Assembly: GCF_003182275.1 (NCBI RefSeq)
Contig: NZ_QGTR01000003.1
Span: 186,001 to 250,000 of the forward strand
Reading direction: 5' to 3'
From: Hoeflea marina
GTDB lineage: Bacteria; Pseudomonadota; Alphaproteobacteria; Rhizobiales; Rhizobiaceae
Length of the DNA: 64,000 bases
Below the pieces are notes generated by a model. It worked only from the letters and a program-made list of their open reading frames with translations, ran no database searches and was not told the origin of the DNA. The position numbers and the translations under genes are program-made. This document shows positions 1 through 64,000 of this stretch, piece after piece. Position 1 is the first letter of the stretch. Each line of letters begins with the position of its first letter.

Positions 1-130
1 TTTTTCGGGGTCGATGCGACCGCCTGGGCTGTTGTGGCAGAATCGCACGGCCGCGGCATTGATTTCGGACAAGTCGCGGCGGAACTGCTCACGGATCCAG
101 ACATGAAACCGCGGCTGCCCCCTGCGCGGC
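1..130 (-). CDS. Possible partial gene running off the left edge
   Basis: On the minus strand one frame stays open from near the stop of the metallo-beta-lactamase gene to the window edge. It reads ...FHVWIREQFRRDLSEINAA... with mostly C or G in third positions, like the neighbouring genes. No ATG or GTG start with a ribosome binding site is visible; an in-frame TTG lies at the DLSEI segment. I do not recognise the family. It may be the 5' part of a gene whose body lies outside the window, a decayed remnant, or chance. Low confidence. Confidence 0.22.
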
Positions 131-158
131 GAAGCAGACTGCGCGTTGCGCCATGCGG

Positions 159-1043
159 TCAGAGGCCGTTGACCGGAACCTTCAGCATCGGCCGGCCATC
201 CTTGTCCCGGGGGATCTCGCCCGCGCGCATGTTGACCTGCAAAGAGGGGATGATCAGCTTCGGAACGGCCAGTTGCCGGTCGCGCTCGGTGCGGAAGCGG
301 ATGAAGTCCTCGCGAGTCTTGCCGCCGCCGACATGGATGTTGTGCTCGCGTTCCGCCGCCACGGTCGTCTCCCAGGCGATGTCGCGGCCGTTGGGGCCAT
401 AGTCGTGGCACATGAACAGCCGCATCGCGTCGGGCAGCGCCAGCACCTTCTGGATCGAATCATAGAGCTGGCCGGCATCGCCGCCTGGGAAATCGGCCCG
501 CGCCGAGCCGCCGTCGGGCATGAACAGCGTGTCGCCGACAAAGGCGGCGTCGCCCATCACATGCACCATGCAGGCCGGCGTGTGGCCGGGCGTGTAGATG
601 GCGAAGGCCTGCATGCCACCCACCCTGTAGGTGTCGCCGTCGGCAAACAGCGCGTCGAACTGCGAGCCGTCGCGCTGGAATTCGGTGCCCTCGTTGAAGA
701 TCTTGCCGAAGGTGTCCTGGACCACCATGATCCTGTCGCCGATGCCGATCCGGCCGCCCAGCTCACCCTGGATGTAGGGCGCGGCGGAGAGATGGTCGGC
801 ATGCACATGCGTCTCGATGATCCATTCGAGCTCAAGGCCGTGCTCGCGGATATAAGCGATCATAGCGTCGGCGTGCCCGTAGGTGATGCGGCCGGCGGCA
901 TAGTCGATGTCCATCACCGTATCGATCACCGCGCAGGCCGCCGATCCGGGATCCTTGACGACATAGGAGATCGTGTTGGTGGCCGGGTCGAAGAACGCCT
1001 TGACCTCCGGCCTGACATCCATGCGGATGGGATGGGGCGACAT
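159..1043 (-). CDS. MBL-fold hydrolase, probable persulfide dioxygenase (Blh/ETHE1-like)
   Basis: This 294-residue metallo-beta-lactamase-fold protein probably oxidises glutathione persulfide to sulfite in the cytoplasm. The metal-site signature HVHADH lies at residues 79-84, and further ligands fit H154 (TPGHTPAC) and D171 (VGDTLF). The opening VKAFFDPATNTISYVV is typical of the Blh/persulfide dioxygenase group found beside BigR in rhizobia. The ATG at 1043 is preferred over an in-frame TTG six bases upstream because GGAGGA sits at the right distance. An AT-rich palindrome lies about 90 bases upstream. No rhodanese domain is fused, and no bigR or partner permease gene is in the window. The exact substrate is inferred. 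Confidence 0.8.
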   Translation of the reverse strand: MSPHPIRMDVRPEVKAFFDPATNTISYVVKDPGSAACAVIDTVMDIDYAAGRITYGHADAMIAYIREHGLELEWIIETHVHADHLSAAPYIQGELGGRIGIGDRIMVVQDTFGKIFNEGTEFQRDGSQFDALFADGDTYRVGGMQAFAIYTPGHTPACMVHVMGDAAFVGDTLFMPDGGSARADFPGGDAGQLYDSIQKVLALPDAMRLFMCHDYGPNGRDIAWETTVAAEREHNIHVGGGKTREDFIRFRTERDRQLAVPKLIIPSLQVNMRAGEIPRDKDGRPMLKVPVNGL

Positions 1044-1129
1044 CGGCAATTCCTCCGGGTTCCTGAACAGGCTTCACCTTGCCGGCGATCACGGCATGCC
1101 GGCGCCGACGGCTTCCAGCCCGGCCAGCA

Positions 1130-1151
1130 TATATAAATGTACGTCTATATT
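1130..1151. promoter_or_regulatory. AT-rich imperfect palindrome, candidate BigR-type operator
   Basis: A 22-base element centred on GTAC has the half-sites TATATAAAT and GTCTATATT, which match at 6 of 9 positions when one is reverse-complemented. It stands out in GC-rich surroundings between the metallo-beta-lactamase gene and benE. BigR, the ArsR-family sulfide sensor of rhizobia, is known to bind AT-rich palindromes upstream of blh genes, so this is its likely counterpart. No bigR gene is present in the window. Confidence 0.45.
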
Positions 1152-1221
1152 CAAGACAACCTATGTCTTCAGGCTGGAATCGGCCATTGCCGCGGGCGGA
1201 AGACCGAGCTCGATCACGTTG

Positions 1222-2373
1222 TCACGCGATCCGTCGCCTGATCTCTTCGAGCCCATGCACCAGCAAGCCGGCGGCCAGGCCCCAGAATGCCGCGCCGACC
1301 CCGAAGGCGGCGATGCCGGAGGCGGTGACGATGAAGGTGGCGGCGGCGGCGAAGCGGGTCGTCGGCACCTCGAAGGCAGAGGTGAGCGCGCCGATCAGCG
1401 GCGAGACCAGCGCCAGGCCGGCGATGACCGCGATGATGGCTGCAGGCATGGCGATGATCGTGGCGATGATCACCGGGCCGAGCATGCCGAGCACGGCCCA
1501 GATCGCGGCATAGACCAGCCCGACCTTCCAGCGCTGGTCGCGGTCGGGATGCACCCCCTCGTCGAGGCAGATCGCCGCGGTGATGGCGGCCATCGAAATG
1601 GTGTGGGCGCCGAACAGCGCCGAGACGGCGGAGGCAATGCCGGTGACGCCCAGCGCGGCGGTGACGGGCGGGGTGAAGCCGTTGGCGCGCAGCACGGCGA
1701 AGCCCGGCAGATTCTGCGAGGCCATGGTGACGAGATAGAGCGGAACGCCGAGCCCGATGAGCACGCCGGGCGCGAATTCGGGCCCGATGAAGGTAAGCGG
1801 CGTCAGGTCGGGCGAGACCTGCGGCCAGGGGGTGCCGCCCCACGAAAAGGCGATCGCCAGGCCGGCCAGCAGGGTGGCGAGCACAGCATGCAGCGGATTG
1901 GCGAGACGGACGAGCAGGAACACCGCCACCAGCGGCAGGACCAGCAGCGGAAAGGCCACCGCCTGGGTGGCGACCGCCAGCGAGAACGGCAGCAGCACGC
2001 CGGCAAGCATGCCGGAGGCGATGCCCGACGGTATGGCGTTGACCGCGCGGTTGACGGGCGGAATGACGCCGGTGAGCGCGATCAGGACGGCGGCGAAGAT
2101 GAAGGCGCCCACGGCCTGGTGGATATCGACGCCGGTGGAGGCAGCGACCAGCGCGGCGCCCGGCGTCGACCAGGCCAGCACGATCGGCACCCGCTTCCAG
2201 GTGCTCAGCAGCGCCGAGCCGGCCGCCTTGGCAAAGCAGATCGCCGCGATCCAGGACGTGGTCTGCTCCGGCGAGGCACCCACGGCCAGCGCCGCGGCGA
2301 GCACCAGCGCGATGGTCGAGCCGAAGCCCACAATGGCCGCCACCAGCGCGGCCGAGATCATCGAAAGAGGCAT
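1222..2373 (-). CDS. benE: Benzoate/H+ symporter, BenE family
   Basis: A 383-residue, very hydrophobic protein with about twelve membrane segments, matching the usual length and the small-residue-rich composition of BenE transporters. The family imports benzoate or related aromatic acids with protons across the inner membrane. The start is the ATG at 2373 preceded by AAGGA. It lies 59 bases downstream of the dehydroquinase gene on the same strand, so the two may be co-transcribed. This would fit uptake and metabolism of an alicyclic or aromatic acid such as quinate, but no other aromatic pathway genes are nearby. The family call is secure; the substrate is not. Confidence 0.85.
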   Translation of the reverse strand: MPLSMISAALVAAIVGFGSTIALVLAAALAVGASPEQTTSWIAAICFAKAAGSALLSTWKRVPIVLAWSTPGAALVAASTGVDIHQAVGAFIFAAVLIALTGVIPPVNRAVNAIPSGIASGMLAGVLLPFSLAVATQAVAFPLLVLPLVAVFLLVRLANPLHAVLATLLAGLAIAFSWGGTPWPQVSPDLTPLTFIGPEFAPGVLIGLGVPLYLVTMASQNLPGFAVLRANGFTPPVTAALGVTGIASAVSALFGAHTISMAAITAAICLDEGVHPDRDQRWKVGLVYAAIWAVLGMLGPVIIATIIAMPAAIIAVIAGLALVSPLIGALTSAFEVPTTRFAAAATFIVTASGIAAFGVGAAFWGLAAGLLVHGLEEIRRRIA

Positions 2374-2432
2374 GGGCGGTCCTTGCTGAGCCGGCCCGGC
2401 AGTCCGGTGACGGCCGGGTCGTGCCTTCGGCG

Positions 2433-2879
2433 CTATGACTGCTTCTGCAGCAGGCGGCCGGCGCGCTGCACCGCGAGCGTATACCCCTGGGTGCCGAAGC
2501 CGCAGATGACGCCGTCGGCGCGCCCCGAGACAAAGGAGTGATGGCGGAAGCTCTCGCGCTTGTGGATGTTGGAAATGTGGACTTCCAGCACCACGCCGTC
2601 AAAGGCGTTGAGCGCATCGAGAACGGCCACCGACGTGTGGCTCAGGGCGGCGGGATTGATGATGATCGCCGCCGCCGTCTCGCGCGCCTCGTGGATCCAG
2701 TCGACCAGCTGGTATTCGGCGTTGGACTGGGCGAACCTGATCTCCAGGCCGAGCCGGCCGGCTTCGGCGCGGCATTCCGCCTCCACGTCGGCGAGCGTTT
2801 CATGACCGTAGATCTCCGGCTGACGCTTGCCCAGCAGGTTGAGATTGGGGCCGTTGAGGATGTAAATGGTGCGGCTCAC
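2433..2879 (-). CDS. aroQ: Type II 3-dehydroquinate dehydratase
   Basis: A 148-residue dodecameric-type dehydroquinase that interconverts 3-dehydroquinate and 3-dehydroshikimate. The opening [18 protein letters not shown] carries the active-site loop with R19 and Y24. The EVHISN motif with the catalytic histidine and the [10 protein letters not shown] segment follow. I chose the GTG at 2877-2879 because [12 protein letters not shown] is the conserved N terminus; the open frame extends further upstream without family similarity. Its position next to a BenE transporter, away from other shikimate genes, suggests a catabolic (quinate-type) paralogue rather than the biosynthetic copy. That role is an inference. 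Confidence 0.9.
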
Positions 2880-3119
2880 GGAGACCTGCCTTCCTGCTGA
2901 CGCATGCCGCCCGAATGCGTGCAGCGGCTTCGGGATCACGACATGCTCGATTATAAAGAGCCAAGGCACATCGCGTGAATCAGAATTCACGCTGTATGTT
3001 TTGGCGACTGCGATGTCGATCACCGCGCCCGCGCGCGGGGCGGCAGGCGCCGGCGACCGTGACCGGCGCGGATATGTCCGACATTCCGGTCGCAGCGTCA
3101 AGCGCGCCGCGACCTTCGC

Positions 3120-4391
3120 TCAGGCCTTGCCTTTCCAGGGGATGAGCCATTTCTCAGCCATCCGCATGAGGATGTCGATCGAATAGCCGATGATGCCGAT
3201 CAGGATGATGCCCATGATGACGATGTCGGTGTTCTGGAACTTCGAGGCGGCGATGATCATCTTGCCGGCGCCCTTCTCGGCCGCCACCAGTTCGGCCGCC
3301 ACCACCGTTCCCCAGCACACGCCCATGGCAACGCGGGCGCCGGTGAAGATCTCGGGCAGCGAATTGGGCACGATGACACGGGTGAGCAGCTGCCATTTCG
3401 AGGCGCCAAGCGAATAGGCGGCGTGGACCTTGGTGATGCGCACGCCCGATACGCCCGAGCGCGCGGCGATGACCATGATCCAGAGTGCTGCCAGGAACAG
3501 CAGCGAGATCTTGCCGGTTTCCCAGATGCCGAACCAGATGATGATCAGCGGGATCAGCGCCAGCGGCGGCACCGGCCGCATGAACTCGACGATCGGGTCG
3601 AACCAGCCGCGGAACCAGCTGTTGAGCCCCATGGCGTAGCCCAGCGGGACGCCGACGATGGAGCCGAGAAAGAAGCCCACCAGCACACGGTAGAGCGACC
3701 AGGAGAGGTTTTCCCACAGCGTCACGTTCTGGTAGCCGTTTTTCGAGATCTCGATGAAGCGGGCGACCACGGTTTCGGGCGCCGGCAGCCAGATCGGCTC
3801 CATCTGCCAGCCCTTGGCCGGTTCGAAGGCCAGGCTGCCCTTGTCGGTCATCCGCACCAGACCGCTCGGGATTTCGATCTCGCCGTTGGGGGTGACCGGC
3901 CTGCCGTCGACGGAGGTGATCACAGCCTCCGGCGCATCGGGCAGGAGGTCGTTGCGCGAGATCAGCGTCGAGCGCCAGGCAACCATGTCGAGCGACCGGT
4001 CCCGGGCAAAGCCGACATCGGCGGCCGCGTCGAGGGGAGCCAGGTCGGCCGCCTCGGAGGCCTGGTGCACGTCGACCAGGATGATGCCGTCGTCGGTGCT
4101 GCCGTCCGGCGCGGTGGCCTGGTAGGCGATGCTGGCCTTGCCGACAAAGGGGCCGGGCACGTGCAGGAAGCCGGGAACCAGCGTGGAACCGGTGAACGAA
4201 CACCAGATCAGAAAGATCGACAGCACCGAGATGATGGACGCCACCCGGTTGGAGCTGACCGCGCTCTCGTCGCCGAAGGTCACGGTCTTGAGGCTGGTGA
4301 AGTCATGCTTGCGCGTGAACAGGCCGCGCACCAGGCTGTAACCCGTCATGGCGGCGGCGAAGATGGCGACATAGATGAGAAGGATGGTCAT
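3120..4391 (-). CDS. tauC: Taurine-type ABC transporter permease with N-terminal insertion
   Basis: A 423-residue inner-membrane permease of the NitT/TauT class, predicted to form the channel for taurine import. The C-terminal 250 residues, from WLPAPETVVARF onward, are a normal TauC/SsuC domain with the EAA-type cytoplasmic loop (AAYSLGASKWQLLTRV). Ahead of it are two extra membrane segments (about 1-20 and 50-68) and a soluble stretch of about 110 residues, so the protein is much longer than the usual 250-280. The start codon overlaps the tauB stop as ATGA, which indicates translational coupling. Similarity to TauC and context support taurine; other small sulfonates are possible. Confidence 0.85.
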   Translation of the reverse strand: MTILLIYVAIFAAAMTGYSLVRGLFTRKHDFTSLKTVTFGDESAVSSNRVASIISVLSIFLIWCSFTGSTLVPGFLHVPGPFVGKASIAYQATAPDGSTDDGIILVDVHQASEAADLAPLDAAADVGFARDRSLDMVAWRSTLISRNDLLPDAPEAVITSVDGRPVTPNGEIEIPSGLVRMTDKGSLAFEPAKGWQMEPIWLPAPETVVARFIEISKNGYQNVTLWENLSWSLYRVLVGFFLGSIVGVPLGYAMGLNSWFRGWFDPIVEFMRPVPPLALIPLIIIWFGIWETGKISLLFLAALWIMVIAARSGVSGVRITKVHAAYSLGASKWQLLTRVIVPNSLPEIFTGARVAMGVCWGTVVAAELVAAEKGAGKMIIAASKFQNTDIVIMGIILIGIIGYSIDILMRMAEKWLIPWKGKA

Positions 4392-5194
4392 GCCACGCTC
4401 TCCGTGCGACCCATGATTTCCTCTTCCATGTCCCAGATCATGCTGAGGATTTCCTCGCGCTTGCTGGCGAAATCCGGATGTTTCTTGACCTGGCGCAGGT
4501 CGGCGTTGACGCCCATTTCGGCAAAGGGCAGCCGGTATTCGCGGTGCAGCCGGCCGGGGCGCGGCGCCATCACCACCAGTCGTTCACCCAGAAGCAACGC
4601 CTCCTCGACCGAGTGGGTGATCAGGATGATGGTCTTGCCGGTTTCCTTCCACAGCTTGAGCACCAGGCCCTGCATCTTCTCGCGGGTCAGCGCGTCGAGC
4701 GCGCCCAGCGGCTCGTCCATCAGGATGACATCGGGATCGTTGGCGAGGCAGCGGGCCAGCGCCACGCGCTGCTGCATGCCGCCGGAGAGCTCGTAGACTG
4801 CCTTGTCCTTGAAATCGCGCAGGCCGACGGTGTCGAGCAGATGATCGACGATCTCGCGGCTCTGAGCCTTCGGCATGCCCTTCATGTCGGGGCCGAAGGA
4901 CACGTTCTTGCGCACGCTCATCCATTCGAACAGCGCGCCCTGCTGGAACACCATGCCGCGCTCGGCCGCCGGTCCTGTGACCACGTGGCCATTGAGCTCC
5001 ACCCTGCCCGAGGTGGGCGCCAGGAACCCGGCGACGATGTTGAGCAGGGTTGTCTTGCCGCAGCCCGAAGGTCCGAGCACCGACATCAGTTCGCCCTTGG
5101 CAATGTCGAGCGAGACATTCTGCAAGGCCTGCACGGATCCGCCGTTGGGCAGTTCGAAACGCATGGAGATATTGTCGATTTTCAGTCCGGACAC
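4388..5194 (-). CDS. tauB: Taurine-type ABC transporter ATP-binding protein
   Basis: A 268-residue cytoplasmic ATPase that powers the TauA/TauC importer. Walker A (GPSGCGKTT) lies at residues 41-49, followed by the Q-loop (MVFQQGALFEW), the signature LSGGMQQR, Walker B (VILMDEP) and the switch histidine (LITHSVEEA). The GTG at 5192-5194, preceded by AGGGGA, gives the standard N terminus MSGLKIDNIS; the frame stays open upstream but has no family similarity. It overlaps tauC by four bases and follows tauA after a hairpin. The length and sequence are typical of TauB/SsuB proteins. Confidence 0.9.
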   Translation of the reverse strand: MSGLKIDNISMRFELPNGGSVQALQNVSLDIAKGELMSVLGPSGCGKTTLLNIVAGFLAPTSGRVELNGHVVTGPAAERGMVFQQGALFEWMSVRKNVSFGPDMKGMPKAQSREIVDHLLDTVGLRDFKDKAVYELSGGMQQRVALARCLANDPDVILMDEPLGALDALTREKMQGLVLKLWKETGKTIILITHSVEEALLLGERLVVMAPRPGRLHREYRLPFAEMGVNADLRQVKKHPDFASKREEILSMIWDMEEEIMGRTESVA

Positions 5195-5251
5195 TGCGTT
5201 CCCCTGTGATGATCGTGGCCCTGTCCGCAACGGACCGCCCTGCGCGGAAAT

Positions 5252-5275
5252 GGCCGCCCGCTCAAGCGGACGGCC
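5252..5275 (-). terminator. Hairpin between tauA and tauB
   Basis: A 10-bp GC stem (one G-U pair in RNA) closes a four-base loop. It begins 7 bases after the tauA stop codon, with no strong U tract after it. It may attenuate transcription into tauBC or protect the 3' end of tauA mRNA, giving more binding protein than membrane components. The same arrangement follows the other two solute-binding-protein genes in the window. Confidence 0.55.
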
Positions 5276-5282
5276 GCTCGCA

Positions 5283-6287
5283 TCACATCTTCGAGGCTGC
5301 CTCGAGGTAGCTGGCGTCGACGGCGCTGTCATAGGAATCGCGCGCCTTGTCGATGGTGCCTTGGGCGACGAAGAAGTCGGCCACTTCCTTGAGGAAGGTC
5401 TGGGTGCCGCCGCCGAGCCATTCCGGGCTCAGCATCTCATCGACGGTCGGGAAGGCAAAGCCGGCAAGGGTGTCCTTGGTGGCTGCTTCATCCATGCCGG
5501 CTGCCTTGGCGAGAACCGGCAGCATTTCCTCTGCGCCGCCACCGGCATATTTGGCGTTCATGTCGGCCGTGACCTTGAGGAACTTGGCCAGCACCTCGGG
5601 ATGTTCCTTCGCCCAGGCGGTCGAGACCGTGGTGGCATCGAAGACCTTGATGCCGAGCGCTTCCTTTTCGGCGCCGTTCAAGAGCACATTGCCGTGCTCC
5701 TTCATGCGGCGCAGCGCCCCGCCCCAGCCGCAGACCATGTCGAGATTGCCATTGGCAAAGGCGGCCGCGCCGTCGGGCGGCGACATGTCGACGACCTTCA
5801 TGGTCGAGACGTCGACACCGAAATGCGCCATCTGCTTGAGGAATCCGTAATGGGCGGCAGTGCCGAGCGGCACGCCGACTTCCTTGCCTTCAAGTTCCTT
5901 GGCGTTGTCCTTGGTGATCTCGAGATTGGAACGGACGACGCAGTTGTCGTTGTCGGAATAGGAGACGGCGACGTCGACGACCTGCAGGTCCTGGCCGGCG
6001 GACGTGGCAACCACGAAGGGCGGAATTCCCTGCGAGAACGAAATCTGCACGTCGCCCGACGCCATGGCCGCCGACATCGCGGTGCCGGCATCGAAGGACA
6101 CCCAGTTCACCTTCATGCCGAGAGCCTCCTCGTACAGGCCGTTGGCCTGGGCGAACTGGTTGGGTGTCGGCCATTCGAGGAAGTAGGCGACCGTCAGCTC
6201 TTCGGCCGCCGCATGGGTCGAAAAGCCGGCACCGGCCATGACCGCTGCGGCTGCGACGCCCATCATGAATTTCACAGACTGTTTCAT
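5283..6287 (-). CDS. tauA: Taurine ABC transporter substrate-binding protein
   Basis: A 334-residue periplasmic binding protein. Residues 1-28 form a Sec signal peptide with a likely cut after THAAA. The mature protein begins with EELTVAYFLEWPTPNQ, a hallmark of TauA-like proteins in rhizobia and roseobacters. The fold is NMT1/NitT-type. The gene is first in tauABC, and xsc, tpa and tauR lie close by, so taurine is the best substrate prediction. A perfect 21-base palindrome ends about 16 bases upstream of the ATG and may be a regulator site. A hairpin follows the stop codon. Confidence 0.9.
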   Translation of the reverse strand: MKQSVKFMMGVAAAAVMAGAGFSTHAAAEELTVAYFLEWPTPNQFAQANGLYEEALGMKVNWVSFDAGTAMSAAMASGDVQISFSQGIPPFVVATSAGQDLQVVDVAVSYSDNDNCVVRSNLEITKDNAKELEGKEVGVPLGTAAHYGFLKQMAHFGVDVSTMKVVDMSPPDGAAAFANGNLDMVCGWGGALRRMKEHGNVLLNGAEKEALGIKVFDATTVSTAWAKEHPEVLAKFLKVTADMNAKYAGGGAEEMLPVLAKAAGMDEAATKDTLAGFAFPTVDEMLSPEWLGGGTQTFLKEVADFFVAQGTIDKARDSYDSAVDASYLEAASKM

Positions 6288-6303
6288 AGTGCACTCCCGT
6301 TCC

Positions 6304-6324
6304 TTGACCGGACGATCCGGTCAA
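6304..6324. promoter_or_regulatory. Perfect 21-bp palindrome upstream of tauA
   Basis: TTGACCGGA-CGA-TCCGGTCAA has two perfect 9-base arms and lies 17-37 bases before the tauA ATG. The same nonamer occurs upstream of xsc and tpa. It may be a TauR operator or a hairpin in the leader. The rest of the 263-base gap (6288-6550) shows no gene; it should carry the tauA promoter, but I see no convincing -35/-10 pair. Confidence 0.5.
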
Positions 6325-6550
6325 TCCAATGACCAATCCCGATTCTGGCGCCGGACGGCTCGACCGTCCCGATGCGCGACCGGACTGCTGCTGTTCCACC
6401 ATTCTCCGGTCCGTTATCCACGCCATCCGCGATGGGAATGGCGAAACCGGACTCTCCGATCTGATTAGAGTACAAGCGCGTTTCCGTCCTTAGCGCCAGT
6501 TTGCAACACACCATGTAGCCAAGGACCGGCGCCTCGCTTCCGCGCCCGCA

Positions 6551-7321
6551 TCAGGACGTCAGGATCAGGCGGATTATTCCGGAAACCGCGATGCAGAGCA
6601 ACAATATCAGTGTCGCACGGCGGAATCCCGCGTCCGAGGCGGCCAGAAACCGTCTGGACCCAAGCACGATGCCGACAGCGACCAACGGCAGCGCGCACAG
6701 CACCAGGAGCAGTGTCTGGCGGCCAATCAGCCCGCCGCCGGCCAGCAGCACCCCGGCATAGATGTCGCTGAGAAAGAAATAAGCCACCAGCGTCGCCCGG
6801 ATCCGGAACGGCGGCGTGGCGCTGAGCGTCATGACGGTGACGATGAACAGACCCGAGAGAGCCATCGCGCCATTGATGGCGCCGGCGATCAGACCGACGC
6901 CCAGCCAGGCGGCGAGCGACAGGTTTCGGGGCACCGGCGGAACGAGGAACAGAACCAGACAGACGGCGGCGACGAATCCGTAGACAGCCAGTCGCAGCGT
7001 GGAGGGATCGGCAATCGCCAAGAGCAGCACGCCCGCCGGATTCCCGGCCAGGCCGCCGGCCAGCAGCGCGCCGGCCAACTTCCAGTCGATGTCGCGCCAG
7101 ATGCTGCGGCCCTGCAGGATGCTGGCCGCCACCTCGAGCAGCACGGCCACCGGGACCGCCAGCGCCGGCTCGACCACGAAGGACAGGCCGGCGACGGTGA
7201 CGGCGGAGAAGCCGAAGCCGGAATAGCCGCGGGCGAAGCCCGCCGCCAGCAGCACGAGCGCTGCGACGGCGGCCTGCGGCGCGGTCAGCCCGAGGAGGCC
7301 GAGCAGGTCCGTCTCAGGCAC
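6551..7321 (-). CDS. tauE: TauE/SafE-family sulfite exporter
   Basis: A 256-residue membrane protein with about eight transmembrane segments, of the TauE/SafE (formerly DUF81) family. In taurine-degrading bacteria such proteins are proposed to export sulfite or another sulfur anion released by Xsc. The GTG start at 7321 overlaps the xsc stop (GTGCCTGA), so the two are almost certainly translated together, which strongly supports a role in removing sulfite. The family is broad and its transport specificity rarely proven, so the substrate comes from context. Confidence 0.85.
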   Translation of the reverse strand: MPETDLLGLLGLTAPQAAVAALVLLAAGFARGYSGFGFSAVTVAGLSFVVEPALAVPVAVLLEVAASILQGRSIWRDIDWKLAGALLAGGLAGNPAGVLLLAIADPSTLRLAVYGFVAAVCLVLFLVPPVPRNLSLAAWLGVGLIAGAINGAMALSGLFIVTVMTLSATPPFRIRATLVAYFFLSDIYAGVLLAGGGLIGRQTLLLVLCALPLVAVGIVLGSRRFLAASDAGFRRATLILLLCIAVSGIIRLILTS

Positions 7322-9092
7322 CGGCCTGCGGGCGCATGTCGTCCGGGCTGATGCCGGCGACCGAGACCGGCTTCTTCATGGCGTCGCGGCGGAAGGGTTC
7401 CCCGAGTTCCTGGTTGAGAACGACTTCGAGGAACGTCGTCTCGTTGCGCTGCATCTGGCCCTCGATGGCATCGGCAAGCGCCGCCGTCAATTCCGCCATC
7501 GAGCGGACCTGGACGCCCTTGACGCCACAGGCCTCGGCCACCTTGGCGTATTCGACGCCGAGATTGAGCTCGGTGCCGACGAAGTTGTCGTCGAACCACA
7601 GCGTGGTGTTGCGCTTTTCCGCGCCCCACTGGTAGTTGCGGAAGATGACCATCGTCACCGGCGGCCAGTTGTTGCGGCCGCAGGCAGTCATCTCGTTCAT
7701 CGAGATGCCGAAGGCGCCGTCGCCGGCGAAGCCCACCACCGGCACGTCCGGCTTGCCGATCTTGGCGCCGAGAATGGCGGGAAATCCGTAGCCGCAGGGC
7801 CCGAACAGGCCAGGGGCCAGGTATTTGCGACCTTCCTCGAAGCTCGGATAGGCGTTGCCGATGGCGCAGTTGTTGCCGATGTCCGACGAAATGATCGCAT
7901 CCTTGGGCAGCGCCTGCTGGATGGCGCGCCAGGCCATGCGCGGGCTCATGCGCTCGGGCTCGCGGTTGCGGGCGCGCTCGTTCCAGCTGGTGCCCGGATC
8001 ATCGTCCTCGTGATCCATCGAGGAGAGCTGCTGCAGCCAGCCGGAGCGGACGCGGTGGACCATGGCCTCGCGGTCCTTGCGGCCGGCGTCGCCGGCCGAC
8101 GGCGAGAGCTGTGCGAGGATTTCCTCGGCGACGAGCCGCGCGTCGCCCTGGATGCCGACGGACACCTTCTTGGTCAGGCCGATGCGGTCGGCATTGATGT
8201 CGACCTGGATGATGGCGGCGTTCTTGGGCCAGTAGTCGATGCCGTAGCCGGGCAAGGTCGAGAACGGATTGAGCCTGGTGCCGAGCGCCAGCACGACATC
8301 GGCGCCGGCGATGATTTCCATGGCCGCCTTGGAACCGTTGTAGCCGAGCGGCCCGACGGCGAGCGGGTGGCTGCCGGGAAAGGCGTCATTGTGCTGATAG
8401 CCGCAGCAGACCGGGGCGCTGAGCCGCTCGGCGAGCTTGCGCGAGGCATCGATGGCGCCCGACAGCACCACGCCGGCGCCGTTGAGGATGACGGGGTTCT
8501 TCGCTTCCGACAGCAGCTTCGCCGCTCTCGCGATGGCGGTCGATCCGCCACGCGGCCGCTCGATCTCGACCACCTGCGGCAGGTCGATGTCGATGACCTG
8601 GGTCCACATGTCGCGCGGCACGTTGATCTGGGCCGGACCGCAGCCGCGCCAGGCCTTCATGATGACGCGATTGAGCACCTCGGCGATGCGGGATGGGTCG
8701 CGCACCTCTTCCTGGTAGCAGACCATGTCCTCGAACAGCTTCATCTGCTCGATCTCCTGGAAGCCGCCCTGGCCGATGGTCTTGTTGGCGGCCTGCGGCG
8801 TGACCAGCAGCAGTGGCGTGTGGTTCCAGTAGGCGGTCTTGACCGGGGTGACGAAGTTTGTGATGCCGGGGCCGTTCTGAGCCACCATCATCGACATCTT
8901 GCCGGTGGCGCGGGTGAAGCCGTCGGCCATCATGCCGCCGTTGCACTCATGGGCGCAATCCCAGAACTTGATGCCGGCACGCGGGAACAGATCGGATATC
9001 GCCATCATGGCCGAGCCGATAATGCCGAAGGCATGCTCGATGCCGTGCATCTGCAGCACTTTCACAAAGGCTTCCTCGGTGGTCATCTTCAT
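7314..9092 (-). CDS. xsc: Sulfoacetaldehyde acetyltransferase
   Basis: A 592-residue thiamine-diphosphate enzyme that converts sulfoacetaldehyde and phosphate into acetyl phosphate and sulfite. The N-terminal domain carries the cofactor-activating glutamate in CAHECNGGMMADG; the C-terminal domain carries GDGAFGISMNE and the Xsc signature NYQWGAEKRNT, which separates it from acetolactate synthase. The ATG at 9092 follows GGGAGGAACAG; an upstream in-frame start would add six residues. It overlaps tauE. The upstream region shares two sequence motifs with the tauR-tpa region. This is the central desulfonating step of the island. Confidence 0.96.
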   Translation of the reverse strand: MKMTTEEAFVKVLQMHGIEHAFGIIGSAMMAISDLFPRAGIKFWDCAHECNGGMMADGFTRATGKMSMMVAQNGPGITNFVTPVKTAYWNHTPLLLVTPQAANKTIGQGGFQEIEQMKLFEDMVCYQEEVRDPSRIAEVLNRVIMKAWRGCGPAQINVPRDMWTQVIDIDLPQVVEIERPRGGSTAIARAAKLLSEAKNPVILNGAGVVLSGAIDASRKLAERLSAPVCCGYQHNDAFPGSHPLAVGPLGYNGSKAAMEIIAGADVVLALGTRLNPFSTLPGYGIDYWPKNAAIIQVDINADRIGLTKKVSVGIQGDARLVAEEILAQLSPSAGDAGRKDREAMVHRVRSGWLQQLSSMDHEDDDPGTSWNERARNREPERMSPRMAWRAIQQALPKDAIISSDIGNNCAIGNAYPSFEEGRKYLAPGLFGPCGYGFPAILGAKIGKPDVPVVGFAGDGAFGISMNEMTACGRNNWPPVTMVIFRNYQWGAEKRNTTLWFDDNFVGTELNLGVEYAKVAEACGVKGVQVRSMAELTAALADAIEGQMQRNETTFLEVVLNQELGEPFRRDAMKKPVSVAGISPDDMRPQAGA

Positions 9093-9135
9093 CGTCTGTT
9101 CCTCCCGCATGTCATGATGGCCGGACCTGCCGACC

Positions 9136-9182
9136 TTGACCGGACTCTAGGGGCGAGAGCGGCGGCTCCAGTAGTGCCAGAT
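9136..9182 (-). promoter_or_regulatory. xsc upstream region with motifs shared with tauR-tpa
   Basis: Read toward xsc, this region carries ATCTGGCACTAC (9171-9182), preceded by GGGGCC, and then TCCGGTCAA (9136-9144), the reverse complement of TTGACCGGA. Both also occur between tauR and tpa. TauR proteins of the MocR group are known to activate taurine genes from short repeated sites, so these are candidate TauR boxes. No promoter elements are obvious. Confidence 0.5.
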
Positions 9183-9223
9183 GGCCCCAATCCAAAGAGC
9201 CATGGGACCAGCAGTTCCGCTTT

Positions 9224-10705
9224 TCACCCCGGCGCCATGGACCGACCCCTGGCCAGTTCGCCCGCCGCCCGGGCCAGCACCGCAATTCCGGGGGCGATGC
9301 GTTCGGCGGGAATGGAGGCAAATCCGAGCCGGAAAGTATTCTTGCCGTGCCAGGGATCGGCAAAGAAGACCTGTCCCGGCTCGATCAGCACCCCGTATTC
9401 GGCCGCCTTGCGCGCCAGTTCCACCGCGTCGAGCCAGTCGGGCCCGCGCATCCAGAAGGCGGTGCCGCCAAAACGCGATGTCCGGGCCCAGCCGGGAAAG
9501 GCCTCGGTGACGGCGCGATCGAGGATCGCCCAGCGCTCGCGATAGGCGCGCTGCATGCGGCCGACCAGCGTGTCGTGATGACCGAGCGCCAGGAACAGCG
9601 CGGTGACGCGCTGGTTGTTGCCCGGCGGATGGCGGTACATCAGCCGCCGCAGCGCGCGCGCCTCCTCGATGAGCCGCTTCGAGCCGACCAGGTAGCCTAT
9701 GCGCAGGCCCGGAACGATGGACTTGGAGAGAGTCCCGACATAGGCGACGTTGCCGCTCTCATCGAGCGACTTGAGCGCCGGCACCGCCTCCCCGGTGAAA
9801 TTGGCCTCGAACTCGTAATCGTCCTCGATGATGATCGCGTTCGACGCTCGCGCCCAGGCGACCAGTTCGCGGCGGCGCTCGACGCTCATGGTCACATTGG
9901 TGGGCAGTTGATGGGACGGCGTGGTGTAGACGACGTTGCAGGCGCGCAGTTCCGGCCCCAGCACCAGTCCCTCGGCATCGATCGGCAGGGACGCGACGGA
10001 CCGGGCATGCAGACGGAAGATGTTGCGGGCGTCGGGATAGCAGGGATCCTCGACGCCGATGTGGTTGCGCTCGCCGGAGAGCAGGCTCGCCAGGATGTAG
10101 AGCGCGTTCTGGGCGCCAAGCGTCACCAGGATCTCGTCGGGCGAGGCCTCGATGCCGCGCGGTGGCAAGAGCCGCTGACGGATCTGGTCGACGAACTCGG
10201 CGTCGTCCTTGTTGATGGAATCATCGGTCCAGGATTCCACCAGCTTGCGGCTGACAGCCTGGCGGGTGCAGTCGCGCCATTCGTGAATCGGGAACAGCGC
10301 CGGATCGGTCTGGCCGTAGATGAAGGGAAACGGAAAATCGTGCCAGTTCGAAGGCTTGGAGATGTTGGACTGGTGCGACGGCCGCATGGCGAAGCGCTCG
10401 GAGAGGTCGGCATCGGCGACCTTCGCCCGCTGTGCGGCTGGACGGCTGGTCCGGGGAATGTCCCGCGCGACGAAAAAGCCGGAGCGCTCGCGCGCCTCCA
10501 GATAGCCGTCGATCAGCAGCGCCTGGTAGGCGAGCGTCACCGTGTTTCGCGAGATCTTCAGCCGCGTGGCCAGGAGCCGGGTCGATGGCACGGGGGTGCC
10601 CTTGGCCAGCGTGCCCGAGAGAATGGCGGAAACGAACTTGGCCTGGATCTGGTTCTGCAGCGACAGCGGATCGCCGCGGTTGATGGTGAAGACGAGGTCG
10701 CGCAT
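9224..10705 (-). CDS. tauR: MocR/GntR-family taurine catabolism regulator
   Basis: A 493-residue fusion of a GntR winged-helix domain (about residues 10-80; TRLKISRNTVTLAYQAL is the recognition region) to an aminotransferase-like PLP domain (about 115-480; the PLP lysine lies in GTLSKSIVPG). TauR proteins of this architecture sense taurine through PLP chemistry and activate tpa and xsc. It is transcribed divergently from tpa and lies directly upstream of xsc on the same strand. The ATG at 10705 follows GAGGAAT at somewhat long spacing. Location between tpa and xsc makes the assignment strong; other MocR ligands are possible but unlikely. Confidence 0.92.
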   Translation of the reverse strand: MRDLVFTINRGDPLSLQNQIQAKFVSAILSGTLAKGTPVPSTRLLATRLKISRNTVTLAYQALLIDGYLEARERSGFFVARDIPRTSRPAAQRAKVADADLSERFAMRPSHQSNISKPSNWHDFPFPFIYGQTDPALFPIHEWRDCTRQAVSRKLVESWTDDSINKDDAEFVDQIRQRLLPPRGIEASPDEILVTLGAQNALYILASLLSGERNHIGVEDPCYPDARNIFRLHARSVASLPIDAEGLVLGPELRACNVVYTTPSHQLPTNVTMSVERRRELVAWARASNAIIIEDDYEFEANFTGEAVPALKSLDESGNVAYVGTLSKSIVPGLRIGYLVGSKRLIEEARALRRLMYRHPPGNNQRVTALFLALGHHDTLVGRMQRAYRERWAILDRAVTEAFPGWARTSRFGGTAFWMRGPDWLDAVELARKAAEYGVLIEPGQVFFADPWHGKNTFRLGFASIPAERIAPGIAVLARAAGELARGRSMAPG

Positions 10706-10753
10706 GAAGCAGGTGATTCCTCCGGTCGTGAGTGTTGGCTCGCTGGTGCAGAC

Positions 10754-10835
10754 AATCTGGCACTACTAGTTGGCCCCATTTCGGTGTTGATTCCCAGCCA
10801 ATTCTTAGCGCCGGTGCAAATTGGATTTGACCGGA
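10754..10835. promoter_or_regulatory. tauR-tpa divergent control region
   Basis: This part of the 149-base divergent gap holds ATCTGGCACTAC at 10755-10766 followed by GGCCCC, and TTGACCGGA at 10827-10835. Read on the minus strand, the latter forms the direct repeat CCGGTC-N4-CCGGTC. Both motifs recur upstream of xsc, and the nonamer also upstream of tauA. They are the best candidates for TauR binding sites controlling tauR and tpa. Confidence 0.5.
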
Positions 10836-10854
10836 TCAGACCGGGAGAGCCGAC

Positions 10855-12198
10855 ATGAACGTGACCAACAAGCCAAGTGGTGGCGCACCGTTGAGCAACG
10901 ACGCGCTCGAGGCCCACTGGATGCCTTTCAGCTCCAACCGGGAATTCAAGGCTTCCCCGCGGATGGTTCGGAAAAGCGAGGGCATGTATCTGTGGAACCA
11001 GAATGGCGACAAGCTGATCGACGGTTCTTCCGGCCTGTTCAATGTCGCCGCCGGTCACGGCCGCAGGGAAATCGCCGATGCGGTCCATGCGCAGATGCTG
11101 GAGAACGACTACACATCGCCCTTCCAGCTCGGGCAATCGAAATCCTTCGAGTTCGCCGACCGGCTGGCGCAACTCTTGCCCGACCCGTTCAACCATGTCT
11201 TCTTCGTCAATTCCGGCTCCGAATCCATCGACACCGCCCTGAAGATGGTGATGGCCTATCACCGCGCCCGCGGCCAGGGCCAGCGGCTGCGCTTCGTCTC
11301 GCGCGAGCGCGCCTATCACGGAGTCAACATCGGCGGCGTGTCGCTCGCCGGCATGGTGCGCAACCGCGAGACCTTCCCCGTCGTGATGCCCAACATCGTC
11401 ATGATGCGCCACACCTGGGACGAGGCGCATCTGTTCGAGCGCGGCCAGCCCGAGCACGGCGCCGAGCTCGCCGACGACCTTTTGCGCATGGTCCAGACCT
11501 ATGGCGGTTCGACCATCGGCGCCGTCTTCGTCGAACCGGTGGCCGGATCGACCGGCACCCTGGTCCCGCCGAAGGGCTATCTCGAACGGCTGCGCAAGAT
11601 CTGCGACGACAACGGCATCCTGCTGGTGTTCGACGAGGTCATCACCGGCTTCGGCCGCCTCGGCGCGCCGTTCGCGTCGCAGAAGTTCGGCGTCCAGCCC
11701 GACATCATGACCATGGCCAAGGCGCTGACCAACGGTGCGATACCCATGGGAGCAGTGGCGGCCACCGACCATGTCTACGAGACCATCACCGGTGCCGCCC
11801 CCGAGAACGCCATCGAGTTCTTCCACGGCTACACCTATTCCGGCCACCCGGCAGCCTGCGCGGCGGGCATCGCCACGCTCGACATCTACGAGCGAGAGGG
11901 CCTGTTCGAAAAGGCGGCCGAGCTGTCGGACTATTTTCTTGATGCGATCTGGTCGCTCAAGGACCTGCCGATCGTGCGCGACATCCGCGGCATCGGCCTG
12001 ATGGCCGGCGTCGAGGTGTTCCCGCTGGAAGGCAAGCCGGGCGCACGCGGCAACGAGTTGCAGAAGAGCCTGTTCTGGAACGGCTGCCATGTGAAATGGA
12101 CAGGGGATTCGGCCATCGTCGCGCCGTCCTTCGTCGCCGAGCGAGGTCATGTCGACGAGATCGTCGACGCGCTCCGCCGCACGCTGAAGGATCAGTAA
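10855..12198 (+). CDS. tpa: Taurine--pyruvate aminotransferase
   Basis: A 447-residue class III PLP aminotransferase that transfers the amino group of taurine to pyruvate, giving sulfoacetaldehyde and L-alanine. The N-terminal HWMPFSSNREFK and the EFFHGYTYSGHP segment are typical of Tpa. The PLP lysine is in MTMAKALTNG near residue 287, and the cofactor aspartate is in LLVFDEVITGFGR. GGGAGAG precedes the ATG. It is divergent from tauR and followed within a few bases by ackA. Its product is the substrate of Xsc. No alanine dehydrogenase gene to regenerate pyruvate is in the window. Confidence 0.95.
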   Translation: MNVTNKPSGGAPLSNDALEAHWMPFSSNREFKASPRMVRKSEGMYLWNQNGDKLIDGSSGLFNVAAGHGRREIADAVHAQMLENDYTSPFQLGQSKSFEFADRLAQLLPDPFNHVFFVNSGSESIDTALKMVMAYHRARGQGQRLRFVSRERAYHGVNIGGVSLAGMVRNRETFPVVMPNIVMMRHTWDEAHLFERGQPEHGAELADDLLRMVQTYGGSTIGAVFVEPVAGSTGTLVPPKGYLERLRKICDDNGILLVFDEVITGFGRLGAPFASQKFGVQPDIMTMAKALTNGAIPMGAVAATDHVYETITGAAPENAIEFFHGYTYSGHPAACAAGIATLDIYEREGLFEKAAELSDYFLDAIWSLKDLPIVRDIRGIGLMAGVEVFPLEGKPGARGNELQKSLFWNGCHVKWTGDSAIVAPSFVAERGHVDEIVDALRRTLKDQ

Positions 12199-12199
12199 G

Positions 12200-13360
12200 C
12201 TGGCTGAAAGCCTCTCCCTGCTGGCTGTGAACTGCGGATCGTCCTCGATCAAGTTCGCGGTGTTCGGCGAGGATCTGCAGCGCCGGGTCACCGGGCTGGC
12301 GGAGGGGATCGGCACGGGCGGAGAGCCGGCACTGCGGCTCGACGGCGGCGCGGCCGTGCCGCTGTCCGGCGTGGAGCCGACCCATGCCGCGATCCTGCAG
12401 CACCTGATGGGCGAGGTGATCCTGCCGCGCGCCGGCAGACCTGCCGGCGTCGGCCACCGGGTGGTGCACGGCGGCCGCGATTTCGATCGGCCGGCGCGGA
12501 TCACGCCCGAGCTGCGCGAGGGAATTGCCGCGCTGGCGCCGCTGGCCCCGGCACACCAGCCGCACAATCTCGCCGGCATCGACGCCGTCGCCGATGCCGT
12601 GCCGGGCGTGGCGCAGGTCGCCTGTTTCGACACCGCCTTCCACCGCAGCGTTCCGGCACTGCGCCAGGAAATGCCGCTGCCGCGCAGCTTCGCGCGGGAA
12701 GGCCTGCTGCGCTACGGCTTCCACGGCCTGTCCTACCAGCACATCGCCAGCCGGCTAGCCGATCTCAATCTGGCGGCCGGCCGCGTCATCGCCTGCCATC
12801 TCGGCAATGGCTGCAGCCTCGCCGGCATGGTCGACGGCCGGAGCCTCTACACCTCGATGGGCTTCACGCCGCTCGACGGGCTGATGATGGGCCAGCGGCC
12901 GGGCCGGCTCGACCCCGGCGCGGTGCTGTGGCTCGTCGAGCGCCACGGCGGCGACCTCGCCGCGGTCGGCAGATTGCTCAACCAGGGCGCCGGCCTCAAG
13001 GGCGTGTCCGGCCTTTCCGCCGACATGCGCACGCTGGCCGGAAGCGACAGCGAGGACGCGGCCTTCGCCATCGCCATGTTCGTCGACCGGCTGGTGCAGG
13101 AAATCGGCGCGGCGATGACCGCGATCGGTGGCTGCGACGGGCTTATCTTCTCGGGCGGCATCGGCGAGAACTCGGCGGCCGTTCGCCGGGCGACTTTGCA
13201 GTCGCTGGGCTGGCTCGGCTTCCAGATCGACGAGGATGCCAATCAGGCCAACGCCGGCACGATCAGCTCGAAGCACAGCCCCCGCTCTGTGCATGTGGTC
13301 AATGCCGACGAGGAGACGGTGATCGCCGCGGCGGTGCGCGACCTGCTCGCCACCGGCTGA
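12200..13360 (+). CDS. ackA: Acetate kinase with probable CTG start
   Basis: A protein of about 386 residues that turns acetyl phosphate and ADP into acetate and ATP, which suits removal of the Xsc product. The first strand LLAVNCGSSSIKF is essential to the family, so translation must begin upstream of the GTG at 12227, which would remove the strand. A TGA bounds the frame, and the only upstream candidates are CTG codons; the one at 12200 has GAAGGA at good spacing inside the tpa end. Other motifs are present: FDTAFH, ARLGNG-like CHLGNGCSL, and FSGGIGENS. It is translationally linked to tpa and converges on the next gene with a 3-base gap. Confidence 0.9.
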   Translation: MAESLSLLAVNCGSSSIKFAVFGEDLQRRVTGLAEGIGTGGEPALRLDGGAAVPLSGVEPTHAAILQHLMGEVILPRAGRPAGVGHRVVHGGRDFDRPARITPELREGIAALAPLAPAHQPHNLAGIDAVADAVPGVAQVACFDTAFHRSVPALRQEMPLPRSFAREGLLRYGFHGLSYQHIASRLADLNLAAGRVIACHLGNGCSLAGMVDGRSLYTSMGFTPLDGLMMGQRPGRLDPGAVLWLVERHGGDLAAVGRLLNQGAGLKGVSGLSADMRTLAGSDSEDAAFAIAMFVDRLVQEIGAAMTAIGGCDGLIFSGGIGENSAAVRRATLQSLGWLGFQIDEDANQANAGTISSKHSPRSVHVVNADEETVIAAAVRDLLATG

Positions 13361-13363
13361 CCC

Positions 13364-14263
13364 CTATTCGAGCCGCGACGGAAAACCCGGCGCGCGCAGA
13401 TCGGTGCCGAGCTGATCCTCAAGGAGCTTGACGATCTGGGTCGATTGAGCCGCCCCGCCATAGGCCGCCTTGCCGCGCAGGAAGGTCTGCGCCGTCAGCG
13501 CCGCCAGGTCCATCGGCACGCCGAATTCGCGGCCGAAACTCAGAGCAAAGCCCAGATCCTTGAGCGCCAGGTCCATCGAGAAGGCGATGTCGTAGCTGCC
13601 GTTGAGGATCAGCTGGCCCTCGGTTTCGTGGACGAAGCTGGAGCCGGAGCTGGCAGCGATCGCCTCCCAGGCCTTGCCGAGATCGAGGCCGCCGCGCCTG
13701 GCGAGCATCAAGGCCTCGCCGTCGGCCACCAGGTGAATGAAAGCCAGCATGTTGGTGATCACCTTGATCACCGCCGCCGAGCCGAGCGGGCCCATGTGGA
13801 AGATCTTGCCGCCCATCGCCTCGAAGGCCGGGCGGTGGAGTTCGAACAGGTCCGGATCGCCTCCGGCAAGCACGGTGATCTTGCCCTGGCCGGCGAGATG
13901 CACGCCGCCGGTCACCGGCGCCTCCATCGCCTTGACGCCGCGGGCCTCGGCCTTGGCCGCCAGCCGCACGATGTCGTCACGGCCGAGCGTCGACATCTCG
14001 ATCCAGCTGGCGCCGGGCCGCATCACCGGCAGGATGTCATCGAGCACCGCCTCCGACACCACCGGCGACGGCAGGCAGGTGAGGATGGCGTCGCATTCCG
14101 CCGCCAGCTCCCGTGCGCTCGCCGCCACCCGGCCGCCGATCGCCGCATGGCGGTCCGCGAGGCTCGCGTCACGGTCGAAGACCGTGACCTCGAAGCCCTC
14201 GCGCAGCAGGCTTGCCGCCAGGTGGCCGCCGAGATTGCCCAGCCCGATATAGCCGTAGCGCAT
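13364..14263 (-). CDS. 3-hydroxyisobutyrate dehydrogenase-family oxidoreductase
   Basis: A 299-residue beta-hydroxyacid dehydrogenase. The Rossmann motif GLGNLGG lies at residues 7-13, the substrate-binding segment reads APVTGGVHLAGQGK, and the catalytic lysine is in AAVIKVITNML. The family reduces or oxidises small aldehydes and hydroxyacids with NAD(P)H. The ATG at 14263 is preferred; a GTG nine bases upstream is possible. It is the last gene of the Rieske/FAD-GcvT operon, so it probably handles an aldehyde or hydroxyacid from that pathway. The sulfolactaldehyde reductase YihU belongs to the same family, but the neighbourhood does not favour that here. Confidence 0.75.
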   Translation of the reverse strand: MRYGYIGLGNLGGHLAASLLREGFEVTVFDRDASLADRHAAIGGRVAASARELAAECDAILTCLPSPVVSEAVLDDILPVMRPGASWIEMSTLGRDDIVRLAAKAEARGVKAMEAPVTGGVHLAGQGKITVLAGGDPDLFELHRPAFEAMGGKIFHMGPLGSAAVIKVITNMLAFIHLVADGEALMLARRGGLDLGKAWEAIAASSGSSFVHETEGQLILNGSYDIAFSMDLALKDLGFALSFGREFGVPMDLAALTAQTFLRGKAAYGGAAQSTQIVKLLEDQLGTDLRAPGFPSRLE

Positions 14264-14302
14264 ATGTGTCACCCCAGTTGTGTCGGTTGATGCGCCGGCC
14301 GG

Positions 14303-15532
14303 TCAGGGCCGGCTGATCTCGTCGAGATACCATTCGATGTAACGCAGCTCGTTCTGCTCCATCGGCGCGATCGGACCGGGGACGAAGTAATGCGATTTGA
14401 CGCCGCGGGCCGTGTGCTCGATGATGGTCTTGTCCTCTTGCGTGGTCACGGTCCACAGCCAGGTGAGCTTGGCGAGATCGTAGTCCGTGCCCTCCTCCGC
14501 CTTGCCATCAACCAGCCAGATCAGCTCCATCTCGCAACGCTCGGGCGAGATCGGGATGAAGCGGTAGATCATGCCGTGGTCGGGATAGCAGACGAGGAAT
14601 GTGGTGCCGCCGAGATGGATCGAGGTGACACCGCCATCGAAGTCGGTAAAGCGGCCCATCAGCGGCGCGACCGGGCTGCCATCCTCGCTGCCGCTCTGCA
14701 CACCTTCATAGAGCGCATAGCGGAAGGCATGGATCGCCTCGGCGCCCTCGCGCGAGGTCTGCCAATGGTTGCCGGATCCCACCTCGATGCCGAGCGCGCA
14801 GGTGCGCGCCTCCATGGCGATGTTGAGCGCCTCGATGAGGTGCAGCGGCTTTTCCAGCGCGTGGGTCTGGGAATATTCCGGATGCGCGGGGCCGCAATGG
14901 TAGCATTCGACATAGTTCTCGACGGCCAGTTTCCAGTTGGCGTCGACCGGATAGGACCGGCGGTGGGCGACCTTGGCGCTGGCCCAGCCATACTGGCCGC
15001 AGGTTGCGCGCAGCAGCCGCTCGACCTCGTCGAACTGCAGCGGTTCGTCGGCAAAACAGATGAAGATCAGTCCCTCGACGACGCGGACATGCAGCTTCTT
15101 CAGACCATGGTCTTCGCGGCGGAATTCCTTCGGCATCAGCCGGGCAGCCTTGAGGCTGCCGTCGTTGCCGTAGGCCCATGCATGATACGGACAGACGAAG
15201 GCGCGGGCGTTGCCCTTGGGCTTGGTGCAGACCTCGGCGCCGCGATGCCGGCAGACATTGAGCATGGCATGCACGGTGCCGTCCGACAGGCGGGTGACGA
15301 TCACCTGCTCGGTATCGATGCGGAAGACCTCGAAATCGTTGAGGTTCGGAATCACGCTCTCATGGGCGATGCAGTGCCAATGGCGGCGGAACAGCCGCTC
15401 CATGTCGCGTTGGTAGATGGCGGGATCATGGTAGAAGTCACGGACGAGGCCGTGGCCGGGGCGGTGGCCGGCGACCAGACGGTCGATTGCGTCGGCATCC
15501 GGGGGGATGTTGGTGTTGTCGGGTTGCAGCAT
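14303..15532 (-). CDS. Rieske non-heme iron oxygenase, glycine betaine/carnitine monooxygenase type
   Basis: A 409-residue oxygenase alpha subunit. The Rieske cluster ligands are C94, H96, C114 and H117 (CRH...CPYH). The mononuclear iron region is NYVECYHCGPAH with H212 and H217, and the electron-bridging position is a glutamate (E209) rather than the usual aspartate, as in the carnitine and betaine monooxygenases CntA/GbcA. It likely removes a methyl group from, or cleaves, a quaternary amine; two FAD/GcvT demethylation enzymes upstream in the operon fit N-methyl removal by stages. No ferredoxin-type reductase partner is in the window. The substrate is inferred. Confidence 0.82.
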   Translation of the reverse strand: MLQPDNTNIPPDADAIDRLVAGHRPGHGLVRDFYHDPAIYQRDMERLFRRHWHCIAHESVIPNLNDFEVFRIDTEQVIVTRLSDGTVHAMLNVCRHRGAEVCTKPKGNARAFVCPYHAWAYGNDGSLKAARLMPKEFRREDHGLKKLHVRVVEGLIFICFADEPLQFDEVERLLRATCGQYGWASAKVAHRRSYPVDANWKLAVENYVECYHCGPAHPEYSQTHALEKPLHLIEALNIAMEARTCALGIEVGSGNHWQTSREGAEAIHAFRYALYEGVQSGSEDGSPVAPLMGRFTDFDGGVTSIHLGGTTFLVCYPDHGMIYRFIPISPERCEMELIWLVDGKAEEGTDYDLAKLTWLWTVTTQEDKTIIEHTARGVKSHYFVPGPIAPMEQNELRYIEWYLDEISRP

Positions 15533-15606
15533 GTCCTACTCCCGCAGGATCGGCGCCGGTGAACCCCAACCGGCAAGGTCATTTCAGCATGTCTCGGCGA
15601 ATGCGC

Positions 15607-18060
15607 TCAGGCGCGCACCCGCTCGGCGGTCGGATCATACATCGGCTTGAGCGCGGCGATGGCCGCGTGGCGGGTGCCGGCGACCTCGATCTCGTAGACG
15701 GATTGCAGCATGTCCGCGGCGCTCTCGCCCAGGCAGGGCACGTAGCCGAGCCCGATGGCGCCTCCCAGGAAATGGCCGTAATTGCCCGAGGTCACCGTGC
15801 CGACGATGCGGCCATCGCGCACGAGGGCCTCGTTGTGAAAGAGCAGCGGCTCGGGATCGACGAGCCGGAACTGGACCAGCCGGCGCGCGAGCCCCGCTTC
15901 CTGCCTGCGCAGCACCGCTTCGCGGCCGATGAACTCGCCCTTGCCGGTCTTCACCGCAAAGCCCAGGCCCGCCTCGAGCACATGGTCCTCGTCGGTGATG
16001 TCGTGACCGAAATGGCGGAAGGCCTTTTCGATGCGGCAGGAATCGAGCGTGTGCAGCCCGCAGAGCTTGAGGCCGATATCGGCGCCGGCTTCCTCCAGCG
16101 CCTCGAAGACATGGGCGGTCTGGTCGGTCGAGACATAGAGCTCCCAGCCGAGTTCGCCGACATAGGTGACGCGGTGGGCGCGGGCGAGCCCCATGCCGAT
16201 CTCGATCTCGCGCGCGCAGCCGAAGGGATGGGCCGCGTTGGACAAATCGTTCGGGCTGATCCGCGAGATCAGTTCCCGCGATTTCGGTCCCATGACGCAG
16301 AGCACGCTTTCAGCCGCGGTAATGTCGGTGACGACGACGAACTCGTCGGCAAGGTGCTTGCGCAGCCACACCAGATCGCGCTGCAACGTGGCGCCAGGCA
16401 CGACCAGCAGGAAGGCGGTCTCCGACAGCCGCGTGACGGTGAGATCGGATTCGATTCCGCCGCGGCTGTTGAGCATCTGGGTGTAGACGATGCGCCCCGG
16501 CTCGACATTCATCTCATTGGCGCAGAGCCGCTGCAGGAAGGCGAGCGCGTCGCGGCCCTCGACCCGGATCTTGCCGAAGGAGGTCATGTCGAACAGGCCG
16601 GCTCCGGTCCTGACAGCCATGTGTTCGTCGCGCTGGTTCAAAAACCAGTTCTGCCGGTTCCAGCTGTATTCATACTCACGAGCCTGTCCTTCGCCGGCGA
16701 ACCAGTTGGCCCGCTCCCAGCCCGCCACCTCGCCGAAGACGGCGCCACGGGCTTTCAGATGCTCGTGGATGGGCGAGCGGCGAACGCCGCGCGCGGTCGC
16801 CATCTGGCGATAGGGAAAGTGATCGGCATAGAGCAGGCCCAGCGTCTCGGTGACGCGTTCGCGCAGATAGGCGCGGTTCCTCTGGAACGGCTGGGCGCGG
16901 CGGATGTCCACTTCCCAGAGGTCGAAGGGCGGCTCGCCGTCGTTCATCCACTGAGCCAGCGCCATGCCGGCGCCGCCCGACGAGACGATGCCGATGGAGT
17001 TGTATCCGGCGGCAACCCAGTAGCCCTTCATCTCCGGCGCCTCGCCGAGATAATAGCGGTCGTCGGGGGTGAAGCTCTCCGGCCCGTTGAAGAAGGTGTG
17101 GATGCCGACCGTCTCGAGCATCGGCATGCGGTTGACCGCCATCTCCAGGATCGGCGCGAAATGGTCGAAGTCCTCGGGCAGCTGATCGAAGCAGAAATCC
17201 TCGCGGACGCTGGTCCCCAGCGGCGGCCAGGCCTTGGCCTTGAGCTCGAATGCGCCGAGCAGGATCTTGCCGGCGTCCTCCTTGTAGTAGGCCTGCTCGT
17301 CGGGCACGCGCAGCACCGGCAATTGCGACAGACCGGGCACCGGTTCGGTGACGATGTAGAAATGCTCGCAGGCATGCAGCGGCACGGTGACGCCGGATTT
17401 CGCCGCCAGATCCCTGCCCCACAAACCGGCGGCGTTGACCACGTGTTCGGTCTCGATGGTGTACTGCTCGCCGCCCTGCTCACAAACCACGCCGGTGACG
17501 CGGCCGTTGGCCGACAGCACCTCGATCACCTTGACGCCCTCGATGATGCTGGCGCCGTGCTGGCGGGCGCCCTTGGCCAGCGCCATGGCGATGTTGGCCG
17601 GATCGCACTGGCCGTCGAGCGGCAGATGCACTGCCGCCCTGACGTCGGAAACATTGAGATGCGGATACATCTGCCCCGCCTCCTCGGGCGAGATCTCGCG
17701 CACGTCGATGTCGAAGGCGCGGGCGAGCGAGGCCTGGCGGTAGATCTCCTGCTTGCGTTCCTCGGTCAGCGCCACGGTGATGGAGCCGTTCTGCTTCATG
17801 CCCGTGCCGATGCCGGTCTCTTCTTCGAGCCGGACATAGAGGTCGCGCGAATATTTGGCCAGCCGCGTCATGTTCTGCGAGCCGCGCAACTGGCCGATCA
17901 GGCCGGCGGCGTGCCAGGTGGTGCCGCAGGTCAATTGCTTGCGCTCAAGCAGCACCACATCGGTCCAGCCGAGCCTGGCCAGGTGATAGGCGACCGAGCA
18001 GCCGGAAACACCGCCGCCAATGATGACGGCGCGGGCCTTGGAGGGGATTGGCTTGCTCAT
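15607..18060 (-). CDS. FAD-dependent dimethylglycine/sarcosine dehydrogenase-like protein (FAD + GcvT)
   Basis: An 817-residue two-domain protein: a DAO-type FAD oxidoreductase (GGGVSG at residues 15-20, about 1-400) and a GcvT tetrahydrofolate-binding aminomethyltransferase domain (about 430-800). Such enzymes oxidise N-methyl groups of dimethylglycine or sarcosine and pass the C1 unit to tetrahydrofolate. The ATG at 18060 overlaps the stop of the upstream reductase gene as ATGA; the frame stays open far upstream but is then a shadow of that gene. A paralogue of nearly the same length lies two genes upstream. Which methylated glycine each uses is unknown. Confidence 0.88.
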   Translation of the reverse strand: MSKPIPSKARAVIIGGGVSGCSVAYHLARLGWTDVVLLERKQLTCGTTWHAAGLIGQLRGSQNMTRLAKYSRDLYVRLEEETGIGTGMKQNGSITVALTEERKQEIYRQASLARAFDIDVREISPEEAGQMYPHLNVSDVRAAVHLPLDGQCDPANIAMALAKGARQHGASIIEGVKVIEVLSANGRVTGVVCEQGGEQYTIETEHVVNAAGLWGRDLAAKSGVTVPLHACEHFYIVTEPVPGLSQLPVLRVPDEQAYYKEDAGKILLGAFELKAKAWPPLGTSVREDFCFDQLPEDFDHFAPILEMAVNRMPMLETVGIHTFFNGPESFTPDDRYYLGEAPEMKGYWVAAGYNSIGIVSSGGAGMALAQWMNDGEPPFDLWEVDIRRAQPFQRNRAYLRERVTETLGLLYADHFPYRQMATARGVRRSPIHEHLKARGAVFGEVAGWERANWFAGEGQAREYEYSWNRQNWFLNQRDEHMAVRTGAGLFDMTSFGKIRVEGRDALAFLQRLCANEMNVEPGRIVYTQMLNSRGGIESDLTVTRLSETAFLLVVPGATLQRDLVWLRKHLADEFVVVTDITAAESVLCVMGPKSRELISRISPNDLSNAAHPFGCAREIEIGMGLARAHRVTYVGELGWELYVSTDQTAHVFEALEEAGADIGLKLCGLHTLDSCRIEKAFRHFGHDITDEDHVLEAGLGFAVKTGKGEFIGREAVLRRQEAGLARRLVQFRLVDPEPLLFHNEALVRDGRIVGTVTSGNYGHFLGGAIGLGYVPCLGESAADMLQSVYEIEVAGTRHAAIAALKPMYDPTAERVRA

Positions 18061-19124
18061 GCGCGGGGCTCCGCCGGGACAAGCACAAGTTTGCCCGGAT
18101 GCTGCTTGGAGAGAAAGTCGACCTGCGCCCGCGCGATGTCGCGCAGCGGATAGATCGCAGAAACCAGCGGCCTCACCAGGCCCTGATTGATCAGCCGGAC
18201 GAGGCGCTGGAAGACCTCGGGCGGCTGGAAGGTGCAGCCGAACAGGGTCAGATCGTTGAGATAGAGCATCCGGAGATCCGCCTCGACAATGGGACCGGCA
18301 ATGGCGCCGGAGACCGCGTAACGCCCGGCCGGTCGCAACGCGCCGATCAGCGTTCCCCATTTCGCGCCGCCAACCACGTCGATGACGACATCCGCACTGT
18401 GCGGTTCCGGCGTCGCGCCCCGGTCGAGGATGATGCCGGCGCCCGCCGCGCGCACCGCTTCCGCCTTGGGCGCGGCGCACTGGCCGGTGACAAGGGCGCC
18501 GCGCAACTTTGCAAGCTGCACGGCCGCAAGCCCGACGCCGCCGGACGCGCCGGTCACCAGCACCCGGTCTCCCTGCCTGACATCCGACCGGCTCAACAGG
18601 TTCTCGGCGGTTCCGAAAGCGCAGGGCAATGCAGCGATCTCGACATCGGACAGCGGCGACTCGGTGACGTCATAGAGGTGGCGGGCCGGCACGCGGCAAT
18701 ACCAGGCGAAGGCACCATCGTAGTCCGAGCCCAGCGCCACATAGGCAGTCGGGGCCGTGTCTGTCGGCTCCGGCTGGTTGGTGGGACAGATGACGCGCCG
18801 GCCGAGCGACCAACCGGTCACCCCGGAGCCGATTGCGACGATACGGCCGCAGAATTCGGCGCCCTGGATGCGCGGGAATTCGAGCGCGCCGGCGAAACCG
18901 CCCTCGTCGTGAACATCGCCTTCTTCAGTGCCGCCGGTGGCGGTTTTGGCATACCAGCCGAGCCGGGTGTTGATGTCGGTGTTGTTGACGCCCGCCGCCA
19001 GCACCTCGACCAGAACCTCGCCATCCCGCGGCAGCGGAACCGGCACGTCGTCGCGCCAATGCAGCACCTCGGGGCCGCCATGGGCCGTCAGGACAACCGC
19101 GCTCATAAGTCGTGGCAGACTCAT
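18057..19124 (-). CDS. MDR-family zinc/quinone-type oxidoreductase
   Basis: A 355-residue medium-chain dehydrogenase/reductase. The N-terminal GroES-like domain includes GVNNTDINTRLGWY, and the Rossmann motif is VLVTGASGGVGLAAVQLAK. It lacks the full set of catalytic zinc ligands seen in classic alcohol dehydrogenases, which places it near quinone oxidoreductases and alcohol dehydrogenase-like reductases. It overlaps both neighbours by ATGA, so it is coupled to two FAD/GcvT genes and probably acts in the same methylamine pathway, perhaps on an aldehyde. The specific reaction cannot be told from sequence. Confidence 0.75.
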   Translation of the reverse strand: MSLPRLMSAVVLTAHGGPEVLHWRDDVPVPLPRDGEVLVEVLAAGVNNTDINTRLGWYAKTATGGTEEGDVHDEGGFAGALEFPRIQGAEFCGRIVAIGSGVTGWSLGRRVICPTNQPEPTDTAPTAYVALGSDYDGAFAWYCRVPARHLYDVTESPLSDVEIAALPCAFGTAENLLSRSDVRQGDRVLVTGASGGVGLAAVQLAKLRGALVTGQCAAPKAEAVRAAGAGIILDRGATPEPHSADVVIDVVGGAKWGTLIGALRPAGRYAVSGAIAGPIVEADLRMLYLNDLTLFGCTFQPPEVFQRLVRLINQGLVRPLVSAIYPLRDIARAQVDFLSKQHPGKLVLVPAEPRA

Positions 19125-21568
19125 GCCCGCAGCCTTTCATTGGCCGGATCCCAGAGAGGCTGGTCGGGCTGGACGGTGGCGGCGAAGCGCTTGCCGAAGA
19201 TCTCCACTTCGACCGTCGTGCCGGGCTCGGTGAGGTCGGAGCGCAGCATGCCGAGCGCGATGGATTTTTCGATGCGGTGGCCCCAGCCGCCCGACGTGGT
19301 CTCGCCCACCACCTGGCCATCGTGCCAGATGGTCGACATATAGGGCGCGTCGTTCTCGCCGGCGTCGATCACCAGGGTGACGAAGCGCTTGGAGACGCCT
19401 GCCTGCTTTTCCGCCTGAAGCGCGGCGCGGCCGATGAAGTCCGGCTTGTCCCACTTGACGAAGCGCTCGAGCCCGCCCTGCAGCACGGTGTAGTCGGTCG
19501 ACAGGTCGCCCTTCCAGGCGCGGTAGCCCTTTTCCAACCGCAGCGAGTTGAGCGCGAACATGCCGAAGGGCCTGAGCCCGTGCGGCTGGCCGGCAGCCAT
19601 CACCGCATCGAAGATGGCGGCGGTGTCGTCGGTCTTGGTGTGGATCTCCCAGCCCAGTTCGCCGGCAAAGGACACGCGGACGATCTGGCACCAGCGGCCG
19701 GCGATCTGGACGCTCTGGTGCGTGAGCCAGCCCTTCTGCAGGTCGCCGTCGCAGACCTCGGCCAGAATGGCGCGCGATTTCGGCCCGGAGAGGATCTGGC
19801 AGGCGAAGGCTTCCGTGACGTCGGCGAGAGTGAAGGCGGCGGCCTCGGGCATGTGCTTCTGCAGCCACTCGAAATCATGCCATTGCGCGGTGGCGGCGGT
19901 GACGAGGAAGAAGAAGTCCTCGTCGAGCGCCATGATCGACATCTCGGTGACGATGCGGCCCTGCTCGTCGGCGAAATAGCCAAGCCCGATGCGGCCGGGC
20001 TTCGGCACCGCGCCGGTGGTCATGGTTGCGAGCCAGGCGCGGGCGCCTTCGCCCTGCAGCCGGTAGCGCGAGAAGCCGGGCAGGTCGAGAATGCCGGCGG
20101 CGTCGCGCACCGCCAGGCATTCCTCGCGCACCGCCCCGAACCAGGCGCCTTCCCGCGCCCAGGTGCGGGTCGCCTCTTCGCTCAAATCGTCGCCCGGACG
20201 GGCATACCAGTTGGCCCGCTCCCAGCCGTTGTAGGCGCCGAACTCAGCGCCGAGCGCCTTGATGCGGTCGTGCACCGGCGAGAGTTTCCTGTCGCGGCCG
20301 GCGGGCCAGGCATGGTGCGGGAAGTGCATGTCGTATTCGTGGCCGTAGACCTCCATGCCCTTGTCGACGCAATAGTCCCGGTCACAGAATGCGGTGAAGC
20401 GGCGCGGGTCGCAGGACCACATGTCCCATTCGGTCTGGCCCTTCGTCACCCACTCGGCGAGCACCTTTCCGGCGCCGCCGCCCTGGCAGATGCCGAAGGT
20501 GAACACGCAGGCCTCAAACGCATTGGGGACGCCGGGCATCGGGCCGATCAGCGGATTGCCATCGGGCGTGTAGGGAATGGGGCCGTTGATCACCTTGGTC
20601 AGGCCGGCGGTGCCCAAAATCGGCACCCGGGCGACGGCGTCGTTGATGTACCATTCGAGCCGGTCGAGATCGTCGGGAAAGAGCTGGAACGAAAAGTCCT
20701 CCGGCATCGGATCGTCAGGCGTGGCCCAATGGGCGCGGCAGTTGCGCTCGTAGGGCCCGAGATTGAAGCCGTTCTTTTCCTGGCGCAGATAATAGGAAGA
20801 GTCGACATCGCGCAGCAGCGGCAGCTTGCCCCTGGTCTCGGCGCTGTGGGCTGCCACCTCGGGGATCTCGTCAAACAGCATGTATTGATGGCTCATGACC
20901 ATCATCGGCATGTCGCGGCCGAACCACTTGCCCACTTCGCGCGCATAGTAGCCGGCGGCGTTGACGACATATTCGCAGCGGATCTCGCCCTTGGGCGTCG
21001 AGATCACCCATTCGCCGTTGTCGCGACGGGCGCCGGTGGCGGGGCAGAAGCGCAGGATGCGGGCCCCAAGATCGCGCGCGCCCTTGGCCAGCGCCTGGGT
21101 CAACTGCGCCGGATCGATATCGCCGTCATAGGGATCATAGAGGGCGCCGGTCAGGTCATGGGTCTCGGCGAACGGATAGCGGCTCTTGAGATCGTCGGGC
21201 GAGAGAATGTCGAGGTCGAGACCCTGGTAGCGGCCCATGCCCACAACGCGCTTGAACTCCTGCAGCCGCTCCTTGGAGTGGCCGAGCCGCACCGAACCGG
21301 TGACATGGTAGTTCATCGGGTAGTCGACGCGGGCGGCGAGATCCCGATAGAGCTGCGCCGAATAGCGCTGCATGTTCATGATCGACCAGGAGGACGAGAA
21401 GGTCGGCACGTTGCCGGCGGCGTGCCAGGTGGAGCCGGCTGTGAGCTCGTTCTTTTCGAGCAGAACGCAATCGGTCCAGCCGGCCAGCGCCAGGTGATAG
21501 AGCGCAGAGACGCCGACGACGCCGCCACCGATGATCACCACGCGCGCCTGTGTCGGAAAATCGCTCAA
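19121..21568 (-). CDS. FAD-dependent dimethylglycine/sarcosine dehydrogenase-like protein (paralogue)
   Basis: An 815-residue protein with the same FAD (GGGVVG near residue 14) plus GcvT architecture as the paralogue 1 kb downstream, but clearly diverged from it. The linker segment GWERANWYA and the C-terminal tetrahydrofolate-domain GELGWEIH and TSGGWGH are typical. It is the first gene of the operon and is divergent from a LysR regulator. The stop overlaps the start of the MDR reductase gene. Two unlike members in one operon suggest successive demethylations, for example dimethylglycine then sarcosine. Confidence 0.88.
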   Translation of the reverse strand: MSDFPTQARVVIIGGGVVGVSALYHLALAGWTDCVLLEKNELTAGSTWHAAGNVPTFSSSWSIMNMQRYSAQLYRDLAARVDYPMNYHVTGSVRLGHSKERLQEFKRVVGMGRYQGLDLDILSPDDLKSRYPFAETHDLTGALYDPYDGDIDPAQLTQALAKGARDLGARILRFCPATGARRDNGEWVISTPKGEIRCEYVVNAAGYYAREVGKWFGRDMPMMVMSHQYMLFDEIPEVAAHSAETRGKLPLLRDVDSSYYLRQEKNGFNLGPYERNCRAHWATPDDPMPEDFSFQLFPDDLDRLEWYINDAVARVPILGTAGLTKVINGPIPYTPDGNPLIGPMPGVPNAFEACVFTFGICQGGGAGKVLAEWVTKGQTEWDMWSCDPRRFTAFCDRDYCVDKGMEVYGHEYDMHFPHHAWPAGRDRKLSPVHDRIKALGAEFGAYNGWERANWYARPGDDLSEEATRTWAREGAWFGAVREECLAVRDAAGILDLPGFSRYRLQGEGARAWLATMTTGAVPKPGRIGLGYFADEQGRIVTEMSIMALDEDFFFLVTAATAQWHDFEWLQKHMPEAAAFTLADVTEAFACQILSGPKSRAILAEVCDGDLQKGWLTHQSVQIAGRWCQIVRVSFAGELGWEIHTKTDDTAAIFDAVMAAGQPHGLRPFGMFALNSLRLEKGYRAWKGDLSTDYTVLQGGLERFVKWDKPDFIGRAALQAEKQAGVSKRFVTLVIDAGENDAPYMSTIWHDGQVVGETTSGGWGHRIEKSIALGMLRSDLTEPGTTVEVEIFGKRFAATVQPDQPLWDPANERLRA

Positions 21569-21646
21569 ACCCGGTCTCCATCCTGCCTGTCTCGGTCGGC
21601 GCGAGTATCATCCCGGATCCGGCAAATCATCAATCGACGCAGAACT

Positions 21647-21667
21647 GGTTTATTAATCGCCAAAACC
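21647..21667. promoter_or_regulatory. LysR-type T-N11-A box in the divergent promoter
   Basis: GGTTT and AAACC are separated by exactly 11 bases (attaatcgcca), which fits the T-N11-A architecture of LysR recognition sites. It lies in the 130-base gap between the lysR gene and the FAD/GcvT operon, 32 bases before the regulator ATG, where autoregulation and divergent activation are usual. Confidence 0.5.
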
Positions 21668-21698
21668 GATTAGATTGAAATCAACCGGAGCCGGCGCC

Positions 21699-22580
21699 AT
21701 GCAAATCGAACTTCTCGAAACCTTCCTCGACCTGATGGAGACGGCGAGCTTCAACCGCACCGCCGAGCGGCTGGGAGTGACGCAGTCGACGGTGTCGGCG
21801 CGGGTGCAGTCGCTGGAAACGGCGCTCGGACGCAAGCTGTTCACCCGCAGCCGCGCCGGCACCCAGGCGACGGCCGCCGGCCAGCGCTTCGCCGACCACG
21901 CCAGGCTGATGCGGCATGAGTGGAACGAGGCGCGGCGCGACGTGCGCAACGCCGGCGACCATGCCCGCGCGCTCAGGATCGGGCTGCAGAACGAGCTTGC
22001 CACGACCCATCTCAGCCGCTGGGTGGCGGAGTTCCGGCAGGCGATCCCCGACGCGTCCTTCTATGTCGAACTCGACTACTCGACGCAGATGAGTTCCGAC
22101 ATCCTGATCGGCGAACTCGACATGGCGGTGCTGTTCTCGCCGCGCCACATTCCCGACATCCACTACGAGAGCATCGGCGAGATGCGCTATGTCATGGTTT
22201 CGACCGAGGCCTTTACCGTGGCGGAGCTGCGGCCCGAGCGGACGATCATGACCAATTTCTCCCCCGCCTTCGGCAAGGCGCACCGGCAGATGCTGCCGGA
22301 GCTTGCCTCGGCCCCGGTGACGGCCGGGCACACCGTCTCGGTGTGCGAACTGCTCACCCATCTCGGCGGCTCCGCCTTCGTGCACGACCATGCAGCCCGG
22401 GACCTGATTGATCGCGGCATCTGCCGTGCGGTGAACGGCGTCGAGCCGATCCTGCAGCCGGCCTATTTCGCCGTCCATGTCCGCAACCGGCATTCGCACG
22501 TGCACCGCAAGCTGCTGTCGATCGTGCGGCGGGATTTCGCTCCGCCCCCGGCGCCAGCACAGGCTCAGTCAAGCGCGTAG
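21699..22580 (+). CDS. LysR-family transcriptional regulator
   Basis: A 293-residue regulator. The winged helix-turn-helix is at the N terminus (LLETFLDLMETASFNRTAERLGVTQSTVSARVQ region, residues 4-36), followed by a LysR substrate-binding domain. The ATG at 21699 is used because MQIELLETFLDLM is the family start and GGAG precedes it. It is divergent from the demethylation operon and very likely controls it. Its 3' end overlaps the 3' end of the convergent ScfR-type regulator gene by 16 bases. The inducer is unknown; a methylated glycine or betaine is a reasonable guess. Confidence 0.85.
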   Translation: MQIELLETFLDLMETASFNRTAERLGVTQSTVSARVQSLETALGRKLFTRSRAGTQATAAGQRFADHARLMRHEWNEARRDVRNAGDHARALRIGLQNELATTHLSRWVAEFRQAIPDASFYVELDYSTQMSSDILIGELDMAVLFSPRHIPDIHYESIGEMRYVMVSTEAFTVAELRPERTIMTNFSPAFGKAHRQMLPELASAPVTAGHTVSVCELLTHLGGSAFVHDHAARDLIDRGICRAVNGVEPILQPAYFAVHVRNRHSHVHRKLLSIVRRDFAPPPAPAQAQSSA

Positions 22581-23983
22581 GGGATGGTCCTGCGGTTGTT
22601 GGGATCGATCCTCAGCCGGCGCTTCAAGGGCGGCACGGCGCGCTGGTGGCAGGCCGGACGCTCGCAGATGCGGCAGGAGATGCCGATCGGCTCGAAGGCC
22701 TCGGCCCGGCCCATGTCGAGGTCATCGGCATAGACGATGTCGGGGGCGTGGGCTATCTCGCAGCCGAGCGCCAGCGAATAGTGCTGCACCGGATCGTGCC
22801 AGCCGCCGCCGGGCTTGGTCACCGCCATGGCAAGGCAGAGATAGCGGATGCCGTCCGGCGTCTCGGCCTGCTGGCGGATGATGCGGTTGGGGGTCTCGAA
22901 GGCGCGGTGGGCGTTCCACAACGGGCAGGCCGAGCCGAAACGGGCGAACTGCAGCTTGGTGGCCGAATGCCGCTTGGTGATGTTGCCGGCCTGGTCGACG
23001 CGGGCAAAGAAGAACGGCACCCCCTTCTGTCCGGGTCGCTGCAAGGTCGAGAGCCGATGCGCCACCTGCTCGATAGACGTGCCGAAGCGATCGGCCATGA
23101 GCGCCAGGTCGTGGCGGAGCTCGCGGGCGCCTGCGGCAAAGGCGCCATAGGGCAGGATGGCGGCGCCGGCGAAGTAATTGGCAAGCCCGATGCGGCAGAT
23201 GGCGGCAGCGTCGGCGGAGCGGAAGCCGGCGGCGGCCATGATCCGGGCCATCGTTTCCTCGTGCTCGATCAGGGCCACCTGGTGGGCAATCTGGAAGGCC
23301 TGGGTCGAGGGGGACGAGCGCGGGTTGAGCCAGAGCACGCGGCTCACCGGATCGAAGCGGCGCAGCCCGCCCTCGCCGGTGGTGTCCGGGCCGATGGCGA
23401 CGCGGACCCGGTGCCTGCGCTCGATGTGGTCGGCGAGTCCGCGCACCGAGCTGCCGCGCCCCTTGGCGAGTTGCACACTCAGCGCCTCGCCGGCGAGGTC
23501 GAGATCGTGAATGTAGTTGTCGACATAGTGGAAGAAGTCGCGCACCTCCTCGTAGGGCGTCGGCTCGTTGAGCGCGCCGGTGCGCTCTATGGTCTCGTCG
23601 AGTTCGGCCAATTGCTCGCCGGCCCGCCGCATCGACTGGTGCATGGCGAGGAAGGCGCGGGCAAAGGATGGCGCGTTCTGGGTCACCAGCTTGATGTCGG
23701 CGGCCGATGGCTGCGCCGCGCCCACCAGCGGATCGGCCAGCGCCTCGGTGACATCGGCGAGCAGGCGGTCGGAATCCTGGTCCGAGAGGCTGGCGATGTC
23801 GATGGCGAAGGTCTCGGCCAGCGCCATCAGCACGGAGGCTGTGACATGGCGCTGGTTGTTCTCGATCTGGTTGAGATAGCTCGTCGAAATGCCGAGCTTG
23901 CCCGCGAACCCTGCCTGGGTCAGGGCCTCGGCGGTGCGGATGGCGCGGATCTTGCCGCCGATGAAGAGTTTGCGTGAGCGCAT
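22565..23983 (-). CDS. Short-chain fatty acyl-CoA regulator, ScfR (PccR/RamB) type
   Basis: A 472-residue XRE-family regulator. The helix-turn-helix is at residues 14-68, a large central ligand/IrrE-like domain follows, and the C-terminal cysteine segment CRICERPACHQRA is typical of ScfR proteins. PccR of Rhodobacter sphaeroides, a member, controls propionyl-CoA carboxylase. Here the gene is divergent from pccB, which strongly supports the same role. The ATG at 23983 matches the family N terminus MRSRKLFIGGKIRAIR. TTTGCAA-like repeats lie immediately upstream. Confidence 0.9.
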   Translation of the reverse strand: MRSRKLFIGGKIRAIRTAEALTQAGFAGKLGISTSYLNQIENNQRHVTASVLMALAETFAIDIASLSDQDSDRLLADVTEALADPLVGAAQPSAADIKLVTQNAPSFARAFLAMHQSMRRAGEQLAELDETIERTGALNEPTPYEEVRDFFHYVDNYIHDLDLAGEALSVQLAKGRGSSVRGLADHIERRHRVRVAIGPDTTGEGGLRRFDPVSRVLWLNPRSSPSTQAFQIAHQVALIEHEETMARIMAAAGFRSADAAAICRIGLANYFAGAAILPYGAFAAGARELRHDLALMADRFGTSIEQVAHRLSTLQRPGQKGVPFFFARVDQAGNITKRHSATKLQFARFGSACPLWNAHRAFETPNRIIRQQAETPDGIRYLCLAMAVTKPGGGWHDPVQHYSLALGCEIAHAPDIVYADDLDMGRAEAFEPIGISCRICERPACHQRAVPPLKRRLRIDPNNRRTIPYALD

Positions 23984-23991
23984 CGTGTCAA

Positions 23992-24032
23992 CTTCGCAAG
24001 TTTGCAATTTCAACGATGCAACATTTGCTAAA
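23992..24032. promoter_or_regulatory. TTTGCAA-type repeats, candidate ScfR/PccR operator
   Basis: The stretch carries TTCGCAAG directly followed by TTTGCAAT, and a little further GATGCAAC and TTTGCTAA. These four variants of one theme lie in the gap between the scfR-type gene and pccB, starting 9 bases upstream of the regulator ATG. PccR is reported to recognise paired TTTGCAAA elements, so this is probably the shared operator, and it would also provide autoregulation. Confidence 0.55.
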
Positions 24033-24154
24033 TCAACATGTCCACTTTTTCAACCCTGTTGCGAAGCGGCTCGACGCGCTAGGGTGATCGGATTGGCCAG
24101 AGCCGAGCCCGCGTGACCCCGGGCCGGTGCGGCGCGGCGGAAGCGGGGACAGGC

Positions 24155-25687
24155 ATGCGGACCATCATCGAACAGCTGGAAGACCGTCGCGCCGAGGCGC
24201 GGCTTGGCGGCGGGCAGAAGCGCATTGACGCCCAGCATGCGAAGGGCAAGCTGACGGCGCGCGAGCGGCTGGAAGTGCTGCTCGACGAAGGCTCGTTCGA
24301 AGAATACGACATGTACAAGACCCACCGCTGCACCGATTTCGGCATGCAGGAGACGGTGTTCCCCGGCGACGGGGTGATCACCGGCTGGGGCACGATCAAC
24401 GGCCGTCCGGTCTATGTGTTCAGCCAGGATTTCACCGTCTTCGGCGGCTCGCTGTCGGAGACCCATGCCGAGAAGATCTGCAAGGTGATGGATCTCGCCG
24501 TGCAGAACGGCGCGCCGCTGATCGGGCTCAATGATTCCGGCGGCGCCCGCATCCAGGAGGGCGTGGCCTCGCTCGGCGGCTACGCCGAGGTGTTCTGGCG
24601 CAATGTCCAGGCCTCTGGCGTCATCCCGCAGATCTCGGTGATCATGGGACCCTGCGCCGGCGGCGCGGTCTATTCGCCAGCGATGACCGACTTCATCTAC
24701 ATGGTCAGGGACACGAGCTACATGTTCGTGACCGGCCCGGACGTGGTCAAGACGGTGACCAACGAGATCGTCACCGCCGAGGAACTGGGCGGGGCATCGA
24801 CACACACCAAGAAGTCGTCGGTCGCCGACGGCGCCTACGACAACGACATCGAGGCGCTGATCGAGGTGCGCCGCATGGTCGATTTCCTACCGCTGTCGAG
24901 CCGCGACAAGCCGCCGGTGATCCCCACCGCCGACGCGCCCGACCGGCTGGAAATGTCGCTCGACACCATCATTCCCGACAATGCCAACAAGCCCTACGAC
25001 ATGCACGAGGTGATCGCCAAGGTCGCCGACGAGGGCGATTTCTTCGAGATCCAGAAGGATCACGCCAGGAACATTCTCTGCGGCTTCATCCGGCTCAACG
25101 GCGCCACGGTCGGCGTCGTCGCCAACCAGCCGATGGTGCTGGCTGGCTGCCTCGACATCGATTCGGCCAAGAAAGCTGCGCGCTTCGTCCGCTTCTGCGA
25201 TGCCTTCAACATTCCGATCCTGACGCTGGTCGACGTGCCGGGCTTCCTGCCGGGCACCAGCCAGGAATATGGCGGCATCATCAAGCACGGCGCCAAGCTC
25301 CTGTTCGCCTATGCCGAGGCCACCGTGCCGAAGGTCACCGTGATCACCCGCAAGGCCTATGGCGGGGCGTACGATGTGATGGCGTCGAAACACATCCGCG
25401 CCGACGTCAACTATGCCTGGCCGACGGCGCAGATCGCCGTGATGGGCGCAAAGGGCGCCACCGAGATCCTCTACCGCTCGGAACTCGGCGATCCCGAGAA
25501 GATCGCCGCGCGGACGAAGGAATACGAGGATCGCTTCGCCAATCCGTTCGTGGCCGCCCAGCGCGGCTTCATCGACGAGGTGATCCAGCCGCACTCCACC
25601 CGCCGCCGCGTCGTCCGCGCCTTCGAGATGCTGAAGACCAAGCAGGTCGCCCAGCCGCTGCGCAAGCACGACAACATTCCGTTGTGA
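24155..25687 (+). CDS. pccB: Propionyl-CoA carboxylase beta subunit
   Basis: A 510-residue carboxyltransferase subunit that moves the carboxyl group from biotin to propionyl-CoA, giving (S)-methylmalonyl-CoA. The length and motifs ([25 protein letters not shown], and [14 protein letters not shown] in the C-terminal half) are standard for PccB. The ATG at 24155 gives the family start [12 protein letters not shown]; upstream in-frame codons have no similarity. It is divergent from the ScfR-type regulator. Three small genes separate it from pccA, which is unusual spacing for two subunits of one complex. Confidence 0.95.
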
Positions 25688-25696
25688 GGACAGCAA

Positions 25697-25933
25697 GTGC
25701 CCACGGTGTTGGAATGGAAGGGCTGGAAGTTTCTGTTCTACTGCCTCGACTATGCCGAACCCCCGCATGTCCATGTACGCAAGGACAGGAAGGAAGCTAA
25801 GATATGGCTTCATACTGTGGAAGTCGCCCGCAACCGCCGCTGTTCCGATCAGGAACTAGCCTCACTGGTGCGAGTGACCCAAGACAACAGGACAGCATTT
25901 CTGGAGAAATGGCATGAACACTTTGGAAATTGA
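25697..25933 (+). CDS. DUF4160 protein
   Basis: A 78-residue protein that starts MPTVLEWKGWKFLFY and contains PPHVHVRKDRKEAKIWL, the core of the DUF4160 family. The GTG start lies 9 bases after the pccB stop. It overlaps the DUF2442 gene downstream by 20 bases. DUF4160-DUF2442 pairs occur widely as small mobile-looking modules and have been suggested to be toxin-antitoxin-like, but no biochemical function is established. Its placement inside the pcc operon suggests insertion as a module. Confidence 0.75.
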   Translation: MPTVLEWKGWKFLFYCLDYAEPPHVHVRKDRKEAKIWLHTVEVARNRRCSDQELASLVRVTQDNRTAFLEKWHEHFGN

Positions 25934-26192
25934 CCTGGAGCGGCTGGAGCCTGTGAGCGTGAAATGCGACGTTACGCACCTGCATGTCACACTCGGCGAC
26001 GGAGTGGTGATCAGCACGCCGCTGTGGTGGTATCCGCGGCTGCTCGCCGCCACCCCCGACGAGTTGAGCAAGGTCGAGTTGTCCCCTTTCGGCATCCACT
26101 GGCCGTCGCTCAACGAGGACCTCAGCGTCACCGGCCTGATCGAAGGCCGCAAGGCGGCGGGCGCGGTCCCTCCGGCGGATGCCGCAGAATGA
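25914..26192 (+). CDS. DUF2442 protein
   Basis: A 92-residue protein of the DUF2442 family. The characteristic parts are the strand-rich N-terminal half (VTHLHVTLGDGVVISTPLWWYPRL) and the FGIHWPSLNEDLSV segment. The ATG lies inside the 3' end of the DUF4160 gene, which implies coupled translation. Partners of this kind are predicted to bind DNA or act as antitoxins in some operons, but this is not shown. It is the second member of the module between pccB and pccA. Confidence 0.75.
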   Translation: MNTLEIDLERLEPVSVKCDVTHLHVTLGDGVVISTPLWWYPRLLAATPDELSKVELSPFGIHWPSLNEDLSVTGLIEGRKAAGAVPPADAAE

Positions 26193-26259
26193 CAATGACA
26201 CCAAGGCCGGGATCGCTCCCGGCAGACCCACCCCATTCGCACCTCAAAGGCAGCATCTA

Positions 26260-26637
26260 ATGGCCAATCTTCCCAACATGACCAAGCATCGCGGCATTCC
26301 TTCGGGGCTGCCCGGCACCGGGTTCCAGTTCACCATCCGGCGCGCCAATCCGCGTGGCGTCAGCCCGCTGTTCGCGCGCCAGCGCATGGGCGACCGGACG
26401 CCGACTGAAAAGTTCGCGGACCTGGCCTTCCTGCACGCGCTCTGGCATCGATTCGGGGCCGAGCCGTTCGAGCGTGGCAATCTCGATGCCGGCCGCATCA
26501 ACTGGCTGTTCGGTCGCGAGCTGATCCCGGCGGAATCCCCCTTCGATCCGGCCTCCTACGATTCGCTGCTGAAGATCAACGAGCAGGCTGCGAGGCAGAA
26601 TTTCCCCGACGCCTTCAAGGACGTGCTGCACGTCTGA
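26260..26637 (+). CDS. Hypothetical protein between pccB and pccA
   Basis: A 125-residue protein starting MANLPNMTKHRGIPSG; AAAGG precedes the ATG. It has no signal peptide or membrane segment and is basic near the N terminus (RRANPRGVSPLFARQRMG). I do not recognise a family. Codon use is like its neighbours, and 63 bases separate it from pccA on the same strand, so it is likely translated from the pcc mRNA. It could be an accessory factor of the carboxylase or part of the inserted module. Confidence 0.6.
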   Translation: MANLPNMTKHRGIPSGLPGTGFQFTIRRANPRGVSPLFARQRMGDRTPTEKFADLAFLHALWHRFGAEPFERGNLDAGRINWLFGRELIPAESPFDPASYDSLLKINEQAARQNFPDAFKDVLHV

Positions 26638-26700
26638 GGCCTGCCCGAAGCTGCCGTGCCGCCTGACAGTGCCACCCATTGCGCAAGGAATGCCCTTTCG

Positions 26701-28707
26701 ATGTTTTCCAAGATCCTCATTGCCAACCGCGGCGAAATTGCCTGCCGGGTCATCAAGTCGGCGCGCAGGATGGGCATTGCCACCGTCGCCGTCTATTCCG
26801 ACGCCGACCGCAACGCGGTGCATGTGGAGATGGCCGACGAGGCGGTGCATATCGGGCCGTCGCCGGCCAGCCAGTCCTATCTGATCCCGGACAAGATCAT
26901 CGCCGCCTGCAAGGCCACCGGCGCCCAGGCAGTGCATCCGGGCTACGGATTTCTGTCCGAGCGCGCAAGCTTCTGCGAGGCGCTGGAGGCCGAGGGCATC
27001 GTCTTCATCGGTCCCAAGGTGAAGGCCATCGAGGCGATGGGCGACAAGATCACCTCGAAGAAGATCGCAGCCGAAGCCGGCGTTTCCACCGTGCCCGGCC
27101 ATATGGGCCTGATCGACGACGCCGCGCATGCGGTCGAAATCTCGCGCGGCGTCGGCTATCCGGTGATGATCAAGGCCTCGGCGGGCGGCGGCGGCAAGGG
27201 CATGCGGATTGCCTGGAACGACGCCGAGGCGCGCGAGGGCTTCGACCGCTCCAAATCGGAGGCCGCCAGTTCCTTCGGCGACGACCGCATCTTCATCGAG
27301 AAGTTCATCGAGGAGCCGCGCCACATCGAGATCCAGCTGCTCGGCGACAGCCACGGCACCACGCTCTATCTCGGCGAACGCGAATGCTCGATCCAGCGCC
27401 GCAACCAGAAGGTCGTGGAGGAGGCGCCCTCGCCCTTCATCGACGCCGCCACGCGCAAGGCCATGGGCGAGCAGTCGGTGGCGCTGGCCAGAGCCGTGGA
27501 CTACGAATCGGCAGGTACGGTGGAGTTCATCGTCGACAAGAATCGCAATTTCTACTTCCTCGAGATGAACACCCGGCTGCAGGTCGAGCACCCGGTGACC
27601 GAGCTCGTCACCGGCATCGACCTGGTCGAGCAGATGATCCGGATCGCCGCCGGCGAGAGGCTGGCGTTCGGGCAGGATGACGTCAGGCTTGACGGCTGGG
27701 CGATCGAAAGCCGGCTCTATGCCGAGGATCCCTATCGCGGCTTTCTTCCGTCGATCGGCCGGTTGACGCGCTACCGCCCGCCCGAGGAAGGCACGGTCGA
27801 CGGCGTGACGCTGCGCAACGACACCGGGGTCACCGAGGGCTCGGAGATCTCGATGTTCTACGACCCGATGATCGCCAAGCTCTGCACCCACGCGCCCGAC
27901 CGGCTGACGGCAATCGACGCCATGGCCGACGCGCTCGACCGCTTCGTCGTCGAAGGCATCGGCCACAACCTGCCGTTCCTGTCGGCGCTGATGCAGCATC
28001 CGCGCTGGCGCGAGGGACGGCTGTCGACCGGCTTCATCGCCGAGGAATATCCGGACGGCTTCGGCCCGGTGGAGCCGGACGAGGCAACCCGCGAGCGGCT
28101 CTCGATCGCGGCGCTGACGTTGTCGCACATGCGCGGAAAGCGCAGCGCCGACATTTCCGGGGCGCGCTTCCACCAGGCGGCCCGGCGCGCGCATCAGGAC
28201 AAGGTGGTGCGGCTCGGCCGCGCCGAGCTCAACGGCCATATCGACGATGCCGACGAGGGCTACATGGTGGGCATCAACGGCCACCAGGCAGTGGCGGTGA
28301 CCAGCGACTGGTTCCCCGGCGCCGGCATCGCCATCTTCACCATCGACGGCGTCAGGCATGCGATCAAGGCGGAACCCGCTGCCGCGGGCTGGCGGCTGAG
28401 GCAGCGCGGCATCGACATCAAGGCGCAGGTGTTCTCGCCGCGCATCGCCGAACTCGCCCGGCTGATGCCGGAAAAGGCCGCAGCCGACACGTCTAGCCTG
28501 CTGTTGTGCCCGATGCCGGGACTGGTGGTGTCGATCGCCGTCGTGGAGGGCCAGGAGGTGCAGGAAGGCCAGACGCTCGCCGTCATCGAGGCGATGAAGA
28601 TGGAAAACGTGCTCAAGGCCGAAAAGCGCGGCGTCATCGCCAGGATCCCGGTCAAGGCCGGCGACAGCCTGGCCGTCGACGAGGTGATCATGGAGTTCGT
28701 GAAGTGA
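26701..28707 (+). CDS. pccA: Propionyl-CoA carboxylase alpha subunit (biotin carboxylase + BCCP)
   Basis: A 668-residue subunit. The biotin carboxylase N-terminal domain opens KILIANRGEIACRVI; the ATP-grasp glycine loop is GGGGKGMR, and NTRLQVEHPVTE follows. A PCC-specific linker leads to the biotinyl domain, where the biotin lysine is K633 in the AMKM motif, 35 residues from the end as expected. With PccB it makes methylmalonyl-CoA from propionyl-CoA. The methylmalonyl-CoA mutase gene follows after a palindromic repeat. The ATG at 26701 gives the standard start MFSKIL. Confidence 0.95.
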   Translation: MFSKILIANRGEIACRVIKSARRMGIATVAVYSDADRNAVHVEMADEAVHIGPSPASQSYLIPDKIIAACKATGAQAVHPGYGFLSERASFCEALEAEGIVFIGPKVKAIEAMGDKITSKKIAAEAGVSTVPGHMGLIDDAAHAVEISRGVGYPVMIKASAGGGGKGMRIAWNDAEAREGFDRSKSEAASSFGDDRIFIEKFIEEPRHIEIQLLGDSHGTTLYLGERECSIQRRNQKVVEEAPSPFIDAATRKAMGEQSVALARAVDYESAGTVEFIVDKNRNFYFLEMNTRLQVEHPVTELVTGIDLVEQMIRIAAGERLAFGQDDVRLDGWAIESRLYAEDPYRGFLPSIGRLTRYRPPEEGTVDGVTLRNDTGVTEGSEISMFYDPMIAKLCTHAPDRLTAIDAMADALDRFVVEGIGHNLPFLSALMQHPRWREGRLSTGFIAEEYPDGFGPVEPDEATRERLSIAALTLSHMRGKRSADISGARFHQAARRAHQDKVVRLGRAELNGHIDDADEGYMVGINGHQAVAVTSDWFPGAGIAIFTIDGVRHAIKAEPAAAGWRLRQRGIDIKAQVFSPRIAELARLMPEKAAADTSSLLLCPMPGLVVSIAVVEGQEVQEGQTLAVIEAMKMENVLKAEKRGVIARIPVKAGDSLAVDEVIMEFVK

Positions 28708-28728
28708 TCGGTTTGCTCACGCTGAAAG

Positions 28729-28888
28729 ACCCCTCCCCAACCCCTCCCCACAAGGGGGAGGGGCTTGGTGCCGGCCGCACCCTCAGCGCTCGAGCCAAAA
28801 CATCTCTCCCGCAGGAAGCTCAGGATTGTTCGCTGCAAAGGCGGTGGGAAAAGCCCCTCCCCCCTGTGGGGAGGGGTTGGGGAGGGGT
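28729..28888. repeat. Palindromic repeat element between pccA and the mutase gene
   Basis: Two 38-base units, 28729-28766 and 28851-28888, are inverted copies of each other with one mismatch. Each itself contains short complementary CCCCTCCCC and GGGGAGGGG tracts. The 84-base centre shows no gene. Rhizobial genomes carry many intergenic elements of this CCCTCCCC type, so this is probably one copy of a dispersed family. Transcribed, the units could form a long stem between pccA and the mutase mRNA. Confidence 0.75.
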
Positions 28889-28924
28889 CTATTCCCATAG
28901 CACCGGCTCGCAAGGATCAGCACA

Positions 28925-31063
<2,139 letters not shown>

Positions 31064-31072
31064 GGCACAGCA

Positions 31073-31105
31073 CGCGGCAGCAGGCTTGACCTCACCGCTG
31101 CCGCG
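31073..31105 (+). terminator. Hairpin downstream of the mutase gene
   Basis: CGCGGCAGC and its perfect complement GCTGCCGCG form a 9-bp stem with a 15-base loop, starting 9 bases after the mutase stop. A smaller hairpin (31147-31163) follows before the convergent iclR gene. There is no U tract, so termination may be inefficient or Rho-assisted. Confidence 0.45.
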
Positions 31106-31178
31106 GGATCGGTCGGCTTTCCGTCATTGGGTCAGCGACGTTGAGACCGGCGGGCTTCGCCGGCCTCTGCCCTACCCC

Positions 31179-31952
31179 TCAGTCTCCAGCGGCGTCCATC
31201 ATCACCTCGCCGAGGCGGCTTGCTGCGTCGAGCAGCAGGCTGCGGCTTTCGGCCAGACCCTCGACATTAAGCCGCAGGGTCGGTCCGTGATACGCGAGCG
31301 CGGCGAAGAAGCGGCCCCGCGCGTCGCGGATCGGCACGGCGATGGCGATCATCCCGTCCATGAATTCCTCGTCATCGATGGCATAGCCCTGGCGGGCAAC
31401 CCGGTCGAGTTCCGCGAGCAGCCTGTCCGGATCGGTGATGGTGCGGTCGGATTTGCGCTCGAGCTGAAGTGACATCACCATCTTGCGGCGCGCGGCGCGC
31501 GGCAGCCCCGCCAGAAAGGTCTTGCCGCTGGCGGTGCAATGGAACGGCACCGAGGTGCCGATCGGCAACTGCACCCGGAAGGCCCAGTCCGTCTCCACCC
31601 GGTCGACATAGCTCATGCCGCCCTCCCCCGGCACGACGAAATTGACCGTCTCGCGCACCTGGCGGGCGACGGTTTCGAGGATCTGGCGCCGGGCGATGTG
31701 GGTGCGCGACGCATAGAGCACGCCGGACCCGATCAGCCGGAGCCGCCGTGCCGGCCTGAGCCGCTTGCCGGTCGGCTCATAGACCAGGAAGCCCTCCTCC
31801 ACCAGCGTGGCGCACAGCCGGTGTACCGTCTGCTTGGGCAGGCCGATATGGGCGTTGATCTCGGTCGGGCTCATCGGCACGTCGGACTGGCCGACGACCT
31901 CCAGGATGAGCAGGGTGCGCAGATTGGTGGGGATACGGTCCGTGTCGGCCAT
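31179..31952 (-). CDS. IclR-family transcriptional regulator
   Basis: A 257-residue regulator. The winged helix-turn-helix covers about residues 10-70 (MSPTEINAHIGLPKQTVHRL), and the IclR effector domain about 85-250. The ATG at 31952 follows CAGGAG; a further upstream GTG would add six residues. It is divergent from the GMC oxidoreductase gene, with two short inverted repeats in the 136-base gap, and so probably controls that gene. The effector is unknown. Confidence 0.85.
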   Translation of the reverse strand: MADTDRIPTNLRTLLILEVVGQSDVPMSPTEINAHIGLPKQTVHRLCATLVEEGFLVYEPTGKRLRPARRLRLIGSGVLYASRTHIARRQILETVARQVRETVNFVVPGEGGMSYVDRVETDWAFRVQLPIGTSVPFHCTASGKTFLAGLPRAARRKMVMSLQLERKSDRTITDPDRLLAELDRVARQGYAIDDEEFMDGMIAIAVPIRDARGRFFAALAYHGPTLRLNVEGLAESRSLLLDAASRLGEVMMDAAGD

Positions 31953-32025
31953 CGTCGGGTTCTCCTGCACACTCAGAATCCTGATCCGGCTCCGGGCGGA
32001 GACTTGTCATGACCTTGAAAACGTG

Positions 32026-32066
32026 ATTACCTTAATAAACGGTAATTAAAGTCTCATTTTTTGAGA
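32026..32066. promoter_or_regulatory. Two inverted repeats between iclR and the GMC oxidoreductase gene
   Basis: ATTACC-N9-GGTAAT (32026-32046) and TCTCA-N5-TGAGA (32052-32066) lie next to each other in an AT-rich patch. The first resembles the short palindromes bound by IclR-family proteins. They sit between 22 and 63 bases upstream of the GMC start codon, a position suited to either repression or activation. Confidence 0.45.
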
Positions 32067-32088
32067 TTGTCAACCCTCTGGAGGCCTG

Positions 32089-33684
32089 GTGGAATTTGAT
32101 TTCATCATAGTGGGTGCGGGATCGGCGGGATGCGTGCTCGCCAACCGCCTGTCGGCCGATCCCAAGGTCAGCGTGGCGCTGGTCGAGGCCGGCGGCCGCG
32201 ACCTCTCGCCCTGGATCCACATCCCGGTCGGCTATTTCAGGACCATCAAGAACCCGGCGCTCAACTGGATGTACCGGACCGAACCGGACCCGGGCCTCAA
32301 CGGACGGTCTATCAACTGGCCGCGCGGCAAGACGCTCGGCGGCTCGAGTTCGATCAATGGGCTGCTCTATGTGCGCGGACAGCGCCAGGACTATGACGGG
32401 TGGCGGGACCTCGGCAATGCGGGCTGGGGCTGGGACGAGGTGCTGCCCTTTTTCCGCCGCTCCGAGACCTGGGAGGGCGGGGCCGATGCCTTTCGCGGCG
32501 GTGAGGGACCGCTGTCGGTGACGCGCTCGCGGCAGACCTGGCGCATCGTCGATGCCTGGCTCGATGCCGCCGTGGCCGCGGGCCATCACACCAACCCCGA
32601 CTACAACGGCGCCGAGCAGGAAGGCGTCGGCCACTTCCAGCTCACCGCCCGCCACGGCCTGCGCTGCAGCGCCGCTCGTGCCTATCTGGCGCCGGTGCGC
32701 GGCCGAAAGAACCTCCGGATCTTCACCCATGCGACCACGGAGAAGCTGCTGTTTTCCGGCCGCCGCGCCGTCGGCATTGCCGCCACCCGGCAAGGCGAGA
32801 GCTTCGAGCTGAAGGCGCGCGGCGAAGTCATCCTGTCGGCAGGCGCCATCGGATCGCCGCAGCTGCTGATGCTGTCGGGCATAGGCGACCCCGCCGAACT
32901 CGGCCGTCACGGCATCGAGGTGCTGCAGGCCAGCCCCGGCGTCGGCAGGAACCTGCAGGATCATCTGCAGGCCCGTCCGGTCTACCGCTGCAGCCTGCCG
33001 ACCATCAACACGCGGGCGCGCGGGCTCGTCAACCAGATGCGCATCGGACTCGAATACCTCCTCCGTCAATCGGGGCCGCTGACCATGGCCGCCAGCCTCG
33101 GCACTGCGTTTCTCAAGACCAGGCCCGACCTCGACCGCCCCGACATCCAGTTCCATATCCAGCCCTTCAGCGCCGACAACCCCACCCGCGGCACGCATGA
33201 ATTCGACGCCTTCACCGCCTCGGTGCTGCAACTGCGGCCGGAGAGCTGCGGCCACCTGGCGCTGAGATCGGCCAGCATCCACGATCACCCGGCGATCCAT
33301 CCGAATTACCTCGCCACCGAGCTGGACCGGCGGACGCTGGTCGACGGCATCCGCATCGCGCGCCGGATCTGCCGCCAGGATCCCGTCCAGGGCCTGATCA
33401 CCGGCGAACACGCACCCGGCGCCGACATCGCCGACGGCGACGATGCCGCCCTCATCGACTGGGCGCGCAACACCGCCACCACGATCTACCATCCCACCGG
33501 CACCTGCCGAATGGGCAGCGACCCGCTGGCGGTGGTCGATGCGCGGCTTCGCGTGCATAGCATCGAGGGGCTGCGGGTGGTCGATGCATCGATCATGCCG
33601 AGGATCGTGTCCGGCAACACCAATGCGCCGGCGATCATGATCGGCGAAAAGGCAGCGGACATGATCAGGGGAGACGCCCGATGA
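32089..33684 (+). CDS. GMC-family FAD oxidoreductase (choline/alcohol dehydrogenase type)
   Basis: A 531-residue GMC oxidoreductase. The N-terminal FAD motif is [18 protein letters not shown], the first GMC signature reads [18 protein letters not shown], and the C-terminal half carries the catalytic histidine region ([13 protein letters not shown]). The family oxidises primary alcohols to aldehydes at the membrane or in the cytoplasm. The GTG at 32089 follows GGAGG. The gene is divergent from iclR, with a TerC-family gene 30 bases downstream. Betaine-aldehyde partners are absent, so a choline role is not supported; the substrate is open. Confidence 0.85.
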
Positions 33685-33714
33685 CCCATCCATGTCCATG
33701 GCGGCGCCCCCACC

Positions 33715-34365
33715 ATGCTTGAAGAACTCCTCAACTTCGGCTCCATCGTCATCGCCGACATCGTGCTGTCGGGCGACAACGCGCTGATCATCGGGATGGT
33801 TGCCGCGTCGCTGGCACCGGAACTGCGCCGCCGCGCCATCATCTTCGGCATGGTGATCGCCGCGCTCATGCGAATCGGCTTCGCGCTGATCGCCACCAAT
33901 CTGCTGGACATTCCAGGCCTGCTGCTGCTGGGCTCGCTGCTGCTGTTCTGGGTCTGCTGGCGGCTCTATGGCGAGATCCGCTCCAACATCGACGCGGAGG
34001 CGGCGCTGGCGCTCGCCACCGCCGACAGCGCCACCGCGGGCTACACCGGCGCGCCGCGGCGCAGCCTCGGCAGTGCGCTGATCGCCATCGGCGTCGCCGA
34101 TGTCTCGATGTCCATCGACAATGTGCTTGCTGTGGCGGCGATCGCCCGCGGCAACGAGGAACTGCTGATCTTCGGGCTGGGCCTGGCGATCCTGCTGATG
34201 GCGTTCGCAGCCACGCTGATCATGAAGCTGCTTTCGCGCTTTCCATGGGTCTCCTGGCTGGGGCTCGCGGTGCTCGTCTATGTGGCCGGGGAAATGTTTC
34301 ACCGGGGCATCTTCGATCCCGGCACCGGCATCCTCGCCTACGCCCAGGGGACCGGCGCGACGTGA
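33715..34365 (+). CDS. TerC/YjbE-family integral membrane protein
   Basis: A 216-residue protein with about seven membrane segments. The paired acidic motifs [15 protein letters not shown] and [16 protein letters not shown] are hallmarks of the TerC/YkoY/YjbE group, several of which export manganese or help metallate exported proteins. The ATG at 33715 starts close behind the GMC gene, so the two may share a transcript without a functional link. I found no yybP-ykoY-like riboswitch signature upstream. Metal specificity is an inference from the family. Confidence 0.8.
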
Positions 34366-34390
34366 CACGAACAGGGAATTCCCGCGCAGC

Positions 34391-34418
34391 GACCGCTGAT
34401 ACGCCTTCGGCAGCGGTC
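34391..34418 (+). terminator. Hairpin between terC-like gene and TRAP dctP
   Basis: GACCGCTG and CAGCGGTC form a perfect 8-bp stem over a 12-base loop. It starts 25 bases after the TerC-family stop and ends 47 bases before the dctP ATG. It could end the upstream transcript or lie in the dctP leader. No U tract follows. Confidence 0.4.
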
Positions 34419-34465
34419 CAGGGAAGTGGAGGAGAAGAGGGCAGGAACGGACAAGGGAGGAACAG

Positions 34466-35584
34466 ATGTCCATTCTCAAGACAGTCAGCCGAGGCACCGC
34501 CGTCGCGGTGCTGATCTCTGCAGCGCTTGCAATTCCGCAGGCGGCCAGTGCCAAGACCGTCATACGGGTGCAATCGGTCATCCCGACGGGCGCCGACGAA
34601 ATCGTCATGCTCAAGGACTTCGGCGAGGACGTCAAAGCGCTGACCGACGGCGAAGTGGTGATCGAGGTGCTGCCCGCGGGCGCCGTCGTCGGCGTGCAGG
34701 AAACGCTCGACGCCGTCGACAGCGGCCTGCTGGAAGGCGGCTTCGCCTGGACCCACTACTGGTCGGGCAAGCATCCCGCCGCCATGCTGTTCGGCTCGCC
34801 GGTGGCGGGCGCCGGCATCGGCATAGACAACATCGCCTTCATGTCCTGGTATCTCAATGCCGGCGGCAAGGAGCTCTATGACGAGCTCTGGACGGAAATG
34901 GGCATGAATGTGAAGGGCTTCATGCTGCAGCCGGCAGGACCGGAAGCGCTCGGCTGGTTCAAGGAGCCGATCGAGACCATGGCCGACTTCCGCAAGTACC
35001 GCTTCCGCACGCCTCCCGGCATTCCCGGGCAGACCTACAAGGATATCGGCGTGGCCTCGGTGGCCATGGGCGGCGGCGACATCCTGCCGGCACTGGAAAA
35101 AGGCACCATCGACGCTGCCGAATGGTGCTGCCCGAAGCCCGACTCGGTGTTCGGTTTCCAGAAGGTGCTCAAGCACTATTATCTCCAGGGCCTCCACCAG
35201 GTGGTGGTCAACGCCGACCTCTACATCAACGGCGACGTCTATCGCAGCCTGACGCCGCTGCAGCAGAAGGCGCTCGAAGTCGCCGCGAATGCCTCGCTGA
35301 TGAAGTCGATGGCCTACCGCATCAACGAAAACGGCATCGCACTCGACAAGCTCGTCAACGAGGACGGCGTCATCCTGCATGACACGCCGGACGACTACTT
35401 CACCGAGTACATGGCGGCGGCCGCCAAGGCGCTGGAGCAGAACGCAGCGGAAAACCCCTTCTTCAAGAAGGTCTGGGACAGCCAGAAGGCATTCGCCAAG
35501 ACGGCCGTTCCCTACTGGGCCCAGGCGCAGCGCACCAACGCCAATCTCGGCGAGGCCTACGCCGACACGCTGAAGAAGCAGTAG
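34466..35584 (+). CDS. TRAP transporter substrate-binding protein, DctP family
   Basis: A 372-residue periplasmic protein. Residues 1-29 are a signal peptide with cleavage after ASA. The mature part is a DctP fold with the conserved R-containing KYRFRTPPGIPG and the DAAEWCCPKPDSVFGFQK region that binds organic acids. An excellent ribosome site (GGGAGGA) precedes the ATG. It is followed by a strong hairpin and then by the two membrane subunits and hpsNOP-like enzymes, so the ligand is probably 2,3-dihydroxypropane-1-sulfonate or a related hydroxy-sulfonate. TakP-type keto-acid binding is the main alternative. Confidence 0.85.
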   Translation: MSILKTVSRGTAVAVLISAALAIPQAASAKTVIRVQSVIPTGADEIVMLKDFGEDVKALTDGEVVIEVLPAGAVVGVQETLDAVDSGLLEGGFAWTHYWSGKHPAAMLFGSPVAGAGIGIDNIAFMSWYLNAGGKELYDELWTEMGMNVKGFMLQPAGPEALGWFKEPIETMADFRKYRFRTPPGIPGQTYKDIGVASVAMGGGDILPALEKGTIDAAEWCCPKPDSVFGFQKVLKHYYLQGLHQVVVNADLYINGDVYRSLTPLQQKALEVAANASLMKSMAYRINENGIALDKLVNEDGVILHDTPDDYFTEYMAAAAKALEQNAAENPFFKKVWDSQKAFAKTAVPYWAQAQRTNANLGEAYADTLKKQ

Positions 35585-35591
35585 CACCAGA

Positions 35592-35617
35592 GCCTGCCCG
35601 CCGATCGGCGGGCAGGC
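35592..35617 (+). terminator. Strong hairpin directly after dctP
   Basis: GCCTGCCCGCC-GATC-GGCGGGCAGGC is a perfect 11-bp stem with a four-base loop, followed by CTTTT. It starts 8 bases after the dctP stop. It has the form of an intrinsic terminator, but the membrane subunits follow in the same direction without an obvious new promoter. Partial termination or mRNA protection, giving excess binding protein, is the likely purpose. Confidence 0.7.
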
Positions 35618-35662
35618 CTTTTCCGGAGAGCGCCGGGCAGACCCGGCGCAGGGGAGGATACC

Positions 35663-36274
35663 GTGTCCGAGACCGACAAGAACGTGCTTCTGATTGGCGA
35701 CGAACTGCTCGCCGAACGCCGCGGCGGGCCGGAAGCCAGGCTGCCCGACGACATGCATCCGCTGGCGGCGAGAACCATCCATGCCATCGACTGGCTCAAC
35801 GACTGGACCGGCCGCATCGTCTGCCTGATGGTGGTGCCGATCATCTTCGCCATGGTCTATGAGGTGGTGGCGCGCAAGTTCTTCGTGGCCCCCACGCTCT
35901 GGTCCTACGACGTCTCGCGCATGCTCTACGGCATGTCGTTCATGCTCGGCGCCGGCTACGCGCTGATGCGCGGCCTGCACATCCGCGCCGACTTCATCTA
36001 TCGCGGCTTTTCCGAACGCATCCAGGGCCGCATCGACCTCATTCTGTATGTGGTCCTGTTCATGCCCTCGATGCTGCTGCTGCTGTATGCGGGCTACGAG
36101 TTCGCGCTCAAGTCGATCCTGCAGGGCGAGCGCGCCGGCGACAGCACCTGGGCGCCGATCGTCTGGCCGGTGAAATCCTCGTTTGCCATCGGCGTGGCGC
36201 TGCTGGCGCTGCAGGGCATTTCCGAGATCCTCAAGTCCTGGTATGCGGCGACCCGCGGAAAGTGGCCGGTCTGA
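35663..36274 (+). CDS. TRAP transporter small permease, DctQ family
   Basis: A 203-residue protein with four membrane segments in the DctQ pattern, preceded by a hydrophilic N-terminal stretch of about 45 residues. It pairs with the large DctM subunit. The GTG start follows GGGGAGGA. Its TGA overlaps the start of dctM as TGATG, a classic coupled junction. Together with dctP it makes a complete sodium-dependent importer. The substrate is inferred from the downstream hpsNOP-like genes. Confidence 0.88.
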   Translation: MSETDKNVLLIGDELLAERRGGPEARLPDDMHPLAARTIHAIDWLNDWTGRIVCLMVVPIIFAMVYEVVARKFFVAPTLWSYDVSRMLYGMSFMLGAGYALMRGLHIRADFIYRGFSERIQGRIDLILYVVLFMPSMLLLLYAGYEFALKSILQGERAGDSTWAPIVWPVKSSFAIGVALLALQGISEILKSWYAATRGKWPV

Positions 36275-37605
36275 TGCTTGCTCTCTCCAACGAAATTCTC
36301 GGCCTCTACATGATCGGGGCGATGCTGTTCGCCATCTTCATCGGCTTCCCGATCTCGTTCACGCTGATCTTCCTCGGCATCGTCTTCGGCGCGCTCGGCT
36401 TCGGCATGAAGCTCACCATCTTCCTGATGACGCTGCAATTCTACGGCTCGATGATGGAGCAGACGCTGGCCGCCGTGCCGCTGTTCGTGTTCATGGGCTT
36501 CATGATGGAGCAGGCCGGACTGATGGAGCGGCTGTTCAGCGCCATCCAGCTGATGCTGGCGCGGATGAAGGGCTCGCTCTACCTGGCGGTGCTGTTCGTC
36601 TCGGTGATCTTCGGCGCCGCCACCGGCATTGTCGGCGCCTCGGTGACGATCCTCGGCATCATGGCGGCGACCACCATGAGCCGCTCCGGCTACGACGTCC
36701 GGCTGGCGGCGGGCACCATCACCGCCGGCGGCACGCTGGGCATCCTGATCCCGCCCTCGATCATGCTGGTGGTGATGGGGCCGGTGCTGGAAGTTCCAGT
36801 CACCGACCTGTTTGCCGCCGCCATCATCCCCGGCATCATGATGGCGGTGCTCTACACACTCTATACGCTCGGGCGCTGCTGGTTAAATCCGAGCCTTGGC
36901 CCGCCGCTTCCCGAAGACATGATCCCGGAAAACCGTTCCGACATCTGGAAGGAATTCTTCCTCGGCCTGGTGCCGCCGACAGTCCTGATCGCCTTTGCCA
37001 TGGGCTCGATCCTCTCGGGCTGGGCAACCCCGACGGAGGGCGCCGGCATGGGCGCCTTCGGGTCTCTGGTGCTGACCATCGCCTATGGCAAGTTCGGCTG
37101 GAAAAAGACCTATGACGCGCTGATCAAGACGCTGGAGATCTCGGTGCTGATCCTGTTTCTGGTGGCGGCGTCCAATTTCTTCGGCGCGGTGTTCTCGCGG
37201 CTCGGCACACCCTCGATGATCACAGACATCCTGCTCGGCCTCGACTTCGGCCCGAGCATGATCATCATCATGATCCTGACCCTGGTCTTCCTGCTCGGCT
37301 GGCCGCTGGAATGGGTGCCGATCGTGCTGATCATCCTGCCGATCCTGCAGCCGGTGCTGATCGAACTCGATGTCAACATGACCTGGTTCGCCATCCTGGT
37401 GGCGGTCTGCCTGCAGACCGCCTGGCTCAGTCCGCCCGTGGCGCTTTCGGCCTACTTCCTCAAGGGGGTGGCGCCGGACTGGGACCTGAAGGACATCTAT
37501 TACGGCATGATGCAGTTCATGGTGATCCAGCTCATCGGCCTCGGCTTCGTGTTCGTCTTTCCGGAACTGGCGCTTTGGCTGCCGCGCTATCTCTACGGCA
37601 ACTGA
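36274..37605 (+). CDS. TRAP transporter large permease, DctM family
   Basis: A 443-residue permease with about twelve membrane segments. Conserved DctM parts include IFGAATGIVGASVTILG and the GTLGILIPPSI segment. The ATG at 36274 overlaps the dctQ stop; an in-frame GTG 12 bases upstream would lie inside dctQ. It is the last transport gene, and the hpsN-like gene follows after a GC hairpin. Orthologous TRAP systems named hpsKLM accompany hpsNOP in roseobacters. Confidence 0.9.
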   Translation: MLALSNEILGLYMIGAMLFAIFIGFPISFTLIFLGIVFGALGFGMKLTIFLMTLQFYGSMMEQTLAAVPLFVFMGFMMEQAGLMERLFSAIQLMLARMKGSLYLAVLFVSVIFGAATGIVGASVTILGIMAATTMSRSGYDVRLAAGTITAGGTLGILIPPSIMLVVMGPVLEVPVTDLFAAAIIPGIMMAVLYTLYTLGRCWLNPSLGPPLPEDMIPENRSDIWKEFFLGLVPPTVLIAFAMGSILSGWATPTEGAGMGAFGSLVLTIAYGKFGWKKTYDALIKTLEISVLILFLVAASNFFGAVFSRLGTPSMITDILLGLDFGPSMIIIMILTLVFLLGWPLEWVPIVLIILPILQPVLIELDVNMTWFAILVAVCLQTAWLSPPVALSAYFLKGVAPDWDLKDIYYGMMQFMVIQLIGLGFVFVFPELALWLPRYLYGN

Positions 37606-37622
37606 GCCGTTCCGCTCCACCG

Positions 37623-37646
37623 GACCCGCGCCGCGGCGCGCGGGTC
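37623..37646 (+). terminator. GC hairpin between dctM and hpsN
   Basis: GACCCGCGC and GCGCGGGTC make a perfect 9-bp stem with a six-base loop, 17 bases after the dctM stop and 27 bases before the hpsN ATG. It lacks a U tract. It may tune expression between the transport and enzyme halves of the operon. Confidence 0.45.
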
Positions 37647-37673
37647 TCATTCCCCAGCAGAAGCGAGACGACC

Positions 37674-38987
37674 ATGACGATCGAATATCTGAAGAAGGCC
37701 GGCAGGACCTCCCAGACGGACACCGCGGAGACGCGCGCGACGGTGGAAAAGCTGCTCGCCGAGATCGAAGCGGGCGGCGACGAGGCTGCGCGCAGGATCG
37801 CCATCGCGCTTGACCGCTACGATGGCAGCATCGTGCTCGGCCGCGACGAGATCGAGGCGGCGGCGGCGAAGGTGCCTGCGAAGCTGAAGGACGACATCCG
37901 CTTCGCCCACGACAATGTCCGCCGCTTCGCCGAACGGCAGATGCAGAGCCTCAGCGATTTCGAGTACGAGCTCAGCCCCGGCTTCGTCGCCGGACAGAAG
38001 TCCATCCCCTGCCGCGCCGCCGGCTGCTACGTGCCCGGCGGCCGCTACAGCCATGTGGCCTCCGCCATCATGACCGTGACGACGGCCCAGGTGGCAGGCT
38101 GCGACAACATCACCGTGTGCTCGCCGCCGCGGCCGGAGATCGGCATCAATCCAGCCATCGTGTTCACCGCCGACCTCTGCGGCGCCGACCGCATCCTGGC
38201 GCTCGGCGGCGTTCAGGGCGTGGCTGCCCTGGCCTTCGGCCTGTTCGGCGCGCCGCCGGCCGACATCATCGTCGGCCCGGGGAACCAGTTCGTCGCCGAA
38301 GCCAAGCGCATTCTGTTCGGCCGCGTCGGCATCGACATGTTCGCCGGCCCCACCGACAGTCTTATCCTCGCCGATGCCAGCGCCGACGCCGAGATCGTCG
38401 CCGCCGACCTCGTCGGCCAGGCCGAGCACGGCTACAACTCGCCTGTGTGGCTGGTGACAGACAGCCGCGATCTGGCCGAGCGGGTGCTGGCAATCGTTCC
38501 CGGCCTGATCGCCGACCTGCCCGACGCCAACCGCACCAGCGCCGCCGCCGCCTGGCGCGATTATGCCGAGGTGATCCTGTGCGGCAGCCGCGAGGAAATG
38601 GCGACGGTGTCCGATGACGAAGCGCCCGAGCACCTGACCGTGCAGGCGCAGGACCTCGACTGGTGGCGCGACCGTCTCAAATGCTACGGCTCGCTGTTCC
38701 TCGGCGAGGAGACCACGGTGGCCTATGGCGACAAGGCGTCGGGCACCAACCATGTGCTGCCGACCTCGGGGGCCGCGCGCTACACCGGCGGCCTGTCTGT
38801 GCACAAATATCTCAAGATCGTCACCTGGCAGCAGGCGACCCGGGCGGCATCGAAAGACGTGGCGATCGCCACCGCGCGGATCTCGCGGCTCGAGGGCATG
38901 GAGGGGCACGCCCGCACCGCCGACATCCGCCTGCGGAAATATTTCCCAGGCGAGAACTTCGACCTCTCCGCCGCCGGGGATTCGTGA
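37674..38987 (+). CDS. hpsN: Sulfopropanediol 3-dehydrogenase, HisD family
   Basis: A 437-residue member of the histidinol dehydrogenase family that, as HpsN, oxidises 2,3-dihydroxypropane-1-sulfonate to sulfolactate with two NAD+. Typical HpsN sequence includes the start MTIEYLKKAG, AAGCYVPGGRYSHVASAIMT, GPGNQFVAEAKRILFGR and GGLSVHKYLKIVTWQ. Zinc and catalytic ligands fit QAEHGYNSP and the C-terminal EGHARTADIR. It is followed by an SDR and a zinc alcohol dehydrogenase in the order hpsN-hpsO-hpsP and preceded by a TRAP transporter, as in known DHPS loci. It is not next to any histidine biosynthesis gene. Confidence 0.88.
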   Translation: MTIEYLKKAGRTSQTDTAETRATVEKLLAEIEAGGDEAARRIAIALDRYDGSIVLGRDEIEAAAAKVPAKLKDDIRFAHDNVRRFAERQMQSLSDFEYELSPGFVAGQKSIPCRAAGCYVPGGRYSHVASAIMTVTTAQVAGCDNITVCSPPRPEIGINPAIVFTADLCGADRILALGGVQGVAALAFGLFGAPPADIIVGPGNQFVAEAKRILFGRVGIDMFAGPTDSLILADASADAEIVAADLVGQAEHGYNSPVWLVTDSRDLAERVLAIVPGLIADLPDANRTSAAAAWRDYAEVILCGSREEMATVSDDEAPEHLTVQAQDLDWWRDRLKCYGSLFLGEETTVAYGDKASGTNHVLPTSGAARYTGGLSVHKYLKIVTWQQATRAASKDVAIATARISRLEGMEGHARTADIRLRKYFPGENFDLSAAGDS

Positions 38988-38989
38988 GC

Positions 38990-39742
38990 ATGGCGCTGGT
39001 CTTCGATCTCAGCGGCAGGACCGCCTGCGTCACCGGCGCCTCGAGCGGGCTCGGACGGGTGGCGGCCAACGCCCTGGCCGCAGCCGGCGCCCGGGTCGTC
39101 GGCGTGGCGCGCAGGCAGTCGGAGCTCGACGACTGGCGCCGCGAGGCCGGCGGCGAAACCGCTTCGGTGGCCGCCGATCTCGCCGACCGCGGCCGGTTCG
39201 ACGCCACCATCGAGGCCATCATCGCCCCGTTCGGCGCGCCGGACATTCTGGTCAGCGCAGCCGGGATCAACACGAGGCAGCCCGCCGACGAGGTGACGCC
39301 GGCGAACTGGGACCTGACGCTTGACCTCAATCTCAGGGTGCCGTTCTTCCTGGCGCAGGCCTTCGCCCCCGTCATGAAACAGCGGCAGTGGGGCCGGATC
39401 GTCAATTTCGCCTCGTTGCAGAGCCGCCGGGCCTTCGCCTCCGGCATTGCCTATGGAGCCTCCAAGGGGGGCGTCGAGCAGATGACGCGGGCGATGGCGG
39501 AGGCCTGGTCGAAGGACGGCATCAACGCCAACGCACTGGCGCCGGGCTTCTTTCCGACGGAACTGACCAAGGCAGTGTTCGCCGATGCCGCACGGGTGGA
39601 CGCATTGGCACGGCAGACATGCATCGGCCGCAACGGCCGGCCGGAGGACCTGGTCGGACCGCTCCTGTTCCTCTGCAGCGACGCCTCGGCCTATGTCACC
39701 GGCCAGGTGCTGTTCGTCGACGGGGGGTTCACCGCCAAATGA
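38990..39742 (+). CDS. hpsO: SDR-family dehydrogenase, HpsO-like
   Basis: A 250-residue short-chain dehydrogenase. The cofactor motif TGASSGLGR lies near residue 15 and the catalytic YGASK near residue 153, with NFAS as the preceding serine segment. In DHPS loci HpsO and HpsP are thought to interconvert the enantiomers of dihydroxypropanesulfonate through the keto form. The ATG sits 2 bases after the hpsN stop and its own stop overlaps the hpsP start as ATGA. The assignment rests on gene order, since SDR sequences alone are not specific. Confidence 0.75.
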   Translation: MALVFDLSGRTACVTGASSGLGRVAANALAAAGARVVGVARRQSELDDWRREAGGETASVAADLADRGRFDATIEAIIAPFGAPDILVSAAGINTRQPADEVTPANWDLTLDLNLRVPFFLAQAFAPVMKQRQWGRIVNFASLQSRRAFASGIAYGASKGGVEQMTRAMAEAWSKDGINANALAPGFFPTELTKAVFADAARVDALARQTCIGRNGRPEDLVGPLLFLCSDASAYVTGQVLFVDGGFTAK

Positions 39743-40725
39743 AGGCGCTCGTCTACACCGGCCCGCAGACGCTGGAAATGCGCGACATGCCCGTGCCCGC
39801 CGCCGGTCCGGACGAAGCGCTGATCCGTGTCGACAGCTGCGGCATCTGCGGCTCGGACATGCATGCCTGGCAAGGCCATGACGAGCGCCGGCCGGCGCCG
39901 CTGGTGCTGGGTCACGAGGTGGCCGGCGTGGTGGCGGACGGCGTCGGCAAGGGACGCCGGGTGACGGTCAATCCGCTGGTCACCTGCGGCGCCTGCCCCG
40001 CCTGCCGATCCGGACGCACCAATCTCTGCCCCCGCAGGCAGATCATCTCGATGCCGCCGCGCGCGGGCGGATTTGCCTCGCATCTGGCGATGCCGGTCTC
40101 CAATCTCGTCACTGTTCCCGACGACGTAAGCCTCGAAAAGGCCTGCCTTACCGAACCGCTCGCCTGCGGCTGGCACGCGGTACGGCTCGCCGCGGCCGCG
40201 CTCGACCGTCCGCTGGCTGAGGCAGGCTGCCTGGTCATCGGCGGCGGCGCCATCGGATTGGGCGCCGCGCTCGTTCTGGCCGCGCACGGCGCCCGCGGCA
40301 TCCGCGTGGCCGAGCCCAATGCGGCGCGGCGAGCGGCAGTGGCCGGGGCGGGCCCGTTCACCGTGTTCGACCCGGCCAGTGACCGGGTCGAGGACATGGA
40401 TCTGGTGATCGACGGCGTGGGCTTCGCGGCAACGCGGGCGGACGCCTGCAGGGCGGTGCGGCCGGGAGGCGTCATCGTGCATGTCGGGCTGGGCCAGGCC
40501 GAGGGCGGCCTCGACATCCGCCGCATGACGCTGCAGGAGATCAGCTTCATCGGCACCTATACCTATACGGCACAGGATTTCCGCGAGACGGCGGACGCCA
40601 TCTTCGACGGCAGGCTGGGGCCGCTCGACTGGACCGAGACGCGGCCGCTCAAGGACGGCGCCGCGGCCTTCGCCGACATCGCCGGCGGTCTCGTGGCTGC
40701 GCCGAAGGTCGTGCTCCGGCCATAG
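39739..40725 (+). CDS. hpsP: Zinc-dependent alcohol dehydrogenase, HpsP-like
   Basis: A 328-residue medium-chain dehydrogenase with a full zinc set: catalytic CGICGSDMHAW and GHE, and the four structural cysteines in CGACPACRSGRTNLC. The Rossmann motif is GGGAIGLGAALVLAAHG. As HpsP it would act with HpsO in converting DHPS stereoisomers. It is shorter than the usual 340-350 residues. It overlaps hpsO by four bases and is the last gene of the operon, followed by a 15-bp-stem hairpin. Function is inferred from gene order. Confidence 0.75.
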   Translation: MKALVYTGPQTLEMRDMPVPAAGPDEALIRVDSCGICGSDMHAWQGHDERRPAPLVLGHEVAGVVADGVGKGRRVTVNPLVTCGACPACRSGRTNLCPRRQIISMPPRAGGFASHLAMPVSNLVTVPDDVSLEKACLTEPLACGWHAVRLAAAALDRPLAEAGCLVIGGGAIGLGAALVLAAHGARGIRVAEPNAARRAAVAGAGPFTVFDPASDRVEDMDLVIDGVGFAATRADACRAVRPGGVIVHVGLGQAEGGLDIRRMTLQEISFIGTYTYTAQDFRETADAIFDGRLGPLDWTETRPLKDGAAAFADIAGGLVAAPKVVLRP

Positions 40726-40738
40726 GCGCTTCCATGGC

Positions 40739-40784
40739 GCTGAAACCCATCGCGTGAATTGAAAGTCATGCGATGGGTTTCAGC
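40739..40784 (+). terminator. Long perfect hairpin after hpsP, probably part of a rhizobial repeat
   Basis: GCTGAAACCCATCGC and its exact complement form a 15-bp stem around a 16-base loop, starting 14 bases after the hpsP stop. Without a U tract it may act as a bidirectional barrier or a repeat element. The following stretch GATCCCGAAACCGCTC...CTTTCGGATGACATGC resembles a dispersed rhizobial intergenic sequence. The 159-base gap holds no gene. Confidence 0.55.
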
Positions 40785-40884
40785 TCTCCGGACTTGTGCC
40801 CATCGTGATCCCGAAACCGCTCTACACTTTCGGATGACATGCATTGCGCCTGCTCTCGTCCGGCAAGCCAATCCGTCGCCGGCG

Positions 40885-41493
40885 TCAGGGTCGAACCGCG
40901 GAAGGGCGGCCCTGTCCCGGCAGGCCGTCTGCAGCCGCCAGCAGTGCCGCCAAACGTTCGAGCGCCCGGTCCACAATCACATCCGAAGAGGCCGCGATGT
41001 CGAACACGTCGCCCTCCTCGTCGGGCTCGAGCGGCTCCAGAATCGCGAGCTGGCTGTCGAGCAGGGCCGGCCCGACAAAATGGTCGCGCCGGCTGACGAG
41101 CCGCTCGGCGATCAGCGCGCGGCTGCCGGCGAGGTGAAACACATGCATGCCGGCAAGCTGCCCGCGCAGGCGATCGCGATAGACACGCCGCAGCGCCGAG
41201 CAGGCAATCACAACCGGGCGGCCCGTCTCATGGCGCGCCGCGATCGCAGCGGCAGCCACGGCATCGAGCCACGGCAGGCGTTCGGCATCGGTCAGGGGCT
41301 GACCGGCCGACATGGCCGCGCGATTCCGGGCGGAATGGTAATCGTCCGCCTCGACGAACCGCAGGCCGAAACGGGCCGCGAGCCGCCTGCCGACATGGCT
41401 CTTCCCCGCGCCGCACACGCCCATCACCAGGATGAACGCGCCGGGTTGGCCAGGGCTCTCGGCCGGGCTGATGTCCAATTCATGCTGCTCCAT
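40885..41493 (-). CDS. Gluconokinase
   Basis: A 202-residue small kinase of the GntK family that phosphorylates D-gluconate to 6-phosphogluconate. The P-loop is GVCGAGKS near residue 30, a variation of the common GVSGSGKS. FVEADDYH and SCSAL-like IACSALRRVYRDRLRG follow. The length exceeds the usual 165-180 because of N- and C-terminal extensions. The start is either the ATG at 41493 or a GTG two codons earlier; the ribosome site is weak for both. It is a single gene convergent with hpsP; no gluconate transporter is adjacent. Confidence 0.82.
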   Translation of the reverse strand: MEQHELDISPAESPGQPGAFILVMGVCGAGKSHVGRRLAARFGLRFVEADDYHSARNRAAMSAGQPLTDAERLPWLDAVAAAAIAARHETGRPVVIACSALRRVYRDRLRGQLAGMHVFHLAGSRALIAERLVSRRDHFVGPALLDSQLAILEPLEPDEEGDVFDIAASSDVIVDRALERLAALLAAADGLPGQGRPSAVRP

Positions 41494-41671
41494 TTGCACG
41501 ATCAAGCTTGGTGATCGCGCTCGCACTTGTCAATCCGGAGTTCGAACCCGGCGCGGGCATGCCGTCGCCGGGCCCAGGCGATCCGGAGCGCGAACCGGAC
41601 CGCGCCGCCGACCCATACGCGGCCGCCGATTTTCGGAGGCCCAGCCCGCCGCGCCAGTCGGCCGTCCCCGA

Positions 41672-42676
41672 TCAGCCGAGGATTTCGCTCACAGCCACGG
41701 CCCGGCCTTCCTTGACCGATTGCAGCGCCGCCTCGGCAAGCGCCAGCGCCATCAGCCCGTCCTGGCCGTTGGGCGACGGCGCCTTGCCGTTCTTGACCAC
41801 TTCCACGAAGGCGGCGATCTCGGCGGCGTAGGCGTCGGTGTAGCGGGTCATGAAGAAGTCATGCAGCGGCGGTCGCGTGTAGCCGGTCCTGGTGGCGATC
41901 TCCACCGAGATCGGGCGCTGGTTCTCGATCGCCACCGACCCGGTCGAGCCGTGCACCTCCAGCCGCTGGTCATAGCCGTAGCTGGCGCGGCGTGAATTGG
42001 AGATCGAGCAGTGGCGGCCCGATTTCGTGGTCAGCACCACCGAGACGCTGTCGTAGTCGCCGAGTCTTGCGATCTCCGGATCGGTCAGCACCGAGGCGGT
42101 GGCGAAGACCGACACCGGCTCCTCGCCGAGCACGAAGCGGGCCATGTCGAAATCGTGGATGGTCATGTCACGGAAGATGCCGCCCGACACCGCAATGTAG
42201 TCGGCGGGCGGCGCGCCGGGGTCGCGGGAGATGATCTGCACCATCTCGACATCACCGATGGCGCCCTCGTCAATCGCCTTGCGGACGGCGGCGAAATGCG
42301 GGTCGAAACGGCGGTTGAAACCCACCATCAGCTTGCCGCCGGTGCTCTCGACGGTCCTGAGGCACTCCCTGACCCGGTCGAGCGACAAGTCGATCGGCTT
42401 TTCGCAGAACACCGCCTTGCCGGCGCGGACGAAGCGTTCGATCAGGTCGGCATGAGTGTTGGTGGGAGTGCAGATCACCACGGCGTCGATGTCGGCGGCC
42501 AGTTCGATGTCTTCGATCGACCGGACCTCGCAGCCGTAGTGGCTGGCGATGTCGGACGCGGCCCCGGGCATCGCGTCGGCGACCGCGGCCAGCGTCGCGT
42601 CGGGATTTGCATAGATCGCCTTGGCATGGACCTTGCCGATCCGGCCGGCGCCCAGAAGGGCGAAATGAAGTGTCAT
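41672..42676 (-). CDS. iolG: Inositol 2-dehydrogenase (Gfo/Idh/MocA family)
   Basis: A 334-residue oxidoreductase. The Rossmann motif GAGRIGKVH is at residues 8-16, the family lysine lies in the EKPIDL motif, and the active-site GGIFRDMTIHDFDMARF is typical of myo-inositol 2-dehydrogenases. The product would be scyllo-inosose. No other iol genes are beside it, but a degenerate fragment of a sugar ABC-ATPase lies immediately upstream, which suggests remains of a larger inositol locus. Related family members use other polyols, so the substrate is probable, not certain. Confidence 0.82.
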   Translation of the reverse strand: MTLHFALLGAGRIGKVHAKAIYANPDATLAAVADAMPGAASDIASHYGCEVRSIEDIELAADIDAVVICTPTNTHADLIERFVRAGKAVFCEKPIDLSLDRVRECLRTVESTGGKLMVGFNRRFDPHFAAVRKAIDEGAIGDVEMVQIISRDPGAPPADYIAVSGGIFRDMTIHDFDMARFVLGEEPVSVFATASVLTDPEIARLGDYDSVSVVLTTKSGRHCSISNSRRASYGYDQRLEVHGSTGSVAIENQRPISVEIATRTGYTRPPLHDFFMTRYTDAYAAEIAAFVEVVKNGKAPSPNGQDGLMALALAEAALQSVKEGRAVAVSEILG

Positions 42677-42779
42677 CGGGACTGCTTTCGTAGGTTGGTT
42701 GGTCTGCCTGTCTTGGATTTGCCCGGCCGCGGGTAACGGGCCGGGGCCGCCCTGAGCCTGCCCGGCAGTCTATATGCAA

Positions 42780-43075
42780 CTTGCGTCCTCGTGCACGCCA
42801 CTTTTGAGAGCGTTGACGAAAGGTTGCCGTCGGTCCTAGCGGTCTCGACGATGCCGACGATCTCGCCGCGGCGCAACACCCGGATCCTGTCGACGAGATT
42901 GGAGACCGGCCGCAGAACGTGGCTGACCGGGATCGGCGGGATCTTCTGCTGCTGGAGGCGCCGGATGATGTTCTCAACCAGAGTGGACTCCCGCCGAGCG
43001 GTGATGGGTTCGTCGATGACGAAGCGCCAGGAGACGAAGGAGACGGCGCGACGATCGAGATGATCCGCAGCCCCG
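42780..43075 (-). pseudogene. Remnant of a sugar ABC transporter ATP-binding protein
   Basis: On the minus strand one frame reads a Walker-B-like RFVIDEPITA, then ENIIRRLQQQKIPPIPVSH (switch histidine) and LVDRIRVLRRGEIVGIV. This is the order found near the C terminus of sugar-importer ATPases of the FrcA/RbsA type. No Walker A, signature motif or start is present, and the match decays on both sides. It occupies most of the 516-base gap (42677-43192); I see nothing else there. It is probably left from an inositol/sugar ABC system that once adjoined iolG. Confidence 0.6.
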
Positions 43076-43192
43076 GCGTTCGGCCTTGCGTCGGGAGGCC
43101 GGATCCAGCGCGTGGCCGAGGGCGAAGTCGGCCCTTCATGTGCCTGCGGCCGGAACAGCGACCGAAATGCCGGGCGAAACCGCCCGGCCCCG

Positions 43193-44719
43193 TTACATCA
43201 CGGCGCCCATCTGCCAGGGCACGAACTCGGCGCCGCCGAAGCCGAGATTTTCCGAACAGGTCTTCTCGCCCGAGGCGACGCGAATGAAGAGCTCGAAGAG
43301 CTCGCGGCCCTTTTCCTCAAGGCTGACGCCGTCGGTGATGATGTCGCCGCAGTTGATGTCCATGTCCTCGGACATGCGGCCGTACATTTCGGTGTTGGTG
43401 GCGAGCTTGATGCAGGGGGTGGGCTTGTAGCCCGAGACCGAGCCGCGGCCGGTCGTGAAGGCGATCAGATTGGCGCCCGAGGCGATCTGGCCGGTGACCG
43501 AGCAGGGATCGTAGCCGGGGCTGTCCATGAAGACGAAGCCGTGCTCGGTGACAGGCTCGGCAAATTTGTAGACCTGCGTCAGCGGCGCGGTGCCGCCCTT
43601 GGCGACGGCGCCAAGCGACTTTTCCAGGATGGTGGTCAGGCCGCCCTTCTTGTTGCCGGGCGACGGGTTGTTGTCCATCTCTCCGCCATTGCGCGCCGTG
43701 TAATCCTCCCACCAGCGGATGCGCTCGACGATCTTCTCGCCAACTTCCGGCGTTACCGCACGGCGGGTGAGCAGATGCTCGGCGCCGTAGATTTCCGAGG
43801 TTTCCGACAGAATCGTGGTGCCGCCATGGGCCACCAGCATATCCGACGCGGCGCCCAGAGCCGGATTGGCGGTGATGCCGGAATAGCCATCGGAGCCGCC
43901 GCACTGCATGCCGATCATCAGTTCGCTGACCGGCGCAGGGGCGCGCGCCGTCTCGTTCACCCTGGCCGCCATTTCGACCAGCAGCTCGACGCCGCGCTCG
44001 ATCGAGCGGCGGGTGCCGCCGGTCTGCTGGATTGTCATGTACTTGAAATTGCCGTCCGGGCGCATGCGGCCGCGCCCGACGATGTCCGGGATCTGCATGA
44101 CCTCGCAGCCGAGGCCGATGAGCAGGATGGCGCCGAAATTCGGATTGTGGGCATAGCCCTGCAGCGTCCGGAACAGGGTCTCGTAGCCTTCGTCCTTGCC
44201 GGACATGCCGCAGCCGGTGCCGTGCACGATCGGCACCACGCCGTCGACATTGGGGAACCGGTCGAGCAGCCCCTGCTTCTCCACTGCCTCGGCGATGAAG
44301 CGGGCCACCGACCCCGAACAGTTGACCGTAGTGAGAATGCCCAGATAGTTCCGCGTGCCGACCTTGCCGTCGGCGCGGTGGTAGCCCATGAACGTGCGGG
44401 CCTCGTTCGGCGCCGGCAACTGGCGGTGCTCAGTGGCAAAGGCAAAATCCTGGCTGTGGTCGCCCATGCCGAGATTGTGCACATGAATGTGTTCGCCAGG
44501 GGTGATGTCGACCGTGGCGGTGCCGATGATCTGGCCGTAGCGGAAGGCCTGCTCACCCCTGGCAATGGCGCTGGTGGCGATCTTGTGGCCGCGCGGAATC
44601 GCTGCCGGCAAGGGTGCCGCCAGCTCGGCAAGGACTTCGCCGACGGCCAGATCCTTGAGCGCGATAATGAGATTGTCGTCGGCGTGCAGGCGTATCGTGG
44701 TGGGCTGTACGGTTGTCAT
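43193..44719 (-). CDS. UxaA-family altronate dehydratase-like enzyme
   Basis: A 508-residue dehydratase: an N-terminal SAF domain (about residues 8-95, with HIHVHNLGMGDH) and a C-terminal UxaA domain (GYHRADGKVGTRNYLG, IVHGTGCGMSG, MQCGGSDGYSG). The family dehydrates aldonates or aldarates (altronate, galactarate) to 2-keto-3-deoxy acids using a metal. The ATG at 44719 is preferred; start codons further upstream exist. It is divergent from a GntR regulator and shares an operator-like site with the rest of the sugar cluster, so the substrate is probably the aldonate made by that cluster's lactonase. The sulfolactate lyase SuyAB is related but fits less well. Confidence 0.85.
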   Translation of the reverse strand: MTTVQPTTIRLHADDNLIIALKDLAVGEVLAELAAPLPAAIPRGHKIATSAIARGEQAFRYGQIIGTATVDITPGEHIHVHNLGMGDHSQDFAFATEHRQLPAPNEARTFMGYHRADGKVGTRNYLGILTTVNCSGSVARFIAEAVEKQGLLDRFPNVDGVVPIVHGTGCGMSGKDEGYETLFRTLQGYAHNPNFGAILLIGLGCEVMQIPDIVGRGRMRPDGNFKYMTIQQTGGTRRSIERGVELLVEMAARVNETARAPAPVSELMIGMQCGGSDGYSGITANPALGAASDMLVAHGGTTILSETSEIYGAEHLLTRRAVTPEVGEKIVERIRWWEDYTARNGGEMDNNPSPGNKKGGLTTILEKSLGAVAKGGTAPLTQVYKFAEPVTEHGFVFMDSPGYDPCSVTGQIASGANLIAFTTGRGSVSGYKPTPCIKLATNTEMYGRMSEDMDINCGDIITDGVSLEEKGRELFELFIRVASGEKTCSENLGFGGAEFVPWQMGAVM

Positions 44720-44788
44720 CGAGCTTTCCATGAGTGTAATAGCCCAACCCCGCAAGCCGGCATCGGCTTGACAGAATGCAGGCGCTAG

Positions 44789-44800
44789 CTAACATATTAG
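44789..44800. promoter_or_regulatory. Operator-like site 1, CTAACATATTAG
   Basis: This 12-mer ends one base before the gntR ATG (44802) and lies in the divergent gap to the UxaA-family gene. The extended form continues TATG, giving CTAACATRYTAGYRTG in common with the sites at 49420 and 54112. The position over the gntR start suggests autorepression by that regulator. Confidence 0.6.
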
Positions 44801-44801
44801 T

Positions 44802-45536
44802 ATGCTACAAGGTGAGGATACTCCTCTGCAAGAGCCAATTCCCCGCAGACCCCTGCTTTCCCCGCTTGATCAGTTCCCGGGGTCGCTGTCCAACAAGGTC
44901 TATCTGTCGCTCAAGCAGGCGATCCTGTCGCTGGTTTTCCGCCCCGGCGAAGTCCTGCAGAAATCCGAGATCTGCGATGAACTGGGCGTTTCGCGCTCGC
45001 CCGTGGCCGAAGCGGTTGCGCGGCTGGGTGCCGAAGGCCTGGTCGATATTGTGCCGCAGGCCGGCACCTTCGTGGCACGATTCTCGATGCAGGAAATCCG
45101 CGAAGGCGCCTTCCTGCGCGAAGCGCTGGAGCTTGCCGCAGTCGAGACGGTGGCCGAGACTATCACCGAGGAGCAACTGGTGCTGCTCCGGCGCAATATC
45201 CGGCTCCAGGAGGTGCTGCTGGCCGACGGGGACGTTCCCGGTTTCTACCAGACCGACGCGCAGATGCACGAGCTGATCCTTTCCTTCACCGGCTTTCGCC
45301 GGCTTGCCTCGCTGGCGGACACATCCTGGGTCCATGTCAACCGCGCCAGGCGTCTCAACCTTCCCTCGCCGGGCCGCATCCAGGCGACGCTCGAGGAGCA
45401 CCGGGCCATCGTCGCCGCACTGGAGGCACGCGATCCGCAGGCAGCACGCGAGGCCACCCGGCACCATCTGCGGCAACTGATCACCTTCCTCGAACCGCTG
45501 ATCAACGAGCGTCCGGAGCTATTCGCCGCCGGCTAG
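44802..45536 (+). CDS. GntR-family regulator with FCD domain
   Basis: A 244-residue regulator. The winged helix-turn-helix lies at about residues 30-95 (SEICDELGVSRSPVAEAVARL) and the FCD ligand domain at about 105-235. FCD regulators usually bind sugar acids or related metabolites. It is divergent from the UxaA-family dehydratase and begins right after an operator-like 12-mer that recurs at two other divergent promoters in the sugar cluster. It is therefore the likely local regulator, probably a repressor released by an aldonate. Confidence 0.88.
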   Translation: MLQGEDTPLQEPIPRRPLLSPLDQFPGSLSNKVYLSLKQAILSLVFRPGEVLQKSEICDELGVSRSPVAEAVARLGAEGLVDIVPQAGTFVARFSMQEIREGAFLREALELAAVETVAETITEEQLVLLRRNIRLQEVLLADGDVPGFYQTDAQMHELILSFTGFRRLASLADTSWVHVNRARRLNLPSPGRIQATLEEHRAIVAALEARDPQAAREATRHHLRQLITFLEPLINERPELFAAG

Positions 45537-45565
45537 AACATTTCCGGAGAACGTGAATTTCATTT

Positions 45566-45631
45566 CGTCGCAGGACAATGCGACGAATCAGGAACCTGGA
45601 GAGCTTCTGCGGTTCAGTGAAAAGCAGAAGC
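45566..45631 (+). other. Two hairpins in the leader of the isomerase gene
   Basis: CGTCGCA/TGCGACG (45566-45585, six-base loop) and GCTTCTGC/GCAGAAGC (45603-45631, 13-base loop) fall between gntR and the isomerase gene. Neither is followed by a U tract. They may be a readthrough control element or part of a dispersed repeat. Confidence 0.4.
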
Positions 45632-45661
45632 GCTCAAGACTGAAGCCATCGAAAGGCGCCG

Positions 45662-46645
45662 ATGACCGACATCCCCAATCGCCCCCGCTATGCGGCCCGG
45701 CTGAACGCCTTCAAGGTCGGCCTGCCGGGCAGACCGACCGTGGAGGACATGCTGGCGCGCGCGGCATCGGTGCCGGGACTGGATGCGGCGGACCTGAATT
45801 TTCCCGATCATTTCGAGCACCACACCCCGGCGGAGCTGTCACGGCTGCTGGCCGGTCACGGCATGGCGCTCAACGGGCTGGCGATGCGCTATTACACCGA
45901 CCCCGGCTTCCGGCTCGGCGCCTTCACCCATCCCGACAGGGCCGTGCGGCAGGCGGCGCTGGACATCACGCGGCGTGGGCTGGATGCCCTGGCATCGATG
46001 GGCGGCAGCCTGATGACCCTGTGGATGGGACAGGATGGGGTCGACTATTCCTTTCAGGGCGACTACGGGCGGATGTGGGACGATACGATCGAGGCCCTCG
46101 CCGCGGTCGCCGACCATAATCCGGCGCTTTCCATCGCCATCGAGTACAAGCCCAACGAGCCGCGCGCCTTTGCCTTGATGCCGGATGTCGGGGCGACGCT
46201 GCTGGCCGTCGGCGAAGCCGGCCGGACCAATCTGGGCGTCACGCTGGACTTTGCCCATGTGCTGTATGCCGACGAAATCCCCGCCCAGTCGGCCAGGCTG
46301 GTGGCGCGGCATTCGAAGCTGATGGGCGTGCATCTCAACGATGGCTACGGCAAGCGCGACGACGGGCTGATGGTCGGCTCGGTGCATCCGGTGCAGACGG
46401 TGGAACTGCTCGTCGAATTGGAGCGGATGGGCTATGACGGGGTGATCTATTTCGACACGTTCCCCGATCATGGCGGGCTCGATCCCTGCGCGGAGGCGGC
46501 GACCAACATCCGCATGACCGACCGGCTGCGGGCGGTCGCCGCGCGCCTCGTCGACGACCCCGACCTTGCCGCGGCCATGGCCCGCCAGGACGCCACCCGG
46601 AGCCTCGCGATTGTTTCCGCGGCCCTGTACGGACGCGCCAGGTGA
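45662..46645 (+). CDS. TIM-barrel sugar isomerase/epimerase
   Basis: A 327-residue AP-endonuclease-2-like TIM barrel. Likely metal ligands are the glutamate in IAIEYKPNEPR, the aspartate in VTLDFAHVLYA, and the histidine and asparagine in GVHLNDGYGKRDDGL. This resembles rhamnose/xylose isomerase-like sugar isomerases. The ATG follows GAAAGG. Its stop overlaps the kinase gene downstream by four bases (GTGA), implying isomerase then kinase acting on the same sugar. The sugar cannot be named from sequence alone. Confidence 0.75.
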   Translation: MTDIPNRPRYAARLNAFKVGLPGRPTVEDMLARAASVPGLDAADLNFPDHFEHHTPAELSRLLAGHGMALNGLAMRYYTDPGFRLGAFTHPDRAVRQAALDITRRGLDALASMGGSLMTLWMGQDGVDYSFQGDYGRMWDDTIEALAAVADHNPALSIAIEYKPNEPRAFALMPDVGATLLAVGEAGRTNLGVTLDFAHVLYADEIPAQSARLVARHSKLMGVHLNDGYGKRDDGLMVGSVHPVQTVELLVELERMGYDGVIYFDTFPDHGGLDPCAEAATNIRMTDRLRAVAARLVDDPDLAAAMARQDATRSLAIVSAALYGRAR

Positions 46646-47547
46646 GCGTCTTCGTCTGCGGCTCGCTGCATCTCGACATCATTATTGATGCGCCGCATCT
46701 GCCGCGGCTCGACGAGACCGTGACCGGCGAGGCGGTCCGCTATGCCTTCGGCGGCAAGGGCGGAAATCAGGCGGTGGCGGCGGCGCGCATGGGCGCCATG
46801 GTGCAGATGGCCGGCCGGGTCGGCAGCGATGAATTCGGCACCACGCTGCTGGCCGGGCTGGCGGAAGCCGGCGTGGATGCATCAGCGGTGAGCCGGGATC
46901 CAGGCGCCTCCGGGATGAGCGTGGCCATCAGCGCGCCGGACGGAGGCTACGGCGCGGTGATCGTCTCCGCCGCCAATCTCAGGATCGACCCGGCGGTGCT
47001 CTCCCTTCCCCCGCACACGACGGTCGTGCTGCTGCAGAACGAAATCCCGGAAGCGGTCAATCTCGCCGTCGCCCGCAAGGCGCGTGCCAGCGGCAGCAGC
47101 GTGGTGCTCAATGCCGCACCGGCGCGCGGCATCGGCGCCGAGCTGATGGACTGCGTCGATGTGCTGGTTGTCAACCGTGTGGAGGCCGCGGACATGCTCG
47201 ATCTGCCGGAGCCCGATCTCGATGCCGAGTCCGCGGCCAGGGCGCTTGCGGCATCGGGTCCGGCGAGCGTCATCGTCACGCTCGGCGGTCAGGGGCTGGT
47301 TGTCAGCGACAGCGAGGGGACGCATCGTTTTGCTGCCCATGCGGTCGGGGTGATTTCGACCCATGGGGCGGGGGACGCGTTTCTGGGGGCATTTGCCGCC
47401 GAGCGGGATCGCGGCGCATCACTCAGCGCCGCCGCCGCCTTCGGCCAGGCCGCCGCCGCACTGCATGTGTCGACGCCGGTGGCCGAACGCGGCCGGATCA
47501 GCCAAGCCTGCGTCGATGCATTGCTGGATCACGGCTCAAGGCGATAG
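46642..47547 (+). CDS. PfkB-family carbohydrate kinase
   Basis: A 301-residue ribokinase-like kinase. The N-terminal substrate motif is GGKGGNQAVAAARMG; the C-terminal ATP/catalytic motif is HGAGDAFLGAFAA. The GTG start overlaps the isomerase stop. It converges on the lactonase gene with 19 bases of overlap at their 3' ends. It would phosphorylate the keto-sugar made by the isomerase, giving a phosphorylating branch beside the oxidative route. A second PfkB kinase lies 9 kb away in the same cluster. Confidence 0.82.
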   Translation: MSVFVCGSLHLDIIIDAPHLPRLDETVTGEAVRYAFGGKGGNQAVAAARMGAMVQMAGRVGSDEFGTTLLAGLAEAGVDASAVSRDPGASGMSVAISAPDGGYGAVIVSAANLRIDPAVLSLPPHTTVVLLQNEIPEAVNLAVARKARASGSSVVLNAAPARGIGAELMDCVDVLVVNRVEAADMLDLPEPDLDAESAARALAASGPASVIVTLGGQGLVVSDSEGTHRFAAHAVGVISTHGAGDAFLGAFAAERDRGASLSAAAAFGQAAAALHVSTPVAERGRISQACVDALLDHGSRR

Positions 47548-48374
47548 AAGGCCGCAGCCGTGCCGCCGAAGATCAGCTCCTGCGCGTCCTCGCCAAGCCC
47601 GGACGTCAGTTGCCGTGCGGCGGCATGCCAGTCTTCGTAATCGGCGCGCAGGCGGCACACCGGCCAGTCCGATCCCCACATCACCCGCCTGGGTCCGAAA
47701 ACATCGAGAATGTGGTCGGCATAGGGGCGGAGATCATCGACGGTCCAGTCCGCGCCGGCCTCGGTGATCATGCCGGAGAGTTTGCAGAAGGCGCCGGATT
47801 CGCCCGCAATGCGCGCCATGCCGTCGGCCCAGGAGGCGAAGCTGTCCTCGCTGTGATTGCCGATCTCGGGCTTCATGCCGTGATCGACCACCACGCGCAG
47901 CTCGGGATACCGCCGGATGAGGGCGAGAAAATTGGCCATGTGGCGCGGATAGCCCAGCGCATCGAGGCTCAGCCCGAGGTCGACGAGGGTTTCGAAGCCC
48001 CACTGGACGTCGGGCCGCAGCATCCAGCCCAAATCCTCGATGTCCTGGATCATCGGTCGGACCCCGAGGAATTTCGGGTTCAGGGACAGCCTCTCCAGTT
48101 CGGCACGGTCGGTGGCGCGCTCGAAATCGACCCAGCCCACGACACCGGCCACGAAGGGGGTCGTATCGGCGATGCCGAGCATGTATTCGGTCTCGTCCAC
48201 CGTCGGCGCCGCCTGCACCAGCACGGTGCCGTCAATGCCGAGCTTTCGAAGCACCGGCTCGAGGTCCGCCGGGCGATAGACCTGCGAGAGCACGGGATCG
48301 TCCTCCGGCATCCAGCCGTAATCGCCGCGGGCCGGATTCCAGAAATGCTGATGGGCATCGATTTTCACGGTCAT
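47529..48374 (-). CDS. Amidohydrolase-family lactonase (L-fuconolactonase type)
   Basis: A 281-residue metal-dependent hydrolase of the amidohydrolase-2 group. It opens with the metal motif DAHQHFW and ends with MWGSDWPVC, the aspartate signature of sugar lactonases such as L-fuconolactonase. The ATG at 48374 follows GAGGAC; the frame is open a little further upstream. The gene is 4 bases downstream of the aldo/keto reductase, and the two would oxidise a sugar to its lactone and open it. The natural lactone is inferred. Confidence 0.82.
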   Translation of the reverse strand: MTVKIDAHQHFWNPARGDYGWMPEDDPVLSQVYRPADLEPVLRKLGIDGTVLVQAAPTVDETEYMLGIADTTPFVAGVVGWVDFERATDRAELERLSLNPKFLGVRPMIQDIEDLGWMLRPDVQWGFETLVDLGLSLDALGYPRHMANFLALIRRYPELRVVVDHGMKPEIGNHSEDSFASWADGMARIAGESGAFCKLSGMITEAGADWTVDDLRPYADHILDVFGPRRVMWGSDWPVCRLRADYEDWHAAARQLTSGLGEDAQELIFGGTAAAFYRLEP

Positions 48375-48378
48375 GTCC

Positions 48379-49404
48379 TCATACCGGCGCGTCGCCCGCA
48401 AGCAGGCCTTCAGATTTCAGGTCGATCCACAATGCCGGCGGAATTTCGGCTGCCGCGGCGGCAAGGTTGGAGGTCATCTCGTTGACCCCCTGTCCGCCCG
48501 GGATCACCGAGACCACGGCCGGGTGACGCAACGGGAACTGGAAGGCGGCGTCGACCAGCCGCACGCCGTGACTGGCGCAGATGGTCTCGATGCGGGCGAC
48601 GCGATTAAGAACGGCTTGCGGCGCGGGGTCGTAGTTGTAGAAGGCGCCGGGGCGGGCGCCGGTGGCGAGCACGCCGGAATTGTAAGGCCCGCCGATGACA
48701 ATGCCGATGCCACGGCTCGCCGCCAGCGGGAGAAAGCTCTCGAGCGATTCCTGCTCCAGCAGCGTGTAGCGGCCGGCCAGCAGGAACAGATCGAAATCGC
48801 CGCGTTCGGTCAGCCACTGACAGGGCTGCCATTCGTTCACGCCGGCGCCGAAGCCCTTGATGACACCCTGATCGCGCAGCGACAGCAGCGCCCTGTACCC
48901 TCCCGACATCAGTTCCTCAAGTCTCGCCTCAAGTGCCGCCTGGCTGCCGTGATTGAAGACATCGAGGTCGTGGGCGAAGAGAATGTCGATGCGTTCGACG
49001 CCGAGCCGCTCGAGCGAAAACTCGACCGAACGCATGACGCCGTCATAGCCATAATCGTAGACTTCCTTGCGCGCAGGCACCTCGAACCACTTTCCGATGC
49101 CGTCGCGCTCCTCCGGCCTGCAGGCCTCAAGCAGTCGGCCGACCTTGGTGGAGAGCACATAGGCGTCGCGCGGCTTGCCGCGCAGGAAGCGATTGAGGCG
49201 GGTCTCCGACAATCCCAGGCCATAGAGCGGCGCGGTGTCGTAGTAGCGCACGCCGGCCTGCCAGGCGAGATCGAGGATGGCATCCGCCTCGTCGTCGGAA
49301 ATCGCCCGGTAGAGATTGCCGAGCGGCGCGGTTCCGAAGCCGAGTTCGGTGAAATCCAGACCGCCATTGCCGATCCTGTCCCAGTGACGCGTCCTGATTT
49401 GCAT
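48379..49404 (-). CDS. Aldo/keto reductase, L-fucose/aldose 1-dehydrogenase type
   Basis: A 341-residue AKR. The catalytic tetrad fits D and Y in RYYDTAPLYG, K in LSTKVGR and H in ILFAHDLD. The group includes D-threo-aldose (L-fucose) dehydrogenase, which oxidises C1 of sugars to lactones with NAD(P)+. The ATG at 49404 lies 16 bases from an operator-like site shared with other promoters of the cluster. It is the first gene of a two-gene unit with the lactonase, so sugar oxidation is favoured over pyridoxal dehydrogenase activity. Confidence 0.82.
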   Translation of the reverse strand: MQIRTRHWDRIGNGGLDFTELGFGTAPLGNLYRAISDDEADAILDLAWQAGVRYYDTAPLYGLGLSETRLNRFLRGKPRDAYVLSTKVGRLLEACRPEERDGIGKWFEVPARKEVYDYGYDGVMRSVEFSLERLGVERIDILFAHDLDVFNHGSQAALEARLEELMSGGYRALLSLRDQGVIKGFGAGVNEWQPCQWLTERGDFDLFLLAGRYTLLEQESLESFLPLAASRGIGIVIGGPYNSGVLATGARPGAFYNYDPAPQAVLNRVARIETICASHGVRLVDAAFQFPLRHPAVVSVIPGGQGVNEMTSNLAAAAAEIPPALWIDLKSEGLLAGDAPV

Positions 49405-49419
49405 GGGATCCTCCAGTGA

Positions 49420-49431
49420 CTAACATGCTAG
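49420..49431. promoter_or_regulatory. Operator-like site 2, CTAACATGCTAG
   Basis: This copy lies in the divergent gap between the aldo/keto reductase (ATG at 49404) and the SIS protein gene. It is continued by TGTG in the extended 16-mer. CTAACATGCTAG is close to its own reverse complement, CTAGCATGTTAG. The rest of the gap to 49573 shows no other clear element. Confidence 0.62.
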
Positions 49432-49573
49432 TGTGATTCATGCAGTCGTCCACCCCCCTTGGGGAACCGTCCCGCGATTTCGTGCATGACATGAACAGTT
49501 TGGACCGGCAACGGTTCCAGTCCGAGGCTCGGGGATCGTCCGCCCCGGCCCCCGCCTATCGAGAGGAGACGTC

Positions 49574-50119
49574 ATGGGACAGTACACGCAGGCGCTCAAC
49601 GAGCTGGGTCGGGTGGCGGAAGCCATCGACCCTCGCGCCGTCGACCGGAGCCTCGGCCTGATCGCCGGCGCGGGCAGGATCCTGGCCTATGGCTGCGGCC
49701 GCGAGGGCCTGCAGCTGCGCGGGCTGGCGATGCGGCTCCACCATCTCGGCCTGAGCGTCGCCATGCAGGGGGACATGGCGGCCCCGCCGCTCGGACCAGG
49801 AGACCTGTTCCTGTGTTCGGCCGGTCCAGGGGACCTGTCGACGGTGACGGCGCTGATGCGGGTGGCCCATGACGCAGGCGCCCAAGTGCTGCTGCTGACG
49901 GCCGAGCCCGACAAGGCGCCCGGAAGGTGGGCCACGCAGATCCTCACCATTCCCGCCCAGACCATGGCGCGCGATGTCGGCGGCGCTTCGATGCTGCCGA
50001 TGGGCTCGCTCTACGAGGGCGCCCTTTTCCTGCTGTTCGAGATCATGGTGCTGGAATTGCGCGACCGTCTCGGCGAGACAATGGAAACGATGCGGGCGCG
50101 GCACACCAACATGGAATGA
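49574..50119 (+). CDS. SIS-domain protein, phosphohexuloisomerase-like
   Basis: A 181-residue single SIS domain. The glycine-rich GAGRILAYGCGREGLQLRGLAMRL corresponds to the phosphosugar-binding N-terminal half, and GDLFLCSAGPGDLSTV to the second loop. The closest functional group is 6-phospho-3-hexuloisomerase. It is the only gene on this strand between the divergent promoter and the convergent transporter operon. It probably isomerises a sugar phosphate made by one of the PfkB kinases. The specific reaction is unknown. Confidence 0.72.
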   Translation: MGQYTQALNELGRVAEAIDPRAVDRSLGLIAGAGRILAYGCGREGLQLRGLAMRLHHLGLSVAMQGDMAAPPLGPGDLFLCSAGPGDLSTVTALMRVAHDAGAQVLLLTAEPDKAPGRWATQILTIPAQTMARDVGGASMLPMGSLYEGALFLLFEIMVLELRDRLGETMETMRARHTNME

Positions 50120-50138
50120 CCGACACCGGTCGCGGCAG

Positions 50139-51056
50139 CTACTTGACCGCGCCGGCGGCCATGCCCTTGATGATGTAGCGCTCCAGCACGATGCCGATGA
50201 CGATCAGCGGCAGGATGGCGGCAAACGAGAGGGCCGCCATCGACCACCAGCTGATGCCCTGGCTGCCGGTCTGGCTCGCCACCATCACCGGCAGGGTATT
50301 GGCATGGGTGGAGGTCAGCAGCGCCGCGAAGAAATACTCGTTCCAGGTCAGCACCAGCGACAGGATGAAGGCGGCGACCATGCCAGGCAGGGCGATCGGC
50401 AGCACGATCGAGACGAAGGCACCCCAGATCGACAGGCCGTCGACAAGGGCCGCCTCCTCGAGTTCCGTGGGGATGCCGGCGAACTGGTCGCGCATGATCC
50501 AGATGACGATCGGCAGCACGGTCAGCGTGTAGAGCAGAATCAGCCCGATCTGCGTGTCCAGCAGGGCCAGCGAGCGGTAGAGCACCAGGAAGGGCAGCGC
50601 CAGCACCACCGGTGGCAGGATCAGCTGGCTCAGGAAGAAGAAGGAAATGTCGGAATTCTTCATGTAGCCGAAGCGGTAGGAAAACCGCGACAGGCCGTAG
50701 GCGGCGAGACTGCCGAGGACGACCGCCAGCGCCGAGGACGTCACCGAGGTGACGGCCGAATTGTAGAAGCGCTTGAGGAACTCGTCGCGCACGGTCGATC
50801 CGGCGCCGATGGTGTCCGGCGACAGGCCGAGCGACTTCCAGCCCAGCCATTTCGGCGAAAAATCCCACCACGGCACCATGTTGCCCTTCATGACATCGGG
50901 CGCCATCTTGAACGAGGTGGTGATGGTCCAGTAGATCGGGAACAGGCAGATGATCGCCCACAGCACCAGTGCGCCGTAGACGGCGATGCGGCCGGTCCAC
51001 CACCTGGCCCGGTGCGCCAGATCCGTATTGGAATCGCGAAAGATCTGCTCGGTCAT
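50139..51056 (-). CDS. Sugar ABC transporter permease, MalG type
   Basis: A 305-residue permease with six membrane segments. The EAA motif region reads EEAALVDGLSIWGAFVSIVLPIALPG, and the usual periplasmic loop after segment 1 contains VPWWDFSPKWLG. It pairs with the MalF-type permease whose gene ends 55 bases upstream. The ATPase is encoded separately on the other strand. Context in the fucose-type cluster suggests a 6-deoxy or neutral monosaccharide. Confidence 0.88.
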   Translation of the reverse strand: MTEQIFRDSNTDLAHRARWWTGRIAVYGALVLWAIICLFPIYWTITTSFKMAPDVMKGNMVPWWDFSPKWLGWKSLGLSPDTIGAGSTVRDEFLKRFYNSAVTSVTSSALAVVLGSLAAYGLSRFSYRFGYMKNSDISFFFLSQLILPPVVLALPFLVLYRSLALLDTQIGLILLYTLTVLPIVIWIMRDQFAGIPTELEEAALVDGLSIWGAFVSIVLPIALPGMVAAFILSLVLTWNEYFFAALLTSTHANTLPVMVASQTGSQGISWWSMAALSFAAILPLIVIGIVLERYIIKGMAAGAVK

Positions 51057-51111
51057 GTCGGTCCGTCGGTTGGGCCGGGATCTCGGCCGTGTCGTTGAGC
51101 TCGCCCGGTCG

Positions 51112-52230
51112 TCAGTATTGCGGCCGCATCCAGCGCTCGGCGATCTTCATCAGGATGGTCATGGCGATCACGATCAGCACCAGATAGACCATAGCCAGAA
51201 GCGTGCCGTAGCCGACATTGGAGCGGTCGCGGTATTCGCGGAAGATGAAACTCGTGACGCTGTCGGTGGCCCCGCCCGGCCCGCCCGACGTCACAGTGAT
51301 GATGATGTCGGCAAGCTTGAGCTTGAAGATGATGCGGATCAGGATGGCGGTGATCGAGACCGGCAGCATCAGCGGGAACGTCACCTCCCAGAAGCCGCGC
51401 CAGGCATTGGCGCCGTCAACCTTGGCGGCTTCCTGGACCTCCTTGGGAATGGCCTGCAGCCCGGCCAGGATCATGATCATCATGAAGGGGATGAAGGTCC
51501 ATGCGTCCATGATCATGATGCTGGCGCGCGCCAGTTCAGGACTGCCGAAGAAGGAAGGCTGCTCCCAGCCCAGTTCGCGCGCCAGACGCGCCACCGGGCC
51601 GAAGCGGACCTCCATCATCGACTTGCCGATCATCCAGCTGACCGCCACCGGTGACAGCATCAGCGGCATGAGGAAGGCGACACGGAAGAATTTCCGCGCC
51701 CGGATCTGGGAGTTGAGCAGCAGCGCCAGGCCGAAGGCGATGGCGTATTCGACCAGGATGGCAAGCGAGTACCAGACCATGTTGGTCAGCGCGTTCCAGT
51801 AGAACGGATCGCGCCACATCTGGCGAATGTTGTCGAGACCGTTGAAGGTGCGGCCGGTGGGCGAGGACAGGTTCCAGTCCGAGAACGCGATCACCAGTCC
51901 GAACAGCAGTGGAAAGACCACCATGGAAATGACGAACAGGGCCGCCGGCAGCACGAACAATGTGCGCTTGCCCTGCTCGCCGCGGATGAGAACCTGCGAC
52001 CAGCACAGGCAGACCGCCCAGAGAATGTAGGCATAGAGCGTCGGCCGCCAGTTCGAGTATCCGAAACCGGCGAGGCCGGTTTCCTGCAGGGTTTGCGTGA
52101 GCCCGGTCAGCGCCAGGACAGCGGCGGAGCCCCAGACGATCGCGCGGCCGAAGGCGATGCGGCGGGTCGAGATGTTGTCGTTGGTGACGACGTGAAGAAG
52201 ATCGCCTTCGTTGGCCAATGCCTGCCCCAT
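51112..52230 (-). CDS. Sugar ABC transporter permease, MalF type
   Basis: A 372-residue permease. It has two extra N-terminal membrane segments (about 25-45 and 60-75) before the usual six, and the EAA loop EVQEAAKVDGANAWRGF. The ATG at 52230 is chosen because a 10-bp hairpin separates it from the binding-protein stop; a longer frame runs into that hairpin. The ribosome site is weak, which fits low expression after the hairpin. Confidence 0.85.
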   Translation of the reverse strand: MGQALANEGDLLHVVTNDNISTRRIAFGRAIVWGSAAVLALTGLTQTLQETGLAGFGYSNWRPTLYAYILWAVCLCWSQVLIRGEQGKRTLFVLPAALFVISMVVFPLLFGLVIAFSDWNLSSPTGRTFNGLDNIRQMWRDPFYWNALTNMVWYSLAILVEYAIAFGLALLLNSQIRARKFFRVAFLMPLMLSPVAVSWMIGKSMMEVRFGPVARLARELGWEQPSFFGSPELARASIMIMDAWTFIPFMMIMILAGLQAIPKEVQEAAKVDGANAWRGFWEVTFPLMLPVSITAILIRIIFKLKLADIIITVTSGGPGGATDSVTSFIFREYRDRSNVGYGTLLAMVYLVLIVIAMTILMKIAERWMRPQY

Positions 52231-52244
52231 GCTCAAACGGAGAA

Positions 52245-52268
52245 AGGCCGGCGGTTGCCCGCCGGCCT
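52245..52268 (-). terminator. Hairpin after the sugar-binding-protein gene
   Basis: AGGCCGGCGG and its complement form a perfect 10-bp stem with a four-base loop, followed by TTTCTCC in the direction of transcription. It starts 6 bases after the stop of the solute-binding-protein gene and lies before the permease start. Position and form match the hairpins after tauA and dctP. Confidence 0.62.
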
Positions 52269-52274
52269 CGATGA

Positions 52275-53942
52275 TCACATGCCCAGCGAAGCCTTGTAGA
52301 GCTTGACCTGGCTGTCACGGCCGATCTGATCGGTGATCTTCTCCCAGGCCGCGGCGATCGCGTCGGCGGTTTCCTGCGCCGACTTGTACTGGCCGGCAAA
52401 TCCCTTGGCCAGTTCGTCCTCGGCCACCGAGTAGTACTGGAAGATGCCGGGAATGCGCGGTTCGATGGCGGCGTTGGGATGGTTGTAGCTGTCGAGGTTG
52501 GAGCCGAGATAGTCCTCGACGAAGGCCTCGTCGTAGCCCGCCGCAACCCATTCCGGATAGTTGAACTGCGAATTGCGATAGGGCTGGAAGCCCGACGGGT
52601 AGGCAGCCATCCAGAGCGCGATGTCCTTGCCGCCGAGATGGGCTGCGCAGGACCAGGCGGCCTTGTGCTTCTTCTCGTCGCTGTCGACCCGCGACATGAC
52701 ATAGACGCCCCAGCCGATATAGGCCATGTTCGGCGCATAGTTCGGTCCGGACGGCAGCGTGTCCCACTGGCCGGTGGCGTTGTTGTAGACATCGTCGGAT
52801 CCGGGCAGGATCGAGAAGCCGACGACATCGCCGACGACGGAGCTGTCCGATGTCCGCGCGTTGGAACCGACATCGCCCCACCAGCTGATCATCGACCCGG
52901 TGCCGGCCAGGAACTGCTGGAAGGCGGTCGTGCCGGGATCGGCGTTGATCTGGTCGGCCGGCTGGGCTGGCATCACGTCCATGACGTCCTGGATGGCCCG
53001 CACGAAGGCCGGATTGTTGACGTAGGGCTTCATGGTGTCCGGATCGAACAGCCAGGCGGCGTTGTCGGGGTGCTTGGCATAGGCGGTGGCGCGGCTTTCC
53101 AGGAAGTAGAAGCCGAAACCGCCCCAGCCCTTGAGCGGATCGAGATAGCCGTGCGCGTCAAGTCCGGTGAGCGGATCCTTCTTCCCCTTGAGGAACTTGG
53201 TGGTGGCCTGCACCTGCTGCCAGGTCGCCGGCACGCCGAAGTCGCCGGAATTGCCCTCCGACGTCCAGGCGGCCTTGAAGTCGGCGTTGTCGAAATAGTC
53301 CTTGCGGTAGGCGAAGGTGTGGCAGTCGCCATCGATGGAGATGCGATAGGTCTTGCCGTCCCAAGTGCCGACCGGAGCCTTGAGATAGCCCACATAGTCG
53401 TCCATATCGATCTGCTGCTTGACCCAGTCCGGCATCTCGGAGAGCAGGCCGCGACCGGCCGTGTCGCCCTCGAAGGGGGCTCCCATTTCAATGACGTCGA
53501 AGTCGACCGTGCCCGTGGCGATCGATTGCTGCAGGCGGGCATTGTAGTCGGCCTGCGCCAGGTCAACCCAGTTGATCTTGGCGCCGGTGTAGGTTTCCCA
53601 TGCCTTCAGGAACCCGCGGAAGAGCACGTTGTGCTGGTTCTGGTTGTTGAGCCCCATGAAGGTCAGTTCGACGCCAGCGAACTCGCCCTCGGCAACATTG
53701 GCCCTGGTCGCTCCAAGGCACATCTCGCCGACCTTCTGCCAGTCGGCATCGGTTGGCGACCCGGCACCGACGCCGGGTATCTTCAGAATTTCGGCCCGCA
53801 GATTGTCCTGGGCAAAGGCCATGCCTCCGCCAAGACCCAGTCCGCCCAGGGCGGCAACTCCGCCGATACCCGCGGCGGTCTGCAACAGGCGCCGCCGGGT
53901 CATACCCATGCTGACGGCCCGATTGTAATCCTCGATTTTCAT
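52275..53942 (-). CDS. Large extracellular solute-binding protein with Tat signal
   Basis: A 555-residue binding protein, longer than the usual 400-450 of family 1. The N-terminal TRRRLLQTAAGIGGVAALGG is a twin-arginine signal, with probable cleavage after AFAQ. The mature part is rich in tryptophan and aromatic residues, as in sugar-binding proteins. GGAGGAG precedes the ATG at 53942, the strongest ribosome site in the region. It heads an operon with both permeases and is divergent from the ATPase gene, with an operator-like site between. The size recalls GlpV-like proteins, but only one ATPase gene is present. Confidence 0.85.
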   Translation of the reverse strand: MKIEDYNRAVSMGMTRRRLLQTAAGIGGVAALGGLGLGGGMAFAQDNLRAEILKIPGVGAGSPTDADWQKVGEMCLGATRANVAEGEFAGVELTFMGLNNQNQHNVLFRGFLKAWETYTGAKINWVDLAQADYNARLQQSIATGTVDFDVIEMGAPFEGDTAGRGLLSEMPDWVKQQIDMDDYVGYLKAPVGTWDGKTYRISIDGDCHTFAYRKDYFDNADFKAAWTSEGNSGDFGVPATWQQVQATTKFLKGKKDPLTGLDAHGYLDPLKGWGGFGFYFLESRATAYAKHPDNAAWLFDPDTMKPYVNNPAFVRAIQDVMDVMPAQPADQINADPGTTAFQQFLAGTGSMISWWGDVGSNARTSDSSVVGDVVGFSILPGSDDVYNNATGQWDTLPSGPNYAPNMAYIGWGVYVMSRVDSDEKKHKAAWSCAAHLGGKDIALWMAAYPSGFQPYRNSQFNYPEWVAAGYDEAFVEDYLGSNLDSYNHPNAAIEPRIPGIFQYYSVAEDELAKGFAGQYKSAQETADAIAAAWEKITDQIGRDSQVKLYKASLGM

Positions 53943-54111
53943 GCAACTCCTCCTCCCAGTAGAGTTTCCGCCAAATGCTTCTGGCGGTCCGGCCAAAGCA
54001 GGCGTCAGCTCCGCCAGCGGAGCATGGAAGCCTGAAAATCCAAAGAACCGGGTCCGGATCCAACCCGGACTAAAGTTGAACATTTCAGCCTTGTTGCATG
54101 CTGTCAAGCAT

Positions 54112-54123
54112 CTAACATGCTAG
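54112..54123. promoter_or_regulatory. Operator-like site 3, CTAACATGCTAG
   Basis: This copy lies in the 261-base divergent gap between the binding-protein and ABC-ATPase genes. It overlaps the perfect palindrome CATGCTAGCATG, and another ATGCT-GTCA-AGCAT repeat lies just upstream. The extended 16-mer agrees with sites 1 and 2, so the transporter and the downstream catabolic genes are probably controlled by the same regulator. Confidence 0.62.
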
Positions 54124-54203
54124 CATGCCCAGGCGATGGACAGGGGCTGCCGGCTGGGCTACCAATTGCATTGCGTGCCAGAATTTCGGCGACAGGGGGG
54201 AAG

Positions 54204-55268
54204 ATGGCAGACGTCAGTATCCATGCGTTGCGCAAGGCCTATGGCGCGCTCGAAGTCATTCACGGCGTGGACGTCGAGATCCCCGACGGCGAGTTCGTCG
54301 TGCTCGTGGGGCCGTCGGGATGCGGAAAATCCACCCTTCTGCGCATGATCGCCGGGCTTGAGGGCATCAACGGGGGGACCATCAGCATCGGCGGCCAGGT
54401 GGTCAACAATCTGCCGCCGGCCGAGCGCAACATCGCCATGGTGTTCCAGAACTACGCCCTCTATCCCCACAAGACGGTGGCGGCGAACATGGGCTTCGCG
54501 CTGAAGATGCAAAAGATGGACAAGCCTCGGATCGAGGAAGAGGTCAACCGCGCCGCCGACATCCTCGGCCTCAAGCCCTATCTCGGCCGCTACCCGCGTG
54601 AACTCTCCGGCGGCCAGCGCCAGCGCGTGGCCATGGGCCGGGCCATCGTGCGCAACCCGAAGGTCTTCCTTTTCGACGAGCCGCTGTCCAATCTCGACGC
54701 CAAGCTCCGGGTGCAGATGCGCGCCGAGATCCGCGAACTGCACCAGCGACTTTCGACCACGACCGTCTATGTCACCCATGACCAGATCGAGGCGATGACC
54801 ATGGCCGACCGCATCGTGGTGATGCGCGACGGCCATATCTCGCAGATCGGCGCGCCGCTGGAGCTCTATGACCGGCCAGCCAATGCCTTCGTCGCCGGCT
54901 TCATCGGCTCGCCGTCGATGAACCTGATCCATGGCGCGGTCAAGCGCTCCGGCGGACAAGTCACGGTCGAGGCCGAGGGCCTGTCGCTCCCGGCGCCCGA
55001 CCTTGAGGGGATGACCGAGGGCCGCAAGGTGATCTTCGGCATCCGGCCCGAGCACCTCGATCTCGACAATCGCGGATTTGAGGCTTCGGTCGCCGTGGTC
55101 GAGCCGACAGGCGCGGAAACCCACGTGGTGCTTCGCGTTCCGGGCCGCGAAGTGGTCGCCGTGTTCCGTGAACGCCATGCCTTCCGGCCCGGCGATGTGG
55201 TTCGGCTGCTGCCGCAGCCCGCACTCGTGCACATGTTTGACGCAGACAGCGGCGCCCGAATCGGGTGA
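54204..55268 (+). CDS. Sugar ABC transporter ATP-binding protein, UgpC/MalK type
   Basis: A 354-residue ATPase with a C-terminal TOBE/regulatory domain (about 235-354). Walker A is GPSGCGKST, the signature LSGGQRQR, Walker B VFLFDEP and the switch VTHDQIEA. The ATG at 54204 follows a GGGGGG-AAG ribosome site; the frame is open further upstream without similarity. It is separated by a divergent promoter from its permeases and binding protein, and is followed at once by the FucU-like gene, so it is transcribed with the catabolic genes. Confidence 0.92.
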
Positions 55269-55306
55269 AGTCGGCTGCAATGAAGGCCAACGAGGAGGAG
55301 GACAGA

Positions 55307-55759
55307 ATGCTCAAGGGGGTCGACCCGCGACTGAATGCCGAGGTGCTCTACGCGCTTCGGGCGATGGGGCATGGCGACACGCTGGTGATCGCCGACACCA
55401 ACTTTCCCTCCGAATCCGTTGCACGCCAGACAGTGATCGGCGACCTGCTGCGGATGGACAACCTGACGGCTGCCGAAGCGGTCGAGGCCGTGCTCTCCGT
55501 GCTCCCGCTCGACACCTTCGTCGATGATTTCGCAGGGCGGATGGAGATGGTCGATGCGCCGAAGGAGATTCCGGCCGTCCAGGGAGAGGTGCAGAAGGCG
55601 ATCGACGCGGCCGAAGGACGGCCGAGGCCGATGATCGCCATCGAGCGGTTTGCCTTCTACGACAAGGCCAGGGAGGCCTTTGCTGTCATCCAGACGGGCG
55701 AGCGCCGCTTCTACGGCTGCTTCATCTTCCGCAAGGGCGTCATTCCGCCAGAGGCCTGA
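55307..55759 (+). CDS. RbsD/FucU-family sugar mutarotase
   Basis: A 150-residue mutarotase that interconverts anomers of L-fucose or a similar sugar. The N-terminal AMGHGDTLVIADTNFP holds the catalytic histidine, and YGCFIFRKGV near the end holds the conserved tyrosine region. GAGGAGGAGGA precedes the ATG at 55307. An upstream GTG overlapping the ATPase stop is possible but adds unconserved sequence. It supplies the beta-anomer for the aldose dehydrogenase. Confidence 0.86.
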   Translation: MLKGVDPRLNAEVLYALRAMGHGDTLVIADTNFPSESVARQTVIGDLLRMDNLTAAEAVEAVLSVLPLDTFVDDFAGRMEMVDAPKEIPAVQGEVQKAIDAAEGRPRPMIAIERFAFYDKAREAFAVIQTGERRFYGCFIFRKGVIPPEA

Positions 55760-55769
55760 GGAGACCTTC

Positions 55770-56690
55770 ATGTCCCGTGTCGTCATTCTCGGCGTCTTCG
55801 TCGCCGACACCGCCTATCGCGCCGACCGCGCCCCCAGAATGGGCGAGACCATTCTCGGCCAGAGTTTTGCGCTCGGTCCCGGTGGCAAAGGGTCGAACCA
55901 GGCCGTGGCTGCGGCCAGGGCGGGGGCGGACACCCATTTCATCACCCGGCTCGGGCGCGACACCTTCGCCGACATGGCGCTCAAGACCTGGGCGGAGGCC
56001 GGCGTGACGCCCGCCGTCACGCAGCATGACGACAGCTATACCGGAGCTGCCTATATCTTCGTGGAGGCCGCGACCGGCAACAACGCCATCATCGTCTGCC
56101 CGGGCGTTGCGGGCCTGATCTCGGAAGACGACATCGAGGCGCGCCGCGATCTGATTTCGGGCGCCGCGGTGTTCGTGACCCAGCTGGAACAGCCGCTGCC
56201 GGCGGCGATGCGGGCCTTGCAGATCGCCCGCGAGGGCGGCGCGAGAACGGTGCTCAATCCCGCGCCCGCGGCCCCGCTGCCAGACGGCATGCTGGCGCTG
56301 TGCGACTATGTGACGCCGAACGAATCCGAGGCCGAGGCGCTGACCGGCCTTCCGGTGACCACCATCAACGAAGCCATCGAGGCGGCGAAGGCTCTGGTAG
56401 CCGCCGGCGCCGGTGCCGCCATCATCACGCTGGGCGAGAAGGGCGCGCTTTATCATGATGGCGGTGTGACCGTGCATGTGGACGCCTACAACGCGGGGCC
56501 CGTGGCCGAAACCACCGGAGCGGGCGACGCCTTCAACGGCGGCTTTGCCGCGGCTCTCGCCCGCGGCGAGCAGCCGGTGGACGCGGTGCGCTACGGCTGC
56601 GCCACCGCCGGAATCTCCGTGACCCGGCGCGGCACCGCGCCGTCGATGCCCTCGGCGGACGAAATCGCGGCGCTGATGGCGCGCGGCTGA
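55770..56690 (+). CDS. Ribokinase-family kinase
   Basis: A 306-residue PfkB kinase. GPGGKGSNQAVAAARAGAD is the N-terminal signature and TTGAGDAFNGGFAAAL the catalytic one. The ATG at 55770 lies 10 bases after the mutarotase stop and follows GAGGAGA. It is closer to true ribokinases than the other PfkB kinase in this cluster. It sits in the operon with FucU, the SDR and the FAH hydrolase, which are non-phosphorylating steps, so its substrate is not obvious. Confidence 0.84.
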   Translation: MSRVVILGVFVADTAYRADRAPRMGETILGQSFALGPGGKGSNQAVAAARAGADTHFITRLGRDTFADMALKTWAEAGVTPAVTQHDDSYTGAAYIFVEAATGNNAIIVCPGVAGLISEDDIEARRDLISGAAVFVTQLEQPLPAAMRALQIAREGGARTVLNPAPAAPLPDGMLALCDYVTPNESEAEALTGLPVTTINEAIEAAKALVAAGAGAAIITLGEKGALYHDGGVTVHVDAYNAGPVAETTGAGDAFNGGFAAALARGEQPVDAVRYGCATAGISVTRRGTAPSMPSADEIAALMARG

Positions 56691-56743
56691 ACTGCAACCC
56701 CAGATATGGATCCCGGTCGACGCCGGACAGGAGACGGACAACC

Positions 56744-57478
56744 ATGACAATGACGCTCTCGGGAAAGACCGCTCTGGTGACCGCCGCCGGCCAGGGCATC
56801 GGCCGAGCCACGGCGCTGGCCTTCGCCAAGGCGGGGGCCATTGTGCACGCCACCGACATCAACGAGGCGCTTCTCTCCGCCTATGCTGGGGAAACCGGCA
56901 TCACCACCCGCAAGGTCGATGTGCTCGATTCCGCCTCGGTCAACGCCGCGGTGGCCGGGATCGGCGCGGTGGATATCCTGTTCAACTGCGCCGGCTTCGT
57001 CCATTCCGGCACGGTTCTGGAAGCGTCCGACGAGGATCTCGATTTCGCCTACGACCTCAACGTTAAGTCGATGGTGCGCACCATCCGCGCGGTGCTGCCG
57101 GGCATGTTGCAGCGCAAGAACGGCGTCATCATCAACATGTCGTCGGTGGCCTCGAGCATGACCGGCGTGCCCAACCGCTTCGCCTATGGCATGAGCAAGG
57201 CCGCGGTGATCGGGCTCACCAAATCGGTCGCCGCCGACTATGTCGGCAAGGGCATCCGCTGCAACGCCATCTGCCCCGGCACCGTCGAAAGCCCCTCGCT
57301 GCAGGACCGCATGCGGGCGCAGGGCGACTATGACACGGCGCGCGCCGCCTTCATCGCCCGCCAGCCGATGGGCCGGCTGGGCCAGCCGGAGGAAATCGCC
57401 GAGCTGGCGCTTTATCTCGCCGGCGCAAGCTTCACCACCGGACAGGCCTATGCCATTGATGGCGGCTGGACGATCTGA
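56744..57478 (+). CDS. SDR dehydrogenase, 2-keto-3-deoxy-L-fuconate type
   Basis: A 244-residue SDR. The cofactor loop is the unusual TAAGQGIGRA rather than TGxxxGIG, as in the DHRS6/2-keto-3-deoxyfuconate dehydrogenase branch. The catalytic residues are in INMSSVASS and YGMSK. In the fucose pathway it oxidises C4 of 2-keto-3-deoxy-L-fuconate to the 2,4-diketo acid, and the FAH hydrolase gene follows by 24 bases. The ATG at 56744 follows GGAGACGG. Confidence 0.85.
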   Translation: MTMTLSGKTALVTAAGQGIGRATALAFAKAGAIVHATDINEALLSAYAGETGITTRKVDVLDSASVNAAVAGIGAVDILFNCAGFVHSGTVLEASDEDLDFAYDLNVKSMVRTIRAVLPGMLQRKNGVIINMSSVASSMTGVPNRFAYGMSKAAVIGLTKSVAADYVGKGIRCNAICPGTVESPSLQDRMRAQGDYDTARAAFIARQPMGRLGQPEEIAELALYLAGASFTTGQAYAIDGGWTI

Positions 57479-57502
57479 TTTTCAAGGACGGGAGAGAGAC
57501 GC

Positions 57503-58348
57503 ATGAAATTCGTACGATACGGGGCCGAGGGCGCCGAGAAGCCGGGCATGATCGATGCATCGGGACAGTTGCGCGACCTGTCGGGCCACATCGCCGATCT
57601 GTCGGGCGCGACGCTGGATCCCTCGCGTCTGGCCGAGATCGGCGAGATCGATGCATCCAGCCTGCCCAAGGTCGACGGCATGCCCCGCCTCGGGCCCTGC
57701 GTCGCGGGCACTGGCAAGTTCATCTGCATCGGGCTCAACTACTCCGATCACGCCGCCGAAACCGGGGCCACGGTGCCGCCGGAGCCGATCATCTTCATGA
57801 AGGCCACCTCGGCGATTTGCGGTCCCAATGACAATCTCGTCATTCCGCGCGGCTCCGAAAAGACCGACTGGGAGGTCGAGCTCGGCGTGGTCATCGGCAA
57901 GACCGCCAAATATGTCAGCGAAGACGAGGCCATGGACTACGTGGCCGGCTACTGCACCATCCATGACGTGTCCGAGCGCGCCTTCCAGGCCGAGCATTCG
58001 GGCCAGTGGACGAAGGGCAAGTCGGCCGACACCTTCGGCCCCACCGGCCCATGGCTGGTGACCAGGGACGAGGTGGCCGATCCACAGAATCTGGGCATGT
58101 GGCTGACGGTCAACGGCGAGAAAATGCAGAACGGCTCGACCCGGACCATGGTCTACGGTGTGAAGTTCCTGGTTTCCTATCTCAGCCGCTTCATGTCGCT
58201 CAGGCCGGGCGACATCATCTCCACCGGCACGCCGCCCGGCGTCGGCCTCGGCATGAAGCCGCAACGCTTTCTCAAGCCAGGCGACGTCGTCGAACTCGGG
58301 GTCGAAGGCCTCGGCACCCAGAAGCAGACCTGCGTCGCCGACACATAG
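57503..58348 (+). CDS. FAH-family hydrolase, 2,4-diketo-3-deoxy-L-fuconate hydrolase type
   Basis: A 281-residue fumarylacetoacetate hydrolase-fold enzyme. Metal ligands fit the pair of glutamates in DWEVELGVVIGK and the aspartate in CTIHDVSERAFQ. C-C bond hydrolases of this branch split 2,4-diketo-3-deoxy sugar acids into pyruvate and a hydroxyacid (lactate from fuconate). The order SDR then FAH is typical of that route. GGGAGAGAG precedes the ATG. It is the last gene before a bidirectional-type hairpin. Confidence 0.88.
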   Translation: MKFVRYGAEGAEKPGMIDASGQLRDLSGHIADLSGATLDPSRLAEIGEIDASSLPKVDGMPRLGPCVAGTGKFICIGLNYSDHAAETGATVPPEPIIFMKATSAICGPNDNLVIPRGSEKTDWEVELGVVIGKTAKYVSEDEAMDYVAGYCTIHDVSERAFQAEHSGQWTKGKSADTFGPTGPWLVTRDEVADPQNLGMWLTVNGEKMQNGSTRTMVYGVKFLVSYLSRFMSLRPGDIISTGTPPGVGLGMKPQRFLKPGDVVELGVEGLGTQKQTCVADT

Positions 58349-58370
58349 CCGCCCCTGAGTGGAAACGGAC

Positions 58371-58399
58371 GGCCCGGCAGCGCAACCGCTCGCCGGGCC
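58371..58399 (+). terminator. Hairpin after the FAH hydrolase gene
   Basis: GGCCCGGC and GCCGGGCC form an 8-bp stem with a 13-base loop, followed by TCTTC. It lies between two convergent genes and could end transcription from both sides. Confidence 0.6.
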
Positions 58400-58449
58400 T
58401 CTTCATGCCCGCAATCGGTTCAGCAGTCGGTTCGGACCGAGATGCCCGC

Positions 58450-58740
58450 TCACGGCCGCGCGCCGTCCCAGGTCACGAGATTTCGGCCGACGATCATCGG
58501 CGCGATGGTGGCGCGGCAATCGGCCATGTGGGCGGTCCTGCCATGAGCCTCAAAGGCGGCAAGGTCGTCATAGACCTCGTGGAGATGCACCTGGCCGGGA
58601 CGGGTGGAATCGGTCCAGACCTCGAAGGCCCGACAGCCAGGCTCCAACGCCAGGCAATCGGCGGAATGCTTCCCGATGCGGGCGAGAAAACGGTCGAACT
58701 CTTCCAGCCTGATCTCGAATGTGACACTGACGCAGTACAT
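58450..58740 (-). CDS. ABM-domain putative quinol monooxygenase
   Basis: A 96-residue dimeric alpha/beta-barrel protein of the antibiotic biosynthesis monooxygenase (ABM) superfamily: MYCVSVTFEIRLEEFDRFL, EPGCRAFEVW and VHLHEVYDDLAAFEAHGRT are typical. GAGGAGCG precedes the ATG at 58740. It lies downstream of the aldolase/SDR fusion after a strong hairpin. Members cover quinol oxidation, LsrG-like isomerisation and unknown roles; it might act on a reactive sugar-derived by-product. Confidence 0.72.
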   Translation of the reverse strand: MYCVSVTFEIRLEEFDRFLARIGKHSADCLALEPGCRAFEVWTDSTRPGQVHLHEVYDDLAAFEAHGRTAHMADCRATIAPMIVGRNLVTWDGARP

Positions 58741-58814
58741 GGTGGCGCTCCTCAATGTTGTGCCTGTGACGGTGGCCAGCGACTGGCCGGATCGGCGGCA
58801 GGATTGCAGCAAAC

Positions 58815-58836
58815 CCGCCCGGGCAAGCCCGGGCGG
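58815..58836 (-). terminator. Hairpin after the aldolase/SDR fusion gene
   Basis: CCGCCCGGGC and GCCCGGGCGG are exact complements around a two-base centre, so the stem is about 9 bp with a tight loop, followed by GTTTGC on the minus strand. It lies between the fusion gene and the ABM gene and should reduce expression of the latter. Confidence 0.6.
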
Positions 58837-58858
58837 CCTGTTTCCGTCCGGCTCGGGT

Positions 58859-60931
58859 TCAGCGCAGCGCCGCCTCGATGTTGCCGCCATCGACGGTGAT
58901 CACATGCGCGGTGGTGCGCTCGGACCGGGCCAGCGCCACGAAGGCGTCGGCGACATGGCTCGCCTCCACCTCGGCCTTCAACAAGTTGCCCGCCATGTAG
59001 GTGTCGACGCTGATGCCGCGGGCCTTGGCGCGCGACTCGATGAAATCGTCGGTGAGCAGGCCCGAGCGGATGCGGTCGGCATTCACCCCGTTGACCCTTA
59101 TGCCCCGGTCGCCAAGTTCGAGCGCCAGTTGCCGGACAAGGAAGAATGTCGCAGCCTTGGGCAGGCCGTAGGCGCCGAAGCCCTTGCCGGGATTGACCGC
59201 CTGCTTGGAGACATTGAACAGCATCTGGCCGCCCCTGCCCTGGGCAGCAAACAACCTGGAGGCCGCGCGCGCCAGGGAGAGATGCGAGAAGAAGTTGAGC
59301 TCGAAGCTCGACCGGATGGCCGCCTCCTCCATCTCGAGGATCGAGCCGGCGATGGCAGCACCCGCATTGGAGACCAGGATGTCGAGACCGCCGAAGCGGG
59401 CCGCCACCTTCTGCAGGATTTCGTCGGCCGCGCCCGCGGCCGTGAGATCCGCCTCGATTGCCAGTGCATGGCCGCCAAGCCTTGCGGCAGCCTTGCGGCA
59501 GGCCTCGCCGTCCCGATCAACGACCGCAAGGGTGGCGCCGAGACCCGCGAAGGCCCTGGCGATGGCAAAGCCGATGGCGCCGGCGCCGCCGGTGACCAGC
59601 ACCACCCGGCCGGCGAATTCCTTCGACTTGGCGCCCGCGAGCTTGGCCTGCTCGAGCGACCAATATTCCATCTCGAACAGTTCCTCTGAACTGACGGGAC
59701 GGAATTCGCCGATTGCCTCGCCGAAGGTCATCACCTCGATGTTCTGCTCGAGAATGTCGGCGGTGGCCGATGCGATGTTGGCGTCCTTGCCGATGCCGAC
59801 GACACCGACGCCGTAAATCCAGGCAGCACACGGATGTGGCTCCAGCATCACCTTGACGCCGCCCAGCCGTTTGTTCTGCGCTTCGAAACGATCCCGATAC
59901 CTGGCGACGAAAGCATCGACCTTGGCCTCGATCGCCGTCGCGCCGCCCTCGACATCGGCGCGGTCCAGATTGAGCATCTCACCCTTGGCGCGGATGACAT
60001 GGTCGGGGGAGCCAACCCCGCGGGTGGCGAGTTCGTCGAGATCGGTGCGGGCGAGGAATTCCTCGACCACCGGACCGCTGCGCACGTCCATGATCACCGG
60101 CATCGGGCCGGTGCCGTGATGGTCGCCGCGCACCCGGGCGACAGCGCCGCGCAGCACCGGCAGCACGTCCGCGGCGATGTCGGCGTCGATCGGCGCGCGC
60201 AGGCGGTGCACGGAGGTGGCGAAGCCGCGCCCGCCGGCCCGTTCGGCAAGATAGGCCTCGACCTCGTTGGTGTGGCTGATGACACGGTCATAGCTCTCGC
60301 GCGCCGTGGGACCGAAGGTGAAGTGACCGTGCTGGAGCAGCACCAGGCCCTCGACGTCCGGATTGGCGTCATAGATCTCCGCGGCTTTCCGCGCCAGGTC
60401 GAAGCCCGGCATGATGAAGGGCACGACCGCCAGGCGGTCGCCGAAGATCTCGGCGATCACCTCTTCCGCATTGGGCAGGTTGGCGATGGCCAGGAAGGCG
60501 CTGGCATGGGTGTGGTCGACATAGGTGTGCGGCAGATAGGCATGCAGCAGCGTCTCGACGGACGGATTGGGGGCGCCGGAATCGATCAGGTTGGCGCGCT
60601 GGATGTTGACCATGTCCTCGTCCGACAGCCGGTCGAGCTGGCGCAGTGCCATCAGCGGCTCCATGCGCACGCCGGGAAGGCCGGGCGCCAGGAGCGAATC
60701 GAGGTCCCAGCCCGACCCCTTCACATGCAGCACCCGGATCGGCTCGCCAAAGAGGTTGCTGCGGGTGAGCTTGACAGACGTGTTGCCGCCGCCATGCTGG
60801 ACGAGGTCCGGGTCGGAGCCGATCAGGCGGGACGAATAGACCCTGAGCGCCAGTTCCCTGTCGGCCGGATCCCCCCCCGCCTTTTCCATCCAGCTCTCAG
60901 CTTCCTCAACATTCCACTTGTTCTGACGCAT
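58859..60931 (-). CDS. Class II aldolase/short-chain dehydrogenase fusion (RhaD-type)
   Basis: A 690-residue bifunctional protein. Residues 1-400 are a class II aldolase with zinc-ligand histidines in YVDHTHASAFLAI and LLQHGHFTFG; the C-terminal 260 residues are an SDR with VTGGAGAIGFAIARAFAGLG and a YGLPKAA catalytic motif. Such fusions are called rhamnulose-1-phosphate aldolase/lactaldehyde dehydrogenase, and would split a ketose 1-phosphate and act on the aldehyde. The ATG at 60931 follows GGAGAG. It is divergent from a SorC regulator. No rhamnose kinase or isomerase is adjacent, but mtnK and mtnA are, so 5-methylthioribulose or 5-deoxyribulose 1-phosphate is a possible substrate. Confidence 0.85.
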   Translation of the reverse strand: MRQNKWNVEEAESWMEKAGGDPADRELALRVYSSRLIGSDPDLVQHGGGNTSVKLTRSNLFGEPIRVLHVKGSGWDLDSLLAPGLPGVRMEPLMALRQLDRLSDEDMVNIQRANLIDSGAPNPSVETLLHAYLPHTYVDHTHASAFLAIANLPNAEEVIAEIFGDRLAVVPFIMPGFDLARKAAEIYDANPDVEGLVLLQHGHFTFGPTARESYDRVISHTNEVEAYLAERAGGRGFATSVHRLRAPIDADIAADVLPVLRGAVARVRGDHHGTGPMPVIMDVRSGPVVEEFLARTDLDELATRGVGSPDHVIRAKGEMLNLDRADVEGGATAIEAKVDAFVARYRDRFEAQNKRLGGVKVMLEPHPCAAWIYGVGVVGIGKDANIASATADILEQNIEVMTFGEAIGEFRPVSSEELFEMEYWSLEQAKLAGAKSKEFAGRVVLVTGGAGAIGFAIARAFAGLGATLAVVDRDGEACRKAAARLGGHALAIEADLTAAGAADEILQKVAARFGGLDILVSNAGAAIAGSILEMEEAAIRSSFELNFFSHLSLARAASRLFAAQGRGGQMLFNVSKQAVNPGKGFGAYGLPKAATFFLVRQLALELGDRGIRVNGVNADRIRSGLLTDDFIESRAKARGISVDTYMAGNLLKAEVEASHVADAFVALARSERTTAHVITVDGGNIEAALR

Positions 60932-60961
60932 TGCGCTCTCCACTATCGATCTCAATTCGAA

Positions 60962-60990
60962 TTTGACAAATGTCACTATGCATTGTCAAA
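60962..60990. promoter_or_regulatory. Inverted repeat between the fusion gene and the SorC regulator
   Basis: TTTGACAA-N13-TTGTCAAA is a perfect 8-base inverted repeat; the inner TGACAAATGTCA is a second palindrome. It lies in the 85-base divergent gap and is the likely operator of the SorC-family regulator. Confidence 0.58.
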
Positions 60991-61016
60991 TGTGAAATCG
61001 GAGTGACGGAGCGAAA

Positions 61017-61997
61017 ATGGCATCGACTGTGACAAGGCGATCCTCGAGACAGCTCAGCGGCGAAGACATCGTCGTCGAGACCGCATGGCTCTACTACCAC
61101 GACGGCATGAACCAGAACGAGATCGCCACGCATCTGCAGGTCTCTCGCGCCACCGTGGTCAACTATCTGCAGGAGGCGCGGGAGCGCGGCTTCATCCACA
61201 TCAGGCTGGCGCCGGAAGCCTTCACCGGCCACAGGCTGGCCACCGAGCTGTGCAGCCGGTTCGCGCTGAAGGCCGCCTATGTGCTGCCGGAAGGCGTCGA
61301 GAGGAGCGAGGACCAGGCGCAGCGCGTCACGCGCGGCGCCGCCGGCTGGCTGCCGGGACTGCTCGAGCCCGGCGACCGGCTCGGCGTCGCCTGGGGCAAG
61401 ACCATCTACGATCTGGCCGAACAGCTTGAGCAGACGACCATTCCGGCGCTCACCGTGATGCAACTGGTCGGCTCCATGGCCACACCCTACGGCTTCTCGG
61501 CCGATGTCTGCTCGTCGGAAGTGGCACGCAAATTCTCCGCCACCTGCATCAACCTGCATGTGCCGGCAGTGCTGAGCACGGCGGAGATCGCCCAGACGCT
61601 GCGTCAGGAAGCCACCATCGCCCATCAATTGAGCGCCATCAGGACCTGTAACAAGACGCTGTTCGCGGTCGGCTCCTGCAAGCACGACAGCCACGTGGTC
61701 TCCAGCGGCGTGGCGACCGACGCCGAGCTCGACGACTATGTGGCGCGGGGCGCCGCCGGCGTGCTCTGCGGCCGCTTCATCGATGCCTGGGGCAAGCCCA
61801 TCCACGGACCGCTCGACGAGCGGATGATGGGCATCGAGCTCGAGGAACTCACCGGCAAGGACATGGGCCTGCTGGTCTCCGTCGGCGTCGAACGGGTGGT
61901 CGCGGCGGTGGCGGCGCTGCGCGGCGGCTACGCCACGCATCTCGTCACCAACCTGTCCTCGGCGCAGGCCATTCTCGAGCTGTCCGAGCCGGCCTGA
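61017..61997 (+). CDS. SorC-family sugar-binding transcriptional regulator
   Basis: A 326-residue regulator. The N-terminal helix-turn-helix reads NQNEIATHLQVSRATVVNYL (about residues 32-51), and the rest is the SorC sugar-phosphate-binding domain with GVAWGKTIYDLA and VGSCKHDSHVV. The ATG at 61017 is the first codon of the family alignment. Divergent placement points to control of the aldolase/SDR fusion by a phosphorylated sugar. It converges on mtnA with a 16-base gap. Confidence 0.88.
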   Translation: MASTVTRRSSRQLSGEDIVVETAWLYYHDGMNQNEIATHLQVSRATVVNYLQEARERGFIHIRLAPEAFTGHRLATELCSRFALKAAYVLPEGVERSEDQAQRVTRGAAGWLPGLLEPGDRLGVAWGKTIYDLAEQLEQTTIPALTVMQLVGSMATPYGFSADVCSSEVARKFSATCINLHVPAVLSTAEIAQTLRQEATIAHQLSAIRTCNKTLFAVGSCKHDSHVVSSGVATDAELDDYVARGAAGVLCGRFIDAWGKPIHGPLDERMMGIELEELTGKDMGLLVSVGVERVVAAVAALRGGYATHLVTNLSSAQAILELSEPA

Positions 61998-62013
61998 ACC
62001 CCCACGGCCCGCT

Positions 62014-63117
62014 TCAGGCAGCCGTGCGGCGCTCGGGAAACAGCTTGAGCAGACCCTCGCGGCTGGCCTCGGCGACGCCGCGCTCGGTGATCAGTCCGGT
62101 CACCAGCCGCGCCGGAGTGACGTCGAAGGCGGGATTGGCTCCGCGGGTGCCGTCCGGAGAGATCTGCACCGAGGCCACCGAGCCGTCATCGAGCTTGCCG
62201 AAGACCTTCGTCACCTCGCCGTCGTCGCGCTCCTCGATCGGGATCTCGCGCACGCCGTCATTGACGGTCCAGTCGATGGTGCTCGAGGGAAGCGCCACGT
62301 AGAACGGGACATCGTTGTCGCGGGCGGCAAGCGCCTTGAGATAGGTGCCGATCTTGTTGCAGACATCGCCGGAGGCGGTGGTGCGGTCGGTGCCGACAAT
62401 CACCATGTCGACCTGACCGTGCTGCATCATGTGGCCGCCGGCATTGTCGACGATCAGCCGGTGCGAGATGCCGTGGCTGTTCATCTCCCAGGCAGTCAGC
62501 TGGGCGCCCTGGTTGCGCGGCCGGGTCTCGTCGACCCAGACATGGATGTCGAGACCCGCCTCCACCGCCTGGTACATGGGCGAGGTCGCAGTTCCCCAGT
62601 CCACCGTCGCCAGCCAGCCGGCGTTGCAGTGGGTGAGGATGTTGACCGGCTCGCCCTTCGGCTTGCTGCGCGCGATCTCGCGGATGATCTCGAGCCCGTG
62701 CAGGCCGATGCGGCGGTTGGTCTCCACATCCTCGTCGGCCACGGCGTGCGCCCGCCGGATGGCGGCATCGGCGCGCGCGGCGGGCGCCAGCGGCGAAAGC
62801 AGCCCGCGCATGTCATCGAGCGCCCAGCGCAGATTGATCGCGGTGGGCCGCGTCTCGTGCAACACCTCCCAGGCATGATCGAGCGAAGCATCGGACGGAT
62901 CGCGGGCCATCTCGATCGCCATGCCGTAGGCGGCGGTGGCGCCGATCAGCGGCGCGCCGCGCACCCACATGTCGCGGATCGCGGTGGCAAACTCGTCAAG
63001 CGTCTTGAGGCTGACGACGCGGAACTCGTGCGGCAGCCAGCGCTGGTCGATGATCCTGACCTCGCCGGTTGCGGACTCGACCCAGATCGAGCGGAATGCG
63101 GTATCTCCGACCTTCAT
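62014..63117 (-). CDS. mtnA: S-methyl-5-thioribose-1-phosphate isomerase
   Basis: A 367-residue isomerase that makes 5-methylthioribulose 1-phosphate. The catalytic cysteine is in [17 protein letters not shown] and the catalytic aspartate in [18 protein letters not shown]. The ATG at 63117 gives the standard start [12 protein letters not shown] and overlaps the mtnK stop as ATGA; upstream in-frame sequence belongs to mtnK in another frame. With MtnK it performs the first two steps of methionine salvage or of a dihydroxyacetone-phosphate shunt. Confidence 0.94.
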
Positions 63118-64000
63118 GCCTGGTCTCCGGTTTCGCCCCTGCGGGCCAATGCGATGATGGCGCCGATGCCGGACAGCGACGCGCGGTTGTTGACCAGCGT
63201 CTGGCCGAGCTTCAGGCACCTGGCCTCGCAGGCTGCGCGGATGTCCGGGTCAGCGATGGTGTCGAGTTCAGCGACATGCGCAAGGCCCAGAATCCGGCGG
63301 TGCATCTCGATGCCGGCGAAGCCCGACAGGTCAACGAAGATCTCCGCCAGCAAGCCCTGCAGTGCCGCCTCCGAAGCCAGGCCGTGCCCCTGATCCTCAT
63401 AGAGCGTGCGGGGATAGAGGATGCCGGTGCGCTCGGTGTGCCAGAGCAGCGAGAACTCGGCCACGAATGCGGCCCAGGTGTCGGCGATCACCTCGAGGAT
63501 CCAGTCCTGGAACCCGGCGCAGGCGGCCGGATCGGCGATGTGGGCGCCGGCGGCGTGATAGGCCATCAGATAGTTGCCGACGAGCATGCCGATGTCGAAG
63601 CCGAACGGACCGTAGAAGGCGAATTCCGGGTCGATGACGCGGGCCTCGCCGTCGGTGACCATGATCGAACCCGCATGCAGATCGCCGTGGCACAGGGTCT
63701 CGCCGCGCGAGGTGAAGGCGCGCTTCATGTGCTGGGCGGAGATCTTCAGCGCCTCGTCGCGGCGCAACTCCGCCACCAGCCCGTCGAGCTGCGGACTGGT
63801 GTGGCGGTTGCGGGGCGCATCGAAATAGGGATCGGTGAAGACCAGCGATTCGGTGATGTCGCAGAGTTCGACATTGCCGGCGAACAGCGCGGTGTCGGCC
63901 TTCTTCTCCGGAGCGGTCATCGACAGGTCGGAGCCGCGGAAGGCGGTGCGGGCGGCAAATTCGCCGATCACCCGGCCGAGATCCGTGACCCGGCGGCCGG
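63114..64000 (-). CDS. mtnK: 5-methylthioribose kinase (5' end beyond the window)
   Basis: The last 295 residues of a kinase that is usually about 420-430 long; the frame runs open through the right edge, so the N-terminal ATP-binding part is missing here. Diagnostic motifs are [14 protein letters not shown] (catalytic loop) and [17 protein letters not shown] (metal-binding loop). It phosphorylates 5-methylthioribose. Its stop overlaps the mtnA start. There is no sign of truncation other than the window limit. Confidence 0.93.

Follow-up and report, generated by a model that had tools for sequence, protein, structure and literature searches.

A probable, conserved FCD-GntR regulon under its own control for a fucose-type sugar pathway, with a compact promoter and an operator core of unusual order

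Does a single regulator govern the sugar gene cluster in the 64 kb of DNA analysed here (the window) and, if so, through which sites and for which sugar? An exact search of the window finds the 12-mer CTAACATRYTAG only at 44789, 49420 and 54112, as the preliminary description had stated, with no occurrence across 100 dinucleotide shuffles of the window. The 16-mer extension likewise has three exact matches, and five when up to three mismatches are allowed, the extra two overlapping the copy at 44789. Each copy had been described as lying between a divergent pair of genes, and this holds: the pairs are the UxaA-type dehydratase and gntR, the aldo-keto reductase and an HxlB-like SIS protein, and the binding protein and a MalK-type ATPase (Table 1). 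We count 15 genes in the runs starting at the three sites, where about sixteen had been proposed as controlled. The letters originally given for the operator fit the copies, whereas the consensus among relatives is instead the palindrome CTAACATGTTAG. When the whole genome (5.26 Mb) was scanned, as the preliminary description had suggested, one further exact copy of the 12-mer was found, upstream of a TRAP transporter (G000:C4:594859), and the backward-read pattern, used as a control, gave two matches. With up to three mismatches, CTAACATGTTAGTATG matches the genome eight times versus seven for its backward pattern; with up to two, five matches are left, one at each of the three copies in the window and two at the TRAP site.

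Table 1. Genes, proposed operators and proposed promoter elements of the cluster, with the basis of each assignment or its setting
Feature	Position	Strand	Basis or setting
UxaA/GarD-type sugar-acid dehydratase (uxaA)	43193..44755 (longest ORF)	-	Pfam; galactarate dehydratase model below cut-off; 6u7l
TTGACA, proposed gntR -35	44768..44773	+	16 bp before TAACAT (44790-44795)
Operator 1, CTAACATATTAG	44789..44800	.	Between uxaA and gntR; holds gntR -10 box
FCD-GntR regulator (FucR-type), proposed operator binder	44802..45536	+	Pfam GntR and FCD
Xylose-isomerase-like TIM barrel protein	45662..46645	+	Pfam/NCBIfam
PfkB-family sugar kinase	46642..47547	+	Pfam/NCBIfam
Amidohydrolase, probable fuconolactonase	47529..48401	-	Model 208 bits, cut-off 400
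Aldo-keto reductase, probable L-fucose or L-galactose 1-dehydrogenase	48379..49404	-	Pfam, best solved relative
Operator 2, CTAACATGCTAG	49420..49431	.	16 bp before aldo-keto reductase start
HxlB-like SIS protein	49574..50119	+	NCBIfam, neighbourhood in L070
Two ABC permeases and binding protein (the latter as longest ORF)	50139..54107	-	Pfam
TTGACA beside operator 3, proposed -35 of binding-protein side	54102..54107	-	Its -10 weak
Operator 3, CTAACATGCTAG	54112..54123	.	Between binding protein and MalK-type ATPase genes
MalK/UgpC-type ATPase	54204..55268	+	Pfam/NCBIfam
FucU/RbsD-type mutarotase	55265..55759	+	Model 86.5 bits, cut-off 141
Second PfkB-family kinase	55650..56690	+	Pfam/NCBIfam
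SDR, probable L-2-keto-3-deoxyfuconate 4-dehydrogenase	56744..57478	+	Best solved relative
FAH-family hydrolase, probable 2,4-diketo-3-deoxy-sugar-acid hydrolase	57503..58348	+	Best solved relative

The cluster genes, identified with Pfam and NCBIfam models, include all five folds of the non-phosphorylating L-fucose pathway (sugar dehydrogenase, lactonase, dehydratase, keto-deoxyfuconate dehydrogenase and diketo hydrolase), with the lactonase, dehydratase and mutarotase models below their cut-offs. The best solved relative of the SDR is an L-2-keto-3-deoxyfuconate 4-dehydrogenase (PMC11199699), while those of the FAH protein and the aldo-keto reductase are an L-2,4-diketo-3-deoxyrhamnonate hydrolase and an L-galactose dehydrogenase, respectively. 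Our best guess for the substrate is L-fucose; the proposed pathway does not account for the two kinases and the TIM-barrel protein. The sugar had been called uncharted, a label that does not stand: the enzymes match the oxidative pathway already known for L-fucose, and FucR sites are drawn in PMC5507952. We regard it as rather unlikely, although deserving of some weight, that the regulon is right and the substrate is another sugar with an identical configuration, for instance L-galactose or D-arabinose. The relative of the aldo-keto reductase and the three models below cut-off speak for such a sugar, as does the UxaA-type D-arabinonate dehydratase described in PMC6336799, which works best on D-arabinonate and has weak L-fuconate activity, other members of the type being assigned there to L-fuconate or L-galactonate by context; the FucU-type mutarotase, the fuconolactonase-like enzyme and the relative of the SDR speak for L-fucose.

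Two further features flank these genes. About 0.5 kb beyond uxaA, a Gfo/Idh/MocA dehydrogenase (41672-42676), which scores above the NCBIfam inositol 2-dehydrogenase cut-off, lies outside the regulon count. The neighbouring run at 58859-63971 holds an aldolase-SDR fusion, a SorC-type regulator, and IF-2B-family and APH-family genes that we take to be MtnA-like and MtnK-like, respectively, and it resembles a salvage cluster of its own for a deoxy- or thio-sugar.

The GntR protein scores above cut-off with both PF00392 (62.5 bits) and PF07729 (99.5 bits). Its residues D152, H156, H200 and H222 are conserved in 36/36 sequences and align with Asp/His residues in 3fms and 3sxy; an Asp and three His make up the metal site of many FCD domains. 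By its helix-turn-helix (HTH) and FCD domains and its putative metal-site residues, we assign the protein to the FCD regulators. The GT-N2-3-AC core is not seen in its proposed operator, as CTAACATGTTAG carries AC before GT on both strands. Loss of an Arg from the recognition helix (SPV[AST]EA) was considered as the cause of this odd core and fits the fucose group, but otherwise fails: GntR proteins beside the same 12-mer elsewhere retain the Arg, and the GntR of L099 (44% identical, no site) lacks it too.

Among relatives, the site is found with the regulator. When the GntR protein was searched in 61 genomes, 32 gave a match at E 1e-25 or better, and all 17 close-orthologue loci (L007-L023, with the window's own locus counted as L007) have at the start of gntR a CTAACATGTTAG-like site that differs at two positions or fewer. 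In the 13 more distant loci fetched (L024-L036), the site is exact in one and carries two mismatches in another. A scan of named contigs yielded 22 further loci, mostly from Rhodobacter, Tabrizicola and other Rhodobacterales, with two labelled only bacterium or Alphaproteobacteria, and the site is at gntR in every one (22/22, L048 with two mismatches). Combined, a copy with at most two mismatches stands at the start of the fucose-type gntR in 40/40 loci examined (the window, L008-L023, L028 and L037-L058); such retention of the own-gene site in orthologues is the pattern of an autoregulated local GntR regulon.

The motif and the regulator also tend to occur in the same genomes. We find CTAACATGYTAG in 20/61 genomes, comprising 17/17 with a GntR orthologue of at least 53% identity and 3/44 others (Fisher 2e-12, for genomes that are related and a cut-off chosen after the result was seen). 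The strand counts over the 61 genomes are 43 and 38, palindromes being counted twice, versus 5 and 5 for the backward pattern. Counting against the proposed pairing, G051 has a GntR relative 44% identical and no exact copy, while in G018 and G029 there are exact copies but no close GntR orthologue. A matrix trained on 78 sites outside the window (57 distinct) ranks the window's three sites first, at 27.8, 25.3 and 23.5 bits; the next-best stretch reaches 10.2 bits and overlaps the first copy, and the peak of 20 shuffles is 13.9. Because all training sites were picked at two mismatches or fewer, the matrix confirms rather than discovers. In the sites outside the window, both arms of the palindrome are conserved at three kinds of promoter.

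We mapped 35 loci, most of which were fetched because they hold a site; the three fetched for other GntR genes (L099-L101) have none. In most loci of relatives, the site lies between uxaA and gntR, and it is also seen before transporter genes. Where genes are displaced, the site goes with them: uxaA keeps its own copy when it is on another contig than gntR (G006 and G004; L082 and L097), the SDR gene of G030 retains one about 19 kb from gntR (L076), and in G041, whose regulator is only 36% identical, the FAH gene has its own copy (L086). Position, co-occurrence and these displaced genes all favour the earlier proposal that one FCD-GntR protein controls itself and the cluster, and its repressive part would follow from the geometry of the gntR promoter.

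There, the first copy had been noted next to the gntR start; more precisely, it ends one base before the ATG at 44802. For a promoter alignment, 36/40 loci passed a filter for an ATG at most three bases from the site and a long open frame with the HTH. TTGACA precedes the operator's TAACAT by 15-18 bp, with at least 5/6 matches, in 35/36 of these loci (28 exact), whereas in the shuffled upstream 70 bases, 5/6 is reached in 1.4% and 6/6 in 0.09%. The ATG follows the operator by one base in 36/36 filtered loci, where the filter allowed 0-3, and in 36/40 overall, and 12/36 loci, the window included, have no alternative in-frame start before the HTH. In the remaining four loci, the ATG is in frame in L058 with the gene split over two frames in the contig, is out of frame in L016 and L038, and is absent at this place in L022, which has a possible start further on, behind GAGGAG; judged by eye, all four have TTGAC before the operator. 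Since the operator contains the -10 box and the ATG is one base on, gntR is probably leaderless and self-repressed, its mRNA probably beginning at the start codon in most genomes, and it is from this placement of operator over promoter that we infer repression by GntR.

A symmetric promoter, with the palindrome serving as -10 both ways, was rejected: a reverse -35 with 5/6 matches at 15-19 bp is seen in 0/36 loci, and for a second -10-like hexamer 8 bp away, the best -35 at 15-19 bp matches only 2-4/6. For two uxaA genes that have a copy to themselves (L082, L097), nothing better than 3/6 stands where a -35 would be expected, and reverse promoter use for uxaA is a mere possibility.

The gntR layout recurs at permF genes of one lineage, where the ATG lies 1-2 bases after the operator in 5/7 loci. 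On the binding-protein side of operator 3, CTTGAC follows the operator by three bases in 11/11 loci. The aldo-keto reductase has the site before it in 26/34 relative loci holding the gene, with a weak -35 (at best 4/6 in 12/27); its absence from the other 8/34 (L044, L075, L077 and L089-L093) counts against control at this position. On the opposite side of operator 2, the window has the HxlB-like gene only, while BtpA and M42 genes are present in the two relatives examined, L043 and L070, and an FGGY kinase gene also in L070. In L070, the HxlB-like gene comes last after the BtpA, M42 and FGGY genes, in a run that starts right behind the site. By this gene content, the window may have lost three genes of the run, and control of the HxlB side by operator 2 is plausible.

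The 12-mer had been put forward as the mark of one regulon. It does mark the cluster, but not exclusively: the genus has FCD-GntR loci of two other kinds that carry it as well. The first, as annotated in L079, combines a DHDPS-family protein with an ILVD/EDD dehydratase (L078, L080 and L094 share its GntR), and CTAACATGTTAG lies near the FCD-GntR gene in all four; the site of this type reads CTGACATGTTAG in the window's own genome (G000:C1:1305313, L064:1501) and in G016. The second lies beside a TRAP transporter (annotated in L081, by similarity in L096). Because all 7 of the 61 genomes in which the DHDPS/EDD-type regulator is found also hold the fucose GntR, the binder at that site is ambiguous between the two regulators, and an operator common to paralogous FCD-GntR regulators is possible. 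Such loci, together with an AC-AT-GT core that is unusual for the FadR subfamily, lend something to the idea that another regulator, for example another FCD-GntR, binds the 12-mer and that the fucose-type GntR has a different target. We nevertheless judge this improbable, as the motif is in 17/17 orthologue genomes with 41/44 others lacking an exact copy, the site abuts the fucose-type gntR in 40/40 loci and is found also beside the 36% identical regulator of G041, and the DHDPS/EDD-type regulator occurs in so few genomes. That the 12-mer is a shared promoter element (a -10 region) and no operator would suit the -10 box it contains at gntR, but is hardly credible with both palindrome arms kept at three promoter kinds and at sites outside the window, with the 12-mer placed just before the -35 on the binding-protein side (11/11), and with its near confinement to regulator-bearing genomes.

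Several further sites were seen outside the cluster. The TRAP site of the window's own genome (L005:8860) lies before DctP/Q/M, with no GntR gene seen adjoining, and close orthologues of this TRAP transporter in six relatives have related, weaker sites upstream. At the TRAP locus, five genomes that have the fucose GntR reach at best 29.3, 27.4, 23.2, 21.8 and 18.7, two close-TRAP genomes that lack this regulator reach 19.7 and 16.6, and distant TRAP relatives in five genomes reach 3.3-8.6 (L114 was left out of scoring). The TRAP operon at G000:C4 may or may not be a fourth member of the regulon. At G000:C2:389754 (L066:1501), CTAATATGCCAGTATG (21.9 bits) precedes by about 100 bp a GntR-like frame that shares 29% identity with the window GntR. 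On a contig of G029, four copies of the 12-mer, one of them exact and the others near matches, fall within 7 kb (L085:352, 5364, 6094 and 7106), near an ABC transporter and without a close GntR orthologue.

The genome comparison shows that the site is conserved and where it lies, that it occurs together with the regulator, how the -35 is spaced and which genes are present; binding, repression, inducer, leaderless transcript and sugar are what we infer in the following model. Probably, the FCD-GntR protein at 44802-45536 has CTAACATGTTAG as its operator and would bind, as a dimer, in three promoter regions of a cluster for the import and oxidation of L-fucose or a closely related sugar. When the inducer is absent, GntR would cover the -10 box of its own promoter and block the neighbouring promoters; a sugar-acid intermediate, L-fuconate or L-2-keto-3-deoxyfuconate, would probably enter the FCD pocket and release it. 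The gntR promoter would be compact, with TTGACA as -35, 16 bp, TAACAT as -10 within the operator, the ATG one base on, and an mRNA that is probably leaderless. We also entertain a broader proposal, though we lean against it: a leaderless repressor gene may have its operator, -10 box and start codon fused in an element of about 16 bp that is kept at regulators 36% to 80% identical to the window GntR and reused at a permease gene, and the inverted AC-AT-GT core may define an FCD-GntR operator class common to at least three paralogous sugar-acid regulators, which possibly cross-regulate.

In summary, we regard as real a conserved FCD-GntR regulon, probably under its own control, that serves a fucose-type pathway and has a compact promoter and an operator core of unusual order. 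Across Rhodobacterales, it would offer a compact, testable fucose-type regulon, together with a clear operator, unlike the usual one in its core, for a group of FCD-GntR proteins. As one site serves as operator, includes the -10 box and adjoins the start codon, few base changes could probe autorepression and the leaderless start together. A core common to sister regulators also raises the question of how paralogous repressors separate their targets.

Our literature searches, which were limited by licence, found no paper with the 12-mer as text, and those on L-fucose, GntR and Rhodobacterales or on leaderless GntR autorepression found no title or abstract start describing the regulon. The phage lambda cI gene is a leaderless autoregulated repressor gene; gntR resembles it in the proposed transcription from the start codon and the operator at the promoter, while protein and DNA site are unrelated. 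For the fucose genes of a Rhodobacteraceae bin, FucR sites were predicted by Leyn et al. 2017 (PMC5507952), and that regulon shares with ours the genes of the L-fucose oxidative pathway, an ABC importer, predicted sites and a Rhodobacteraceae genome, the bin being credited with a complete pathway that includes L-fuconate dehydratase (FucD). Compared by gene content rather than by protein family or motif, our regulator may or may not be the same as this FucR. The FucR of Campylobacter jejuni (PMC12566272), likened here by its description only, is likewise the regulator of a fucose locus. The FCD repressors DgoR, LldR and UxuR combine, as here, a GntR HTH with an FCD domain, autoregulated divergent operons and a palindromic site (PMC4494728). 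In the same account, the usual site of the FadR subfamily is GT, two to three bases, and AC, with BioR and NanR as exceptions, whereas the order in the operator described here is AC, AT, GT.
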